DNA from: a virus
Reading direction: 5' to 3' (one strand)
IMG/VR virus record: IMGVR_UViG_3300044798_000503
Coordinates: 1 to 47,305 of that record
Length of the DNA: 47,305 nt
Part shown: positions 1 to 47,305 of the stretch, in pieces
Layout of the letters: the number at the start of each line of letters is the position of its first letter
Numbering within the stretch: position 1 is the stretch's first letter
Notes under the pieces: generated by a model
Told to the model about the DNA's origin: nothing
What the model saw: the letters and a program-made list of their open reading frames with translations, nothing else
The model's database searches: none
Position numbers and translations under genes: made by a program

Positions 1-65
1 AAATCGGGTTCTGGGGTCTGGGGACGGGGGTCTTCATCGTCGCTCCCAAAACCGGCAAGTGATAA

Positions 66-90
66 CTGACCCCTGACCCCTGACCCCTAT
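66..90. repeat. Heptamer array (TGACCCC)n
   Basis: About 3.5 units of TGACCCC on the plus strand, abutting the TAG stop of the tail gene at 87. This is the opposite orientation to the other arrays of this type, which read GGGGTCA on the plus strand. Confidence 0.9.
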
Positions 91-2132
91 CTGGCGTACC
101 CGCTGTGCAACACCGTCCTCGCCGGCCCGCTTTCCGGCCAGAACCACTCGACGCACGTGATCGGGATGTCGGGAGATTGCGCCCCCTGCATCCCCTCGCG
201 GCGGACCTTGCGCAGCATCTGACCCAAAAGCTCGCCCCAGTCCCAGATCCCCTCGGCCGTGATCTCGCCGCGTGTCCGCCCGGCCAGGTAGCGGCATATC
301 GCGCCGGCCATCGCCAACTCGAGTTTCGCCACGTCGTTCCGCAGGACCATCCACCGGCCCGAGAGCGTCCGGACCAATTTGCCCTTCTCCGTCGAGACGA
401 CCGTCTCGGGGGCCAGCAGCCAGAGTTCGGCGTCGTGGACCTCGATCACCATCACCCCGGCCTGCGGCCGGCCTTCCTCCGGGACCATCGACCGCTCGAT
501 CTGGAGCCGTTCGTCGGCGTGGAACGCCACGGTCGCGACGATGTTTTCATAGTCCCATTTCGGCGGCGTCCGCGTCGGCGCGGGGGCGGACCCGTCGATC
601 CAGTGGTTCAGGGCCATCAGGTGGTTTGGGCTGCAATTGACCTGGACGCCCAGATCATGGCTCAATGCCGAGCAGTGCAGGCCGAGCAACTCGGCCGGAA
701 TGTAGGACAGGTCGGAGGGCTTCGTCTTATCCAGCGGCGCGCCCAACCAGAGCGCGGTCGGCAGATATTCGGGGCTCTTTGCCTCGGTGTTGCCGTCCAC
801 CGGGGCGGCCAGGTCCGGCCCATACTTCCACCCGACCTGGAGCGGCAGCCAGTGGAGCGTGCTCCGAAACACAGACTGATAGTCGCCCTCCACGATCTCC
901 GGATCGCCAGGCGGCTTGCCGGGACCTGCCATGCGGGGCGCGGCATATTTGGCATGGTTTCCCCAGGTCGATGTGGCGACGAACGTCTGGAAAACCTGCT
1001 TGTATTTCGCCTCGCCGCGGGCGATGTCATGGGCTTTGGCCTTTCCCGTCTTGGTGCCGTCGCCGGCCTTGTAGGCGGTCTCATCCGCGGCGGTCCAGCC
1101 CTTTTGCAGGTCGCGCGATAGAATGACAGGCCCGCTGCCGAACTCGAGCGTCCGGCAGACGACGATCCGGCTGCCGATCACCCGCAGTTTGCTGTAGCGG
1201 TGGTCGTCGGTATAGACGATCAGGTCGCGGAGGACCTGGGGGCTGCTGCCCATTTCGATCTGCACCTCGTCGGGGTTTTTCGGGAGCGTCTTCGAACCAT
1301 AGGAATAATTATCGCCGGCGAGGCTGTAGACCCAGATCACAAACCCGTCGCCCTCCGCCGCCGGCCGGACGCAGAAATCGAGTCCGTATTTCGTGGGAAT
1401 CAATTCCCGCAGGATGTGCCAGGCCGATGCGGACGCCGGCAGGCGGACCGTCTCCGAGAGGTCCTTCAAGACGGCCGCCTGGCCGCCGAGATACCACTTC
1501 GGCCCGTCGCCGATATTCAGCATCGAAATCAGGTATTCCGCATAGTCGAAATTGGTCCACATCTCGTGGCCGCCGTAGAGGTACGTGCCGTAGACCTTTT
1601 CGTCACTGCGGTTGCCGCGTTTTGGGAGCCGGCCTTCGTGCGCGTCGTTGATCCCGGGCAGCCAGCCAAGCTCCACCCCCCCGTCATCCTTCGCCCACCA
1701 GGAGGTGCTGATGTGCGTCTTGCGGAGGATTTGCATGGGTCCATAGCAGGTGTAATCGGTCACGTTAGCCCACCCATGCGCCGAGGCCCCGCGTATATCG
1801 CATGTTTTGCCTGAGATCCGGCCCATCCAGAGCGTAGATTTGCTTTCGTCCCCGATGTCGAAGAGCAGCAGGCGGATCCAATAACCGTTCTCCGTGTAAT
1901 CGGGATCATGCTTTCCGAATGCGTTTTGGCCCGGCGGCTTCCATGTTTCGGCCATCCGCTGGCGCGCGACCAGCGTATCGAGGTCATCGGCCGCCGCCGA
2001 GATCTTGGCGCGGACCGGATTGGTGTACTGGCAGGTCCGCCATTCGTCGGTCCATTCCCTCTTCACCTGGAGGAAGGCGATTTGCATTTCCAGCGGATAG
2101 GTTTCGTCGATGCCGACGATGGTGAGGGCCAT
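87..2132 (-). CDS. Putative tail hub/tip-associated protein (681 aa)
   Basis: A large late gene downstream of the tape measure and tail-fibre-like genes. I do not recognise a Pfam family with certainty. The protein is soluble-looking, rich in Trp, Tyr and Asp, with no signal peptide or membrane segment. The middle third (from LYGGHEMW to WVYSLAG, about residues 185-270) reads like a beta-rich baseplate or hub domain, and position supports a tail-tip role. The ATG at 2132 is preceded by a TGATAGC heptamer array and has no visible SD. The TAG stop lies against a TGACCCC array. It is the leftmost gene; the tail operon probably continues at the right end of the window. Confidence 0.7.
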   Translation of the reverse strand: MALTIVGIDETYPLEMQIAFLQVKREWTDEWRTCQYTNPVRAKISAAADDLDTLVARQRMAETWKPPGQNAFGKHDPDYTENGYWIRLLLFDIGDESKSTLWMGRISGKTCDIRGASAHGWANVTDYTCYGPMQILRKTHISTSWWAKDDGGVELGWLPGINDAHEGRLPKRGNRSDEKVYGTYLYGGHEMWTNFDYAEYLISMLNIGDGPKWYLGGQAAVLKDLSETVRLPASASAWHILRELIPTKYGLDFCVRPAAEGDGFVIWVYSLAGDNYSYGSKTLPKNPDEVQIEMGSSPQVLRDLIVYTDDHRYSKLRVIGSRIVVCRTLEFGSGPVILSRDLQKGWTAADETAYKAGDGTKTGKAKAHDIARGEAKYKQVFQTFVATSTWGNHAKYAAPRMAGPGKPPGDPEIVEGDYQSVFRSTLHWLPLQVGWKYGPDLAAPVDGNTEAKSPEYLPTALWLGAPLDKTKPSDLSYIPAELLGLHCSALSHDLGVQVNCSPNHLMALNHWIDGSAPAPTRTPPKWDYENIVATVAFHADERLQIERSMVPEEGRPQAGVMVIEVHDAELWLLAPETVVSTEKGKLVRTLSGRWMVLRNDVAKLELAMAGAICRYLAGRTRGEITAEGIWDWGELLGQMLRKVRREGMQGAQSPDIPITCVEWFWPESGPARTVLHSGYAR

Positions 2133-2137
2133 GAAGA

Positions 2138-2180
2138 GCTATCAGCTATCAGCTATCAGCTATCAGTTGTCAGTTGTCAG
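2138..2180. repeat. Heptamer array (TCAGCTA)n
   Basis: About six tandem units (AGCTATC, drifting to AGTTGTC). They occupy the leader of the 681-aa tail gene where an SD would be expected. Confidence 0.9.
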
Positions 2181-2187
2181 GCGAAAA

Positions 2188-2277
2188 CACCACGGAGACA
2201 CGGAGACACGGAGAAAACGACAGGCCTTTTTCTTTCATTTCTTCTCCGTATCTCCGTGTCTCCGTGGTGTTTTCTTC
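2188..2277. repeat. Family C hairpin (CACGGAGA type)
   Basis: An inverted repeat. The left arm is AACACCACGGAGACACGG followed by GAGACACGGAG, and the right arm is its complement (CTCCGTGTCTCCGTGG, TGTT). The arms are about 35 nt around a loop of roughly 20 nt. It fills the gap between two tail genes. Similar CACGGAGACACGGAG hairpins are dispersed in many environmental bacterial genomes. This is the only copy I see here. Confidence 0.85.
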
Positions 2278-2284
2278 GGACCGT

Positions 2285-3880
2285 TTATTCTCTTCCCGGC
2301 CACACCACCGCCGCTTCGGCCGGGTCCGGCGGCGTACCGTCGATCGCCAGACTGACGACGGCCGAGTTTTCCGAGTATACCCACTCGGGCGCCTCGATCG
2401 TCCCGTCGTTCCGCCGGACCTGGACCCGGATTTTCACGACGGTGACGCCGCCGGTGATCGTGATCGGCACGTCCAACACGTCGAGTCCCCGGCGGGAGAG
2501 CGCCGGCGTCTCCGCCGGATCGTCCGCAGCGGGGTCACTTCCATCGACGGTGTAGGAATAGGCCCACTCGTCGGCGCGGACGGCCGCCGCGTCGGCATAG
2601 AGTGCCGACAGGCGGACCGCCAGCGGCGCGGTCTGCACCAACTCGACATTCCGCGGGGCGGCCGGCGGCTGGCCGACCACCCCAGAGCCCGCGTCGAATC
2701 GCAGACACGTCTCACCATGCGGGCCGATCGGCAGGAAACCGCTGTCCAGGACGCCGTTGAAATAACTCACGGAAACATACCACGGGCCGGCCGTCCAGTC
2801 CTCGTCGGTCGTCAGCGGCAGTGTCGCCGAGGTGGCGAATGGCGAATCGGACTCGGCCGGCGGGCCGCTCGACGATCGGTAGAACCGGAACTCGGCCGCG
2901 TTGAAAATTCGATACAGGCCCCGAAACTCGGCCCGGCACCCGCGCGGGATGGGCTTCGAGACGATGGACCGGCCCGGGCGCAATCGGCGGGGCTGCCGGT
3001 GGGGACCGGCGATGGGACTTATAGGAGCCATAGGACCCATAAGTCCCATCGGTCCTATCGGTCCCATCGGGTTTCGGCCGTGGCGGACCGCTCGGCCCAA
3101 TCGCCTTTTGGCACTAATCGCCCCGACGAACGGCACCGGTCCGACTCCGAACAGCCGCCGCCGCGGCGGGACGATCAACCCGGAGAGCATCACGTTCGAC
3201 GGGTCGGCCAGGGCGGTCATCTCGCCGCGGCTGAGAACGCGGTCCCAGCGAAGCGCATCGCTAATCGCGCCCAACCAGTAGAGCCCGGCGTAATCGCCGG
3301 CCCGGCCGAGCGTCGGGGACCCGCCCGCGATTCTGGCTCCGACCGTTCCTCCGATCGGCAGACCGTTGAAGTACCCGGTAAACGGATAATAGGCGTAGTG
3401 GTAATCGAGGACCGTCCACCCCAGACACATCCAGTCCGTATCGACGTTCGGACCGACCGCATCAACTCCGTAGCTCTCACCCAGAGACACGACCCATTTT
3501 CCGCCTATGGTAAATAGACAATATGTCGCATCGCCGTCGCTTTTGACGTCAGCCCAAGTGTAGCGCCTTTCGGCCGGGACCGAGGTCTTCGCCCAGAGCA
3601 TTCCGGAAGAGGCCCGGCCGACCTGCAAATTAGGCAGGGTCGGCACCGGCAGATAAGCGGCCCCGTCGAAGTTGATCATAAAGCGGCCCAATTCCGGCGC
3701 AAAGTCCCACTCGCCGGCCGGGTCGGCGAAGCCGATCAGCAGGCCGTTGCGTCGAAACGGCGACGAGTCCGCATAGCGACCCGAGAACGCGCACCCGTGA
3801 CCAGCCAGGCCCGCAAAACAGAGTCCCTGAAACAGGCTGCTGGCGGGATTGAGCGTGAAGTGTTCGGGGCGTTGTCGCAT
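2285..3880 (-). CDS. LamG/concanavalin-like tail protein, putative receptor binding (531 aa)
   Basis: About residues 60-225 have the features of a LamG/pentraxin jelly-roll: a solvent-exposed YFNGLPIGG strand, then GAISDALRWDRVLSRGEM, which matches the family's closing G-x-I-D-x-x-x-x-W-x-R-x-L-S signature. Such domains bind sugars and are common in tail fibres. Residues about 268-290 are collagen-like (GPIGPMGLMGPM), encoded by a 9-bp tandem repeat. The C-terminal 200 residues look fibronectin-like (TVDGSDP, TPALSRRGLDVL). The start at 3880 follows a family A element and has no SD. Receptor binding is inferred from the fold and the position at the tail tip. Confidence 0.75.
   Translation of the reverse strand: MRQRPEHFTLNPASSLFQGLCFAGLAGHGCAFSGRYADSSPFRRNGLLIGFADPAGEWDFAPELGRFMINFDGAAYLPVPTLPNLQVGRASSGMLWAKTSVPAERRYTWADVKSDGDATYCLFTIGGKWVVSLGESYGVDAVGPNVDTDWMCLGWTVLDYHYAYYPFTGYFNGLPIGGTVGARIAGGSPTLGRAGDYAGLYWLGAISDALRWDRVLSRGEMTALADPSNVMLSGLIVPPRRRLFGVGPVPFVGAISAKRRLGRAVRHGRNPMGPIGPMGLMGPMAPISPIAGPHRQPRRLRPGRSIVSKPIPRGCRAEFRGLYRIFNAAEFRFYRSSSGPPAESDSPFATSATLPLTTDEDWTAGPWYVSVSYFNGVLDSGFLPIGPHGETCLRFDAGSGVVGQPPAAPRNVELVQTAPLAVRLSALYADAAAVRADEWAYSYTVDGSDPAADDPAETPALSRRGLDVLDVPITITGGVTVVKIRVQVRRNDGTIEAPEWVYSENSAVVSLAIDGTPPDPAEAAVVWPGRE
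3012..3072. repeat. 9-bp tandem repeat encoding collagen-like GPx
   Basis: Degenerate repeats of TCCTATCGG/TCCCATCGG in frame inside the LamG-like gene. They are read as Gly-Pro-Ile/Met triplets (coding strand minus). Related GGTCCTGTC repeats occur near 10,296 and 10,410. Confidence 0.85.
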
Positions 3881-3887
3881 GTGGATT

Positions 3888-3941
3888 GTGGAAGCGGCAT
3901 CCTGCCGCTTCTGAAACCACGCGGCAGGATGCCGCGTCTAC
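3888..3941. repeat. Family A palindromic element, hetero-armed
   Basis: Left arm GTGGAAGCGGCATCCTGCCG, right arm ending GGATGCCGCGTCTAC. Each arm is a small hairpin and the two arms also pair. It fills the gap between two tail genes. Confidence 0.9.
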
Positions 3942-3943
3942 CT

Positions 3944-4369
3944 TTACTGGATTTCGTTGCTGTGGAGCGTGTACTTCAGCGTATTGGTCGTCCCCGCAAA
4001 CGCCTGGCCGGTATTGTTGGTGACGTTCAGTTTGAACTTTGTCGGCGGGATGGGGATCTCGACGCGAGTGACGTATCGGGCCGTGACCGCCGCATCGAGG
4101 TTGAATTGGGTCAACTGTTGCGGGCAGGGAAAGGTCGCATCGCAATAGTTCGTCCCATCGACGCTGGGACAGATCTCCACGTTGACGCAGGCGCCGGCCG
4201 ATCGGGCCGTCTGGACCCCGAGGTAGAGTTCGAGGTTCATGTAGAGGGCCCCGGCCGTGTTGTCGATCGCGCCGGACAGGACCGACGCGGCGTTTGCCAG
4301 GGCGTTCAGTTCGGTGGTGAGCAGCGTCTGGACGGCGCCGGGTGTCTCGTTTTGCACGACTTGGACCAT
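3944..4369 (-). CDS. Tail-region structural protein, unknown (141 aa)
   Basis: An intact frame with a good SD (CCAGGAG, 8 nt before the ATG at 4369). The protein is beta-rich, has no signal peptide or membrane segment, and has four Cys clustered around CVNVEICPS and CDATFPCPQQ. The sequence reads as a small decoration or collar-type structural protein (long runs of Asn, Thr and Ala, ending IPPTKFKLNVTNN and NTLKYTLHSNEIQ). I do not recognise the family. The stop lies two bases from a family A element and the upstream gap is a heptamer array. Confidence 0.75.
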   Translation of the reverse strand: MVQVVQNETPGAVQTLLTTELNALANAASVLSGAIDNTAGALYMNLELYLGVQTARSAGACVNVEICPSVDGTNYCDATFPCPQQLTQFNLDAAVTARYVTRVEIPIPPTKFKLNVTNNTGQAFAGTTNTLKYTLHSNEIQ

Positions 4370-4386
4370 GACATGGACTCCTGGTC

Positions 4387-4458
4387 ATCTGATAGCTGAT
4401 AGCTGATAGCTGATGGCTGATGGCTGATAGCTGAAAGCTGATAGCTGATAGCTGATCA
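4387..4458. repeat. Heptamer array (TGATAGC)n
   Basis: About nine tandem units of GATAGCT/GATGGCT on the plus strand, running into the stop codon of the next upstream gene (4456). It occupies the whole spacer apart from the SD of the 141-aa gene. Confidence 0.9.
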
Positions 4459-4935
4459 AAACTCTTCCCACTCGAGCGACACATTTACGAGCGTCGCCAC
4501 GGCCGAACCGGGCGCGGCCTCGAGGCAGAGCGTCTGGTTCGGGCCCCAGACCGGGGCCTCGTCGGGCGTCCATTCCTGGAGGAACGTCGCCCGGGCGTTC
4601 ACCGAGCCGCCGCCGACCGACGCGGCCTCGAAGGTCGTCGGCTCGACGGTGTACTGGCTGCCCAGGGCGGAGACCTTGCTGGCGATGCTGCCGGGGTCGG
4701 CCTGGGCGATCGCGGTGATCGAGTTGGTCGCCGTCCCGTCGCCCGTGTTGCCGGTCCGCCGGAGGCGGAATGAGACCTGCACGTCCTGCGGCGCGCCGCC
4801 CCCGCCGCCGATCACGAGTCGGCGGAGCCGGGCGCGGTGCCCGGCCGTGTTGGCAAATTTCAGGCCCACCAGGCTGATGTGGGCGTTGGCGGTCGCGCCG
4901 GTCGATAGGCCGGCCAGTTTGGCTTTGTAGTGCAT
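4456..4935 (-). CDS. Tail-region structural protein, unknown (159 aa)
   Basis: An intact frame starting at 4935 with SD CTGGAG 7 nt upstream. The same leader, CTGGAGTTCCCC, precedes the gene at 25922-26329. The product is an all-beta, Gly/Thr-rich protein (LVIGGGGGAPQDV, SFRLRRTGNTGD, EPTTFEAASVGG) of the kind that forms virion surface or tail-collar proteins. No catalytic motif, membrane segment or Cys cluster is visible. It sits in a run of similar-sized genes between the tape measure and the LamG-like protein, so a minor tail role is inferred. Confidence 0.75.
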   Translation of the reverse strand: MHYKAKLAGLSTGATANAHISLVGLKFANTAGHRARLRRLVIGGGGGAPQDVQVSFRLRRTGNTGDGTATNSITAIAQADPGSIASKVSALGSQYTVEPTTFEAASVGGGSVNARATFLQEWTPDEAPVWGPNQTLCLEAAPGSAVATLVNVSLEWEEF

Positions 4936-4949
4936 GGGGAACTCCAGAG

Positions 4950-5024
4950 GGGTCAGGGGTCAGGGGTTAGGGGTCGGGGGTCAGGGGTCAGGGGTTAGGG
5001 GTCGGGGGTCAGGGGTCAGGGGTC
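4950..5024. repeat. Heptamer array (GGGGTCA)n with variants
   Basis: About ten units of GGGGTCA, some as GGGGTTA or GGGGTCG. The left end provides the TGA stop of the gene ending at 5016, whose last residues (CDP) are themselves encoded by the array. Confidence 0.9.
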
Positions 5025-5663
5025 GCAAAAGTCAATATACACGATGTTGCGAACCTTCGGATCGGCCGGCGACTCGGCCGGAATCGTCCGGCGGAAATAA
5101 ATCCTGCCGTTTCCGCCCGCCGCGATCGGAGCCATGTGCAGGGCCTGCGATGGGTCGGTCGGTGCGCTGTAGCTCGATCCGTTGACGCTGATTTCCAGGT
5201 CCGGCGTCGCCGGATCGAGCCAGAGGTACGGGTCGATCCGATGGTCGCCGTTGTTGACCAGGAGGGTTTCGGAGTATTCGATCTGGCCGGCCAGTGCATC
5301 CTCGGCAGTCACGTCCGCATCGCAGGGCATCGCGCCATAGCAGTCGCGCAGCAGGACCTCGGCCGAGTCGCCGTAGGTCTGGAGAAAATCGGCGTAGATC
5401 TCGAGCTGGACCCATCGGTCTTCGTCCAGGCCGCACAGGTCGGCCGAGGCGCCGTCGATCGGGACATCCAGGCCCGGCACATCGCCCGGCGGCTGCCAGG
5501 CGAGCAGCAGGGCCTCGCCGTCGGTCCGGTATGTCAGCCGTCCGGTGCCAGGCCGGTTCCGGCCCGCCGCGCGCAGCACGCGGACGCCGGCAGGCGCGCC
5601 CAAAACGGCCGGCTCGCCGTAATAGGCGTCGACGAATCCCATTTGTAGGTCGAAAGCGGGCAT
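5016..5663 (-). CDS. Tail-region protein, unknown (215 aa)
   Basis: The start is taken at the ATG at 5663, directly at the end of a family A element. A longer frame exists upstream, but its extra residues only translate the repeat (DAASCRV...RQDAAST). There is no SD, because the element occupies the entire 65-nt spacer. The protein begins MPAFDLQMGFVDAYYG and is beta-rich with three Cys (DLCGLDED, DCYGAMPCD). It shows no recognised domain. The stop codon lies in the GGGGTCA array. Position among the tip and fibre genes suggests a virion component. Confidence 0.72.
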   Translation of the reverse strand: MPAFDLQMGFVDAYYGEPAVLGAPAGVRVLRAAGRNRPGTGRLTYRTDGEALLLAWQPPGDVPGLDVPIDGASADLCGLDEDRWVQLEIYADFLQTYGDSAEVLLRDCYGAMPCDADVTAEDALAGQIEYSETLLVNNGDHRIDPYLWLDPATPDLEISVNGSSYSAPTDPSQALHMAPIAAGGNGRIYFRRTIPAESPADPKVRNIVYIDFCDP

Positions 5664-5664
5664 G

Positions 5665-5729
5665 GTAGACGCGGCATCTTGCCGCGTTTCTTTGTTTCTT
5701 TCGGGGACGCGGCAAGATGCCGCGTCTAC
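5665..5729. repeat. Family A palindromic element, homo-armed
   Basis: A 65-bp element with arms GTAGACGCGGCATCTTGCCG and the near-perfect reverse complement around a T-rich loop (TTTCTTTGTTTCTTTC). It overlaps the TAG stop of one gene and ends one base before the ATG of the next, so it is the whole spacer. Confidence 0.93.
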
Positions 5730-6271
5730 TATGAAAACGTCAATTCTTCCTCCGCCCAGTCGATCTCGAACGCCGGGGAGTCCGGCGTCCTCACCACCAG
5801 GTCGGTCACGGCCGCCAAGGCCGTCTCGTTGCCGGCATCGTCCAACGCGACGACCCGCCAGGCATATTCCGTCAAATCGTCCAGCCGATCGGATGTCCAG
5901 GTGTAATACCACCGTCCAAGCTCCGCCTGGATCCAGGCCACCGCCGTCCACGCCCCGCCTGCCTTTTGCTCGTCGATCCGGTACTTGACGCACGTCGGAT
6001 CGAGCGACCGGATCCAGCCGATCGTCCGGCGGGCGCCGTACACGTCCGGGCCGTCCGACTCGGGATCGAAATCGGCGTCGATCGTATCGACCACCTCAAG
6101 CCGGGCCTGGTCGCCCTTGGCGAGTTGGAAACTCTTCGAGCCGGTCGGCGTCGACCCGCGGTAGATGCCGTCGAGCCACCAGTGGAACCAGACGGGGGCC
6201 GTCAGGTCGCTGGTGACCAGGACGCGGGTCACGTCGCCGTGCCGGGTGGCGGTTTGGGCGGTGATGGTCAT
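5729..6271 (-). CDS. Fibronectin type III-like tail protein (180 aa)
   Basis: The start is the ATG at 6271, immediately after a family A element; the longer frame upstream merely translates the element. The C-terminal half (about 95-175) has the FnIII pattern: CVKYRIDE, WTAVAW, YTWTSDRLDDLTEYAWRVVA, DDAGNETA. FnIII domains are common in tail-tip and host-recognition proteins. The N-terminal part (LTAPVWFHWWLDGIYRGST) is another beta domain. There is no SD. The TAG stop shares bases with the next family A element. Confidence 0.75.
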   Translation of the reverse strand: MTITAQTATRHGDVTRVLVTSDLTAPVWFHWWLDGIYRGSTPTGSKSFQLAKGDQARLEVVDTIDADFDPESDGPDVYGARRTIGWIRSLDPTCVKYRIDEQKAGGAWTAVAWIQAELGRWYYTWTSDRLDDLTEYAWRVVALDDAGNETALAAVTDLVVRTPDSPAFEIDWAEEELTFS

Positions 6272-6272
6272 G

Positions 6273-6326
6273 GTAGACGCGGCTTCCAGCCGCGTTCTTT
6301 CCGAAGCGGCAGGATGCCGCTTCCAC
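6273..6326. repeat. Family A element, hetero-armed (CTTCCAG/CATCCTG)
   Basis: The left arm is GTAGACGCGGCTTCCAGCCG; the right arm ends GGCAGGATGCCGCTTCCAC. The left arm swaps A-T for T-A inside its own stem (GGCTTCCAGCC against GGCATCCTGCC), a compensatory difference. It is the complete gap between two tail genes. Confidence 0.93.
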
Positions 6327-6327
6327 T

Positions 6328-6693
6328 TCACTCCTCCGTCTTGACGCAATGTACTTGCACCATACCGCGGCTATTGGTCACGCCCGGCCTGATCGCGCCG
6401 ACGATCTGGGCGTTGCCGACCTTCTCGATCAATACGGTGTCGTTCTGGTTCAGGTCGTTCGTGATGTCGGCCATCGTGCCGACCAGGACGGCCAGGTCAT
6501 CCGCCCAAATGAGCACGTTTTCCAGGTCGTCGTATTTGACGGCCACCAGGACGAAAGGCGTCCCCTTGTATCCGCAAAGCAAGGCCCCCTCGCCGTTGAT
6601 CCCCGGCGTGTGCCACCGTTCGATCTGCTCGTCGCATCGCTGCGGAATGACGCCGTGGACGAAATCGCAGGTCACTTCGCCGATCTTGGCCAT
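6328..6693 (-). CDS. Tail protein downstream of the tape measure, unknown (121 aa)
   Basis: An intact small frame with ATG at 6693, preceded by a heptamer array and CCCCC, with no SD. The sequence (ICDEQIERWHTPG-like start, YDDLENVLIWADDLAVLVG, NDLNQNDTVLIEKV) suggests a compact alpha/beta protein with no membrane segment. In siphophages the gene next after the tape measure is usually a distal-tail or tail-tip adaptor, and position alone supports that here. No family is recognised. Confidence 0.72.
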   Translation of the reverse strand: MAKIGEVTCDFVHGVIPQRCDEQIERWHTPGINGEGALLCGYKGTPFVLVAVKYDDLENVLIWADDLAVLVGTMADITNDLNQNDTVLIEKVGNAQIVGAIRPGVTNSRGMVQVHCVKTEE

Positions 6694-6694
6694 G

Positions 6695-6747
6695 GGGGCT
6701 ATCAGCTTTCAGCTATCAGCTTTCAGCGGTCAGCTTTCAGTTTTCAC
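6695..6747. repeat. Heptamer array (TCAGCTA/TCAGCTT)n
   Basis: About seven units between the tape-measure stop and the next gene; the array supplies the sequence around the stop codon. Confidence 0.88.
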
Positions 6748-8423
6748 TTGTCGGCATTTGCCGGAACGCCGAGGCTCGGCTCGGGTCGGTTGTTGTCGAT
6801 GATGGCATCGGCGGCGACCTTCATTCTGACTGAAGCCTCGGTCAGCTTATCGACCGATGGCTGGAAGCGTGATGGGTCGTCTCGGGCTAGGTATTTTGCG
6901 CTCTGACGGGCGGTCGCGACCTCCTTCTCACTGAACGTTCCCTCGGGAGCACTCTCCACATCGACGACATACCCGTGCAATACCGACTGTTGGCTTTGTG
7001 TTGCGTAATTGATTCGTGTCGCGACGCCTCCAAAAAGGCCCCGTCTCGCCATCCGGTGGGCCAGAATTGATTGGGCAAGTGTGGTACGAGTTCCCGTTTG
7101 CTCCGCATTGAACATCTTAAGTGCCGCATCGGCGACCCGTTTCCCTCTGGCCGCTTGTATTTGCGGATCGTCCGACTCTTTAACGAGAGCGGCGCCCTCG
7201 GGATCGGCCTTTTTCACGCGGTCGAGCGTTTCGGCATTTTGCGGCGTGGCGACGATCAGCGCCTCCAAGGCGCCCGTGCTATCGACCGCGAGCCGCTCGG
7301 GCGGCGTCAGTTGCCCTAACCTCTCCACCATCTGGACAGGCGTCAGCCCGGTCAGGTCCACCCCAACGCCGATCCTGGCCAGGGCCGCCCGGCCTTCGTC
7401 CGACATATCACTCGGCATCTCCCCGCCGCCCCGCATCGCCGTGATCGTCTGGTACAACCTCTGCATCCCCTGCGCGGCGCGCGCTCCACGTTGCCGCATG
7501 ACGGTGCCCGTTGCCGCCAGGTTCTCAGTCGGACTGAAGCCAGCGTTTCGCGCCGCCGAGGCCGTCTTCGCCCCGGCCGTCAACAAAGCTTCGTACTGAT
7601 CGGTCGGTACTCCCGTCGCGGCGGCCTGGGATACGATCGCGCGTTGGCTGCCGGCCTTTCCTTTGTTGGCTTCGGAGTATGCGGCCGAGGCACGGACCAC
7701 ACCTCCGACGTTCGGAACGCCCGCGGTTCCCGCCAATTCCTCAAAGAACCTCTGGTCGGCTGGCTTCGTGCCCGCCGAAATCATCTCCGCCCTGATGCCG
7801 GCGGCCTGATTCTCGTCAATTCCCGCCGAGGCCGCGAACTTCCGGGCCGACTCGACGGCCTTCGTAGAATCGCCCCCGGCCGCTCGCACCTGAATTTCCA
7901 GGGCCTTCATCGGGGATTCCGATTCCTGGACCGTTTTCGCCGCCTCCTTCTTACGCTCGGCCATCATGTCCAAAAACTTCAGCGCCGCCGCGGCGGCCGT
8001 CCCGACTCCCACCAGCCCGATCGCAAACTCCTTCAACTGTCCGATGGCCTGGGCACCGAAAGCCCCAACACGGGCGTGCCCCGCCTTCTCGAGGGCCCCG
8101 GCCGTCCCCTCCGTCGCCTGCCGCGCCCGCTCCTGCGCCTGACCCACCGCCCGGCCGTAGGTTTCCGCGTCGATTTTCCCAGCCTTCAGCAGCTCCGAAC
8201 ACTGCGCCTGCTTCGCCAGGAATTGCTCCTGCGGCGTGCGGGTCTCGGTGTAGATCCGCTTCGCGGCGTTTTCGAGCTTCCCGGCGGCGTCCGCCGCATC
8301 CTTGTTGGTTTCGGCGACCTTCTTGAGGCCCTGCTCGAGTTCGCCCGTACCCCGAGCCAGCCGCTGAATCGCGGTCCAGGCGCGGGACTCGTCGGCAGAC
8401 ATTTCGATTGTTACGCCGGCCAT
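6744..8423 (-). CDS. Tail tape measure protein (559 aa)
   Basis: A long Ala/Glu/Lys-rich helical protein. The N-terminal coiled-coil segment (about 1-110: ADESRAWTAIQRLARG, EQGLKKVAETNKDAADA) is followed by one hydrophobic helix, LKEFAIGLVGVGTAAAAALK (about 128-147), as typical of tape-measure proteins. The C-terminus is again charged and helical. The family spans the tail lumen and sets tail length; 559 aa is short and would imply a tail of roughly 80 nm. The start at 8423 has no SD and is preceded by an inverted heptamer array. Confidence 0.85.
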   Translation of the reverse strand: MAGVTIEMSADESRAWTAIQRLARGTGELEQGLKKVAETNKDAADAAGKLENAAKRIYTETRTPQEQFLAKQAQCSELLKAGKIDAETYGRAVGQAQERARQATEGTAGALEKAGHARVGAFGAQAIGQLKEFAIGLVGVGTAAAAALKFLDMMAERKKEAAKTVQESESPMKALEIQVRAAGGDSTKAVESARKFAASAGIDENQAAGIRAEMISAGTKPADQRFFEELAGTAGVPNVGGVVRASAAYSEANKGKAGSQRAIVSQAAATGVPTDQYEALLTAGAKTASAARNAGFSPTENLAATGTVMRQRGARAAQGMQRLYQTITAMRGGGEMPSDMSDEGRAALARIGVGVDLTGLTPVQMVERLGQLTPPERLAVDSTGALEALIVATPQNAETLDRVKKADPEGAALVKESDDPQIQAARGKRVADAALKMFNAEQTGTRTTLAQSILAHRMARRGLFGGVATRINYATQSQQSVLHGYVVDVESAPEGTFSEKEVATARQSAKYLARDDPSRFQPSVDKLTEASVRMKVAADAIIDNNRPEPSLGVPANADK

Positions 8424-8429
8424 GGGAGA

Positions 8430-8503
8430 GCTTTCAGCTATCAGCTATCAGCTATCAGTTATCAGCTATCAGCCGTCTTGCTGATAGCTGATAGCTGATG
8501 GCT
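8430..8503. repeat. Inverted pair of heptamer arrays
   Basis: Five to six TCAGCTA units, a GCCGTCTTG centre, then three TAGCTGA units. The transcript or single strand can fold into a long hairpin. It lies directly upstream of the tape-measure start. Confidence 0.88.
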
Positions 8504-8554
8504 ACTCGGTTTCGAGCCAACGGAGATCGGTCACCGTGGGGCGGTAGCCCCTAT

Positions 8555-9421
8555 CTAAACCGGCCCGCCAGCGCTGCCATTCAAGGCGCCGCCGGCCGGG
8601 ATGGGCGACGTATCGGCCGTTTTTTTTTGAAGCCAATCGAGCCGCGTCCCATAGTCCGTCAGCACGTCCAAGACCGCCCGGGCCAGCGCCGGGGTGAGGA
8701 TCCCGAGCATCGCCGCCTCGGTCCGGCCGATCCGGTAGTTTTGCGCCAGGCAGACCACGGCCGAGTCGACGAGATCGTCAAACTCGAAAACGACGGTAGA
8801 AGAGGCATCCTGCCTCTTGTCGGGGAAGCGGCAGGATGCCGCTTCTACGCTGGCCAGGATCGCGGCGTCCCTGGCCTCGTCCCACCGCAGGGCGAGGTCC
8901 CAGAGCGCCGCGAATCGGGCCGGCGTCGCCCCCCGGGTCCACTTTCCGGCATCGTCCAGTTCCAGCGGCGCCGGCAGCCGGTGCAGCCAGCGGAGTTCGC
9001 CCTCCTCCTCGATCCACCCGCGTGCGATGGGGCAGAGCCAGTCGGCCCCGTCGAAGAGCCGAACCCACTCGCCGGCAAGCTGCTCGGGCCGGGCCAGTTC
9101 GGCCGGGCAGGGCCTGCAATCGCGTAGGAGGCCGATCCAGGGGCGCAAAGTGGAAGCGGCATCCTGCCGCTTGGTTCCAGAGAAGAGGCAGGATGCCTCT
9201 TCTACGACCGCCAGGGGCCGCCACGTTTGTTTATCGGGCCAATAGCCGATGTCGCCGGCCGAGTCACGACCGAAACAGGCGATGGAGCCAGGTGAACCAT
9301 CCGGACCGGCGGAAACGCCGCGTAAGGACCACGGCTCGGCCACGGCATGGGCCAGGCCCAGGGCCGCGATCTCGGCCAGGGTCGTTGAGGGTCCGGCGGA
9401 TGGGAGGTAATAGAGGAACAT
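8555..9421 (-). CDS. Tail protein with two in-frame family A insertions (288 aa)
   Basis: Lies just upstream of the tape measure, in the slot often held by tail assembly or tape-measure chaperone genes. The protein has no recognised family; the N-terminus is MFLYYLPSAGPSTTLAEI, with Trp-rich central sequence (GEWVRLFDGADWLCP). Residues about 73-91 (VEEASCLFSGTKRQDAAST) and 192-209 (VEAASCRFPDKRQDASST) are plain translations of family A palindromes inserted without breaking the frame. Removing both leaves about 250 aa with sensible joins. The ATG at 9421 abuts another family A element and has no SD. Confidence 0.72.
   Translation of the reverse strand: MFLYYLPSAGPSTTLAEIAALGLAHAVAEPWSLRGVSAGPDGSPGSIACFGRDSAGDIGYWPDKQTWRPLAVVEEASCLFSGTKRQDAASTLRPWIGLLRDCRPCPAELARPEQLAGEWVRLFDGADWLCPIARGWIEEEGELRWLHRLPAPLELDDAGKWTRGATPARFAALWDLALRWDEARDAAILASVEAASCRFPDKRQDASSTVVFEFDDLVDSAVVCLAQNYRIGRTEAAMLGILTPALARAVLDVLTDYGTRLDWLQKKTADTSPIPAGGALNGSAGGPV
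8796..8848. repeat. Family A element inside a coding region
   Basis: A 53-bp hetero-armed element (GTAGAAGAGGCATCCTGCCT ... GGCAGGATGCCGCTTCTAC) read in frame on the minus strand as VEAASCRFPDKRQDASST. Confidence 0.92.
9150..9205. repeat. Family A element inside a coding region
   Basis: A 56-bp hetero-armed element (GTGGAAGCGGCATCCTGCCG ... GGCAGGATGCCTCTTCTAC) read in frame as VEEASCLFSGTKRQDAAST. Confidence 0.92.
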
Positions 9422-9422
9422 G

Positions 9423-9480
9423 GTGGAAGAGGCATCCTGCCTCTTTGCAAGAGGAAAGCGCGGCAGGATGCCGCGGCCAC
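9423..9480. repeat. Family A element, hetero-armed
   Basis: Left arm GTGGAAGAGGCATCCTGCCT, right arm GCGGCAGGATGCCGCGGCCAC. It starts one base after the ATG complement of one gene and ends at the stop of the next. Confidence 0.9.
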
Positions 9481-10289
9481 TATTCGCCCGGCGGGGCGAC
9501 CACGAAGCCGACGCCGGAGAGGACGTTGCCGAGGCCGGGTTCGCGGGGGCCTGCGTGGATCATGCCGCCGGCCGAGACGGTGGAGGCCACGGCGAAGGCA
9601 TCGTTGAAATCGCCGCAGGTGATGTCGCCGCCGGCCGTGACGGTTGAAGTATAGATCGCGAAAGCCACAAAACAGTCGCCGCCGGCGATGTCGCCGCCGG
9701 CGATGACTGTGGACATGTCCGCAAAGGAACCGGCGCAATCGCCGTAGGTTATTCCTCCCACAGCGCTCACGTTGGAACCGTTGCCGGCAAAGGCGCCGGC
9801 CCCGATGTCGCCGCAGGCGATGTCGCCCCCCGCAGATACGGTGGTATTGTTGGCGAAATAGCCACTCACATCGCCGCAGGTGATTCCACCTGCAACGGCA
9901 AACGTCCCGACGCCACTGAAGACACTGCCCGCCACGTCGCTCAACTTCACGGAAGCGAGAACCAGCGATGCGGCCGAAGCCAGCGCCCCATCCGCTGCAA
10001 TCGTGAACGTCGCCGTATCGGCGGCCGCCTTCACCCCGGCCACGCACAGATCGCCGTCGCCCCAGGTGAACGTATTGGTGTCGTCGACGGTGATGTTGCC
10101 GGCGATCCGCGAGAGCGCATCGCAGACGCATGAAAACCCGGTGCAGTCCAGCGAGGCGCACTCGATATGTCCCTTCGTCGCATTGGCGGCCAGGACCGCC
10201 GGGCTGCCGATCGACGGGATGGAAGACCAGTTGGCGGCATTGGAAAGGTCGCCGTCTTCTTCGGTGTCGTTGAAGGTACACTCGCTCAT
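9480..10289 (-). CDS. Repeat-containing beta-solenoid-like tail protein (269 aa)
   Basis: The start is taken at the ATG at 10289 (MSECTFNDTEEDGDLSNAANW); frames extending upstream translate a duplicated leader. The N-terminal 60 residues hold six Cys. From about residue 131 to 245 there are five to six repeats of 21-23 residues with consensus A-G-G-D-I-x-C-G-D, then a phenylalanine and S-T-V-S/T. This spacing and the alternating Gly/Ala suggest a beta-solenoid. Such folds occur in phage fibres and collars. Function is inferred from position between the tail-tube region and the tape measure. Confidence 0.75.
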   Translation of the reverse strand: MSECTFNDTEEDGDLSNAANWSSIPSIGSPAVLAANATKGHIECASLDCTGFSCVCDALSRIAGNITVDDTNTFTWGDGDLCVAGVKAAADTATFTIAADGALASAASLVLASVKLSDVAGSVFSGVGTFAVAGGITCGDVSGYFANNTTVSAGGDIACGDIGAGAFAGNGSNVSAVGGITYGDCAGSFADMSTVIAGGDIAGGDCFVAFAIYTSTVTAGGDITCGDFNDAFAVASTVSAGGMIHAGPREPGLGNVLSGVGFVVAPPGE

Positions 10290-10501
10290 GGTATTGGTCC
10301 TGTTGGTCCTGTCGGTCCTGAGTTTTGAGGGACTCACAGTACGGGTTCCTCTTCTCTGTTCGCGCCGAAACAGAGAAGAGGAATCCGTACTTACTTGGGT
10401 ACGGTCATGGTATCGGTCCTGTCGGTCCTGAGTTTTGAGGGACTCACAGTACGGGTTCCTCTTCTCTGTTCGCGCCGAAACAGAGAAGAGGAACCCGTAC
10501 T
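10286..10501. repeat. Tandem duplication (about 115 bp) containing two family B hairpins
   Basis: Two copies of a segment: CATGGTATYGGTCCTG, 9-bp GGTCCTGTC repeats, GAGTTTTGAGGGACTCAC, then a GTACGGGTTCCTCTTCTC hairpin. One hairpin spans 10338-10391 (one mismatch, GAATCC), the other 10448-10501 (perfect). The upstream copy still carries a CATGG matching the gene's start codon. Confidence 0.9.
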
Positions 10502-10505
10502 TGCC

Positions 10506-10584
10506 GTGGAAACGGCATCCTGCCGCTTGCTTCCGAAAAGAGGCAGGATGCCTCTTCTACAAAGAGGCAGGATGCCTCTTCTAC
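10506..10584. repeat. Family A element plus an extra arm
   Basis: A hetero-armed element (GTGGAAACGGCATCCTGCCG ... AGAGGCAGGATGCCTCTTC) followed at once by a duplicated GAGGCAGGATGCCTCTTC arm. It abuts the TAA stop of the gene ending at 10586. Confidence 0.9.
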
Positions 10585-10585
10585 T

Positions 10586-11182
10586 TTACGTCAGCATCCC
10601 GACGATCTGCACGTCGCCCGCTTCCGCATCGCCCAGCGAGCCGTAGATCGCCGTCACCGGACTGCCCGAGAGCGGACTGACGCCGCTTCCCGTGTCGATC
10701 TGCCAATAGGCCAGCCCATTGGCAGGGAAGTTCACGTAGCCGATCGGCGAGTCACCCGCAGCGCGGAAATCCAGGTTGCAACGCCGCGAGCAGGCGCAAA
10801 GCAAAGAGCTCAGGTTGTCGCCGTCGAAACTCGCATCGCCGAGCAGTTCCTGCTGGATGCCGACGACCACCGCCGTTTCCGCCGCCGGTAGGTTGGCGCC
10901 CTCGCCGTCCGATACCGTGATCGTCGTCGAGTCGTGCGTCAACGTGCAATGGTGTCGGACGCCGCCGTCCCAAAACACCGAGACGAAATCGGTTTCCTCG
11001 ACGCCGTGGTCGGCCCCGAGGGTAATCACGCGGGACGTGTTGCCGCTGCCGGCCTCGAGCGTCCCCGCCTTGCCGGCGGCCAGGGGCTTTTCGAGCGCGA
11101 TGCCGAGCGTGCCCGGCATGTCCATCCGGCCGCTGCCGGCGACTCCGCCGGCGTTCCAGTTGAAGTTGATCGTCGATTGCAT
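10586..11182 (-). CDS. Tail-region structural protein, unknown (198 aa)
   Basis: Follows the putative tail-tube gene. Beta-rich, no membrane segment, four Cys in SLLCACSRRCNLDF. The N-terminal half (INFNWNAGGVAGSGRMDMPG, GKAGTLEAGSGNTSRVITLGADHGV) alternates small and hydrophobic residues like a virion protein. The ATG at 11182 is preceded by CTCTCTCCCCC and a TGACCCC array, with no SD. A minor tail or tube-associated role is inferred only from position. Confidence 0.72.
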   Translation of the reverse strand: MQSTINFNWNAGGVAGSGRMDMPGTLGIALEKPLAAGKAGTLEAGSGNTSRVITLGADHGVEETDFVSVFWDGGVRHHCTLTHDSTTITVSDGEGANLPAAETAVVVGIQQELLGDASFDGDNLSSLLCACSRRCNLDFRAAGDSPIGYVNFPANGLAYWQIDTGSGVSPLSGSPVTAIYGSLGDAEAGDVQIVGMLT

Positions 11183-11187
11183 GGGGG

Positions 11188-11256
11188 AGAGAGGGGTCAG
11201 GGGTTGGGGGTCAGGGGACGGGGGACGGGGGACGGGGGTCAGGGGTCAGGGGTCAG
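11188..11256. repeat. Heptamer array (GGGGTCA / GGGGACG)n
   Basis: Mixed GGGGTCA and GGGGACGG units filling the gap between two tail genes. The left part provides the TGA stop of the gene ending at 11253. Confidence 0.88.
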
Positions 11257-12167
11257 GAAATCGCCGAGCCGGCGACGATCAGGAGCGGTGCATTGCTCCC
11301 GTCGTAGGCCAGCGGCATCCGCACGGTCACCTCGCCGGCGTCCCGGGCCGATCCGCGGAAGGCGTCCTCCACCACTGCGAAGCCGCAAGCGGTGAACTTC
11401 ACGTGGTAGGCCTGGTTGTTCTCCACGAACGTCCCGCCGGGGGCACGCCGGCGGAGGAAAACCTTCGTGTTCGCATGGGTGGCGAGCTTGCCGAGGAGCG
11501 GGATGTTCGCCGCCTTGAGCCACTCGACGTCGATCCCGCCGAGCGTCAGCACGGTCTGCTGCTGCCGGATCGAGACGAAGGTCGCCCAGATCTCGGAGTC
11601 GGCCGACTCGGCCAGGATGTCCAGGCCGAAATCGACCTGAAAACTCTTCAGTTCGCCGAGCGAAACGCCGCCGATCGACGCGGGGCCGAGCGTGTACCGC
11701 TCAGCGTCGGCGCTGCCGGAGGGCAGCGTCGCGCCGTCGGTCACCACGACCGGCGCGTTTTGCCCGTCGTACGAGATCACCGCGTCGACCGTAAGGGTCG
11801 CGTCGCCCCGGTGGTTCACCGAGAGCGTTTTGGGCGCGACGATCCCGGACGCGAACCCGAAGCTCCGGTGCCCGGAACTCGCCCGCCCGCCCTCGGGCTG
11901 GTGCTTTTGTGCGTATAGCGTCATGCCGCCCAGCGTGCCGATCGAGGCCCCGCTCGCCCCGAGCAGCCCCAGCGCCGTCCCGACCGCCATCGTGGCGAAA
12001 CTCGGGCTGACCTGTTGGGCGTACAGGGCCTGGATGGCGGCCCATACCTCGCCCGAGGTCGCCTCGCCCCGAACGTCGCTCCCGGTGGCGATGTCCTGGC
12101 GGGTGATCCCGCCGAGGACCGTCGAGCCGAGGGAAATGCCGTAGATTCCGTGTTTGCGGTCGATCAT
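11253..12167 (-). CDS. Putative major tail tube protein (304 aa)
   Basis: About the size of siphophage tube proteins, and placed after the head-tail connectors and before the small chaperone-like gene. The N-terminal 90 residues mix helix with Gly/Ala-rich segments (FATMAVGTALGLLGASG). The rest is beta-rich (TLTVDAVISYDGQ, GVSLGELKSFQVDFGLDI, TVRMPLAYDGSNAPLL), as expected for a tube beta-barrel. No sheath protein is seen, so a non-contractile tail fits. The ATG at 12167 has no SD, and its leader is CCTCCC preceded by heptamers. The assignment is by position and composition, not a clear motif. Confidence 0.6.
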   Translation of the reverse strand: MIDRKHGIYGISLGSTVLGGITRQDIATGSDVRGEATSGEVWAAIQALYAQQVSPSFATMAVGTALGLLGASGASIGTLGGMTLYAQKHQPEGGRASSGHRSFGFASGIVAPKTLSVNHRGDATLTVDAVISYDGQNAPVVVTDGATLPSGSADAERYTLGPASIGGVSLGELKSFQVDFGLDILAESADSEIWATFVSIRQQQTVLTLGGIDVEWLKAANIPLLGKLATHANTKVFLRRRAPGGTFVENNQAYHVKFTACGFAVVEDAFRGSARDAGEVTVRMPLAYDGSNAPLLIVAGSAIS

Positions 12168-12172
12168 GGGAG

Positions 12173-12203
12173 GCTTTCAGCTATCAGCTTTCAGCTTTCA
12201 GCT
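12173..12203. repeat. Heptamer array (TCAGCTA/TCAGCTT)n
   Basis: About four units between the tube-like gene start and the 125-aa gene's stop. Confidence 0.85.
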
Positions 12204-12210
12204 TTTGGTG

Positions 12211-12588
12211 CTAGGAGTGATTGAAGAAAGGTTCCAGGGCCGCCAGGTCGGCCGCGGAAAGCGAGTTGCCCTTCTCCGCGTCCAGCGCGGAGAGCAGGCC
12301 GTCGAAGGCGAGTTCGCACGGCTTCAGGTCCGACTCGGTTTCGAGCGAGTCCGCGTAATCCGCGATGAATCGAGCATGTTCCGGCGAACCGGGGGTCAGT
12401 TGGACGTCGCCTTCGGGCACCCCCGCCGCGGCGCGCAACAATTTGACCCGCTGCTGCTCGATGACGGCGTTCTCGACCTCGACGAGCCGCAGATATTTCA
12501 GCAGGCGATAGGCCGTCTGCGGCGGCATCTTCAGCGTCGACAGGCGTTGAAACGAATCGCGGGCCGTGAGGAGGTGGCCGAGTTGCAT
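12211..12588 (-). CDS. Small helical tail protein, chaperone-like (125 aa)
   Basis: All-helical, with YRLLKYLRLVEVENAVIEQQ (about 27-46) as a likely coiled-coil or amphipathic helix, and a C-terminal acidic helix (SAADLAALEPFF). The profile (short, one long helix, ending ELSP/DLAALEPF-like) resembles small phage proteins encoded near the tail tube and tape measure. Some of these act in tail assembly. I see no slippery-sequence frameshift product as in lambda G/GT. Start at 12588 without an SD. Confidence 0.7.
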   Translation of the reverse strand: MQLGHLLTARDSFQRLSTLKMPPQTAYRLLKYLRLVEVENAVIEQQRVKLLRAAAGVPEGDVQLTPGSPEHARFIADYADSLETESDLKPCELAFDGLLSALDAEKGNSLSAADLAALEPFFNHS

Positions 12589-12597
12589 GGGAGGAGA

Positions 12598-12627
12598 AGG
12601 GGTCAGGGGTCAGGGGTCAGGGGTCAG
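12598..12627. repeat. Heptamer array (GGGGTCA)n
   Basis: Four units; the left end supplies the stop codon of the 67-aa gene at 12624. Confidence 0.88.
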
Positions 12628-12827
12628 GCGTCGGTTTCCGTGACTTGGACGGACACATTCACCGTCCACTTCTTGCCGGCAGGGACCTCGGCGTCCAGAT
12701 TCGTGGCCGGATTCATGATCGGGCCGGAATAGACCCACAGGTGTTTTCCGGCCGCCAGTTCGATCGTCTGCGCGCCGAACCGCCGGATGCGAGGGGCGGC
12801 GACGGTGTCGAGGACTGCGAGTTCCAT
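12624..12827 (-). CDS. Small virion-associated protein, unknown (67 aa)
   Basis: A compact beta-type sequence: RRFGAQTIELAAGKHLWVYS, then VPAGKKWTVNVSVQVTETDA. Similar short proteins with an A-G-K-x-W-x-V-x-V strand pair occur in head-tail modules. The upstream gap holds one family A arm. The ATG at 12827 is preceded by GAAAGGACG, an acceptable SD. Likely real because it fits snugly between neighbours and has an ordered coding pattern; function unknown. Confidence 0.68.
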   Translation of the reverse strand: MELAVLDTVAAPRIRRFGAQTIELAAGKHLWVYSGPIMNPATNLDAEVPAGKKWTVNVSVQVTETDA

Positions 12828-12851
12828 GCGGGCGTCCTTTCGATAATCCGC

Positions 12852-12874
12852 AAGAGGCAGGATGCCTCTTCTAC
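12852..12874. repeat. Single family A arm
   Basis: One arm only (AAGAGGCAGGATGCCTCTTC), between the 67-aa gene and the 534-aa structural gene. Confidence 0.85.
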
Positions 12875-12876
12875 TT

Positions 12877-14481
12877 TCAGACCGCGTGGACCGGCAGCGC
12901 GTAGGGCTGGCCGTCCACGTGGATGAGGATCGAATGGCTCGAGTCGATGGACCCGGCCTGTTTGGCGTTGACGCAGGCCCCGACGAAGTTGAAAGCGCGG
13001 GTGCAGTCCTTCAACGAGACGCCATAGTCCCAGTCGCCGGCGCCGACGCTGTCCGAGGCGAAGGCCGATGAAGTGCCCGAATACACCGCTGCGCTGTTGA
13101 GGATCGCCGCCACACCGCAGACGCACTTCGTAGCCACGATGTTCGCTCCGCCTCCGACCCGGCCGATCACGGCCGCCACACCGTAGGTGTACGCCGAGTT
13201 GGCGACGACTCCGGCGCCGGTGCCCTCGAACGTCCCCATCAGACCCGCGTGCATGTGCGTCAGCGTGGTGCCCTTGACGCAGAGTTGGCCGACAAGGCCG
13301 TACGTTTCGTGCGCCACGGTCAGACCCGAGCCGGAAACGAGGTGCCGGAACCGACCGACGTTCGCATGGACCGCGTTGGTAAGGTTCGTGGTGCTCTCGC
13401 CGTAAACAGCCACGACGTTCCGCTGGCTCGTATCGGCCGAGTCCGTCGCGGCGGAGATCGGGATGGCCGAACCGGTCGTGCCGGTTGCCGCCCACGCCCC
13501 GATCCGAACGGCCTGATTGACCGAGCCGACCGGCATGTACAGTCCGACCGACCATGGATAGGTCGCGCTGAAGGAACTTGCGGCGAAGGCGGTGGAGATT
13601 CCACCGGCGAGCGCCGCGGGGGCGTTGTTGAACGCGAGGAACCCGGCCAGCGGGGTCGTGGCCGTGATGTTCGCGTGGCCGCCGATCCGGGCGATGACGC
13701 CGGCATGGGCGACGCTGTAGCCGCTGGCGCAGACCACGGCCGCGCCCGTCCCCTCGAAGGTGCCCATCAGGCCCGCGTGCAAGTGGGTCAGCGTGGCGCC
13801 CTTGGCGCACATCTGACCGACCAGCCCGTAGGTCTCCTGGGCCACGGTAAGACCCGATCCGGTGGCGATGTGCCGGAACCGGCCGACCTTGGCGCTGTAG
13901 GCCGAGGTGAGGTTCGCCGTGCTCGCGCCGAAAACGCTGAACACGTCGATCTGCCCCTGGCCGTCCGCGTCGAGCGTGGCCGCGAGGTCCACGGCGTTCG
14001 TGGCCGCTCCGGTGGCCGCCCATTGCCCGATGCGGACCGCCTTGTAGGCATCCAGCACCAGGGCCTTGCTGGCCCCCGCGGTCCCGGCGGTGACGCCGGT
14101 CAGGGCGTTCTCGCCGCCGGCCAGACTCGTCCCCTCGCTCGACAGGACCCGCCAATAGAAATCCGTCCCGACGCCGACCGATCGGAACGAAACCCAGTCG
14201 CCGGCCGTGTTGAAACTGATGCTCGTATTTCCGCCCTGGTTGTAGCCGCCGGTGACCGTGAGCGTGCAATCGCCCACCCGCGTTTTGAGCACGACGGTGA
14301 GCAGCAGACCGGCCCGATCGGGCTGCGGAAGGACCCGCGTCTCGGCCCCGGCGGTCACCACCGGGACGTTGGCAAACTGGCGGTCGATCACGATGGTCCC
14401 GCCGTTGCCGGGGTCTTCCCGGTTGTACTCGGACTTGACCATCGAATAGGGCAGGCGGAGGGGAGAGGCGGGATTGGACAT
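12877..14481 (-). CDS. Structural protein with internally duplicated domain (534 aa)
   Basis: Start at ATG 14481 with SD AAGGAG 7 nt upstream; an in-frame TTG six bases earlier is less likely. After an N-terminal beta domain (about 1-140) two copies of a roughly 176-residue module follow, beginning near residues 147 and 323. Shared blocks are AVRIG.WAATG, VGRFRH, GSGLTVA.ETYGLVGQ and HAGLMGTFEGTGA. The modules are Gly/Ala-rich and probably beta-stacked. Placement between head-tail joining genes and the tail tube suggests a virion surface or neck protein. No family name can be given. Confidence 0.78.
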   Translation of the reverse strand: MSNPASPLRLPYSMVKSEYNREDPGNGGTIVIDRQFANVPVVTAGAETRVLPQPDRAGLLLTVVLKTRVGDCTLTVTGGYNQGGNTSISFNTAGDWVSFRSVGVGTDFYWRVLSSEGTSLAGGENALTGVTAGTAGASKALVLDAYKAVRIGQWAATGAATNAVDLAATLDADGQGQIDVFSVFGASTANLTSAYSAKVGRFRHIATGSGLTVAQETYGLVGQMCAKGATLTHLHAGLMGTFEGTGAAVVCASGYSVAHAGVIARIGGHANITATTPLAGFLAFNNAPAALAGGISTAFAASSFSATYPWSVGLYMPVGSVNQAVRIGAWAATGTTGSAIPISAATDSADTSQRNVVAVYGESTTNLTNAVHANVGRFRHLVSGSGLTVAHETYGLVGQLCVKGTTLTHMHAGLMGTFEGTGAGVVANSAYTYGVAAVIGRVGGGANIVATKCVCGVAAILNSAAVYSGTSSAFASDSVGAGDWDYGVSLKDCTRAFNFVGACVNAKQAGSIDSSHSILIHVDGQPYALPVHAV

Positions 14482-14509
14482 GGGCAAACTCCTTCGTTTA
14501 TTTGGGCCA

Positions 14510-14572
14510 TCAGCTATCAGCTTTCAGCTATCAGCTTTCGGCTGACGGCTGATAGCTGATGGCTGATGGCTA
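14510..14572. repeat. Inverted pair of heptamer arrays
   Basis: TCAGCTA/TCAGCTT units followed by GCTGACGG/GCTGATAG/GCTGATGG units, able to form a hairpin in the spacer. Confidence 0.87.
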
Positions 14573-15100
14573 AATTGTCACCGTTTCACTTTCGCCGCCG
14601 GAGCGGAGAAGCTGGTCGAGCTTCCGGTCCACCACGGCGCATGCCTGTTCGAGGTCGCGTTCGGACACGTCGCGCAATTCGCCGGCCATGTCGATGGGCG
14701 AGTGCGGGTTTTGCAAATTCGCCTTTTGCGCGGCCGGCAGGAAAATCCGCACGGTCGAATGATCGCTCGTACTCACCGCCTCGACGCGGTGCAGCCGGAC
14801 CAGCGAGCGGAGTTCGCCGGTCAATTCGAGCGGACGCGTATGGCCGTATCGCCGCAGTTTTCGGCCGGTATACGAGGTCCAAAAGTTCTTCGTCGTCCGG
14901 CCGCTCTCGCCGCTCCGCGGCGTGTAGCCGTATTCCGCCGCGCCTTCGCGGCTGAATTTCTTCTCCAAAAACCGCGCGTGCAGGTCTTCGCCGGCCTCCG
15001 ACCAGGCCTCGCGCTTCATCGTGTTCCACTGCCGGACCGTCACCTCGTTGGGACGCGGGACAAAACCGTCGTATTGGACGCTGATCGTTCCGAGGAACAT
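14570..15100 (-). CDS. Putative tail completion / head-tail joining protein (176 aa)
   Basis: A basic, helical protein: NTMKREAWSEAGEDLHARFL, then KNFWTSYTGRKLRRYGHTRPLELTGELR. The block ending R-P-L-x-L-T-G-x-L-R is typical of phage virion-morphogenesis / tail-completion proteins (gpS or HK97 gp10-like), in which a 'tGeLr' turn is conserved. Length and position (after the head-tail connectors, before tail proteins) agree. The ATG at 15100 has no SD; the leader is a heptamer array. Confidence 0.65.
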   Translation of the reverse strand: MFLGTISVQYDGFVPRPNEVTVRQWNTMKREAWSEAGEDLHARFLEKKFSREGAAEYGYTPRSGESGRTTKNFWTSYTGRKLRRYGHTRPLELTGELRSLVRLHRVEAVSTSDHSTVRIFLPAAQKANLQNPHSPIDMAGELRDVSERDLEQACAVVDRKLDQLLRSGGESETVTI

Positions 15101-15107
15101 TGAAAGC

Positions 15108-15186
15108 CCTCAGCTATCAGCTATCAGCTATCAGCTATCAGCGGAGGCCGTCCGGCTGCTAGCTGATAGCTGACTGCTGATAGCTA
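15108..15186. repeat. Inverted pair of heptamer arrays
   Basis: Four TCAGCTA units, a GGAGGCCGTCCGGC centre that is itself palindromic, then TAGCTGA-type units. A long hairpin is possible; it fills the spacer. Confidence 0.9.
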
Positions 15187-15720
15187 CAGCCCCGTCCAAT
15201 CCACGGCCAGTTCGACCCCTTGCCAAACGCCCTGGGCGGGCGCGGCCTTCGGATGGTTCCAAAATGGCCCGGCGGTGACGGCCAGCGCCGTGAAGGCCAG
15301 ATAGCCGGCCTTGCCGCTCGACGCCAAAAGGTCCTCGATGATCTGGCCGATCGTGTTGCTCCATTGGAGATTTGCATCGCTCGACGGCTCGTCGGTCAGG
15401 GCGTCGGGACAATTCTGATACAACCGCGCCACCAATCGGCCGGCCCGCTGATACTCGAATCCGTCGCCGGCCGCCTCCAAGGTCGCGCGGAAGCCGTTTT
15501 GCTCCGCCGCAAACACCACTGCATAGGGCCGGTATGTCTGCAACTCGGCCAGCGTGTACTCGCGGCCGTTTGCCGGCCCGGGCAACCCGTGATGATGGAT
15601 CCGGGCCAGGGCCTCGGCCTGGTTGTCGGCGTCGAGCCACGTCCGGGCCGCCGTCGAGTCGGCCAGGGCCGTGCGGAAGTACTCGGCAGCCAATGACAGC
15701 GGTCCGGCGGGGGAGGTCAT
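15184..15720 (-). CDS. Head-tail connector region protein, unknown (178 aa)
   Basis: A mostly helical soluble protein starting MTSPAGPLSLAAEYFRTALA. The block ALARIHHHGLP (about 37-47) and the Trp-rich C-terminus (TAGPFWNHP, VWQGVELAVDWTGL) are distinctive. The plan (N-terminal helices, C-terminal beta strands) resembles small adaptor or stopper proteins, but no signature is definite. It sits between the capsid-proximal genes and the tail-completion-like gene. No SD at 15720. Confidence 0.7.
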   Translation of the reverse strand: MTSPAGPLSLAAEYFRTALADSTAARTWLDADNQAEALARIHHHGLPGPANGREYTLAELQTYRPYAVVFAAEQNGFRATLEAAGDGFEYQRAGRLVARLYQNCPDALTDEPSSDANLQWSNTIGQIIEDLLASSGKAGYLAFTALAVTAGPFWNHPKAAPAQGVWQGVELAVDWTGL

Positions 15721-15745
15721 GTGTGGTGTCGATTGGACGGGGTTA

Positions 15746-15815
15746 TAGCTGTCAGCAGTCAGCTATCAGCTATCAGCCGGACGGCTTCCCCTGATAGCTG
15801 ATAGCTGATAGCTGA
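15746..15815. repeat. Inverted pair of heptamer arrays
   Basis: TCAGCAG/TCAGCTA units, a GCCGGACGGCTTCCC centre, then three TAGCTGA units. A hairpin-capable spacer. Confidence 0.88.
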
Positions 15816-15849
15816 GGGCTTTCGATGTTTCTCGGGTCGAGTGCAAATT

Positions 15850-16032
15850 TCAGTTTGCGTGTTCGATGTGCCGATTCAGCCGCGTCTCGAAGATGTCGCT
15901 CCGGCGCTCGACCGCATCGAGTCGGGCCGCGATCTTGCCGCCCCAGTAGATCGCCGTGCCGATCTGGACGCAGACGGCGACCAGGACGGTCGCCGCTGCG
16001 CCCCAGACGTGTCTCCTCCAGCAGTCGTTCAT
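15850..16032 (-). CDS. Small single-span membrane protein (60 aa)
   Basis: An N-terminal membrane segment (WGAAATVLVAVCVQIGTAIY, about residues 10-29) is followed by an amphipathic, charged helix (AARLDAVERRSDIFETRLNR). This type-I-holin-like or Rz-like outline is found in several phage accessory proteins. Placement inside the head-tail operon is odd for lysis genes, so I leave the function open. ATG at 16032 is preceded by a heptamer array with no SD. It is short but has a clear segregated hydrophobicity pattern. Confidence 0.62.
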   Translation of the reverse strand: MNDCWRRHVWGAAATVLVAVCVQIGTAIYWGGKIAARLDAVERRSDIFETRLNRHIEHAN

Positions 16033-16033
16033 C

Positions 16034-16119
16034 GGAAGCTCTCAGCTTTCAGCTATCAGCAGTCAGCAGTCAGCAGTCAGCCTCTGGCTGATAGCTGATA
16101 GCTGATAGCTGATAGCTCC
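16034..16119. repeat. Inverted pair of heptamer arrays
   Basis: TCAGCTT/TCAGCAG units, a TCTGG centre, then four TAGCTGA units; it fills the gap to the next gene. Confidence 0.88.
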
Positions 16120-16122
16120 CTG

Positions 16123-16506
16123 TCACCTTCTCCTATAGCCCGGCCGGGCCGCCTCGGCCACGCCTCGGCGCACCAACTTGACCGTCACCATTGACCCGCA
16201 GGCGCCGATGATCGACTCGACGGCATACTCCACGTCGTCGATCGTCACCACCGCGCCCAGGGCGGGCAGGCCTGAGGCGAACAGGTCGCCGACGCGCCGG
16301 GGAAAACACGCCTCGCGGACCTGCCGGTGCTCCCGGCCGTCCTCGCCGGCCGATTCCTCGGTCTGCTCGGCGCCCAGGATGACCTGCGTCTGGCCGGGCG
16401 TGGTCGAGAGCGGGGCCAGGTACTCGGCGTCCTCGCCCTCGGCCAGGTGAGTCATCAGCGCCGGGGCGGCGTAGGTGAGAAACAGCGAGTCGAAGTTCGA
16501 GGACAT
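16123..16506 (-). CDS. Putative head-tail joining protein (127 aa)
   Basis: Lies immediately after the major capsid gene, where lambda carries FI/FII. N-terminal helix MSSNFDSLFLTYAAPALMTH, a central acidic loop with EQTEESAGEDGREHRQVREA, and C-terminal strands (AVVTIDDVEYAVESIIGACG, MVTVKLVRR). The pairing 'v-t-I-d-d-v-e-Y-x-V' is typical of stopper or joining proteins built on a small beta barrel. No SD at 16506; the leader is a heptamer hairpin. Confidence 0.65.
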   Translation of the reverse strand: MSSNFDSLFLTYAAPALMTHLAEGEDAEYLAPLSTTPGQTQVILGAEQTEESAGEDGREHRQVREACFPRRVGDLFASGLPALGAVVTIDDVEYAVESIIGACGSMVTVKLVRRGVAEAARPGYRRR

Positions 16507-16507
16507 G

Positions 16508-16588
16508 GCTGTCAGCCATCAGCGATCAGCTATCAGCTAGGATCCTTCGGCTGAAAGCTGATAGCTGAAAGCTGACAGCCGACCTATC
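16508..16588. repeat. Inverted pair of heptamer arrays
   Basis: TCAGCCA/TCAGCGA/TCAGCTA units, an AGGATCCTTC centre, then GCTGAAA/GCTGATA units. It overlaps the stop of the capsid gene. Confidence 0.88.
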
Positions 16589-17570
16589 AGGTGGTCGTGA
16601 TGTTCGACAGCAGGTAGGCCGCCGCGACGTACAAAAGCTTCTCGTCGGTCTGGTTGCGCACCCGCACGATGTCGCTCCGGACCGTCTCGTCGCGATAGGT
16701 CTCGACCGTGCCGCCGATCTGCGAGCCGTCGGCGCCCCAGTGGAACGTCCGGCCGAGTCCGGGTTCGCGGAGGTCCGGGCCCGTACAAAGCCGGGCCACC
16801 ATCGCGTACTCGTCGCTCCAGATGGGCGACAGACTGCGGGTCTGCGCCTCATTGGCCGTGTTCTTGGCGCTGCCGGCGACCAGGACGTAATCCAGGTCGA
16901 AGCAGCGGGCCAATTGGTCGGCCGTGATGTCGCGGGCGCGGATCGAACTGCCGGCACCGCTCGAGGCGATCGCGTCGGTGATCTGGTCGAGAGCGCGAAG
17001 GTTGTTCATGACCTTCTTATTTATGATCAGCGCATTGGCCCACAAACCGGTGGCCGACCAGATCGCATTGCGGGCCGTGTTCACGTTCGAGAGCGGCACC
17101 GCATCGGTCTTGTGGTTGGCGTCCCATTCGTTGGTGACCGCGGCGGTGTAGGACGCGAAGGTCGTCGCGTTGAACACCGCGTCGGCGACCCGCTTCTCGT
17201 GGCTGCGAAGCACGATGTCCAGCGCCCGGGCGGCCGAGACCGTTTCGAGGTCGAAGTAGTTCGCGTACATCTTCGCCTCGTTGTCGTCGATCGGCTCTTC
17301 CCAGCCGTGTTCGACCGTGGCGTAAGTGTCCGTGGTGAAGGCCCAGTCGCCCCGGCCGTATCCCGCGCCGGGCGCCCGCTTGGTCTCGGGCGATTGCAAG
17401 AGCGATTCGAGCGTGATCTTGCCGAACGGGCTCGAGGCCAGGTCGGTCTCGAAAACGGGCAGGACCCGGAGGCCAATGAACCCCTGGCGGTCGGCCAAGA
17501 GGTCGATCTGCTCGAGGCTGGCGGCCAGGTCCGGCCGCAGGGTGGCGAGGGAGGTGGAGGGATGACCCAT
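16587..17570 (-). CDS. Major capsid protein (327 aa)
   Basis: Size, acidic N-terminus and order (after the decoration protein, before joining genes) match the lambda gpE / HK97-fold capsid group. Supporting segments are PVFETDLASSPFGKITLESL (N-arm), TYATVEHGWEEPIDDNEAKM (the 'E-loop' style segment), a long helix RALDIVLRSHEKRVADAVFN, and the C-terminal P-domain strands ETVRSDIVRVRNQTDEKLLY. No signal or membrane segment. Good SD AGGAG 9 nt before the ATG at 17570. It should be one of the most highly expressed genes and has no repeats inside. Confidence 0.88.
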   Translation of the reverse strand: MGHPSTSLATLRPDLAASLEQIDLLADRQGFIGLRVLPVFETDLASSPFGKITLESLLQSPETKRAPGAGYGRGDWAFTTDTYATVEHGWEEPIDDNEAKMYANYFDLETVSAARALDIVLRSHEKRVADAVFNATTFASYTAAVTNEWDANHKTDAVPLSNVNTARNAIWSATGLWANALIINKKVMNNLRALDQITDAIASSGAGSSIRARDITADQLARCFDLDYVLVAGSAKNTANEAQTRSLSPIWSDEYAMVARLCTGPDLREPGLGRTFHWGADGSQIGGTVETYRDETVRSDIVRVRNQTDEKLLYVAAAYLLSNITTT

Positions 17571-17589
17571 GGGAAAAACTCCTGAATGG

Positions 17590-17656
17590 TTAGCTATCAG
17601 CTATCAGCTATCAGCTATCAGCTTCTGACGGCTGACGGCTGACGGCTGACGGCTAT
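17590..17656. repeat. Heptamer arrays, TCAGCTA then GACGGCT
   Basis: Four TCAGCTA units followed by four GCTGACG units upstream of the capsid gene. The capsid's own SD lies to the left of the array. Confidence 0.87.
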
Positions 17657-17669
17657 TGGATGGCGGCTG

Positions 17670-18581
17670 TTAGCCTTTCACGTCGAGTAGCAACGTGACC
17701 TTGTTGATCTGGCTGTAACTCTCGACGCTGTTCTGGCCGTCCACGGCCAAACTGGTCAGCCGAATGTCGAGGATGTCGCCGGGGACCACGTCGGTCGGCG
17801 TGATCGTGAAATCTTTGTTGGCCGCGACGAGGCTGTTGATCGACTGCGCGGCGGTGGCGCACACGTCGACCGAGGGCGCGGCCTGCCGAACGCACTCGAC
17901 GTCGATCGTCGAACTGGTGTTGGCGACGGTCGTCTTCATCCCCGCGTTGATCCGCACCTTGATCGTCTCGCCGGAGACGTACTCCGGCGGCACGGCGAAC
18001 ATGAACCGGCAGTACTGGGTCAGGGTCGTGTTTTTGCACGAACCCGACTCGATGGTCGGCGCGGCGGTCAGGAACGTGTTGTCGACCATGCCGAGGTCGT
18101 CGGAGGTGGCGCCGGCCGGCAGGACCGCCGTCGGCACGTCCCAGCGGCGGGCCTCGGTGATCGGCAGCGCGTAGGGGGCCAGGTCGTCCTGGGTCAGGCT
18201 CGCGCGGGCGACGGCGCCGAGGATCGCGGCGGGCGAATCGAGGATCTCGATCACGTCACCGTCCGCGGCGGCCGCTTCGAGGGCGATCCCGCGAAGCACG
18301 GTGCCGGTGGCCGCCACCTTGCCGTTGGCAGCGGCATAACAGGCCGCGCCGAGATTGATGAGGGTCAGCGCGACGACCTTCCGCGTGCCCTGGCAGCCGA
18401 TCAGGTCGACGGGCACCAGGTCGTTCGCGGCCAGGCTCGGCCGGGCCAGCGAACCAACCACGTCGGTGGAATCCGCGGCGCCATAGGCCAGGACGCCGGC
18501 GCTCAGGTGGACAAAACGGTATTGGGCCAAGGCGGCGCCGGCCGCGAAGGTTCGGGTACGGGATTCGACTTGCTGGGACAT
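17670..18581 (-). CDS. Capsid decoration protein with C-terminal extension (303 aa)
   Basis: Residues about 10-120 have the DUF2190/gpD-like pattern: RTFAAGAALAQYRFVHLSAG, VLAYGAADSTDVVG, then AADGDVIEILDSPAAI near 105-118. This family coats the capsid surface. The C-terminal 150 residues (GSCKNTTLTQYCRFMFAVPP, ETIKVRINAGMKTTV) form a second beta domain, unlike minimal decoration proteins of about 110 aa. Located between the prohead protease/scaffold and the capsid gene, as in lambda (C-Nu3-D-E). SD CTGGAG precedes ATG 18581. Confidence 0.78.
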   Translation of the reverse strand: MSQQVESRTRTFAAGAALAQYRFVHLSAGVLAYGAADSTDVVGSLARPSLAANDLVPVDLIGCQGTRKVVALTLINLGAACYAAANGKVAATGTVLRGIALEAAAADGDVIEILDSPAAILGAVARASLTQDDLAPYALPITEARRWDVPTAVLPAGATSDDLGMVDNTFLTAAPTIESGSCKNTTLTQYCRFMFAVPPEYVSGETIKVRINAGMKTTVANTSSTIDVECVRQAAPSVDVCATAAQSINSLVAANKDFTITPTDVVPGDILDIRLTSLAVDGQNSVESYSQINKVTLLLDVKG

Positions 18582-18591
18582 CGGGACTCCA

Positions 18592-18646
18592 GAGTTCGGG
18601 GGACGGTGGACGGGGGACGGGGGACGGGGGTCAGGGGACGGGGGTC
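18592..18646. repeat. Mixed GGGGACG / GGGGTCA array
   Basis: About seven units in the gap between the decoration and protease genes. Confidence 0.85.
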
Positions 18647-19061
18647 ATTTCGCGTTCGAGGCGGCGACGAAATCCGCATGTAGGGACGGATTCTCGCGGA
18701 CCAACTGGCGGACCGCCCGGGCGCGATCGCCGTTGCAGGCGGTCAACTTCTCGGCCAGGGCCTTTTGCCAGGCCTCGACGGCATCGCTGCCGGTCTCGCC
18801 GGCGAGCGCGCCGGCGGCGGTCGCTCCGCCCAAGGTCGGCAAGCCCGCCGCCGAGGCGGCAAGCTTCGCCTGGGCCGTTTCGGCCTGGGCCGCACGGATC
18901 CGGCGGTCCTGCTCGGCCATCCAGGCGGTCTGGGCGGCGGCCAGCGTGGCGGCGACCTCGAGTTGCTCGCACAGGAACCCGGCGTCGGCGCCGGGCAGGC
19001 CGGCCTTCAGGTCCGCATAGGAGGCGGGGGCACTGGGGGTAATTGCAGACTCGGTCGACAT
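18645..19061 (-). CDS. Nested internal-start scaffold protein, Nu3-like (138 aa)
   Basis: An in-frame ATG at 19061 (MSTESAITPSAPASYADLKA) is preceded by AAGGA 9 nt upstream, inside the S49 protease gene. The product would be the acidic, Ala/Glu-rich helical tail of the protease. In lambda the scaffold Nu3 is made this way from the 3' end of gene C. The internal SD is visible; its use is inferred. Confidence 0.6.
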   Translation of the reverse strand: MSTESAITPSAPASYADLKAGLPGADAGFLCEQLEVAATLAAAQTAWMAEQDRRIRAAQAETAQAKLAASAAGLPTLGGATAAGALAGETGSDAVEAWQKALAEKLTACNGDRARAVRQLVRENPSLHADFVAASNAK

Positions 19062-19964
19062 GAGAGCGGTCCTTGATTTTTGGTTCTCGATGGCGGCCGC
19101 CGATAGCGCGGCCAAAAATTCGTCCCACGATTGGATCGCGTCGATCAGCCCCAACGAGAGCGCGTCGGCGGCCATGTGGACCCGGCCATCGGCCAGTTGC
19201 GCGACCGACTCGGGCGCCATCCGGCGGCCGGCCGAGACCGCGGCCGAGAACTCGGCCTGCGTCTTGTCGACGATCAACTGCCAATACGCCTTCTGCGCGT
19301 CGGTGATCTCCGCGCCCTCGAAGCCGGCGCCCTTGTAGGGCCCCGATCGAATCACGATGGCCTTGATCCCGCGCTGGGCGGCCGCGCCGGAGAGGTCGTA
19401 GAGCCCCATGTAGGTGCCGATCGAGCCGACCAAGGCCGTCCGGTCGTTGGCGACGATCCGGCCGGTCTGCGACGCCACCCAGTAGGCCGCGGACGCGGCC
19501 ATATCCTCGACGTAGGCCCACACGGGCTTCGATTGGGCGGCCTTGGCGATGTCGCGGGCAAGGTCGGCCGTGCCGGCGGAAGTGCCGCCGGGCGAATCGA
19601 TCCGCAGGGCGATTGCCGCGATGGCAGGATCGGCCCCGGCGGCACGGACCGCCTGACGCGCGCGGATCATGCTGCCGGCGCTCGAGAGCGAGGAGCCCCG
19701 CTTCGTGAGTACGCCGATGAAATCGAGGACGGCGATGGACGGCTGAGCGGCAGGGATGCCGCGGCCGTTTTGGACGGAGAGCCGGGCGTCGGAGATCGAA
19801 CGATCGTGCGCGGCGAATGCCACATGGGACGCCAGGTCCATCCAGGCGACCTGGCGGAGAAGCTCGCCGAAGCGGCCCTCCTCCACGGCCCAGAGGCCGC
19901 AGTACTGGTCGATGTCCAGCGCCGGGACCGGCGAGAGATCGATGATCGTGGGAAGAGGATCCAT
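18645..19964 (-). CDS. Prohead protease, S49 (SppA/ClpP-like) family, lambda gpC-type (439 aa)
   Basis: Matures the prohead by cleaving scaffold and portal. The S49 core spans about 75-270: IAVLDFIGVLTKRG, ALRIDSPGGTSAGTADLA, then DMAASAAYWVAS with Ser158 as the expected nucleophile, and VGSIGTYMGLYD. The C-terminal 140 residues are Ala-rich and helical, the scaffold portion. The start is ATG 19964; the longer frame upstream only translates a family B hairpin and leader. The portal gene lies 600 bp upstream, a large gap for this module. Confidence 0.9.
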   Translation of the reverse strand: MDPLPTIIDLSPVPALDIDQYCGLWAVEEGRFGELLRQVAWMDLASHVAFAAHDRSISDARLSVQNGRGIPAAQPSIAVLDFIGVLTKRGSSLSSAGSMIRARQAVRAAGADPAIAAIALRIDSPGGTSAGTADLARDIAKAAQSKPVWAYVEDMAASAAYWVASQTGRIVANDRTALVGSIGTYMGLYDLSGAAAQRGIKAIVIRSGPYKGAGFEGAEITDAQKAYWQLIVDKTQAEFSAAVSAGRRMAPESVAQLADGRVHMAADALSLGLIDAIQSWDEFLAALSAAAIENQKSRTALMSTESAITPSAPASYADLKAGLPGADAGFLCEQLEVAATLAAAQTAWMAEQDRRIRAAQAETAQAKLAASAAGLPTLGGATAAGALAGETGSDAVEAWQKALAEKLTACNGDRARAVRQLVRENPSLHADFVAASNAK

Positions 19965-20564
19965 GAGAAAGTCAGTCTGCCGAAAAACGGCGGCCAGTCG
20001 GAAGAGAACACGCCCCGGATTCGCCGGATGCGGAAGGGGGCGGAAGAGGGGAGACGATGAGAATACGGGTTCCTCTTCTCTGTTCGCGCCGGAATAGAGA
20101 AGAGGAACCCGTATTCTCCCGCATGGGGGTAGTTTGCGCGCAGAATACCCCCAGGGCAGCAGAATACCCCCAGGCAATGCCGGAAGTGATGGACGCTTAA
20201 GGGGTTAGGACGTTCGCAACGGCATGTCAGATAGTCGCGTGCTCATGCCGGCCATTCTTGCACGCGACACACTTGCCGTGTTGTCGCCGGTCGTTCGCCG
20301 GTCGCGCGACCGGCGAAGAAACCCCGGAAACCACGGGAAATTCCACTATGGGAATTTTTTCGCCGGTCGTTCGCCGGTCGCTTGGCCGGTCGCTTTCCGC
20401 ATGGCTTCAACCACGGGCATAATCGCCGAGAGTTGGTAAAGATAGCGCGGTTCCCGCGGTTTCGGAAGAGAAGAAATGACCGGATGTACCCCTTAAGATA
20501 CCCCCGGGCGCCGCATCAATTGTCGGGGAAAATCAGGTCCACACCCTTTCCCGGAAATTTGCGC
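19965..20564 (-). other. Gene-free leader between portal and protease, with nested inverted repeats
   Basis: Six hundred bases without a convincing gene. It contains a family B hairpin (20061-20116), two ATACCCCCAGG copies (about 20143-20172), CTTAAGGGGT (from 20199) matched by ACCCCTTAAG (about 20490), a perfect 24-bp palindrome at 20294-20317, a repeat of CGCCGGTCGTTCGCCGGTCG at about 20285 and 20350, and a GGGAAATTCC/GGGAATTTT imperfect repeat. It may be a structured mRNA leader, a small RNA or the remains of an insertion. Confidence 0.6.
20061..20116. repeat. Family B hairpin (AATACGGG variant)
   Basis: A near-perfect hairpin with GAATACGGGTTCCTCTTCTC and its complement ending GTATTC. 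Compared with other copies both ends change together (AATAC/GTATT), a compensatory difference. Loop GTTCGCGCCGGAATAG. Confidence 0.93.
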
Positions 20565-22103
20565 CTAGTTTTGGCCGCTGTTATCGAGTCGAATGTTCAC
20601 TCCGTCCGGCGTCGGCAGACAAGCCAACTCCCTCCAGGTGATGTTCAGACCCGCATGGGCCGCGTTGAGTTCCTCCGCTTTGGCCAGAGCGATCTCGATC
20701 AGTTGCGCGTTGTCGTCGACGATCTCTTTGGCGATCACGGCGCCTTCGTAGCCCCGCTCGGCGGCCCAGCGACGGCGACTCACCAGGCCGTTGCGGAGCC
20801 GCAACAGATCCGCCGTCGCGTCCTGCACCGGTTGAATGTACGGCCAGGAGGGCGCGTTCCAACGGCAGGCGAAATACGCCGTGCCCATCCGTTCCATCGC
20901 CGCGGCCAGGGCCGGGTCCTCGGCCGCGTAACGGCGGACCTGCCAGGCATAGGCCGGCTGACAGAGCGAGAAACGGAGCCGACGCTGGTTGTGGCGAAAA
21001 CCGAGCCGGGCCTGGTCGATGGCGCCCCGCCAGCCGCTGAAGTTCGTCTCGCTCGCGTCCATCAGAACCATCACCAGCGGCATCCCGAGGTTCAGGCCGA
21101 TGAACTGGAGCATCAGTCGGATGTGCGGGAAGTACTCGGGGTTCGGCACGCGCGGGCTGTCCATGCGGAGCTTTTCGCCGGGCAACCCGTTGATCTGCAT
21201 CCCCGGGCCGAGGCCTTCGAGCGTCTTGACGAACCCACCGGAGGTCTCCTCCGTCGTGCGCGGGCCGAGTTGGCCGGTCCCGTCGCCCATGCTGAACGCG
21301 AGTTCACGCTCCCGGAAAATGGCGAAACAGGCCACCATCTGCCGCTGCACAAGCGTGGCGAAATTGATGTCGTCGACCATCCCACAGACATCGAAGATCG
21401 GCGCGAGCGCGGTGACGCCGCGCGTCTGCGAGATCCGCTTCGATACCAGCGCGTGAAACACCTGCCGATTGCCGTCCGCGTCGCGGGTCGGATACTTTCG
21501 GATGTCGCCGACCTTCGCCACGGAGGCGAAGCCGACATCGTCTTTGGTCAGCCAGTATTCCAACCGCTTCCGCGTCGAGGGATCGAGCAGGATGCCGTGG
21601 ACCACGTTTTGCGTCGTGTTGCTCGGAGTCCGGCAGCGGTGCGCCTCGACCATCTCCAGCGCGCCCGATTCGTTTGCCAGCGCGATCACGTCGCCATCAA
21701 CGAAGCAGTGTCGCAGGGCGAGCCATTGCTGCTCCCAAAACGTCCGCTCGCCGGCCAGGTCGCATTGGTCGGCATCTTCGGCCCATTCCTTGAAACGCGA
21801 TTTCAACTCGGCGTTCACGCCCGGGTCGGGCGTCTGCGGATCGTGGCGGAGCCCGTCCTGAATCGTGTTGGTGACCGCCCGGTCGATCGTCTGGCCGACA
21901 ACCATGTCGGAGCGGTCCATGTCCCTCGCGTACTCCATCATCCGGAAGTAGTCGGCCGGCGAGCGGTAGTGCCAGTCGGCGCCGCCGCCCATGGGCTGAA
22001 GGCCGGTCCGGACTCGGCGGAATCGGTTTTGCTTCGCGGCGGAATAGTCGGACCGCATCGCGGCGAAATTGGCGGCCAGGTTGGGGACGGTGTCGCGCGG
22101 CAT
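20565..22103 (-). CDS. Phage portal protein, lambda (gpB) type (512 aa)
   Basis: Forms the dodecameric vertex for DNA packaging. Lambda-portal features: MRSDYSAAKQNRFRR near the N-terminus, a central strand region with DVGFASVAKVGDIRKYPTRD, and the block QTRGVTALAPIFDVCGMVDD, typical of this family (R-G-v-s-x-l-a-p). The C-terminal part includes FSGWRGAIDQARLGFRHNQR. Length is near the lambda portal (533 aa). No leading SD (CATGGGAGGG on the plus strand). The next upstream gene, 99 aa, ends 33 nt before. Confidence 0.9.
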   Translation of the reverse strand: MPRDTVPNLAANFAAMRSDYSAAKQNRFRRVRTGLQPMGGGADWHYRSPADYFRMMEYARDMDRSDMVVGQTIDRAVTNTIQDGLRHDPQTPDPGVNAELKSRFKEWAEDADQCDLAGERTFWEQQWLALRHCFVDGDVIALANESGALEMVEAHRCRTPSNTTQNVVHGILLDPSTRKRLEYWLTKDDVGFASVAKVGDIRKYPTRDADGNRQVFHALVSKRISQTRGVTALAPIFDVCGMVDDINFATLVQRQMVACFAIFRERELAFSMGDGTGQLGPRTTEETSGGFVKTLEGLGPGMQINGLPGEKLRMDSPRVPNPEYFPHIRLMLQFIGLNLGMPLVMVLMDASETNFSGWRGAIDQARLGFRHNQRRLRFSLCQPAYAWQVRRYAAEDPALAAAMERMGTAYFACRWNAPSWPYIQPVQDATADLLRLRNGLVSRRRWAAERGYEGAVIAKEIVDDNAQLIEIALAKAEELNAAHAGLNITWRELACLPTPDGVNIRLDNSGQN

Positions 22104-22136
22104 GGGAGGGCAGAAAAATGGGTGACAGAAAAACGG

Positions 22137-22436
22137 TCAACTTCGGAAATCGCGGAAATCGACGTAGGTCGCACGCGCGGCGGCAAGCGCGGAGCCGAAC
22201 ACGGCCAACCACTTTTTGGCCTCGATCATTTCCGCGGAGATCAGCGTCAGGTCGAGTTCGATTTCCTCGCCGCCACGGCCGCCGTGGACGGCACGCTTCG
22301 GTAAATTCAACAGGAGCAGCCGGCAGGCCGTGATGAAGCCGCGGGCCTTCGCCGGCGAACTATCCTCCTCATAGGAGGCGTTGTCCGCGTAGGCGGCACG
22401 GATTTCGGCGAGGGTGCTGGCGGAGGTGAGCGGCAT
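22137..22436 (-). CDS. Small head-module protein upstream of the portal, unknown (99 aa)
   Basis: Helical, with TLAEIRAAYADNASYEED at the N-terminus and AKARGFITACRLLLLNLPKR. The C-terminus ends AEMIEAKKWLAVFGSALAAA. Short proteins of this outline (STLAEIrAAYaDNasYEe) lie between terminase and portal in several lambda-like phages, comparable to lambda gpW, though I cannot prove homology. Start at 22436 follows CCCCTCC with no clear SD; a heptamer array precedes. Confidence 0.68.
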   Translation of the reverse strand: MPLTSASTLAEIRAAYADNASYEEDSSPAKARGFITACRLLLLNLPKRAVHGGRGGEEIELDLTLISAEMIEAKKWLAVFGSALAAARATYVDFRDFRS

Positions 22437-22821
22437 GGAGGGGTTCAGGGGTCAGGGGTCAGGGGTCTAATCCCTAATCCCTAATCCCTTCCCCCGGCCA
22501 GTCGCCAGCCTAGAAATCCCCGTCGGACGGGGGAAGGGCGCCTGCAGGCCGCTCCGATGCGTAGGACGCGATCTGAGGGGCGTTTCGGCCGGATGGGCAG
22601 ATAATCGGCCAGGCCGATCGGCACGCGCCCACGGCGGGCCTGGGAGATCGGTTTTTCGGGCACTTGACCGTCCCGGGCGAGCTAATAATGGTCGAAATCG
22701 GGCTAGTTGCCAGGGTGCCGGGCCGATTCCCCACCTATGGGAAGGGGCGTCAATCGAAATTCACGGAACTGTCCAGCGGGGACGGACCGGGCCGGCGCCC
22801 TGGGCGCAAGCCCAGATCGAT

Positions 22822-22847
22822 ATAGTCGTTGACTAGTCAACGACTAT
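22822..22847. promoter_or_regulatory. 26-bp perfect palindrome, likely operator
   Basis: A perfect inverted repeat with half-site ATAGTCGTTGACT and no gap. The -35 hexamer lies within it, so a bound dimer would block RNA polymerase. No second copy was noticed elsewhere in the window. Confidence 0.8.
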
Positions 22848-22856
22848 CCGTATAAT
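22829..22856 (+). promoter_or_regulatory. Strong sigma-70-type promoter for the plus-strand operon
   Basis: TTGACT (22829-22834) and TATAAT (22851-22856) with a 16-bp spacer; it lies inside and just beyond the 26-bp palindrome. Expected start about 22863, giving an 80-nt leader to the ATG at 22945. Confidence 0.8.
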
Positions 22857-22944
22857 AGGAGTAGATGAGACAACTGCGGCCGACCGGCAGTTCACAGGTC
22901 GGGGCCGTCCGCCGGCCGACAGGCGGAAACGAAAGGTCCGAAAA

Positions 22945-23790
22945 ATGTCGCTACTGCAAACCAATCCGACCCGCGAAGCCCTCCTCTGCTCGATCGCCCG
23001 CGCGAATTCCAATGCCAATCCGTCGCGCGCCAGGACCCGCCTGTGCTCGCTGCCCAACTCGATCGCCGCCGAGATCCTCTCCTCGCCCGAGGGTGTGGAG
23101 GAAGAGGACGGGGGCGCCGTGGCGAACAGCTACAAGTACGGCTGTGAGACCAGTTACGTGATCGCGGCATGGTGGACCGATGGCGCCGGTCGCCGGCACG
23201 TCCGGATCGACGGCCGCCGGACCGACTGCCGGCACGCGTCACATGGCAACGGCAACGGCACGAGCCGCGCCGGCCGCGCGGGAGCGTGGACTGCCGTGTT
23301 CCCGGAGCGCGCCACGAAATTGGCGCAGGCCCACCGCGCCCGCTGCCGCGCCGCGATCGCCCGCCTCGGGATTGATCCCGGCGAGGTGTGGCACGCCGAA
23401 TTCCAGCGGCTGGAACGCGAGATGTGGACCGCCCGGCAGTCCGGCGGCGTCGCTAGCCCCGAGTATATCGCCGTCGAGTCCGCCCTGGCGGCCCACCGCG
23501 CCGCGCAGCCCACCGACACCGCGCGCACCATTTCGGGCGCGGTCCTACTGGCCGCCTCGCCCGAGGGTCTGCTGATCGGTGATCGCCGCGAGCGACCCAC
23601 CACCGTGCAGCTCGTGGTCACCGACTCGACGACCGGCCATCGCCACCAGATCACCGTCCCGCCGAAATTCGGGCGGCCCGAGTCGAAAACCTGGCAACGG
23701 CTCGGCAACGACGCGGCCCGCGTTCATGCCGCGCTGGCCTGGACATTCGCGCTCGAGCCGGCGCAATATGCGCCGCAGGTGACCGCCTGA
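22945..23790 (+). CDS. Accessory protein, first gene of the plus-strand operon, unknown (281 aa)
   Basis: Encoded opposite to almost all other genes. ATG at 22945 with GAAAGGTCCG about 8 nt upstream. The protein has a Cys-containing N-terminal half (CSIARANSNANPSRAR, YKYGCETSYVIAAWW, GRRTDCRHASHGNGNG) and a helical middle segment (LAQAHRARCRAAIARLGI) rich in Arg and Ala. The C-terminus is beta-like (TVQLVVTDSTTGHRHQITVP). There is no membrane segment or known catalytic motif. Function not recognised. It is co-transcribed with 23911-24638 and probably with 24747-25223. Confidence 0.75.
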   Translation: MSLLQTNPTREALLCSIARANSNANPSRARTRLCSLPNSIAAEILSSPEGVEEEDGGAVANSYKYGCETSYVIAAWWTDGAGRRHVRIDGRRTDCRHASHGNGNGTSRAGRAGAWTAVFPERATKLAQAHRARCRAAIARLGIDPGEVWHAEFQRLEREMWTARQSGGVASPEYIAVESALAAHRAAQPTDTARTISGAVLLAASPEGLLIGDRRERPTTVQLVVTDSTTGHRHQITVPPKFGRPESKTWQRLGNDAARVHAALAWTFALEPAQYAPQVTA

Positions 23791-23910
23791 TCCCCGCTGA
23801 CGAGCCTGCCGGCGGGCAGGCGAAACGCCCCGCAGGGGGCGTCCGGGACGCGACTTCCGACGACCCGCAGCGTGCCGGCGCTGGGAGCCGGCGAGACAGG
23901 AGATTGTCTG

Positions 23911-24231
23911 ATGTCTACGATTTCGCAAATCCGCCAGGGCGACGTGCTGCTGACGCTTGTCGCCGAGCCAAAAAAGCCCGTCCGCGCCTGCGACCAGAGC
24001 GGCCAGCCCCTGGCCGGGCTGGTCGTCGAGGGCGAGCGGACTGGGCACGCCCACCGGCTACCGGCGCGGGTCTATGACCTCCCGGGCGGGAGGCGCGTGC
24101 TGATGGTCGAGCGACCGACGTCGCTGACTCACCAGGAGCACCGGCACATCGAGGTGCCGGCCGGCTGGTGGGAGGTCACCGTCCAGCGCGAATATGTCCC
24201 GGCCGAGCGACCCATGCGCAGGAGGGACTGA
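23911..24231 (+). CDS. Small conserved-looking protein with GHAH and QREY motifs (106 aa)
   Basis: The start at ATG 23911 has SD AGGAG 8 nt upstream. Motifs in order: IRQGDVLLTLV (about 6-16), GERTGHAHRLPARVYDL (about 40-56) and THQEHRHIEVPAGWWEV, ending VTVQREYVPAE. A short beta-barrel with paired His motifs is plausible. I have seen this R-Q-G-D-V-L-L ... G-H-A-H ... Q-R-E-Y pattern as a family of unknown function in bacterial accessory islands (from memory, not checked). It overlaps nothing and lies 2 nt before the next gene, so the two are probably coupled. Confidence 0.72.
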   Translation: MSTISQIRQGDVLLTLVAEPKKPVRACDQSGQPLAGLVVEGERTGHAHRLPARVYDLPGGRRVLMVERPTSLTHQEHRHIEVPAGWWEVTVQREYVPAERPMRRRD

Positions 24232-24233
24232 TC

Positions 24234-24638
24234 ATGGAATCGACGACCTATCGCCTGCCCCGCACGGGACAGGCCCCGCTGATGTTCTCCGGCCAGATGC
24301 TGGCCGAAAACGATGGAAGCCATCAGGCCGGCCGCGAGCAAAACCGGTGGCACGCACTGGCCCTCTATCGCGCCGATAGCGGCCGGTACGTCGCCGCCAT
24401 CCGATACCACACCCGATGGCAGGGCGAGATCGAGCATGACGAGGCGCGGATTTGCGACTCGCCCGCCGAGGCCGCGGAGATTTTTCGTCTCTACGACCCG
24501 GCTGTCCACGTGCAGGGCTACCCGCCCGGCGTGGCCTACGAGGAGCGTCAGGCCCGCCTGATCTCGGACCTCGTGCGGCGCTATCAGTCCCAGGTGAGCG
24601 AGATCCTCGACAGGGATGAGTTCGCCGAAAATGTGTGA
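24234..24638 (+). CDS. Accessory protein, unknown (134 aa)
   Basis: Starts at ATG 24234 with an excellent SD (AGGAGG) and only a 2-nt gap from the previous stop. Sequence: STTYRLPRTGQAPLMFSGQM, then a Trp/Tyr/His block (RWHALALYRADSGRYVAAIR), YHTRWQGEIEHDEARICD, and a helical C-terminus (ARLISDLVRRYQSQVSEIL). Soluble, no membrane segment or catalytic motif recognised. It seems designed to work with its coupled partner. A longer frame beginning at 24168 is rejected because it overlaps the previous gene without an SD. Confidence 0.75.
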   Translation: MESTTYRLPRTGQAPLMFSGQMLAENDGSHQAGREQNRWHALALYRADSGRYVAAIRYHTRWQGEIEHDEARICDSPAEAAEIFRLYDPAVHVQGYPPGVAYEERQARLISDLVRRYQSQVSEILDRDEFAENV

Positions 24639-24746
24639 CACGGAGACCAACTCGCCCGAGGGCCGCGCGGCGGCCCTCGGGCTGCTTTACGGCGGCACAC
24701 GGAGTGTGCCGGATACAGATCCTAATCCCTAATACCTGGAGAAATC

Positions 24747-25223
24747 ATGGCACCCAAAAACAAGCAATTCTCGATCTACCCCGAGCCGACGGCGCTGGCC
24801 GTGGTCGGCGGCAACTGCGCAGGCTGCAACCGCGCGATCGGCTGCTGGGCGGCGACGCTGCAACAGCCGGAAAACGAGCCGAAATTGACCCGGCCCGAGT
24901 GGAACTTTTTGGCCGACGTGCTCAACGGCACGTGGCTCCTCGATGCCGATCACTGGGGACCCGGCACCCTGGCGGCCGAAATCGAGGACGCCCACCGGCT
25001 GAACCGGACCGGCGACAAATGGTTCCGGCCGGGCAAGGTCGCCGATAAGGCGATTGCCAAATTGATCGCCGCGGTCCGTGCGATGACCTGGATACAGATC
25101 CAGTTCATCTTGACCGCCGTGTCGTTTTTCTGGTCGGCAAAAGAAATTGACCACACGACCGACGAGTGGTGGACGCTGCCCTACCGCGTCGAGCGGCTCG
25201 GCCGCGGAGAGGTGGAGGATTAG
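24747..25223 (+). CDS. Accessory protein, unknown (158 aa)
   Basis: ATG 24747 with SD CTGGAG 6 nt upstream. After a Cys-containing segment (NCAGCNRAIGC, about 23-33) comes a Trp-rich helical region: TRPEWNFLADVLNGTWLLD, TLAAEIEDAHRLNRTGDKW, and a C-terminal helix with FFWSAKEIDH. Last gene of the plus-strand run before a convergent 45-aa gene, with stops overlapping by 4 bp. Small proteins with this 'EWnfLaDvLNGT' pattern occur in accessory operons of diverse bacteria, but I assign no function. Confidence 0.7.
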   Translation: MAPKNKQFSIYPEPTALAVVGGNCAGCNRAIGCWAATLQQPENEPKLTRPEWNFLADVLNGTWLLDADHWGPGTLAAEIEDAHRLNRTGDKWFRPGKVADKAIAKLIAAVRAMTWIQIQFILTAVSFFWSAKEIDHTTDEWWTLPYRVERLGRGEVED

Positions 25224-25357
25224 AACCCCGCGCAGCCGCCCCGGCCGAGCCAGGTCAATAGGACCGCTCCCACCGCGATCGCCAGCAGGATCGCCAGGTC
25301 GCGGGGCGATGATAGGTCGGGCCAGTCGGGCCAGTCGGGACCGTTGGGATCGTCCAT
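25220..25357 (-). CDS. Tiny membrane protein, convergent with the plus operon (45 aa)
   Basis: A 45-aa frame with an N-terminal acidic Trp/Pro/Asp stretch (DDPNGPDWPDWPDL), then a clear membrane helix LAILLAIAVGAVLLTWL, ending GRGGCAGF. The ATG is at 25357, and TATACT ends six bases before it, so the mRNA may be leaderless; no -35 is convincing. The TAA overlaps the TAG of the plus-strand gene by 3-4 bases. Real or not is uncertain, but the clean hydrophobic segment argues for it. Confidence 0.5.
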   Translation of the reverse strand: MDDPNGPDWPDWPDLSSPRDLAILLAIAVGAVLLTWLGRGGCAGF

Positions 25358-25386
25358 GCGAGAAGTATAGCACCCAAAAACGCAGT

Positions 25387-25416
25387 ACGAAGGTACGGAG
25401 GTACGGAGGTACGGAA
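25387..25416. repeat. (GGTACGGA)n tandem repeat supplying the SD
   Basis: Three to four units of GGTACGGA/GGTACGAA in front of the 77-aa gene; the junctions read GGAGG, a good ribosome-binding site. Similar GTACGGGG units recur near 25,655. Confidence 0.8.
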
Positions 25417-25417
25417 A

Positions 25418-25651
25418 ATGGACGATGTTCCCCGAACGTGCATTTTGTGCCGGCACATGTGGTTCGATTCCGGCGAGGACGTGCAATCGCCGGACACTCC
25501 GGGGACCGAATGGTCCTCATCCTGCAATTTGCACCATTGGGAAATGTCCGGCGATAGGGTCACGATGGAGATCTATCGCCGGAACCTGATGAGCGCCGAA
25601 ACCTGCCCGGACTTTGCGGAAGGGTCGTCGGCACCGATTTACAGCGAGTAG
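25418..25651 (+). CDS. Small Cys-rich protein, plus strand (77 aa)
   Basis: MDDVPRTCILCRHMWFD opens with a C-x-x-C, followed by CNLHHWEMSG and ETCPDFAEG, giving four Cys plus two His: a probable zinc-binding miniprotein. SD GGAGG comes from an (GGTACGGA)n tandem repeat placed immediately upstream (25390-25415). No known family. Reads in the direction of the accessory operon and could be its last gene, though 195 bp separate them. Confidence 0.65.
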   Translation: MDDVPRTCILCRHMWFDSGEDVQSPDTPGTEWSSSCNLHHWEMSGDRVTMEIYRRNLMSAETCPDFAEGSSAPIYSE

Positions 25652-25700
25652 GGAGTACGGAGGTACGGGGTACGGAAAGCTGACAACTGACAACTGACAA

Positions 25701-25925
25701 CTACAACACCAGCCCCTCCCCCGCGATCTGCTGTTTGAACTGGTCGACGCTGATGTGCGGCAGCAACCGCCGGCACTGGGGGCACAAAATGACCGGCCCC
25801 CCCTCGTGACTCCAGGCCACCATCGCCGGTTTCGGCCTCGCGCTGGGCGAGTGGCAGGGCAGCACGGCCACGATCTCGAAACCGCAACGGCACGTGGTCA
25901 TGATCGCATCGGTTTTCGGTTTCAT
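25701..25925 (-). CDS. Small zinc-ribbon-like protein (74 aa)
   Basis: Start ATG 25925 overlaps the stop of the upstream gene (ATGA), so the two are translationally coupled. Motif: TCRCGFEIVAVLPCHS, then VILCPQCRRLLPHI: C-x-C near 12-14 and C-P-x-C near 49-52, a plausible zinc site. No signal or membrane segment. A longer frame upstream (to 26075) lies in the neighbour's sequence and is rejected. Confidence 0.68.
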   Translation of the reverse strand: MKPKTDAIMTTCRCGFEIVAVLPCHSPSARPKPAMVAWSHEGGPVILCPQCRRLLPHISVDQFKQQIAGEGLVL

Positions 25926-26329
25926 CGCTCGCTCCCGGCAAGCCGGCGAGATGCCTGCTCTACTTTTTCGAGCAGCCAGCGGATGGCGTCCGCGTGGCTG
26001 GTAGTTCGACGGCCGTTCTCCAGCCGGGCGCCCGAGGCGTCCAGGCCCAGGAAGAGCCGGCGGACCGCCACGCACTGGCCGACCGTCTGGAGCGGCACGT
26101 CAATGTGGCGCGATAAATAGTACCGGCCGCCCCGGACCTCGGCCATCGGCACGTCGCCCAGCGGCAGGTCGGTGAGGCTGATCGTCGCCGGAGCGGCCGC
26201 AAGCGGCGGCGACGGCGGGGCGGCCTGGTCGGTCACGGCGACCGGCGACTCTTCACCGATCGGCGGAGGGAGGAAACTTTCGGGCGCGGCGGAAACGTCC
26301 GAGTAACGGGGGGCGCGTTGGCGGGGCAT
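25922..26329 (-). CDS. Small protein, Pro/Ala-rich N-terminus, unknown (135 aa)
   Basis: Residues 1-50 are low-complexity (PESFLPPPIGEESPVAVTDQ). The C-terminal half is a folded-looking helical region: PMAEVRGGRYYLSRHIDVPL, QTVGQCVAVRRLFLGLDASG, ADAIRWLLEKVE. ATG 26329 with SD CTGGAG, in the leader CTGGAGTTCCCC shared with the gene at 4456. Upstream of the zinc-ribbon gene and downstream of the methylase. The name is left open. Confidence 0.7.
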   Translation of the reverse strand: MPRQRAPRYSDVSAAPESFLPPPIGEESPVAVTDQAAPPSPPLAAAPATISLTDLPLGDVPMAEVRGGRYYLSRHIDVPLQTVGQCVAVRRLFLGLDASGARLENGRRTTSHADAIRWLLEKVEQASRRLAGSER

Positions 26330-26339
26330 GGGGAACTCC

Positions 26340-26419
26340 AGGGTACGGGGGACGGGGGACGGGGAACGGGGGACGGGGGACGGGGGTCAGGGGTCAGGGG
26401 TCAGGGGTCGGGGGTCAGG
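26340..26419. repeat. (GGGGACG / GGGGTCA)n array
   Basis: About eleven units in the gap between the small gene's SD and the methylase's stop; GACGGGG units precede TCAGGGG units. Confidence 0.88.
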
Positions 26420-27782
26420 TCTTCGCGGCATAGGCGATCCGGCGGCGGGCGATCCGGCAGTACTCGGGGTCTTCCTCGATGCCGAGGAAACGGAAACCTT
26501 CCAACACGGCGGCCTTGCCCGTCGAGCCGCTGCCGCAAAACGGGTCGAGGACCAGACCGCCGGGCGGCGTCACCAAGCGGCAGAGGTAACGCATCAGCGG
26601 CGTCGATTTCACGGTGGGATGGTGGTTGCGGGCGTATGGTCGAGTGTGAGAGCCGCGTCCGTTGGCATTTTCCTCGCCAAGAGTTTGCCCAGCCCGCTGG
26701 ACGCTGGTGTTATAGATCGATTCTGGCATCCCGTCGCACCCCTCTTCCCGATCGCGGCGGGTGGCCTTCGCGCAGTAGAAGAAACGGGCAGCGGAGCCGT
26801 TGCTTGGTGGTTGCCCGTCTGTTGTCACACGTGCATAGTTTTTGCCACTCATACAAACGTTCGGACATTCTGATCGCGCACCGTTTCCACCTCCGCTTGT
26901 AGTCACCGGGAACACTTCCAGCACCTCTTCGCTGCCGTCGTGGATCAGGTGGGCGGGGAATCGGCCGAGGCGCTCGCCGGCATGGCCGTTGACGTATTGC
27001 TCCAGGTCCCTTTGGAACGGCGGCAGGCCGCGTTTCACGCGGTTCGCGCTGTGCATGTCCGGTGCGACCTTGCCGTTCTTGGCCGCGCTTTCGCGGCGGT
27101 CGATGCTGGGATTCGGACCCGGCACCCGGCAGGCGTCGATGTTCAATCCGCCGGTCCCCCACCGGAGCACGTTGGCTGCGACGCTTTTTTCCGAGAGCGG
27201 TTTGCGCAGGAGCCACCAGTCTTCGACAGCCGGCTTCAACGCCGTCCCAAAACCCGACCACGCGGCGGCGGCGGGGGTAAGCGGACGTGAGTCGAGGACC
27301 GTTCCCTTGTTGGCCTTCGACCAGGCGTCCTGTGCGTAGGTTGCGCTCACGACGCCGCTGCGAATATCCCGGATGCGTTTCCGCTTCGCCCCCTTCAGCT
27401 TGTCGATCGCCTTCCCCACGTCCAGCGATTTCGGAAACCCCGATCCGAAGATGTGCGAGATCCGGTCCCTGATCTTGAATCCCGCATCCTCCCAGGCCGT
27501 GGCCGTCCAGTGCGAAGTGCGCGGCAGACTCCACACCAGCGCATGGCCGCCCGGCTTCAAGACCCGCAGGCACTCGGCCGCAACCTCGGTCATCCAGGCG
27601 ACCCACGGCGCACGGCCGCCGCGATCACGGTCCCAGGTTTTTCCCATGAACGCGATCCCGGCCGGCGGGTCGGTCACGACCGAGTCGACGCTGGAGTCGG
27701 CGAGCGTCTTCAAGACGGCCAGACAGTCGCCTCGCCGGACAGAAACATGATCGACAGAAACAGGGCGGCGCTTTGTTTTCAT
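26415..27782 (-). CDS. DNA methyltransferase, N4-C/N6-A class beta (455 aa)
   Basis: Start ATG 27782 (MKTKRRPVSVDHVSVRRG); sequence further upstream is translated heptamer. Motif IV comes first: VVTDPPAGIAFMGKTWD at about 36-52, with the Tyr of DPPY replaced by Ala, a known variant in phage methylases. The SAM-binding motif is near the C-terminus: LVLDPFCGSGSTGKAAV, about 415-431, followed by FLGIEEDPEYCRIARRR. The order IV then I is class beta. It lies next after terminase, an unusual place for a modification enzyme; it may modify the phage genome against host restriction. Target sequence unknown. Confidence 0.88.
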   Translation of the reverse strand: MKTKRRPVSVDHVSVRRGDCLAVLKTLADSSVDSVVTDPPAGIAFMGKTWDRDRGGRAPWVAWMTEVAAECLRVLKPGGHALVWSLPRTSHWTATAWEDAGFKIRDRISHIFGSGFPKSLDVGKAIDKLKGAKRKRIRDIRSGVVSATYAQDAWSKANKGTVLDSRPLTPAAAAWSGFGTALKPAVEDWWLLRKPLSEKSVAANVLRWGTGGLNIDACRVPGPNPSIDRRESAAKNGKVAPDMHSANRVKRGLPPFQRDLEQYVNGHAGERLGRFPAHLIHDGSEEVLEVFPVTTSGGGNGARSECPNVCMSGKNYARVTTDGQPPSNGSAARFFYCAKATRRDREEGCDGMPESIYNTSVQRAGQTLGEENANGRGSHTRPYARNHHPTVKSTPLMRYLCRLVTPPGGLVLDPFCGSGSTGKAAVLEGFRFLGIEEDPEYCRIARRRIAYAAKT

Positions 27783-27785
27783 CGG

Positions 27786-27818
27786 ACGGCTGATAGCTGA
27801 TAGCTGACGGCTGATAGC
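27786..27818. repeat. Heptamer array (GCTGATA)n
   Basis: About four units between the methylase start and terminase stop. Confidence 0.85.
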
Positions 27819-27819
27819 T

Positions 27820-29886
27820 TCACCTCTCACTGACCAAAAACGGCCGACCGTCCGGCATCACGATCGGACTCGGGGAGTCGTCGGAAGGAGAAGAGGAAAG
27901 AGGCAGGATGCCTCTTCTACTCTGAATCAAACGCACGCCGGCCAGGTGCCCCGCCCAACAGGCGTTGTATGTCGCGTCGAGATAGTGGTTGGCCTTTCTG
28001 GCGCGCTCCCAAATCACCTTCTCGCCGACACCTTCGATGAAGATCTCGCGGGGCCGCTCCGCCGTGATGTGTTGCGACCAGGTGATATGCTGGTTCGGAT
28101 CGCGGGACTGGTAGAGCTCGAAGGCGCCCGGCTCGCCGGCGGGCGTCCGGAGCCGGTCGTGAAGCCATGTCTTCCAAAAGTCCGCGCATACGTCGGCGCG
28201 GAAGAGCCGCTCGGTCGGCATCCAGGAAATGTAGTACTCCTGGCCGATCGCACGGACCGCCGCGCCGAGCTTGGTAGGGTGCGTATAGGTCCGATAGCGC
28301 CGGTCATAGGCCGAGAGTCCCCGGCCGAGCGCCGGGATGTAACGCCGGCCGGCCTGGCGGCAAAACTCGTACACCGCCTCCGGCATGTACCCCGCGTCGA
28401 TCGACACGGGGTTCGGTATGAGAAGTTCGCCCCCCGGCTTCCGCCAACCCGGCTCGATCACCTGCTCGCGGAGGTCGGACAAGGCGGCCAGGACCGCCCG
28501 GGCTATGTCCATCGTATCGCCGGCGATGTCGAACCGGCCGTAATCGACCAGGTGGCCGCGGGCGTCAGGTCGCCAGGCGACCAGCACCCAGTGGCCGAGC
28601 CGCTTTCCCAGGTCGATCCCCATCGTGAGCCGCTCCGCGTCCTGGGGCACCACGCCGCAGGTGAGCGACTCGGCGGCGACCCGCTTGCGGATGACGTGCG
28701 GATCGAGCGGGCTGGTGTCTAAAAGCGGCGGCTGCCAGGGCATGACCCAGACGAACTGAAACATCTCCCGTTCCGCCGCGTCGTAGTCGGGGGCAACGCG
28801 GGCGGACCATTCTCGGGCGCCCAGCTCGCCGGCAGTCCAAAATAGGTTGTGAAAGGCCGTCCAACGAATCGAAAGCGTGTCCACGTCGGGCGGGTCGCCG
28901 ACGGCGCGGCCGCGGGCGTTGACCGTCTGGCCGCGATGGACTACCACCGCGCGGGTCACCATCCGTCGGCGCTCCGCGGCGGTGATTGCGACGCCGCAGG
29001 CGGGGCAGGCGAAGTGGGCCAGCCGGCGGGCGACCTCCTTCGACGCCGCCTGCTGCCAACCAAGCAGGTGCTCTCGCTCGGGCAGCACGTACTTGCGGCA
29101 GTGGGGGCACGGGCAGAGCAACTGGCTTCCGGTACCGGCCAGGAACTCGGTCCAGATCCGGCCGTGCGGGACCGAGACGGTACATTCGAGATAGATCCGC
29201 CGCTCGTCGGCAGGGTAGCGGCCGGTCCGGTTCTCAATCTGGCGGACCGGATCGGCCTCGCGCGAGAGCGCGGAGGCAGTGTCCATCTTGTCCACCTCCG
29301 TGAGCAGCACCACCCGGGCCGTATAGCTCGAGCGGTTCTCGTCGCCGCCGCCGGCGCTCATGAATTTCAACCGCGCGCCGTTGCCGAAGAGAAGCTCTTC
29401 GGCGAAGCCACCTTCGCTGCCGGCGCCGCGCCGAGGCAGGAACACGCGGTAACGCGAGGCGGCGATGACCGGCAGGACCTCTCCCATGAACTTGTCGCGG
29501 CAGATTTTGATCGTCGGGGCGGCGAGGATCACCGACTCGCGATGCTCGAAGAGCCAGAAGAGAGACTCGGCGCCGAGGCCGAGAAACGACTTGCCGGATT
29601 GCACGCAACCGACGAGGGCTTTGCGCGGCCAGCGATCGTCGTCCAGCGCCGCGAGGACCGGCACATTGAACGGCTGCACGTCGGGCCGCCAACGCGAACC
29701 GCGCGAGGGTCCCTTCGGGATCACCACCTCCTCGGCGACAAACTCGGCCAGGCTGCGGATGCGCGGCGTCCGAGAGCCGCGAAGCAGACCGCGCAACTCC
29801 GCGCGGCACGCTTCACCCAGCCGCACTTGGCTCGATACCGGTAGGACCATCAGCAGAAGCCAGGCGATCCAATTCACGTTGGGCAT
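27820..29886 (-). CDS. Terminase large subunit, GpA-like (688 aa)
   Basis: Packaging ATPase and nuclease. Walker A GCVQSGKS (93-100), Walker B VVLLTEVD (192-199), preceded by EELLFGNGARLKFMSAGG. A zinc-ribbon segment (LLCPCPHCRKYVLPE ... FACPACGVAITAA) lies at about 255-295, typical of GpA-type terminases. The nuclease-domain Asp (TMGIDLGKRLGHWVLVAW) is near 420. The first about 12 residues are hydrophobic and may be wrongly included; ATG 29850 is an alternative start. The C-terminal RRGILPLSSS is a translated family A arm (27898-27920). It overlaps the small subunit by 74 bp. Confidence 0.9.
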   Translation of the reverse strand: MPNVNWIAWLLLMVLPVSSQVRLGEACRAELRGLLRGSRTPRIRSLAEFVAEEVVIPKGPSRGSRWRPDVQPFNVPVLAALDDDRWPRKALVGCVQSGKSFLGLGAESLFWLFEHRESVILAAPTIKICRDKFMGEVLPVIAASRYRVFLPRRGAGSEGGFAEELLFGNGARLKFMSAGGGDENRSSYTARVVLLTEVDKMDTASALSREADPVRQIENRTGRYPADERRIYLECTVSVPHGRIWTEFLAGTGSQLLCPCPHCRKYVLPEREHLLGWQQAASKEVARRLAHFACPACGVAITAAERRRMVTRAVVVHRGQTVNARGRAVGDPPDVDTLSIRWTAFHNLFWTAGELGAREWSARVAPDYDAAEREMFQFVWVMPWQPPLLDTSPLDPHVIRKRVAAESLTCGVVPQDAERLTMGIDLGKRLGHWVLVAWRPDARGHLVDYGRFDIAGDTMDIARAVLAALSDLREQVIEPGWRKPGGELLIPNPVSIDAGYMPEAVYEFCRQAGRRYIPALGRGLSAYDRRYRTYTHPTKLGAAVRAIGQEYYISWMPTERLFRADVCADFWKTWLHDRLRTPAGEPGAFELYQSRDPNQHITWSQHITAERPREIFIEGVGEKVIWERARKANHYLDATYNACWAGHLAGVRLIQSRRGILPLSSSPSDDSPSPIVMPDGRPFLVSER
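27898..27920. repeat. Single family A arm inside the terminase 3' end
   Basis: AAGAGGCAGGATGCCTCTTC read on the minus strand near the C-terminus of terminase. Confidence 0.85.
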
Positions 29887-30373
29887 CGTCGAGGGCGTCG
29901 TTCAGGATTTTCACCGCGGCCGCGCCGCACTGACGCTGCAGCGATTCGCCGCACGCGCGCAAGACCGCCGAAATCCGCGAGAGTCCGTCGTGGACCTCCT
30001 CGCGCGGCAGCCATAGGCCGAGGTCGCGCTCCAAGGCGAGCTCGATGCGGCGGGTCTTCGCCGTGCGCTCCCGGAGGGCCAGGGCCGCCGCGTCGTCATG
30101 GGCGGGATCGCCGCGGGCCAGCGCGCCGGCGTGGGCCGCGAGAAAATCGTGCAGCCAGCGGGCAAGCGACGGCAGGTCGATCGTTGGGCCGGCGATCGGC
30201 AGGCCGTAACGCACGGCCTGCTCGTTGAGAATTTTCGGCTGGCGGCCGGACCACGCGCACCAGTCGCGGCGGGGCAGCCGCCGGCAATCGCGGGTCAACG
30301 GCTCGGCCGGGGCCTCCGGCGGGGGGGCGGCGTTGGCGCCGCGATTACTTACTCGGGGCTTCGATTCAGCCAT
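29813..30373 (-). CDS. Terminase small subunit (Nu1-like) (186 aa)
   Basis: A helical protein just upstream of the large subunit. N-terminal basic region RDCRRLPRRDWCAWSGRQPK, then SLARWLHDFLAAHAGAL, and the conserved-looking central helix RERTAKTRRIELALERDLG followed by LPREEVHDGLSRISAVLRAC, the 'R-x-x-K-A-x-x-x-E-l-x-l-x-x-g-x-l-i-p-x-x-E-v' pattern of Nu1/terminase small-subunit families. Start ATG 30373 has no SD; a GTG at 30394 is an alternative. It overlaps gpA by 74 nt, consistent with coupled expression. Confidence 0.8.
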   Translation of the reverse strand: MAESKPRVSNRGANAAPPPEAPAEPLTRDCRRLPRRDWCAWSGRQPKILNEQAVRYGLPIAGPTIDLPSLARWLHDFLAAHAGALARGDPAHDDAAALALRERTAKTRRIELALERDLGLWLPREEVHDGLSRISAVLRACGESLQRQCGAAAVKILNDALDDAQRELDRLASADGPTGIEPSAAG

Positions 30374-30458
30374 GCAAAAAAACCGCCAGAACACCGGGCT
30401 TCGCCCCGCACGCAGGCCCTGGGAAAGAACCTAGCCCCCCCGAAGAAGTATTGACGCG

Positions 30459-30902
30459 TCAGCGCGCCGCAGGCGGCGACGTGAGCGCATAGCCCGTCGC
30501 GGTCATTAGCGCGGGGTTCGCCGCGACCCAATCGGCGATCGCCTTCAGAAGTTTCAATCTGAAAGCGGCGTCATCCATCAGAAGAGGCACCTGCCTCAGC
30601 CCCACCGCGAGCATCAGTGGCACAGCCGTGATCGGGTCCGCGAGCATTTTCTTTAGATGTGCCGCCTCTTGCAGCGCGCCGCCCCAGTCCTCGAGCGCCA
30701 ACGACTCGGCGATTTTTCCGAGCAGTGTGAACCCGTATTGCTGAAGCGAGTTATGCAGCTCAAGCAGGAAGCGATGCCGCGCGACCTCGCGCCGGTGCAT
30801 CAGCACCCATAGCACGACCCCGATCACGACGGCCTGGAACACGCCCAGCGCGGCCAGCCCGACGATCCACAGTTGCAGCCCGGTCAGTAATGCGAACATC
30901 AT
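30459..30902 (-). CDS. Small membrane protein, holin candidate (147 aa)
   Basis: One strong N-terminal membrane helix (LQLWIVGLAALGVFQAVVIG, about 9-28, extended to VVLWVLM) followed by a long amphipathic, helical domain (HNSLQQYGFTLLGKIAE, LADPITAVPLMLAVGLRQVP). Upstream of terminase and downstream of the thioredoxin-like gene. It could be a holin of the one-span type, but no decisive motif is visible. ATG 30902 with weak SD GAAAGGA about 11 nt upstream. Confidence 0.6.
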   Translation of the reverse strand: MMFALLTGLQLWIVGLAALGVFQAVVIGVVLWVLMHRREVARHRFLLELHNSLQQYGFTLLGKIAESLALEDWGGALQEAAHLKKMLADPITAVPLMLAVGLRQVPLLMDDAAFRLKLLKAIADWVAANPALMTATGYALTSPPAAR

Positions 30903-30950
30903 GATTCGTTTTCCTTTCTTCTATCGGTCGGAGGTATTATGGTCGGAACG

Positions 30951-31661
30951 TTATTTCAGCGATTCGCCGGCATGGACGCGCTTGACCGCAAACACGGTCA
31001 GCGTGCCAAGTCCGGCCATCAGCGCGGCCAATCCGCAGGCCACCAGCATCGCGACGACGAACTCATTCCCGCGTGCCGGGGTCACTCGGTCCGGCACGCG
31101 CTCCGGCACGACGATCGGCGTAGGTTGCGGCGGCCTTGGCGGCTCCGGCTTCGGACACGGACAGACCCTATTCCACGGGAGGACCACCGGCCGATTCGGC
31201 CACCGGCCCACATGTCGCGGAATTTGCAGATACTCGCCATAGTCTTTGAACACGGTGTACCCGTCCGGTCGAAGGATCATGACGGTCGGCAGGATCTTCA
31301 CGTGCTGCGCGAACCGCGCCCGCGTCATGGGGTCGCTTTCCGTGAAGATCTGCATTCGAATATCCGCCGTGATATCCTGCACTTCCGGAAGCGATTGCCA
31401 ATGTCGGACCAAGGCCGTCTCGTCCGGTCGCCGCGCCCAGTCGTCATGGACGACGAGCACGGCCTCATAGGTCTTGCCGTCTGCCGGCAGCTCGATCAGC
31501 CGTTGCGCCACCAGGTCCCGGTCGGCCGGCTGTACGGCGGACTCGGGTGGATTCATCGCGACCGACGTGTCGGCCGTTTCGAGAGACAGCATCAAGGCCG
31601 CGCCGAGCAGCCCGATTCCCGCTACGCAGAGCAGGATGGGAAGCAGCTTGCTTCGTTGCAT
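30951..31661 (-). CDS. Thioredoxin-like protein with two membrane anchors (236 aa)
   Basis: N-terminal signal/anchor (SKLLPILLCVAGIGLLGAAL), thioredoxin-like middle with no CxxC (AVLVVHDDWARRPDETALVR, then HVKILPTVMILRPDGYTVFK, about 118-137, the conserved cis-Pro segment of the fold), a Pro-rich linker (PCPKPEPPRPPQPTPIV) and a C-terminal anchor VVAMLVACGLAALMAGLGTL. The lack of active-site Cys implies a structural rather than redox role. Good SD AAGGAG before ATG 31661. Membrane-targeted position in the presumed lysis cassette suggests an envelope role. Confidence 0.7.
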   Translation of the reverse strand: MQRSKLLPILLCVAGIGLLGAALMLSLETADTSVAMNPPESAVQPADRDLVAQRLIELPADGKTYEAVLVVHDDWARRPDETALVRHWQSLPEVQDITADIRMQIFTESDPMTRARFAQHVKILPTVMILRPDGYTVFKDYGEYLQIPRHVGRWPNRPVVLPWNRVCPCPKPEPPRPPQPTPIVVPERVPDRVTPARGNEFVVAMLVACGLAALMAGLGTLTVFAVKRVHAGESLK

Positions 31662-31676
31662 GAAAATCTCCTTTGT

Positions 31677-32273
31677 CTAGAGGTTGTCGCCGTACCACGG
31701 CCGCGGCGGTGTCGGCGTATAGACGACAGTCAGCGCCCGGCCTCCGTAGTCGCGCCAGGCATCGAGAAACCGCCTCTTCTCGACCCGGATATCCAAGCGC
31801 GGCATGTTGTTGTCGATCAGCACCGCCCATTCCAATTCCGGGAAACCGCCTGGCGTGCGGGCGTAGCCGCAAAACGTGATCGCATGTTGCGGATAGTAGT
31901 GGATCGCCGCGCCCCGTCGGGTATCGCTACACCATTGCAAAAACGATTCGTCTCCCGTGTTGGTGTAGGCGAACAACAGGCCCATCCGGTCAAGCACCGC
32001 CGCCACGGTCTCGACAGAGGCCGCGCCGGCGTGTTGACGCAGCCGCTCGGCCGCCTCGTATTGGCGCTGATGCATCAGGACGCTGATCGTCGAGGCCCAC
32101 ATGCACGACCCGCCGCCGTAGTTTGCCTGCCGCATCTCAACTGGAAGGTCCATCGGCGGGACCGCCGCATAGGGACATTTTCCATCGGGACAATCGCCAG
32201 GCCCGCGCTGCGGATCGTCGCAACCGGCCGCGAGCAGCAGGCAAAACAGCAGCGAGATGAGCTTCGTTTTCAT
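31677..32273 (-). CDS. Papain-fold cysteine peptidase lipoprotein, C39-like (198 aa)
   Basis: Signal sequence with lipobox LLLAAGC: Cys18 is the lipidation site, so it is exported to the envelope. A likely catalytic Cys57 in NYGGGSCMWASTISVLMHQR, His130 in PQHAITFCGYA and Asp/Asn154-155 in VLIDNN give the Cys-His-Asn/Asp order of papain-like folds. Three further Cys precede (CPDGKC). Start ATG 32273 overlaps the stop of the upstream gene (ATGA). A phage-encoded envelope protease is a plausible lysis or entry factor; that is inference. Confidence 0.75.
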   Translation of the reverse strand: MKTKLISLLFCLLLAAGCDDPQRGPGDCPDGKCPYAAVPPMDLPVEMRQANYGGGSCMWASTISVLMHQRQYEAAERLRQHAGAASVETVAAVLDRMGLLFAYTNTGDESFLQWCSDTRRGAAIHYYPQHAITFCGYARTPGGFPELEWAVLIDNNMPRLDIRVEKRRFLDAWRDYGGRALTVVYTPTPPRPWYGDNL

Positions 32274-32914
32274 TGCCACGGGAAGGGATTGGGGACCACG
32301 GAATCGTCCATCGACTCATCAGCCGTCAACAGGTATTGGAAATGGTCGATCTGTTCCTGCGAATAGAAGACCGTTCCGAGGTAGAGCATCGGTGTCCAGT
32401 CGAGATCGGCCGGCGCCACGTCCGCATCGAAGGTCTTCACCGGCGGGACGCCCCCTTGTCGCAAGGCGGCGTGTACTAGTTCGCTGCAAAACCGATCGAC
32501 CCGGGGATCGTCGCTATTCGGCGTGGCGAAAACGATCCAGCCCAGCCGCCTTCTGGCCCAGATCCGCAGGATGTGCCTCCAGCCGTAGGCGGTCCCGGCG
32601 GCGCGGACCATAAAATCCCAGGCCCTGTCTCCCCGATAACCGCGGGTCTGCGGTCGAAAGACATCATAGCTTCCCGGTTCGCGGATGACCTCCTCGCTGA
32701 AGGGTACGATCCGCGCGCCCCGCTTCTCGCGTGTCTCGGCGATCGACAGGCAATGATCGGAGGCCCACCCAAGCATGGTCGCATGGGTATATTGCCCGCC
32801 GGTCACGCGCCGGATGGCGGCCGAAAAGGCCGACTGGCCTCGGCAGAGCGCGACGTCCCCGTCCCGGAGATCGTCGCGAATGGCTTCGTAGGAAACGGGG
32901 ACGATGGTTCGCAT
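32270..32914 (-). CDS. Permuted papain-like amidase/peptidase, YiiX-type (C92) (214 aa)
   Basis: Motif order is His first, Cys later: RDGDVALCRGQSAFSAAIRR at 17-36, then TGGQYTHATMLGW with His44, and FCSELVHAAL with Cys143. This is the circularly permuted NlpC/P60-like arrangement of the C92/YiiX group. No signal peptide, so it acts in the cytoplasm or reaches the wall with help of a membrane protein. Coupled by a 4-bp overlap to the lipoprotein peptidase. Together they are the best candidates for cell-wall or envelope attack; no classical lysozyme or amidase is visible. Confidence 0.75.
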   Translation of the reverse strand: MRTIVPVSYEAIRDDLRDGDVALCRGQSAFSAAIRRVTGGQYTHATMLGWASDHCLSIAETREKRGARIVPFSEEVIREPGSYDVFRPQTRGYRGDRAWDFMVRAAGTAYGWRHILRIWARRRLGWIVFATPNSDDPRVDRFCSELVHAALRQGGVPPVKTFDADVAPADLDWTPMLYLGTVFYSQEQIDHFQYLLTADESMDDSVVPNPFPWQ

Positions 32915-32975
32915 GAAGAGTGGGAGAGTGGGGAGGAAGGGATTAGGGATTTGAGATTTGAGATTTTTGCAATCT

Positions 32976-33413
32976 CTAATCCTCAGTCCCTATTCCCTCC
33001 GAACAAAACGGTTCGAGGAGCGCTTGGTCGATCGGAACGGGAATCCGTGGCGCCGGCTCGGCGAACTCGGGAAACGTCTGTTGGGCGGCCCTGCGGGCCC
33101 GGACCTCCTCGTATCGCTGCCGATGGACCGGCTTCAGGTCCAGGCCCATCGGGGGCAGGGGCTTGTCCGGCCGCAGTCGGTTGGCTCGCCTGAAGGCCCG
33201 TGCGTCGGCTTCGATCTCCGGCCCCGGCGTCTGCAGCTCCGGTTCGGTTGCATCGCTCCGCCGCATCCCCGGATGATACTGCCCGTTGGCGATGCGGCGA
33301 ATGGTTCGGATGGAAATGCCGGTCAGTTCGCGGATTTCCCGCCGCGTGATCGCCGGCCCAGCGAGCAGAATCCGCACATGCCCCACATCCAAGGGGTCAA
33401 TCGCTCTCGACAT
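32976..33413 (-). CDS. Helix-turn-helix DNA-binding protein (145 aa)
   Basis: N-terminal HTH: RILLAGPAITRREIRELTGI at about 14-33, then SIRTIRRIANGQYHPG at 34-49, the classic pattern of a homeodomain-like regulator. The C-terminal half is Pro/Arg-rich with no known fold (PLPPMGLDLKPVHRQRYEEV). It lies downstream of a good sigma-70 promoter at 33693-33721. It could be a late-gene activator or a packaging-associated protein. ATG 33413; SD is weak (CAGGACG). Confidence 0.72.
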   Translation of the reverse strand: MSRAIDPLDVGHVRILLAGPAITRREIRELTGISIRTIRRIANGQYHPGMRRSDATEPELQTPGPEIEADARAFRRANRLRPDKPLPPMGLDLKPVHRQRYEEVRARRAAQQTFPEFAEPAPRIPVPIDQALLEPFCSEGIGTED

Positions 33414-33584
33414 CTTGTCTGACGTCCTGTCAGGTCCATCTCGGCGAGAGTGGCGGCCGGCGGCCGGGCTGAACGCGGTGGGCTGTTCTCAGGTTCCGGC
33501 CGCGGCCGCCAGGCGCCGGGATGGGTGCGCCGCGGTGCCGCTGTATTGGAGGTTAGCCGCCCCAGGCGGCCAATGGCAAGCAAA

Positions 33585-33609
33585 GTAAAAGAGGCATCTT
33601 GCCTCTTTC
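33585..33609. repeat. Single family A arm
   Basis: GTAAAAGAGGCATCTTGCCT plus TTT, one self-pairing arm only, in the promoter leader. Confidence 0.8.
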
Positions 33610-33692
33610 GCTTCATCCGCGGAGAAAAGGGGGGGCTAGCGCGACATCCAGCGGCGCTCCGCGACAGCCTTGGAAGCCGGCCGCCCAGGGTT

Positions 33693-33721
33693 CAAAATAG
33701 GACAATTGGCCTAGAATGTCA
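33693..33721 (-). promoter_or_regulatory. Minus-strand sigma-70-type promoter
   Basis: On the minus strand TTGACA (33721-33716) and TATTTT (33698-33693) are separated by exactly 17 bp. Likely drives the HTH, peptidase and membrane-protein genes toward terminase. Confidence 0.65.
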
Positions 33722-33767
33722 AGTGAAAAGTGAATAGTGCAAAGTGAAAAGTGCAAATTTCGCGGAC

Positions 33768-34586
33768 CTACGGCCAGGTGACTACGCAGCGGCGCAGCCC
33801 GCGGCGCTCTCGTTCGATCCGCTTGCGACACGCCGCCGTGGCGTCCTGGCGTCCCGTGACCGGACGGCCGCAACCGCAGCGGCAGTCGATCGACGGGTCA
33901 CGCGGCCCGGCCTGTGCGACGGACTCGGCCAGCACCCGGCCCATCGTGAGCGGTACCCCGTTTCCGACCGCCGACCAGAGAAACCCGCGTGACAGTCCGG
34001 GGAGTCGCAACGATCCCGGCAGGCCCTGGGCGAGGCAATGCCGGCGGAAATCGCCGCCCCGCCTGTACCGCGCCATTGCTGCCGGTTGCGCCCGGGTTGG
34101 CCTCACGGAGCCGCGGTCGGTCACCTTGAGGCGGCGCGGGCGAATAATCCATCCCCTAAGGTGGCCGAACTGGATGTGCCGGGCCCGCAGTTGTGTGCCG
34201 CCGCACTCGAGATCCCAGATGTCCAATCGCTGGACGGTGTAGCCGTCGAGTCGCACGTCGGGGACGCGCGGGACGTTTTCGAGGAGAAACCAAGTCGGCT
34301 GAAGCTCAGTCACGACCCGCAGGTACTCGCCGAGCAAGCGCACGCCTTCGCCGGAGGGCTTGGATCGGCGCGCGGAAGAAAAGTCCTGGCAGGGCGGTCC
34401 ACCGATGATACCGTCGAACCGGCCGGCCAGTCCCTTCGCGTCGAAGTCCTCGATGCGCGTGCCCCATAGAACGTCCGGGCCCGTCACGACACAGAAGCCG
34501 GATTCGCGGAAGGCGCGCCCGAGAAGATCTAGGCCGGGAAACAGCGAGAGGACAAGTTCACCGTGACTGCACGTGGAGTCACTCAT
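33768..34586 (-). CDS. DNA (cytosine-5) methyltransferase (272 aa)
   Basis: Start ATG 34586 (MSDSTCSHGE) is chosen because upstream sequence belongs to a repeat. Motif I: LVLSLFPGLDLLGRAF (11-26). Motif IV: GGPPCQ (62-67), Cys66 the nucleophile. Motif VI: LLENVPR (101-107). Motif VIII: QLRAR (132-136). Motif X: AVGNGVPLTMGRVLAESV near 213-230. The C-terminus adds a Cys-containing tail CRCGCGRPVTGRQDATAACR, probably a zinc-binding extension. The target recognition region is short, so this is a compact phage enzyme. Its target is unknown. Confidence 0.92.
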   Translation of the reverse strand: MSDSTCSHGELVLSLFPGLDLLGRAFRESGFCVVTGPDVLWGTRIEDFDAKGLAGRFDGIIGGPPCQDFSSARRSKPSGEGVRLLGEYLRVVTELQPTWFLLENVPRVPDVRLDGYTVQRLDIWDLECGGTQLRARHIQFGHLRGWIIRPRRLKVTDRGSVRPTRAQPAAMARYRRGGDFRRHCLAQGLPGSLRLPGLSRGFLWSAVGNGVPLTMGRVLAESVAQAGPRDPSIDCRCGCGRPVTGRQDATAACRKRIERERRGLRRCVVTWP

Positions 34587-34621
34587 ACGGATTTTCCGGT
34601 CCGGACGGCCACGGAACCATA

Positions 34622-34666
34622 CCGCCGTTTCCGCCGTGCCGGACCGGCACGCCAGATTCGCCGATG
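34622..34666. repeat. Family F palindromic repeat
   Basis: GTGCCGGACCGGCAC core with flanks CCGCCGTTTCCGCC and GCCAGATTCGCCGATG, in the spacer between the DUF5131 gene and the C5 methylase. The second copy is at 35808-35851. Confidence 0.9.
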
Positions 34667-34693
34667 TCGCCGGCGGCCACGGCAGATCGGGGA

Positions 34694-35572
34694 TTATTGG
34701 AAAACGGGAAATTCTCGACAGCCACGCAAATCCTCCGGCCATTCGTCCGGCCAGTTTCCGGTCTTCATGCGCAGGCGCCATCGCCCGTTTGCGTGGCGCG
34801 AGACCTTCGTTTCGCTCACGAACCGGCCGGCGACAAGGTGACTGAGTGTGTAGGTCGGCACGTTTGGCGCGAGCCAATCGCCGTGCAGATTCTGCCCAAG
34901 CTGTTTGATGAAAAACGGGACGCGCTTTTTTCGGGTATCAGCGGCCAACCGGCGGAACCAGGCCAGATCGCAGGGCCTCGCCCCGACGCCGGTTTCTCCG
35001 CCGGCGATGATCCAATCGACCCAGTTCAATGAAACAGGACCGGTGGCCGGAATGAGATCAATAGGCCCGAGCAGCGGCTCGATCGAGAGAAACCGTCTCG
35101 GCGCCGGGGTCGCCATCAATGCCGGTAAATGGGCCTTGAGGTCGAAGTTCGACGATACCGAACAGCCGGCCCAAATATGCCCGGCGCACGGCCCGTCGAG
35201 TGCGCGCCATTGTTCGCTCATTCGTTCCGTCCTCTTGGTGAGCACCACGTAGGTATGGCGTGGCGCCGCGTGCATCACGTCGAAAATCCGCGTCCGCATC
35301 TCAAATGTCACCTCGTCGTGAAACAGATCGCCCATCGAGCAGACGAAAATCCGGGCCGGCTTGCGCCAATGCAGCGGTTCTTCCAACCGGTCCGTGTGGA
35401 AGGTCACACGAAAGGGGTCCTCGGCGTCGTATCCGAACCGCCCGCGCAGCCGTGGGCTTTCGGCCGCCCGCTTGGCGTAGCAATGCGCGCAGCCCAGGCC
35501 GATCGGAGTACAGCCGGTGATCGGATTCCACACCTTGTCGGCCCATTGGATCTTCGTGTCGGCCATGGTCAT
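34694..35572 (-). CDS. DUF5131 family protein (phage Gp37/Gp68-like), paralogue 1 (292 aa)
   Basis: N-terminal signature IQWADKVWNPITGC, then C-T-P-I-G-L-G-C-A-H-C-Y: Cys21, Cys28 and Cys31 form the C-x6-C-x2-C cluster of the Gp37/Gp68 family. Further family blocks: IFVCSMGDLFHDEV, VVLTKRTERM, and WIIAGGETGVGARPC. Family members are sometimes called radical-SAM-like; the chemistry is not established here. Start ATG 35572 overlaps the Dam stop by ATGA. A second, diverged copy lies at 36605. Confidence 0.88.
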   Translation of the reverse strand: MTMADTKIQWADKVWNPITGCTPIGLGCAHCYAKRAAESPRLRGRFGYDAEDPFRVTFHTDRLEEPLHWRKPARIFVCSMGDLFHDEVTFEMRTRIFDVMHAAPRHTYVVLTKRTERMSEQWRALDGPCAGHIWAGCSVSSNFDLKAHLPALMATPAPRRFLSIEPLLGPIDLIPATGPVSLNWVDWIIAGGETGVGARPCDLAWFRRLAADTRKKRVPFFIKQLGQNLHGDWLAPNVPTYTLSHLVAGRFVSETKVSRHANGRWRLRMKTGNWPDEWPEDLRGCREFPVFQ

Positions 35573-36534
35573 TTTCCCACGGTCATCGGCGTTTTTCTTA
35601 GTGCCTTCCGCCTGGCGATTTCATCCTTCCTTTCGATCGCCCCGGCCGCGGCCCGCAGCCACGTTGCGAGCTGCCGACGATCGACCCCCTCCGCGAGTCC
35701 CGTCAAAATCAGCCGGATTCGCACGTCCAAGTCTGCGCAATGACTGGCCAGGCCGCTATCGTCGGGGAGGAATCGGACCAAGAGCTTACCGCTCACCCGG
35801 GCGCTATCGCCGTTTTCGCCGTGCCGGACCGGCACGCCAGATTCGCCGATGGTGGCCACCACCGCCGTTTCCGCCGATTGGTGATGGAGCACCGACAGCA
35901 ACGCCAGCCGTTTCAGCCGGCCCATCGCCGCCAGGCGTCCACACCACCGCCGCTGTTGGCGTCGGATGTTCTCCCGTTCTCGACAATTGTCCCCCAGATA
36001 CCGGTAATCATGCAGAGCGTCCGGCTCCGGGTAATTCCTCCACAGCACCTCGGTAGACATACCCCCGCCGCGATTGACGACGTCGAATCGCACGCAGTCC
36101 CAGTCCGCGAGGTCCGCCGCGTACAGCGACGAGTCGTAGCCGGAGATAAGAACGCGGCAGCAGAGACCCTGCAGTATTGCTAGCAGCTTCTGATGGTCCG
36201 CCACCATCATTTTGTGGAGGTATCGGTCGCGCGTGGCGCCGAGGTACGGCGGATCGCAATACACCATCGCGTCCATGGGTAAGGTGCGCCCATGCATTCC
36301 CAGCCAATCGATCCCGTCGCCGATCAGGAGTTGGGTCCCCGGCGGTACCATACCGGCGATTGCGGCGATTGCGCCCGGGTCACGGTCGATGCCGATGTTG
36401 ATCTCCGCCGGCCGCTTCAGGCGCAGGATCGCCCCCGAACCAAGAAAGGGCTCGACGTAGATCCGATGCGGCGGCATCTGATTGATGATGCGGTGGTAGG
36501 TCCCTCCCGCATTTTTCCCGCCGGGATATTCCAT
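35569..36534 (-). CDS. DNA adenine methylase, Dam/D12-class alpha (321 aa)
   Basis: Class-alpha order: SAM motif I EPFLGSGA (28-35) then the catalytic motif CDPPYLGA (93-100). Neighbouring features: INIGIDRDPGAIAAI, DWDCVRFDVVNRGGG. Residues about 225-245 (SAETAVVATIGESGVPVRHG) translate a family F palindrome inserted in frame, so this loop is probably not part of the ancestral enzyme. SD is weak at ATG 36534. The 4-bp overlap with the following DUF5131 gene indicates a co-expressed pair. Confidence 0.9.
   Translation of the reverse strand: MEYPGGKNAGGTYHRIINQMPPHRIYVEPFLGSGAILRLKRPAEINIGIDRDPGAIAAIAGMVPPGTQLLIGDGIDWLGMHGRTLPMDAMVYCDPPYLGATRDRYLHKMMVADHQKLLAILQGLCCRVLISGYDSSLYAADLADWDCVRFDVVNRGGGMSTEVLWRNYPEPDALHDYRYLGDNCRERENIRRQQRRWCGRLAAMGRLKRLALLSVLHHQSAETAVVATIGESGVPVRHGENGDSARVSGKLLVRFLPDDSGLASHCADLDVRIRLILTGLAEGVDRRQLATWLRAAAGAIERKDEIARRKALRKTPMTVGK
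35808..35851. repeat. Family F palindromic repeat, in frame inside the Dam gene
   Basis: Same core and right flank as the copy at 34622; another half-copy of the left flank (CCGCCGTTTCCGCC) follows at 35861-35876. Confidence 0.9.
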
Positions 36535-36555
36535 GTGGCCCTATTTCATCCTGCT

Positions 36556-36608
36556 GTGGAAGCGGCATCTTGCCGCTTGTTATGGACGCGGCAGGATGCC
36601 GCGTCTAC
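36556..36608. repeat. Family A element, hetero-armed
   Basis: GTGGAAGCGGCATCTTGCCG, loop, then GGCAGGATGCCGCGTCTAC; spans the gap between the DUF5131 gene's stop and the Dam start. The TAG stop of DUF5131 lies inside it. Confidence 0.92.
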
Positions 36609-37360
36609 TTCAACTCAAAAGGGACCTGGCGAATCCCCAGGTATTTTTCCCACAACGGGTCCGCGGACGGTCGCGGAGAATTCGATCCGGCCTGTTTGAC
36701 GAAGAGCGGGGTACCCGAAACAAAGCAGCGTTCCGCAATCGGCCGGACCCAATCGGAATAACACGGCCTTGCCCCTGGACCCGTCTCGCCGCCAACGATG
36801 ATCCAATTGATGGACCATACCGGAAAATCGACCGGACCGATTAGGGGTTCCGCCGAGACGAACCGGCTCGGCGCTCGGGTACGGTGGAGAAACGGGATCC
36901 GTTGGTCCGCCTGAAACTGATCTTCAACCGAAACGCCCGCCCAAATGTGCGCGGCGCAAGGTCCGTTCCAATTCACGATGCCCCGTCCCATCCGATCGAG
37001 GTCCCGCCATTCCCCGGCCATTCGCTCAGCGCGTTTCGTGAGCACCAAAAACCGATGTCGCGTGGCTGACATCATCGTAGACCAGACCTTCGCCCGAAAA
37101 TCGAACGGAATGTCTTCGTGAAACAGGTCGCCCATCGAGCAGACAAAAATGGCCTTCGGTTTTCTCCATCGCAGTGGATCGGCCATGCGATCGAAATGGT
37201 AGGTGATGCGAAATGGATCCATGGCGTCATACTGGCATCGCCCGGCCAGCCGCCTGGCCATCCGCATGGCGTAGCAGTTCGCGCAGCCCGGCGAGACCCG
37301 GGTGCATCCGGTCACCGGGTTCCACACCTTGTCGGCCCACTCGATTTTCGTGTCGCCCAT
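36605..37360 (-). CDS. DUF5131 family protein (phage Gp37/Gp68-like), paralogue 2 (251 aa)
   Basis: N-terminus MGDTKIEWADKVWNPVTGC, then C-x6-C-x2-C (Cys19, Cys26, Cys29), the same signature as the neighbour at 34694; also IFVCSMGDLFHEDI, LVLTKRAERMAGEW, INWIIVGGETGPGARPC. Clearly homologous to the other copy but with many differences, so an old duplication or two independent gains. It flanks the Dam gene on the other side. SD absent; the leader is a heptamer array. Confidence 0.88.
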   Translation of the reverse strand: MGDTKIEWADKVWNPVTGCTRVSPGCANCYAMRMARRLAGRCQYDAMDPFRITYHFDRMADPLRWRKPKAIFVCSMGDLFHEDIPFDFRAKVWSTMMSATRHRFLVLTKRAERMAGEWRDLDRMGRGIVNWNGPCAAHIWAGVSVEDQFQADQRIPFLHRTRAPSRFVSAEPLIGPVDFPVWSINWIIVGGETGPGARPCYSDWVRPIAERCFVSGTPLFVKQAGSNSPRPSADPLWEKYLGIRQVPFELK

Positions 37361-37373
37361 GTCGGTTCCCAGT

Positions 37374-37408
37374 TTTCAGCTATCAGCTATCAGCTATCAG
37401 CCATCAGC
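37374..37408. repeat. Heptamer array (TCAGCTA)n
   Basis: About five units between the DUF5131 start and the stop of the replication-like gene. Confidence 0.86.
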
Positions 37409-38354
37409 CATCACCCGTGAGTGATGTCCGGTTCCGCCCTGCGGCCAGAAACTCCGCGGCCCAATCATCCGATTCCTGGCGTGCCCGCGACACGTCGAGT
37501 CCGCGTCGGACGATCGCCTGGAGGACGGCCATCGCATTGTGGATCCCGGGCGAGGTCGCGCAGTGGTGGCAGGCCGTCAAAAAACGCTGCTTCGCATCGG
37601 CCGTATCGGCAATCCAGCCGCCTTCGATCCCCGTGCGGAATAGTGCCCGCAGCAGGTGCCAGTCGCGCGAATGCACCGCCGATCGAAGCTGCCCGCCCGT
37701 GAGTCCGCCTACCGCGGCCCATGGTTTTGCCGGGATCGCCGATTCGGCCCCGGCCGATCGGTCAGGTCCGGTCAGGTCGGTCAGGTCGGTCAGGTCGGTC
37801 AGGTCGCTGCGTGACACGTGAACACGTTCACGTTCACGGACACGGTCCACGGACACGGGTTTTAAATTTACGTTATCACGGACACGGAGCGACCTGACCG
37901 GACCTGACCGGACCTGACCGGACCTGACCGGACCTGACCGGACCTGATCGTTTGAAATTATTCTTGCAGGGTCGAACGCTGCAAATTTCGGCGCCGACGC
38001 CGGCGCTTGCGACGGCAGTTGTGCCACTCGCAACCAGTCGACCTCATAGGTCCAAGGCGAGGTCGCCCGGTCGATTGCCAGGACGCCTGCCCGGGCCAAT
38101 TCGATCGCGCCGTCACGCCACGAATTGGGGCTGGCCGAGAGGCGCAACTCCTTGCATCGCTTGCCGATGCGCGACTTGGACGCGGACAGGCGGCTCCGGC
38201 TCTCGTCGCCTAACTGGATCAACTCGCCGTCGGCGGCCAGCAGGCAGAGGACGGCTCGTTGACGCGGTGCCAGGGGTACTGGCCGCAGGTAGGTTTCGAT
38301 CGCACACGCACGCTCATCCGCGGTGGCCAGGTCTAAGGGGAGTTGTCGGTCCAT
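37404..38354 (-). CDS. Putative replication initiator with embedded iteron-like arrays (316 aa)
   Basis: Residues about 25-115 have a winged-helix feel: CKELRLSASPNSWRDGAIEL, then ARAGVLAIDR and a WTYEVDWLRV strand. A repeat-coded linker (about 135-200) has VRSGPVRSGQVRSG and SDLTDLTDLTDLTG, encoded by the 10-bp and 9-bp arrays at 37891-37950 and 37760-37805. The C-terminal helical domain (RDWHLLRALFRTGIEGG, FLTACHHCATSPGIHNAM) is a likely DNA- or protein-binding module. Architecture and internal repeats recall lambda O, but no family match is proved. A third array (38356-38413) precedes the start. Confidence 0.65.
   Translation of the reverse strand: MDRQLPLDLATADERACAIETYLRPVPLAPRQRAVLCLLAADGELIQLGDESRSRLSASKSRIGKRCKELRLSASPNSWRDGAIELARAGVLAIDRATSPWTYEVDWLRVAQLPSQAPASAPKFAAFDPARIISNDQVRSGPVRSGQVRSGPVRSLRVRDNVNLKPVSVDRVRERERVHVSRSDLTDLTDLTDLTGPDRSAGAESAIPAKPWAAVGGLTGGQLRSAVHSRDWHLLRALFRTGIEGGWIADTADAKQRFLTACHHCATSPGIHNAMAVLQAIVRRGLDVSRARQESDDWAAEFLAAGRNRTSLTGDG
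37760..37805. repeat. Five 9-bp iteron-like repeats (GGTCAGGTC)
   Basis: Five exact units (first one followed by an extra C). They lie in the coding region of the putative initiator and face an inverted array at 37891-37950. Confidence 0.9.
37806..37890. promoter_or_regulatory. Possible origin core: inverted repeat plus AT-rich element
   Basis: Between the two arrays: CGTGAAC/GTTCACG inverted repeat (37817-37832), three CGGACACGG copies and an AT-rich run TTTTAAATTTACGTTAT (37860-37876) in otherwise GC-rich DNA. Resembles the layout of iterons with an unwinding element. Inference only. Confidence 0.45.
37891..37950. repeat. Six 10-bp iteron-like repeats (GACCTGACCG)
   Basis: Six units, five exact and the last GACCTGATCG, in opposite orientation to the 37760 array. 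Followed by the AT-rich TTTGAAATTATTC. Confidence 0.92.
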
Positions 38355-38355
38355 C

Positions 38356-38413
38356 GGTCAGGGTCGGTCAGGGTCGGTCAGGGTCGGTCAGGGTCGGTCA
38401 GGGTCGGTCAGGG
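38356..38413. repeat. Six 10-bp repeats (GGTCAGGGTC)
   Basis: 5.8 exact units between the putative initiator start and the stop of the next gene, sharing the core GGTCAGG with the arrays inside the initiator gene. Confidence 0.92.
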
Positions 38414-39163
38414 ATTGTCCCTGATCGTCGGGGTCCCGTAGTAGGTCGGAAGCTTCGCCGCCTTCAGGCGGGAGGCAATGTCGGCCTGGTGGGCCGCCAG
38501 GACGGCTAGCAGTTCGCCCGCCTCCGGCCGGCAATGGATCCGCTGCTGTTGCACGTCATAATCGAGCATCAGCCGGACCGTGTATTCCTGCCGCTCACCG
38601 GGATCGTCATAAAGCGGCACGGAAACGATGAGTTCGTCCGGCAGATCGGCCGTCCCGGTCACTTGCGCCTCGATCGACTTGCCGAGACTCTCCCGGGAGC
38701 GTTCGACGATGCAGGTCGCCGCCGTGTCGACCTTCCAATCCAGCCGGCGGAAGCGGCCGATCGTCGCGGCGTCGACGCGCAAAGAGAACCGCATTGCCCG
38801 GATCAGATCGCGTTGGGACAGGCCGTTTTCGGCCGAGTCCATCGACAGGATCGCCAGTTGCGCGTCGCTCGGGGTGAGGTTAAACAGGGCGATTTCCCGA
38901 CGGTCTGCCGCGTCGTAGACCAGGCACACCTCGTCGTGGTTGTGCCACAACTCGCCCGCGGGGAATGTCTTCGCCCGTTCCAACAGCGAATCGAGCGATA
39001 AAACCCTGTCACTCCGGAGGGCCGGCGGGACCGAGAGTTCCATATGGTCGCCGTTCTGGCAAAACAACGCGAATCGCGGGTCGGGCGATTTGAGGATCTT
39101 CGCCTCGGCCGCGGCGACGGCGGTCGCCTGGATTTGTTGGATGGCTTCTTTGGTCAGGTCCAT
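38408..39163 (-). CDS. DUF2303-like phage protein (251 aa)
   Basis: Start ATG 39163 with SD GAAAGGA about 9 nt upstream; TTG at 39169 is less likely. Sequence: LTKEAIQQIQATAVAAAEAK, then FALFCQNGDHMELSVPPALR and a beta-rich middle (DEVCLVYDAADRREIALFNL). A C-terminal region (VRLMLDYDVQQQRIHCRPEA, then GELLAVLAAHQADIAS) matches the outline of DUF2303 proteins found in phage replication regions, though I claim this tentatively. The stop is in a 10-bp array. Confidence 0.6.
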   Translation of the reverse strand: MDLTKEAIQQIQATAVAAAEAKILKSPDPRFALFCQNGDHMELSVPPALRSDRVLSLDSLLERAKTFPAGELWHNHDEVCLVYDAADRREIALFNLTPSDAQLAILSMDSAENGLSQRDLIRAMRFSLRVDAATIGRFRRLDWKVDTAATCIVERSRESLGKSIEAQVTGTADLPDELIVSVPLYDDPGERQEYTVRLMLDYDVQQQRIHCRPEAGELLAVLAAHQADIASRLKAAKLPTYYGTPTIRDNP

Positions 39164-39200
39164 AGTCAAAGTCCTTTCAAGCAGGGGTTATCAAAAGGGT

Positions 39201-39584
39201 TCACTTGGTCTCCAAATCGTCATCGTCGTCCATCGCGTCCAAGGCCATTTGCCGGACGTTGGTGGGCGAATTTTCGTTGAAAAATAGATCGCCCTGGCGG
39301 TCGATCCCGAAACTCAAATCCTTGGTCCGGTGGGGCGGAACTTTGACCTGGTAGCTGAACGCGCCGACGGTGCCGGTGCAGACGAAAACGCCCTTTACGT
39401 CGGTCTCCTCGTACGATGGCACGATCTCGAATCGCATCGTGACTTGCCGGGGCCTTTTTTCGAGCGGGCGATCGGCACAATCGAGCGCGGCCTGGCGAAG
39501 GACCTTGAGGAAGGCAATCGCAGGTCGCCCCCCGTCAAGTTTGTTCAAAGTTTCCAACTGGAGATTGGTCAGGGCTTGTTTCAT
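39201..39584 (-). CDS. Small early protein, unknown (127 aa)
   Basis: Start ATG 39584 (MKQALTNLQLETLNKLDGGR) with SD AAGGAG 7 nt upstream; the longer frame is rejected. Structure: N-terminal helix, then beta strands (QVTMRFEIVPSYEETDVKG, FVCTGTVGAFSYQVKVPP, DLSFGIDRQGDLFFNE), acidic C-terminus DAMDDDDDLETK. The two-domain outline suggests a DNA- or protein-binding accessory of the replication region. No family recognised. Confidence 0.72.
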   Translation of the reverse strand: MKQALTNLQLETLNKLDGGRPAIAFLKVLRQAALDCADRPLEKRPRQVTMRFEIVPSYEETDVKGVFVCTGTVGAFSYQVKVPPHRTKDLSFGIDRQGDLFFNENSPTNVRQMALDAMDDDDDLETK

Positions 39585-39612
39585 AGAAGACTCCTTAGTT
39601 AGGGGATACCTC

Positions 39613-39909
39613 TTACCGGCTGAATCGCCGGGCGTGCTCCTCGCAGGTCCGCCGCCCGGCGGCGAGGGTCCTTCGGGGCCGGCGGACCAATGTGTACCAG
39701 CCCAGCCCATCATGAATTTCGGCCCGGTAGCCCGGCGGGATCGGGTCGGCCGGGCCGAGCAGAATCCGGAACTTCACCACGCGATACCGGCCGCATCGCG
39801 AGGTATAGATCACGTGGACGACGTCGCCGTCCAAAACGGTCCGGCGGGTCGCCCGGGTATTCCATTGCAGGGGTGGCGATTTCGTGATCATTTTTTTGCG
39901 ATCAGCCAT
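39613..39909 (-). CDS. Small basic protein, unknown (98 aa)
   Basis: Beta-rich basic protein: TVLDGDVVHVIYTSRCGRYR, VVKFRILLGPADPIPPGYR, then ARRTCEEHARRFSR-type C-terminus. Only two Cys. The size and strand pattern suggest a nucleic-acid-binding fold, but the evidence is thin. ATG 39909 follows GATCAGCCAT heptamers with no SD. Adjacent genes are all on the minus strand in tight succession. Confidence 0.68.
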   Translation of the reverse strand: MADRKKMITKSPPLQWNTRATRRTVLDGDVVHVIYTSRCGRYRVVKFRILLGPADPIPPGYRAEIHDGLGWYTLVRRPRRTLAAGRRTCEEHARRFSR

Positions 39910-39915
39910 CAGCTT

Positions 39916-40176
39916 TCAGCCGTCTTCGAGATGTCGGACGTTGTTCTCTTGCCACGGGCTAGGGTTGTCGAAGTAAATATGTTCCCCGCCATGACCGCAT
40001 CCCTGGTGAAAATTTGCCCTACAGGTGCTGCAAGTTGGCGGATTGATCGGATGTCCGTGGTCATCCTGAACTCGGACCACGCGCAGTGGCGCACCGCAGG
40101 CATCACAATAATCGCGCACATAACGGCTTCCTGGTATCGCCGATCCTCTGGGCTCCACCATGCCTTCCGTCTTCAT
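39916..40176 (-). CDS. Small zinc-finger protein (86 aa)
   Basis: C-D-A-C (YCDACGAPLRVVRV) and C-S-T-C (TCSTCRANFHQGCGHGGEH) give two C-x-x-C pairs plus a further Cys-His cluster, typical of a zinc ribbon. The ATG at 40176 overlaps the stop of the upstream gene (ATGA), indicating coupling. An alternative frame across 39909-40121 is out of phase and less convincing. Confidence 0.7.
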   Translation of the reverse strand: MKTEGMVEPRGSAIPGSRYVRDYCDACGAPLRVVRVQDDHGHPINPPTCSTCRANFHQGCGHGGEHIYFDNPSPWQENNVRHLEDG

Positions 40177-40541
40177 TTTCCGCTCCCGTGGATCCATCTG
40201 GAGATCCGGCGTACCGCCCGGCCGATCCGTTCTCCGATGGTCGGCCGCTCCAATCGACGCCGCAGGCCGTGACCCGCCAGGTCGCAGGCCTCGATCCACG
40301 CGGCCAGGATCTCGGCCGCCTGGGGATCGATCCGCGCGGCAATCGCGCCGATCAAACCGGCCGAGTCCCGTACCCAGGCCGGATCGAGGTCCGGGATCGT
40401 CCCGGCCACGCCGAGGACCATGGCGATGTGCCATTCGTCGCAGGGGTGCATGGCCACCGTTACCAGCGGCCCGCGGGCAAGCCGTTTCTGGAGTGAGTCG
40501 AACGTGCCGGGAAGCGCCAGCGAGATCGAGTGGGTTTTCAT
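40173..40541 (-). CDS. Small protein, unknown (122 aa)
   Basis: Starts MKTHSISLALPGTFDSLQKR. Central strand-rich block GPLVTVAMHPCDEWHIAMVL, then an Ala-rich helix, ending basic (RRISRWIHGSGK). No membrane segment or motif. Overlaps the neighbours on both sides by ATGA, so 40813 to 39916 is one coupled three-gene cluster. Function unknown. Confidence 0.72.
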   Translation of the reverse strand: MKTHSISLALPGTFDSLQKRLARGPLVTVAMHPCDEWHIAMVLGVAGTIPDLDPAWVRDSAGLIGAIAARIDPQAAEILAAWIEACDLAGHGLRRRLERPTIGERIGRAVRRISRWIHGSGK

Positions 40542-40813
40542 CGGTTCACTCCTATTTCGCTCCTCAACCTAAAAATCCATTCCTTCCGGAGGTCCGGATC
40601 AAAGCACACGTCGATGTCGGCGAGGAGCAACCCGGTTTTCGCCCTCGCCAAATGGTAGATAAGGTCGCGACTTTTGGGCCCCGGAAAAATTGCCGATATA
40701 GACCACCAAATCCACGGCCGGCGGCGACAGTGAACCCGGATGCGGCGGACTATCCTCGCGGCGTCCCGCTCCGTTAGGGTCGCACGGTATCTGGCCGACG
40801 GTAACTGTTTCAT
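40538..40813 (-). CDS. Small protein, unknown (91 aa)
   Basis: MKQLPSARYRATLTERDAAR begins a basic helix; then WIWWSISAIFPGPKSRDLIY and a C-terminal ADIDVCFDPDLRKEW. SD AGGAGG directly before ATG 40813, with the SD bordering a family B hairpin. First gene of the coupled three-gene cluster downstream of integrase. No family recognised. Confidence 0.7.
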   Translation of the reverse strand: MKQLPSARYRATLTERDAARIVRRIRVHCRRRPWIWWSISAIFPGPKSRDLIYHLARAKTGLLLADIDVCFDPDLRKEWIFRLRSEIGVNR

Positions 40814-40824
40814 GGTCCCCTCCT

Positions 40825-40878
40825 AGTACGGGTTCCTCTTCTCTGTTCGCGCCTGAACAGAGAAGAGGAACCCGTATT
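40825..40878. repeat. Family B hairpin
   Basis: AGTACGGGTTCCTCTTCTC, loop TGTTCGCGCCTGAACA, complement ending CCCGTATT (the terminal pair is not matched). It lies in the gap between the integrase stop and the 91-aa gene's SD. Confidence 0.92.
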
Positions 40879-40911
40879 CCCCCGGTGCCGTGGTGATGGC
40901 CCCGTTTTCTG

Positions 40912-42066
40912 CTACCTTGTCCGATTGAAAAGGCGACCGTAGAGATCGTATAGCCAGGTAGGCTCCTGCCGTGGCGGACACTCCGGATCCGGCCAGGCGA
41001 GTCCGGGCACCTCCGGCAGGGCAAAACCGTCCAGGACGCTCGCCGGTGCCACGGCCCGAGTCATCGGATCGCGGCCAAGCAGTTCCCCCAACGTGTCCTG
41101 GTAGAATTCTAGGACCACCCCGCAACCGTGGCCGAGTTGTGCCGATTCGGCGACCGGCGAACAGCGATAGAGCCAGGTCGAGCAGAGCCGCCGTAGCGTC
41201 TGATGCGGCTTTTCGGGTGCCGCGGGAAAGTCCATCGACTGCACCAGCCGGTGCCAGGACTGCGTACTGTGCGGCCACCCGGCCAGGTATTCCGCGTCGC
41301 CCATGGCGCGCAGGGCCTTCAGAAGGCCGAGGACCCGGCGGCTGAGGTACAGGATTCGCGGTTTCCCGGTCTTGACGTTTTCGCCGCGCAGCAGGAGCCA
41401 GTGGTTCTCCATATCGGCGGTCCTGGCGGACAAGAACTCGCCGAGCCGCATGCCGGTACCCAAAAGCGCCGCCTGGGCCAGGCAAACGCGCCGGCGCTCC
41501 CCGGCCGTGGCGTCCCCGTGGCGCGGATCGAGGTACGATTGCCAGCGCCCGGCGATCTCGGCCAGGGTCGGGACGCGGACCGGAAGCATCCGGGGCCGCG
41601 GCGTGGCTTCGCCCGCATCGCGGGGCAATCCGCAGAAGCCGAGGAAGGTCGAGACGTGGCGCCACCGATGCCCGACCGTCTGTTCGCTCGGCAATTGAGG
41701 GTCGGCGATCGCCGGCCTTTTTGCCCGAACGAAGGCACGGATCGATTCGGGCGAAAAATTCTTCGGGACCGTGCCGGCTTTCCGCCGGTCGATCGGCCGG
41801 TCGCGGAGCCAATCGCAGAAATCGGCCGCCGCGTCCCGGGAAAACTCGGAGAGCGGAATGTTCGCGCCGAGAAACTCGATCAGCCTCCAGAGCGACTGCC
41901 GATCGTCGGCAATGGTCCGTGGCCGGCGTTTCAATCGCTCCCGGCGCGAGACGTAGAGGCTGATGGCGTCCGAGAGGAGAATATCTCGGTCCTCGGTCCA
42001 TTGAAACGACAACTGGGGCGACCTCCGTGGCGACCCCCGCAGAGCCTGCGCTTGCGATGCGAACAT
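40912..42066 (-). CDS. int: Tyrosine recombinase / integrase (384 aa)
   Basis: Catalyses site-specific integration and excision. Catalytic residues visible: Arg207 in LLGTGMRLGEFLSA, a Lys near 232-235 (NVKTGKPRIL), His288 and Arg292 in PHQTLRRLCS, His313 in AQLGHGCG, and Tyr322 in VLEFYQDTLG. The box-II His seems displaced by one residue relative to H-x-L-R. The N-terminal SAM-like domain spans about 25-95. SD GGAGG 8 nt before ATG 42066. It lies 2.5 kb from a tRNA-like sequence, which may be the attachment site. Confidence 0.9.
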   Translation of the reverse strand: MFASQAQALRGSPRRSPQLSFQWTEDRDILLSDAISLYVSRRERLKRRPRTIADDRQSLWRLIEFLGANIPLSEFSRDAAADFCDWLRDRPIDRRKAGTVPKNFSPESIRAFVRAKRPAIADPQLPSEQTVGHRWRHVSTFLGFCGLPRDAGEATPRPRMLPVRVPTLAEIAGRWQSYLDPRHGDATAGERRRVCLAQAALLGTGMRLGEFLSARTADMENHWLLLRGENVKTGKPRILYLSRRVLGLLKALRAMGDAEYLAGWPHSTQSWHRLVQSMDFPAAPEKPHQTLRRLCSTWLYRCSPVAESAQLGHGCGVVLEFYQDTLGELLGRDPMTRAVAPASVLDGFALPEVPGLAWPDPECPPRQEPTWLYDLYGRLFNRTR

Positions 42067-42144
42067 GGGGATCCTCCGGGGAAATGGGGTGCGCTGGGCG
42101 ACATGCCCGGCACGACGGTGTAAAGCCCCAGTATGATTCGAGGT

Positions 42145-42603
42145 TCATGGGACGACTCCCTCACCGGCCATTTCGTCGATCGCCGCGCGTACCACGTCGT
42201 CCGGCACGTCGAACAGGCCAAGCTTGCCTCGGTAGGGGATAGGGGTCCGGAATCGCCTCGGGTCGCGCAGTACCAGGCAGTCAGGGCCTTCGATATGCCG
42301 ACCCCATTGCCGGATCAATTCGGGAAATCGGCCGGCCCTCATGGCCGACCGGAGCGAAGGCACCGACAGGGAAGCCACCAGTTCGCAGACGCCGATAATG
42401 GCCCCGAAGGCCATGTCGGCGATCCGAAGGCCGTATTCGAGGTCGAGGCACCTGCCCGGGGCTTCCTCGATCCAATCGCGGGACTTTCCCGCATGGATCA
42501 GGAGGGGCCCTCGATAGTGCGTGGTCCAGATCCGGTTCTCGACGAGTTTGTCGCCGCGGATGATCAGTTCGGCGTAGGGCTGGCAGATGGTCAGAGTTTT
42601 CAT
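42145..42603 (-). CDS. ASCH-domain protein (152 aa)
   Basis: MKTLTICQPYAELIIRGDKL and VENRIWTTHYRGPLLIHAGK are the N-terminal ASCH signature (Q-P-x-A-x-L-I-x-x-G-x-K ... E-N-R/K-x-W ... R-G-x-L-I-H-A). ASCH proteins bind RNA or modified nucleotides. Its stop lies 79 nt upstream of the integrase start, same strand. Start ATG 42603 without an SD. A role in base handling would fit the modification island, but this is speculation. Confidence 0.85.
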   Translation of the reverse strand: MKTLTICQPYAELIIRGDKLVENRIWTTHYRGPLLIHAGKSRDWIEEAPGRCLDLEYGLRIADMAFGAIIGVCELVASLSVPSLRSAMRAGRFPELIRQWGRHIEGPDCLVLRDPRRFRTPIPYRGKLGLFDVPDDVVRAAIDEMAGEGVVP

Positions 42604-42629
42604 TTCGACTCCCTAATCCCTTTCACTGG

Positions 42630-43073
42630 TCAGTCGTCACTGGTCAGTTTCCAGCCGGCGATGGTCTCGGTGACACGTAGGCGGCCATTTTTGCCCGTCT
42701 CGGCCTTTAAGACGGCCAACACATCCGATTCGCCGACGAGGAGATCGGCGGCGATCACCCGCGCTTTGGCGCAGCCTACCCGCTGCAAATACTCCCCGAT
42801 CCTGAGTGCCAGCGCGGCCATTGGATCGAAGTGCCGGATCGACGGGCGGTCTGGGATCAAGGTCCGCAGTCTTTTGAGGAGGGTCACTTCGTTCTCCAGT
42901 TTCGCGATTTCCTCATCGACGACCTGGGCGTTGATGCCGGACAAGTCCCGGATGACCTTCAAAGCATGGCGGTGGGCGTAACTCGCCCGAGCCTTCGCCC
43001 GGGCCTCGGGGGTATGCATCGCGGCATTGGCGGCCGGATCGCGGACGCCGCTTTTTGGGATTCCTCTGGGCAT
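42630..43073 (-). CDS. Coiled-coil, wHTH-like early protein (147 aa)
   Basis: N-terminal basic region (RDPAANAAMHTPEARAKARA), central coiled coil INAQVVDEEIAKLENEVTLL (about 50-69), and a C-terminal winged-helix-like end (GCAKARVIAADLLVGESDVL, AETGKNGRLRVTETIAG). Could be a small transcription factor. SD AGGAG 8 nt before ATG 43073. No family recognised; position at the head of the leftward integrase operon. Confidence 0.68.
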   Translation of the reverse strand: MPRGIPKSGVRDPAANAAMHTPEARAKARASYAHRHALKVIRDLSGINAQVVDEEIAKLENEVTLLKRLRTLIPDRPSIRHFDPMAALALRIGEYLQRVGCAKARVIAADLLVGESDVLAVLKAETGKNGRLRVTETIAGWKLTSDD

Positions 43074-43086
43074 GGGTTGGCTCCTG

Positions 43087-43119
43087 GTCAGTTGTCAGTT
43101 GTCAGTTGTCAGTTGTCGG
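43087..43119. repeat. Heptamer array (TCAGTTG)n
   Basis: Four units of GTCAGTT in the leader of the coiled-coil gene, a variant of the TCAGCTA family. Confidence 0.85.
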
Positions 43120-43202
43120 TGGCGACGGCGGAAGATAGCGGATGGGAAGTCCGCTATCCGCTAACCTGGAAACTCTAGCGAAACTGGATAACGTTCTCAG
43201 CG

Positions 43203-43478
43203 TCATCGTTCTTTCCTCATCCTGAAGCCGATGCCGCCACGGAATTGATTGTCGCGGACGACCTCGATGCCCTCCAGCCCGAGCAGTTCCGAGTTGACCA
43301 ATCTCCGCGACGCATTCCATACGAGCTGATCCGTCTCGTCCTGGAAAATCCGCCAAATCGACACCCACCGGTACGGTTCGCGCTCAAGGGCCATCCGTAT
43401 AATCCGGATGGCTTGGGCCTCATACGGTGCGAAACACCCCGAGACAGATTCCATCGCGATTGCGATTTCCGATTCCAT
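43203..43478 (-). CDS. Small wHTH-like protein, first gene of the leftward operon (91 aa)
   Basis: Start ATG 43478 has an excellent SD, GGAGG 5 nt upstream; a longer frame only extends into family A repeat sequence. Helical region YEAQAIRIIRMALEREPYRW, then SIWRIFQDETDQLVWNASRR and a beta hairpin (LGLEGIEVVRDNQFRGGIGF). The arrangement suggests a winged helix, perhaps a repressor or regulator. No family recognised. Confidence 0.68.
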   Translation of the reverse strand: MESEIAIAMESVSGCFAPYEAQAIRIIRMALEREPYRWVSIWRIFQDETDQLVWNASRRLVNSELLGLEGIEVVRDNQFRGGIGFRMRKER

Positions 43479-43650
43479 GCGTCCTCCGTCAGGGCCGATG
43501 CCCCGGCCCTGCTCGCTCCGCTCGGACCCAAACCCATCCACGGCGGCCGGCGTGCGCCGACCTTGAAAAACCGGGGGAAGACCCTGCACACACACCTGCG
43601 AAAATCCGAGCGGAGCGAGCAGCGCCGGGGAAATCACGCCAAGGCGCAAA

Positions 43651-43675
43651 GTAGAAGAGGCATCTTGCCTCTTTC
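43651..43675. repeat. Single family A arm
   Basis: GTAGAAGAGGCATCTTGCCT plus CTTTC, one self-pairing arm only. Confidence 0.8.
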
Positions 43676-44111
43676 CCCGCCTTGGCGTGCGGCTGGGAAA
43701 ATCGAGGCGGAAGGAGGAGCGCATGCGGGGGACCGGCGACAATCGCGGACGCTGCCCACCGTAAGCCGCTTCCCGGTGCAGCCCGGGCGGGCCAATCGTC
43801 GCCGGTTTGGGGGACCCGCGCAGCAGCTTCCATCCTTCCGCCTCGTCCGTTGACTACGCCGCCCCCAGCCGGGCCGCCGAGGTCGTATAAGCGGCCGGGC
43901 CGGGAAGCGGGTCAAGATCGACGAGGGGGCATGATGATGCGCCGCAAGAAGGCGCCAAGATTTGGCGGGATTCTCACCCCGCCACACCCGTTCGATCTAT
44001 CGTTTCGGTTGAACTCCAGAAAACTACTTCAAACATGCGAGGTCAAAACTAGCACAGGCCGGCCGGACCGCCAATAGTGAACGGTCGTCTACCAGCGGGG
44101 AAAACGGTCCA

Positions 44112-44133
44112 AAACCACAACCTGTTGTGGTTT
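44112..44133. promoter_or_regulatory. Operator-like inverted repeat (AAACCACAAC)
   Basis: 10-bp arms AAACCACAAC and GTTGTGGTTT around CT; a partner site GACCAC-N8-GTGGTC lies at 44145-44164. Candidate repressor sites in the gene-free region. Confidence 0.55.
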
Positions 44134-44144
44134 GGCGGATGCTT

Positions 44145-44164
44145 GACCACTACATTTTGTGGTC
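44145..44164. promoter_or_regulatory. Second operator-like inverted repeat
   Basis: GACCAC-TACATTTT-GTGGTC, sharing the ACCAC/GTGGT core with the site at 44112-44133. Confidence 0.5.
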
Positions 44165-44213
44165 CAAAAAGTTTGGCCCGTGGGCCAGAACCCCTGCCGG
44201 GGCGAATTTCAAC

Positions 44214-44324
44214 GTAGACGCGGCTTCCAGCCGCGTTTTTTCCGAAGCGGCAGGATGCCGCTTCCACAACGTGGCCGCGGCTTCCAGCCGCGTTTTTTCC
44301 GAAGCGGCAGGATGCCGCTTCCAC
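44214..44324. repeat. Two tandem family A elements
   Basis: Two nearly identical 54-bp elements 57 bp apart (GTAGACGCGGCTTCCAGCCG and GTGGCCGCGGCTTCCAGCCG; both end GGATGCCGCTTCCAC). Confidence 0.92.
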
Positions 44325-44453
44325 AATCAATCGGCGGCGGCGAGACTTGCATCGGTTGAACTAGTGGGCGGGACCGATGGAGGTCCCGCGCGCTTTGATT
44401 TCCGCCGGGCGCTCGCGCACAAACCCGGAGTCTCGCCGCCACCTTTTTTCAAG

Positions 44454-44540
44454 GTAGACGCGGCTTCCAGCCGCATCCCGCAATCCAAAGTAGACGCGGC
44501 TTCCAGCCGCATCCCGCAAGCGGCAGGATGCCGCTTCTAC
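44454..44540. repeat. Partial and full family A elements next to the tRNA
   Basis: GTAGACGCGGCTTCCAGCCG (arm only) at 44454, then a full element 44490-44540 ending GGCAGGATGCCGCTTCTAC, four bases from the tRNA-like sequence. Confidence 0.9.
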
Positions 44541-44544
44541 CTGA

Positions 44545-44616
44545 GGCGCCGCCCGGATTCGAACCGGGGATGGCGGATTTGCAATCCGCTACTCTATTTT
44601 ACCGGGATATGGCCCC
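44545..44616 (-). tRNA. tRNA-Cys (GCA), degenerate 5' half
   Basis: Minus strand. Anticodon stem GCGGA/TCCGC with loop TTGCAAA, anticodon GCA at 44582-44580. T-arm CCCGG-TTCGAAT-CCGGG. Acceptor GGGGCCA against CGGCGCC has two mismatches, the D-arm pairs poorly, and CCA is not encoded (CAG). Either a worn tRNA or a trapped 3' half from an att site. Confidence 0.7.
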
Positions 44617-44686
44617 TTCCTGCGTGGTAGGGCCCATTTGTTCAGCATTGCGGCGGGGCGGCCCGCGCGGGAAGATTCATCCGCCG

Positions 44687-44757
44687 CGGCACCGAGGCAG
44701 TACGGGTTCCTCTTCTCTGTTCAGGCGCGAACAGAGAAGAGGAACCCGTACTGCCCC
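44687..44757. repeat. Family B hairpin with extended flank, left copy
   Basis: Core 44698-44753 is CAGTACGGGTTCCTCTTC with complement; the flanks (GCGGCACCGAGG, CCCC) also match the copy at 45773-45843. Loop TTCAGGCGCGAA is the reverse complement of the loop at 40825. Confidence 0.93.
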
Positions 44758-44800
44758 ACCCTGAAAAGTGTCGCCAATTGGCGACGAAACGAGGTCGATC

Positions 44801-45757
44801 ATGCATTCACCCTGGTCCTGTCCGGTCCCCGATCCGCCGCCGAAGGCTCGCGAGTCCATCCCTGAAATGCCGGTCCGGCCTCTTTTGGAACGCACGGCCC
44901 TGGACCTCTTCATCGAACGCTGGGCCTCGAAATTGATCCGTCTTCCGGGGACCTGGTGGACCGCCGCGGTCCTCGCGTTCCTCGGATTTCTACTGACGGC
45001 CCGAAGCGAACCCGGGTCGGCCGTGGTCTGGAATTACCTCCTGCTGGTCGGCGGCTCTATCTGCCTGGCCGCCGCGATTTCCTTCCATTGGTTCGCCGGC
45101 CGGTTCCGGTGGCGTTTGGCCGGCGCGCTGACGGTCTGCGCCGTCTCGGTTTACGCGCCATTCGACGGCTACGAAAATTGCTGGACGAAGTTCGATGGTT
45201 CGGAAAAAGAGATCGAAGGCCGACCGAAAGACCGAAAGGGAGCGCGCACCGAATATCGGGATTCCTATTGGCGACGTGGAAGAACGCCGTACTATCGCTA
45301 TTGCAACAGCTACGACAAGCACGAATGTTCCATCACCATGCAAGGCCCGATGGCCGGACAGACCAAGCCCCACGGCGAATGGACAACGATCCTCTGGAAA
45401 GACGATGTTCGCCAGACGCGCAACTGGCGTTGGTACGGCGAGACGATCAGCGAGGGCGAATGGCACCTGCGGAGCGCGCGGGCCGGATCGGCCGCCTCGG
45501 GTTTTCTGCTTGCCCTGCTGGCCTTCGCGCTAGGTTGCGCTTGCTATCCGCTCTATCGGTTGGCAGGCCGGATCGGCCGGGCCTCCGGGAGTACTTCAAC
45601 GCCGGAAACGGCGGCGGTCGATCGAGAAAACCCGGCCGCGCCGATCGGCGGGACTTGCCCTCGATGCCGCGCCTCGGTCGTTATGGGAGAACTCCACTGC
45701 CGCCGCTGCCAGCAGCCCCTGGCCTGGACCCCGCCCGGGCCGGTCAGCTTGCGGTGA
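44801..45757 (+). CDS. Membrane protein with C-terminal zinc ribbon, cargo gene (318 aa)
   Basis: ATG 44801 chosen (GAGG 8 nt upstream). Two membrane segments near 45-95 (TWWTAAVLAFLGFLLTA, NYLLLVGGSICLAAAISF), then a third (LAGALTVCAVSVYAPF); a soluble loop with several Cys/Tyr (SYWRRGRTPYYRYCNSYDKH), another membrane segment ASGFLLALLAFALGCACY, and C-terminal zinc ribbon CPRCRASVVMGELHCRRCQQ. No known family. A plus-strand gene flanked by near-identical family B hairpins, so it may be a mobile or transferred cassette. Superinfection exclusion is one idea. Confidence 0.72.
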   Translation: MHSPWSCPVPDPPPKARESIPEMPVRPLLERTALDLFIERWASKLIRLPGTWWTAAVLAFLGFLLTARSEPGSAVVWNYLLLVGGSICLAAAISFHWFAGRFRWRLAGALTVCAVSVYAPFDGYENCWTKFDGSEKEIEGRPKDRKGARTEYRDSYWRRGRTPYYRYCNSYDKHECSITMQGPMAGQTKPHGEWTTILWKDDVRQTRNWRWYGETISEGEWHLRSARAGSAASGFLLALLAFALGCACYPLYRLAGRIGRASGSTSTPETAAVDRENPAAPIGGTCPRCRASVVMGELHCRRCQQPLAWTPPGPVSLR

Positions 45758-45772
45758 GAGAATCAGGGATCG

Positions 45773-45843
45773 GCGGCACCGCGGCAGTACGGGTTCCTCT
45801 TCTCTGTTCAGGCGCGGACAGAGAAGAGGAACCCGTACTGCCC
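45773..45843. repeat. Family B hairpin with extended flank, right copy
   Basis: Core 45785-45840, with the flank GCGGCACCGCGG before and CCCC after, nearly identical to the copy at 44687. Loop base G replaces A (GCGCGGACAG against GCGCGAACAG). Confidence 0.93.
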
Positions 45844-45864
45844 CGCTTTGCGGCTTTCCACCGT

Positions 45865-46173
45865 CTAACCGACGGCCCACCTCGGACACGGCGGGACGAT
45901 CAAGACCCCCAGCCGTTTCCGCCCTTCCAGGGCGGTCCTGAACCGCGTCCGGCCCGGGCACCCTTCGCCATATCGCCGTGGGCAAACATCCACGTCGAAG
46001 AGCGAGCAGGATCGGCAGACCGCCAATCGCCGCTCGATCTCCGCCAGGGCCGCGTGCCCCGGGCCCTCGGCCCTGCAATTCCGACGCGGCGGCGGACCCG
46101 GCAGCGGATACCTCCACCCGCACTCCAGGCAGGTGTATGGCGGTTTGGCGCTCCATCGGCAGTCGACGGGCAT
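45865..46173 (-). CDS. Cys-rich protein, end of tail operon (102 aa)
   Basis: Ten Cys: C-L-E-C (TCLECGWRYPLP), RRNCRAEG, C-R-S-C (VCRSCSLFDVDVC), then GEGC and PPC. Probably several zinc sites. It follows the tail genes on the minus strand, only 6 nt after the previous stop, hence operonic. Similar small Cys-clustered proteins end tail operons in planctomycete-like phages, from memory and unchecked. Confidence 0.7.
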   Translation of the reverse strand: MPVDCRWSAKPPYTCLECGWRYPLPGPPPRRNCRAEGPGHAALAEIERRLAVCRSCSLFDVDVCPRRYGEGCPGRTRFRTALEGRKRLGVLIVPPCPRWAVG

Positions 46174-46179
46174 CTTGCT

Positions 46180-46611
46180 CTACTCGATCATCAGGACCTG
46201 GGCGGAGAGCGTCGGAAAGAGGGGGCTGCATGAGTAAGAATCTGCAATCCCCGGGAGTGTCTTGGCCTCAGTGCAATCGAACGATGCTTTGGGATCTCCT
46301 CCCCATTCGATGAATTGGACCGGAAACTCGTCATCGACGAATTTTAGGTGGAGAAACCATCCAGTATTTGCGGCGAAGAGCTGAAGGTATTCTGCGCCGC
46401 AGGGCGACCCGGGCGGAAAATCGTAGCGCCAGAGGCATTGCGACTCGCCCCCCTCGTCGGTCACCACGTGATCGAGGACGTAGGGTCCTGCCAACCCGGC
46501 GCACTCGGAACACTGGAGGTCACGGAGGGCCGGCAAAACGACCAGGACTTGCGCAGGCACTCCGTGTGCGTCGCAGTGCTGACAACACCTCTCGCAGTAC
46601 GGGTGGGGCAT
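46180..46611 (-). CDS. Cys-rich tail-region protein, unknown (143 aa)
   Basis: N-terminal C-x-x-C-C-x-x-C (HPYCERCCQHCDAHGVP) and DLQCSECAGLAGPY, then a Trp/Tyr-rich beta region (LWRYDFPPGSPCGAEYLQLF, WFLHLKFVDDEFPVQF). The ATG at 46611 follows the TAA of the upstream gene with no spacing (TAAATG). Likely a structural or assembly protein of the tail tip with zinc-binding loops. Function unknown. Confidence 0.7.
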   Translation of the reverse strand: MPHPYCERCCQHCDAHGVPAQVLVVLPALRDLQCSECAGLAGPYVLDHVVTDEGGESQCLWRYDFPPGSPCGAEYLQLFAANTGWFLHLKFVDDEFPVQFIEWGGDPKASFDCTEAKTLPGIADSYSCSPLFPTLSAQVLMIE

Positions 46612-47190
46612 TTATTGGTCCCCGAGGCAGGCGCTCTGGATGAACGTCGCATGGCCCTTGGACTCGCCGCTGGCCGTGCAGTCGACCATCCAGATGATCA
46701 ATGGCACCCCAGTGCCGGCGATCTTCGTCTGCCACTTGGCGATCTGGTTGTCGACGAGTACCGTCTCGGAACTCCCCGATACCGGGCTCTGCCCGTCATC
46801 CAGTGGCACGACATTGTCCACGGTGAAGCTCACGGCGGTCCTGTCCACCTGCCCGGTCGTCTTGGCCGAGCACATCCGGGCCAATACCTGAAGCGAAACG
46901 ATCTCCCAGCGGTCCCGCGCGTCGTTATACCAGGCCTTTCCCCGCGCGCCGTGGTTCGATCCGCTGTAACCGGTGCTATCGCGGCCCCGCGCGCGACGAT
47001 TGCCCTCCGAATCATCGTAGACCAGCAGCGTTTCGCCCTCCGTGTCGGCGTCGCTTCCATCGGCCTTCATCTGGTAGGCGTAGGCCGACCCGCCGGGCTC
47101 CAGGTCGGCCTTGAGTTCGAAGCGGAGAACGTCCGTCGGCGGCGCGGAACCCGGCCGGGCGAGGATCGGACCTGTGCGGGGATCGAACAT
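46612..47190 (-). CDS. Tail-region structural protein, unknown (192 aa)
   Basis: Beta-rich, soluble: DVLRFELKADLEPGGSAYAY, LLVYDDSEGNRRARGRDSTG, AWYNDARDRWEIVSLQVLAR. Three Cys. It looks like a minor tail or receptor-proximal domain, as in phage proteins that follow the hub gene. The ATG at 47190 follows a heptamer array with no SD. If the molecule is circular, its upstream neighbour is the 681-aa gene ending at 87. Confidence 0.7.
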   Translation of the reverse strand: MFDPRTGPILARPGSAPPTDVLRFELKADLEPGGSAYAYQMKADGSDADTEGETLLVYDDSEGNRRARGRDSTGYSGSNHGARGKAWYNDARDRWEIVSLQVLARMCSAKTTGQVDRTAVSFTVDNVVPLDDGQSPVSGSSETVLVDNQIAKWQTKIAGTGVPLIIWMVDCTASGESKGHATFIQSACLGDQ

Positions 47191-47192
47191 GG

Positions 47193-47240
47193 GGAGCTTT
47201 CAGCTATCAGTTGTCAGCTATCAGCCGGACAAGCCGAAAG
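47193..47240. repeat. Heptamer array with inverted end
   Basis: TCAGCTA/TCAGTTG units, then GCCGGACAAGCCGAAAGCTGACGG; part of the spacer at the right edge. Confidence 0.82.
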
Positions 47241-47250
47241 CTGACGGAAA

Positions 47251-47273
47251 AAGGGGTCAGGGGGAAGGGGGGG
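47251..47273. repeat. GGGGTCA / poly-G tract
   Basis: GGGGTCAGGGGGAAGGGG followed by a run of G residues at the right end, then a stretch resembling the left end (GGGGGTCTTCA, CAAAA, CCG, CAA). Confidence 0.8.
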
Positions 47274-47305
47274 GGGGTCTTCAAAGTCGCGACCAAAAAC
47301 CGCAA

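Follow-up and report, generated by a model that had tools for sequence, protein, structure and literature searches.

Two GTAG-type REP dimers read in frame within a probable tail assembly gene of a phage, and a RAYT lineage flanked by the same repeats in bacteria

REP dimers of the GTAG type have been described inside bacterial genes, where they encode 20 to 30 residues, sometimes occur twice in one gene and are found most often in Opitutus terrae (Di Nocera et al. 2013, PMC3733652). The same report describes GTAG ends that supply TAG stop codons to neighbouring genes, and gives RPE-4 and RPE-6 of Rickettsia as CGTC-tagged (PMC3733652). The Rickettsia RPEs (RPE-1, RPE-4, RPE-6; Ogata et al.) are palindromic selfish DNA that is translated in frame and tolerated as a loop (PMC2229807). 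In REPIN/RAYT systems, GTGG variants of the tag alter the choice of cleavage site (PMC3116915, PMC8266576). The present study concerns IMG/VR virus record IMGVR_UViG_3300044798_000503, a stretch of 47,305 bases analysed as a whole and called the window below, in which a tail gene reads through two elements of this kind.

The tail gene and its two inserts

The structural genes of the window form a lambda-like set; an integrase-like gene and a tRNA-Cys gene are also present. The gene with the two inserts lies between a tail tube-like gene (11253-12167) and a tape-measure-like gene (6744-8423).

8555-9421, minus strand: open reading frame of 288 amino acids carrying both inserts (reading frame, homologues, gene order)
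9150-9205, minus strand: REP dimer insert 1, 56 nt, residues 73-91, a GTRG...CYAC dimer, VEEASCLFSGTKRQDAAST (alignment, pLDDT, folding)
8796-8848, minus strand: REP dimer insert 2, 53 nt, residues 192-209, a GTRG...CYAC dimer, VEAASCRFPDKRQDASST (pLDDT, folding)

The 288-aa protein belongs to no family in PHROGs or Pfam, and a PDB fold search gave nothing usable. Its best match in the BFVD viral fold search is a 'Tail assembly chaperone' (prob 0.99, E 7e-3), which fits the place of the gene between the tail-tube-like and tape-measure-like genes; the protein is probably such a chaperone, as far as a fold match can tell. A direct search of IMG/VR found no homologues. They were reached instead via the major capsid protein of related phages and then the genes neighbouring it. 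Five related phages carry a homologue (32-43% identity) beside the same tail genes in the same order, tail-tube gene, 288-aa homologue and tape-measure gene. All five align over the entire ORF, with 30 invariant columns kept.

A sequence-only reading had placed two complete elements in this gene, at residues of about 73-91 and 192-209, with the frame intact through both; the coordinates, the residues and the uninterrupted frame were all borne out. Insert 1 corresponds to a clean 19-residue gap in all five homologues, and the flanks align without gaps. In the homologue of locus L121, 8 residues separate two flanking tryptophans, versus 8 plus 19 in the 288-aa protein. The gene is thereby a net 57 nt longer, which is one base more than the 56-nt element itself. 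Insert 2 lies in a linker between two helices, variable in length and sequence, where the homologues align poorly, which makes the junction harder to place; all five lack the element peptide at this site. The inserted residues are thus absent from all five homologues; conservation in distant phages would have spoken for an old part of the fold. A copy of this phage with an empty site was not found, and the exact DNA junctions are therefore provisional.

The two inserts differ in their make-up. In gene sense, insert 1 has the GAGG-type arm first and the GCGG-type arm second, insert 2 has the GCGG arm first, and the spacers are different. Opposite arm order and different spacers indicate two separate insertions rather than a duplication. 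Both fold far better as single strands than shuffled sequences do (z of -7.4 and -7.7 for inserts 1 and 2, respectively). In an AlphaFold (AF2) model of the 288-aa protein, built from the six-sequence alignment (mean pLDDT 78), the only segments below 50 are residues 74-89 and 198-209 and the C-terminal tail, and most of the rest is above 75. The low values at both inserts are consistent with loops, although the gapped alignment columns contribute to them, and they are not proof.

Copies of the element in the window, in bacteria and in other viruses

The arm of the element has the structure GTRG-[AC]-[AC]-GCGGCATCCTGCCGC, or a GAGGCATCCTGCCTC variant, and the dimer is a head-to-head pair of GTRG-tagged hairpins. 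GTAG or GTGG stands ahead of the GCGGCATCCTGCCGC-type hairpin, which has a perfect 6-bp stem and a 3-nt loop; the arm at 33591 has GTAA instead. The window holds 27 core arms, whereas 200 first-order Markov randomisations of it averaged 0.03 arms and none had more than 1; it also has 10 head-to-head dimers of 51-65 nt. By sequence definition, the element qualifies as a GTAG-type REP dimer and is REPIN-like.

Most arms in the window are intergenic; the only copies situated well within a gene are inserts 1 and 2, together with one arm at the C-terminus of the terminase. Coding density is high, and the in-gene copies therefore look like what strong selection has left. Other placed copies are the following.

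9423-9480: intergenic third dimer of 58 nt, separated by 1 nt from the start codon of the 288-aa gene
6273-6326: dimer directly upstream of the ATG at 6270-6272 (minus strand); homologues of this gene mostly align from about that Met
5665-5729: dimer directly upstream of the probable start ATG at 5662-5664 (minus strand)
3888-3941: dimer lying 7 nt ahead of the ORF 2285-3880 start codon
36556-36608: intergenic dimer with its GTAG end at 36605-36608, from which ORF 36605-37360 (minus strand) takes its TAG stop codon
44214-44540: cluster of three dimers and one extra arm, adjoining the tRNA-Cys gene at 44543-44616
27900-27914, minus strand: single arm read within the C-terminal tail (RRGILPL) of the large terminase subunit, immediately beyond the nuclease domain match that ends at residue 652

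Four of these dimers (3888, 5665, 6273 and 9423) lie within a few bases upstream of start codons. The cluster beside the tRNA-Cys gene is possibly near an integration site. ORFs 5016-5993 and 5729-6349 were considered as further genes with inserts and rejected, since in both the element precedes the likely true start codon.

The window also holds other repeats. Arrays of a 7-base unit (TCAGCTA / TAGCTGA; 8427-8510, 14503-14571, 15098-15204, 16030-16132, 16493-16594 and others) give 25 matches on both strands, often directly upstream of start codons, and none was found in 863 kb of related phages. A near-perfect palindrome of about 55 bp (TACGGGTTCCTCTTCTCTGTTC...) occurs in six copies (10337-10391, 10447-10501, 20060-20116, 40825-40879, 44699-44753, 45786-45840), and its 22-base arm was found in none of 392 Planctomycetota genomes. 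GGGGTCA/GGGGACG heptad arrays lie near gene starts (4946-5031, 11190-11256, 12596-12634, 18590-18647, 26333-26418).

Outside the window, GTDB contigs contained the exact core of the REP element in over 117 stretches, most of them from Hydrogenedentota, Planctomycetota and Verrucomicrobiota. All 16 bacterial genomes inspected, which had been chosen by earlier hits, carry 1-31 exact core copies each. Few viruses have the element: IMG/VR yielded matches in only 4 contigs over two pattern scans. Two of these carry dimers, and there the elements appear to lie before start codons or between genes. No arm was found in 80 loci (863 kb) of related phages. A search for the host found capsid homologues of at most 42% identity in 294 Planctomycetota genomes and identified no host.

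The same peptides were found as inserts inside unrelated bacterial proteins. Head-to-head dimers of the fetched loci that lie inside ORFs with domain or homology support form the in-gene set (n=12):

PabB/PabC (L020): one dimer
MmeI-type protein (L033): five dimers
HypF (L108): one dimer
HrpA-like helicase (L111): one dimer
PurL (L113): one dimer
Eco57I-type protein (L276): one dimer
288-aa tail gene of the window: two dimers

Dimers in L006, L029, L062, L073 and L087, whose ORFs have no homology support, were left out of the in-gene count, and the L047 dimer, its placement unchecked, was excluded from both groups. In all 12 in-gene dimers the length is 2 mod 3 and translation follows one and the same frame, giving VEAAS...KRQDAAST-type peptides. 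This length was seen in only 4 of 15 other dimers (Fisher p=1e-4; p=0.001 with L033 counted once), the p values being descriptive as the groups were assigned after the data had been seen. The sequence-only reading had implied that the element is read without stops in the tolerated frame. The elements are indeed read through; however, most copies are stop-free in at least four of the six frames, so that openness alone does not account for the pattern and is not the filter. The filter is likely the net length (element plus one base, a multiple of three) together with a tolerated small polar peptide, as opposed to the hydrophobic SGILPL/GRMPLL readings. As a separate observation, the HypF gene of L108 (5407-7725, minus strand) carries its dimer around residue 195, with another candidate around 585, and a related HypF gene in L338 (82-3183, plus strand) holds a whole RAYT gene at about residues 447-690, a different place from the L108 insert.

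RAYT genes and the origin of the inserts

A search of the window for a RAYT (REP-associated tyrosine transposase, TnpA_REP) found none (best E 0.52). In bacteria, the RAYT of L033 has dimers of the window's REP family on both sides, and that of L276 is also flanked by this family. The RAYTs of L221, L265 and L319 have arms nearby. Identity to the L033 RAYT is 63% for L319, 58% for L276, 53% for L265 and 50% for L221. Thus, a RAYT flanked by its own REPs, which defines a REPtron, occurs in the bacterial loci and not in the phage. Among the first 30 Y1 transposase loci, a matching REP was seen in only one, because the top matches were mostly short proteins of IS200 size; the link became apparent in nested ORFs and in RAYT loci of larger size. 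Different repeat families accompany many other RAYTs, which lie in other genes, as expected if each RAYT is paired with its own REP. To our knowledge, RAYT-mediated spread of REPs has had no full demonstration in vivo.

In our reading, which we hold to be very probable, the inserts are non-autonomous GTAG-type REP dimers that entered the tail gene separately, most likely in a prophage, moved in trans by a host RAYT, and were tolerated in loops. The phage would most likely have resided as a prophage in a host of planctomycete/verrucomicrobial type, whose RAYT would have supplied the transposase. With each insertion the gene would have gained a number of bases divisible by three, in the one frame whose product is a small, polar and flexible peptide (VEAASCR..KRQDAAST). 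The inserts may have survived because of their placement in loops, and the 288-aa protein would presumably still work.

The insertions could also have arisen by homologous recombination or gene conversion between repeats, or with host DNA, and no transposase would then be needed. The arms are near-identical throughout the window, and mixed GCGG/GAGG dimers could arise in that way. However, a unique coding site, an exact net gain of 57 nt and the absence of shared flanks call for an integration step, and RAYTs with the same REPs are present in several of the element-bearing genomes; we regard this route as improbable. The 288-aa gene might also be a pseudogene in decay, or a spurious ORF, with repeats that are open by chance: long spurious ORFs are common at 65% GC, several overlapping ones exist in the window, and most frames of the element lack stops. 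Nevertheless, the five full-length homologues, the shared gene order and the 30 invariant columns largely refute this explanation; the structure model is confident outside the inserts and the frame is still intact after two insertions, which leaves it very unlikely. Least credible is an adaptive role of the peptides, which might for example serve as a display loop or regulate the tail chaperone. Although one protein has the same peptide twice, both times in a predicted low-confidence loop, the peptide also occurs in the unrelated enzymes HypF, PurL, PabB/PabC, helicase and MmeI, is missing from the homologues, and most window copies are intergenic.

A further, unexpected observation concerns the RAYT genes of bacteria. 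The restriction-modification genes of L033 and L276 each form one uninterrupted frame with an entire RAYT gene and its REP arrays. Whole RAYT genes, accompanied by flanking repeat peptides, lie in a single open frame with the following genes.

L033, 79-4734, plus strand: MmeI-type
L276, 2-4093, minus strand: Eco57I-type
L308, 3229-6132, plus strand: PriA; also PriA in L309, L322, L324 and L346 (five genomes with L308, the RAYT at the same linker in all)
L312: CCA-adding enzyme
L310, L330, L335: HsdR
L311, L315: Type IIG-like methylases
L313: DUF1156 protein
L328: exonuclease VII
L337: valyl-tRNA synthetase
L339: leucyl-tRNA synthetase
L338: HypF
L325: B12-binding radical SAM protein

The PriA match of L308 scores 885 bits against a curated cut-off of 813, though the RAYT splits the match into two stretches. 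Among 388 sampled genomes of Verrucomicrobiota, 51 of the 150 RAYT matches listed, about a third, lie in open frames 500 codons or longer, an upper estimate, since domain checks covered only part of the frames and GC-rich sequence lengthens frames. No report of in-frame nesting of RAYT genes was found in the literature, of which our coverage was incomplete. Other nested RAYTs (L311, L315, L310, L326, L337, L338) are flanked by in-frame repeat peptides of different sequence (SSDNPVA, TGIPACALPE, VAGASSS, VAQASS, VGQASRLSP, GRRDACDT), which suggests many REP-like families with coding-compatible sequence.

The chances appear about even to us that a PVC-type RAYT/REP lineage has adapted to in-frame life inside genes, some of them essential (PriA, LeuRS, ValRS, CCA-adding enzyme), besides HypF and Type I/IIG restriction genes. 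Its autonomous copies would be a RAYT with REP arrays, intein-like without splicing, and the dimers would be the non-autonomous end, able to reach phage genes. Nesting of the RAYT in essential ORFs could explain its persistence, as a crude deletion would damage the host gene.

Comparison with known systems

The sequence-only reading had likened the inserts to the palindromic elements of Rickettsia. As regards behaviour this likeness holds, since the elements are read in frame in conserved genes and are absent from homologues. On the other hand, they have neither a CGTC tag nor a long RPE-1-type palindrome: RPE-1-type elements are about 105-146 bp, whereas the window dimers are 51-65 nt, and CGTC repeats have no dedicated transposase, whereas the element here has a GTAG/GTGG tag and a linked RAYT lineage. 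The element therefore works like an RPE but is not classed as one. In-frame palindromic inserts are here tied to a transposase lineage, a link that is missing for the Rickettsia RPEs.

Of the known kinds, the GTAG-tagged REP dimer comes closest. The GTAG dimers of the Opitutus terrae type share with the window element the GTAG tag, a short perfect stem, head-to-head dimers, translated in-gene copies that can occur in pairs within a gene, GTAG ends that form stop codons of neighbours, and occurrence in the PVC superphylum, a likeness of described features in which the exact family is unmatched (PMC3733652). That report deals with bacterial chromosomes and nowhere mentions phages, while our case is a phage gene; the sections used here contain neither a net +1 nt rule nor a single-frame rule (PMC3733652). 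REPINs and RAYTs of Pseudomonas and E. coli share the inverted GTAG-REP pairs and a Y1 HUH transposase flanked by its own REPs (PMC3116915, PMC8266576). In contrast, those REPINs are essentially extragenic, and here the REPINs and RAYTs of one lineage often lie in frame inside genes.

Host repeats in frame in a probable viral tail-assembly protein, with homologues in the empty state, make the fitness cost of in-protein selfish DNA testable in a fast-growing system. Taken against the described systems, in-gene REP dimers (Opitutus terrae) and Rickettsia RPEs were already known; what is new is the phage gene, the empty-site homologues and the link to a RAYT lineage.

Follow-up and report, generated by a model that had tools for sequence, protein, structure and literature searches.

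What is a short run of plus-strand genes doing between the terminase and portal genes of a phage, in the midst of a minus-strand head operon, and is it placed under a control of its own? The locus lies within a 47,305-bp IMG/VR virus record, the whole of which is here termed the window. The location between terminase and portal, proposed in an earlier sequence-only reading, was borne out by identification of both flanks. On the portal side the minus strand encodes a 99 amino acid protein (22137-22436), the portal protein (20565-22103) and an S49 peptidase, while on the terminase side it encodes proteins of 124 and 135 amino acids, a DNA methylase (26415-27830) and a GpA-type TerL (27820-29886), the terminase being only ~23% identical to those of cultured phages. 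The island comprises the following features:

22822..22847, no strand: 26-bp perfect palindrome, putative operator, ATAGTCGTTGACTAGTCAACGACTAT; single copy, with counterparts in the viral loci L006 and L097
22829..22856, plus strand: sigma-70-like promoter TTGACT-16-TATAAT, matching 11/12 consensus bases, with the -35 within the palindrome
22945..23790, plus strand: gene A, 281 aa, in the place of DUF6745; relatives in L005, L006, L095/L096 and L097
23911..24231, plus strand: gene B, 106 aa, GHxH...HEEH...QREY protein, partner of DUF6745; phrog_27831, E=9e-7
24234..24638, plus strand: gene C, 134 aa, (R/Y)HTxWQGE protein, fused to D in L005; plasmid relatives
24654..24682, no strand: GC-rich 13-bp inverted repeat (29-nt hairpin) between C and D, lacking a T-run
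24747..25223, plus strand: gene D, 158 aa, AcrIE10-family protein with a predicted helical Acr-type domain (PDB profile match, hhalign and model)
25418..25651, plus strand: gene E, 77 aa, small Cys-rich (zinc-ribbon-like) protein; sub-threshold Zn_ribbon_TFIIB

The palindrome and the strong promoter that it had been said to overlap were both confirmed, the latter as a near-consensus site. The TTGACT hexamer (22829-22834) lies entirely within the palindrome and is separated by 16 nt from TATAAT (22851-22856), and the two together form the top promoter-like site, and the sole 11/12 site, within 20-31 kb of the window. Even when three mismatches are allowed, the palindrome occurs once in the window (chance expectation: 0.00). 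An exact search of IMG/VR revealed no further copy of its core, and an operator common to other phages was rejected on this basis.

Genes A-D would be transcribed from this promoter, and make a convincing single unit. The gap between B and C is 2 nt and AGGAGGG precedes C, in keeping with the translational coupling and strong Shine-Dalgarno sequence described previously, while the hairpin between C and D could serve as a transcription attenuator. The proposal that all five genes share one promoter is not established for E, since it lies 194 bp from D, across an interval that contains heptad repeats (GTACGGA) and a small ORF on the minus strand (25357-25220) whose product is a predicted membrane peptide; E may constitute a separate transcription unit. 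Single-protein searches with Pfam, PHROGs, NCBIfam and PADLOC yielded no function for A, C, D or E. The description of all five products as unfamiliar does not hold for B, which belongs to a DUF6745-associated family, C, which has plasmid relatives, or D, which resembles AcrIE10.

Homologues confirm all four of the A-D genes as real. Counterparts of the four genes, with their order kept, occur in two other viral contigs, as A-B-x-CD in L005, where C and D are fused into a single 260 amino acid protein, and as A-B-D in L006. A-B is furthermore found in L095/L096 and A-B-D in L097. In L005 and L006 the cassette adjoins integrase and repressor or HTH genes, in L097 it directly follows an integrase, and in L096 it adjoins terS/terL. 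Such a variable position is expected of a mobile 'moron' cassette, not of a head gene.

Palindromes also overlie the gene A promoters of L006 (25 bp; TCTATCTGATAGATTATCAGATAGA) and L097 (24 bp; TAACAATATGTTAACATATTGTTA). These share no common sequence with each other or with that of the window, but all three are alike in size (24-26 bp) and low in GC, lie 65-98 bp from gene A and overlap -35/-10-like hexamers. When 739 kb of viral loci were searched for AT-rich perfect inverted repeats (arm ≥11, spacer ≤3), only three of such size were observed, or ~0.0015 per 380 bp. Independent control of the island, as first proposed, gains support because two other phages have a palindrome-bearing promoter in the same position, each with a wholly different palindrome sequence. 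No palindrome is found upstream of A in L005, where D follows C in a fusion protein and its own N-terminus is missing, nor in L096, where D is absent and a HicB/RHH-like gene lies directly upstream of A. Most of the compared D loci outside A-B operons likewise have no palindrome, while a 20-bp palindrome lies 84 bp upstream of the acrIE10 gene pair on Klebsiella plasmids. Across the five loci with A and B (the window, L005, L006, L096 and L097), the correlation between operator and D is suggestive, and the best-supported reading of the palindrome pattern, by analogy with known systems, is binding of the palindrome by D, which would thereby repress the operon that encodes it.

The relationships of the D protein were explored by structure prediction and remote homology searches. 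A five-sequence D profile retrieved only AcrIE10 structures from the PDB (E=0.14). When the profile was enlarged by seven phage homologues found from D alone, and so still consisted of phage sequences only, AcrIE10 was matched with an E-value of 2.9e-5 among all PDB chains, the next unrelated chain scoring 0.7. Alignment of D to AcrIE10 with hhalign gave a probability of 94% over 94 columns, while the reversed AcrIE10 and 60 shuffles gave ≤1.6% and 15 neighbouring plasmid proteins ≤1%. The AlphaFold model of D (pLDDT: 83; low confidence for residues 1-24) has no significant Foldseek match in the PDB, while its best VIA-align chain, at moderate strength, is 9m7t_A, an AcrIE10-DNA complex (Z: 8.0; next chain: 4.3; 91/115 residues; rmsd: 3.1). 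On the strength of the profile match, the controlled hhalign comparison and the VIA-align structural match, D is assigned to the AcrIE10 family as a remote member (~20% identity). The possible anti-defence role raised for the island gains support from this assignment, and D may, by homology, inhibit CRISPR. The superinfection immunity or lysogeny control also raised for it finds no supporting homologue.

We consider there to be an even chance that the island represents an autorepressed, moron-like establishment or anti-defence operon in which D resembles a dual Acr-Aca protein. It is also possible, though we would put it forward only tentatively, that D is a transcriptional autoregulator and nothing else. 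The AcrIE10 family would then consist mainly of DNA-binding regulators of mobile elements, the binding of Cas7e by AcrIE10 would be a specialised adaptation within the plasmid lineage, and the cargo would be A-B (and C), with no relation to CRISPR. Such a role is consistent with the recurrence of the palindrome on the promoter where D keeps its own N-terminus, with the closest structure being itself a DNA complex, and with the presence of D family members in phages that have neither A nor B. The N-terminus of D may be ribbon-helix-helix (RHH)-like, as some D homologues are by sequence; however, Pfam detects no RHH domain in any D homologue, and this part of the model falls in the low-confidence residues. 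Furthermore, L111 (109 aa) and the C-D fusion of L005 both retain the helical domain but not the RHH-like part, which suggests a role for this domain besides DNA binding.

The window B protein matches the phrog_27831 profile and contains all invariant residues of its family (R8, G10, D11, G41, E42, T44, G45, H46, H48, H74, H77 and G85 in a 58-sequence alignment), which, with four histidines among them, look like a metal site. The family was observed at 530 loci among the matches in bacterial genomes and at 394 in viral contigs. The model of the window B (pLDDT: 88) has a predicted all-beta fold for which no significant Foldseek match was found in the PDB, the VIA-align rows reaching only Z 2-2.8, and the fold was left unassigned. 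B adjoins a DUF6745 gene in 76/80 genome loci and 45/83 viral loci. Of the 38 viral B loci without this neighbour, 31 have a contig end ≤1.2 kb from B, where almost always the open frame interrupted by that end corresponds to the repeat-rich beginning of a DUF6745 gene. The other seven comprise six A-type loci and L154. As B adjoins DUF6745 elsewhere, and the exceptions away from contig ends are nearly all A-type loci, A stands in the position of DUF6745 beside B in this phage group.

A relationship between the two proteins is evident at the C-terminus, where the last ~50 amino acids of A are homologous to the DUF6745 tail (hhalign: 96.9% over the last 51 columns) and the tail motif xxAVAWTFGLxxxxYxP is found. 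An HMM of the A family, searched against 22,817 ORFs, matched outside the family only proteins with a DUF6745 C-terminus. The window A protein has no Pfam match to DUF6745 (PF20530), and that of L006 scores 16.5 bits, under the cut-off of 27. Since the cut-off is not reached, A was not adopted as a DUF6745 member.

An alternative, which we regard as unlikely, is that A-B is the core of the island, being a phage derivative of the DUF6745-B pair that acts as a host-takeover or phage-versus-phage (superinfection) factor expressed from a prophage, while D and the palindrome provide incidental regulation, possibly through a CI-type phage repressor. The adjacency of B and DUF6745, with the remaining loci mostly truncated by contig ends, the replacement of DUF6745 by A in A-type loci and the proximity of the cassette to integrase or repressor genes in three relatives argue for this alternative. 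However, CI control typically involves multiple operators, and the window has no second copy of the palindrome. Furthermore, no mention of DUF6745 was found in the literature search, and searches for PDB homologues and defence-library matches were likewise negative.

It is very improbable that the island is ordinary cargo, whether structural or packaging accessory genes or chance-captured host genes with no coordinated function. Its place between terminase and portal might point to packaging, but this reading is disfavoured by the opposite strand and own promoter, the lack of matches to head, tail or packaging families and the occurrence of homologous cassettes elsewhere in other phages, with C and D relatives on conjugative plasmids. 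A structural role was rejected since no head or tail family is matched and the position varies between phages.

The moron-like, anti-defence operon that we favour would be a self-contained unit, equipped with a promoter of its own and inserted in the direction opposite to the head operon. The entry of naked phage DNA, or prophage induction, would switch it on, expression would be early, and its own product would then shut it down. A dimer of D would bind the 26-bp palindrome through the N-terminal RHH-like part and in this way, like AcrIF24 on its own promoter, block RNA polymerase at the -35. The helical domain of D would bind a Cas7-type backbone subunit and, in the manner of AcrIE10, prevent a type I CRISPR effector from assembling. 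A and B would represent the DUF6745-B pair in phage form, with C as an accessory protein connected with D, all three potentially serving as further establishment or anti-host factors. More doubtful is the broader proposition that AcrIE10-type D proteins act both as anti-CRISPRs and as self-repressors through a fast-diverging operator, while the DUF6745-like/B pair forms a new, widespread anti-host or counter-defence module. If the favoured reading is correct, the AcrIE10 family would reach beyond enterobacterial plasmids into diverse phages that are uncultured, a design combining Acr and autorepressor would be added, and the common, little-studied DUF6745/B pair would gain a counter-defence context.

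By comparison with known systems, the system is an operon of Acr/autorepressor type joined to an unstudied but common gene pair. AcrIE10, found on >2,400 plasmids, mostly of Klebsiella, with its genes downstream of ssb, parB, psiB and psiA, occupies the groove of Cas7e and thereby blocks assembly of the type I-E Cascade (PMC13131331). D shares with AcrIE10 of Klebsiella conjugative plasmids (PDB 8JI9, 9M7T) the 94-column profile homology, the predicted helical fold over 91 residues, a VLNG...EIxD core, carriage by mobile elements and a short palindrome ahead of the gene. However, it is longer (158 versus 116 amino acids, ~20% identical), and is carried in an operon with A-B-C by a phage. AcrIF24, a dual Acr-Aca protein, binds its own promoter at an inverted repeat (PMC9638941), and the window operon likewise has an inverted repeat overlapping its promoter and a product that is a candidate DNA binder and candidate CRISPR inhibitor. 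AcrIF24, with its HTH body domain, nevertheless belongs to a family unrelated to D, repression in the window would follow by analogy, and known anti-CRISPR operons are usually without A-, B- or C-like genes.

Plasmid leading-region anti-defence islands offer a further parallel (PMC11541004), as both AcrIE10 and a C-like gene are located downstream of ssb/parB/psiB/psiA and ahead of oriT/tra or mob genes. The window differs in that it belongs to a tailed phage and its promoter is one of double-stranded DNA, and its island has no anti-restriction or SOS-inhibitor genes. The relative of C on the E. coli IncK plasmid is uncommon, and C is therefore not argued to be a hallmark of plasmid leading regions.

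In the DUF6745 (PF20530)-B module, the window B is a clear phrog_27831 family member and A, adjoining it, bears the DUF6745 C-terminal tail. However, the remainder of the DUF6745 domain is absent from A, as are the tetrapeptide repeats that viral DUF6745 proteins carry, and A is situated upstream of B. The DUF6745-B pair often adjoins an STM4011-4015 cluster in actinobacteria and Deinococcus. Among the phage relatives of the island, three of four carry the cassette near an integrase or repressor gene.

Long tandem repeats of a tetrapeptide (12-nt unit), of the types SVWD, QVGA, NLRD, AATD and AVDG, are found in the DUF6745 proteins of the viral loci (L098-L171) that carry gene B, which encodes a GHxH/QREY family protein. 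Examples of the repeat-bearing viral DUF6745 are:

L145:1683-3113
L170:4493-5980
L104:4590-5969

Approximately 30 IMG/VR contigs end exactly within this repeat, which is therefore an assembly breakpoint and probably hypervariable. Among bacteria, the STM4011-STM4015 radical-SAM cluster adjoins the DUF6745-B pairs in Streptomyces and Deinococcus (L008, L011 and L012), a neighbourhood which provides a lead to the cellular role of the pair.

A single locus (L096) combines gene A, which stands in place of DUF6745 in this phage group, and B without D, the gene for a remote AcrIE10-family protein. A HicB/ribbon-helix-helix-like gene (L096:4784-4984), located immediately upstream of A, is perhaps a substitute regulator. 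In the window, D and the last island gene, E, are separated by an ORF on the strand opposite to both. Two DUF5131 genes of the early region lie on either side of one that encodes a D12-class DNA methyltransferase:

25220-25357, minus-strand ORF for a small peptide of 45 aa, predicted to reside in the membrane
34694-35572, DUF5131 (PF07505), early region
36605-37360, DUF5131 (PF07505), early region

Many repeats with 7-nt units (AGCTATC, GGGGTCA and GTACGGA) lie between the window genes, where GCGGCATCCTGCCGC elements also occur, and the intergenic repeat families number 15-25 copies each across the phage. Furthermore, a conserved hairpin, formed by GTACGGGTTCCTCTTCTCTGTTC and its complement, is present in six copies and possibly represents a small mobile element or processing signal.

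2121-2183, 4371-4467, 15103-15185, 26326-26447, intergenic repeats (examples)
10305-10502, 20029-20116, 40792-40879, 44666-44753, 45753-45840, hairpin
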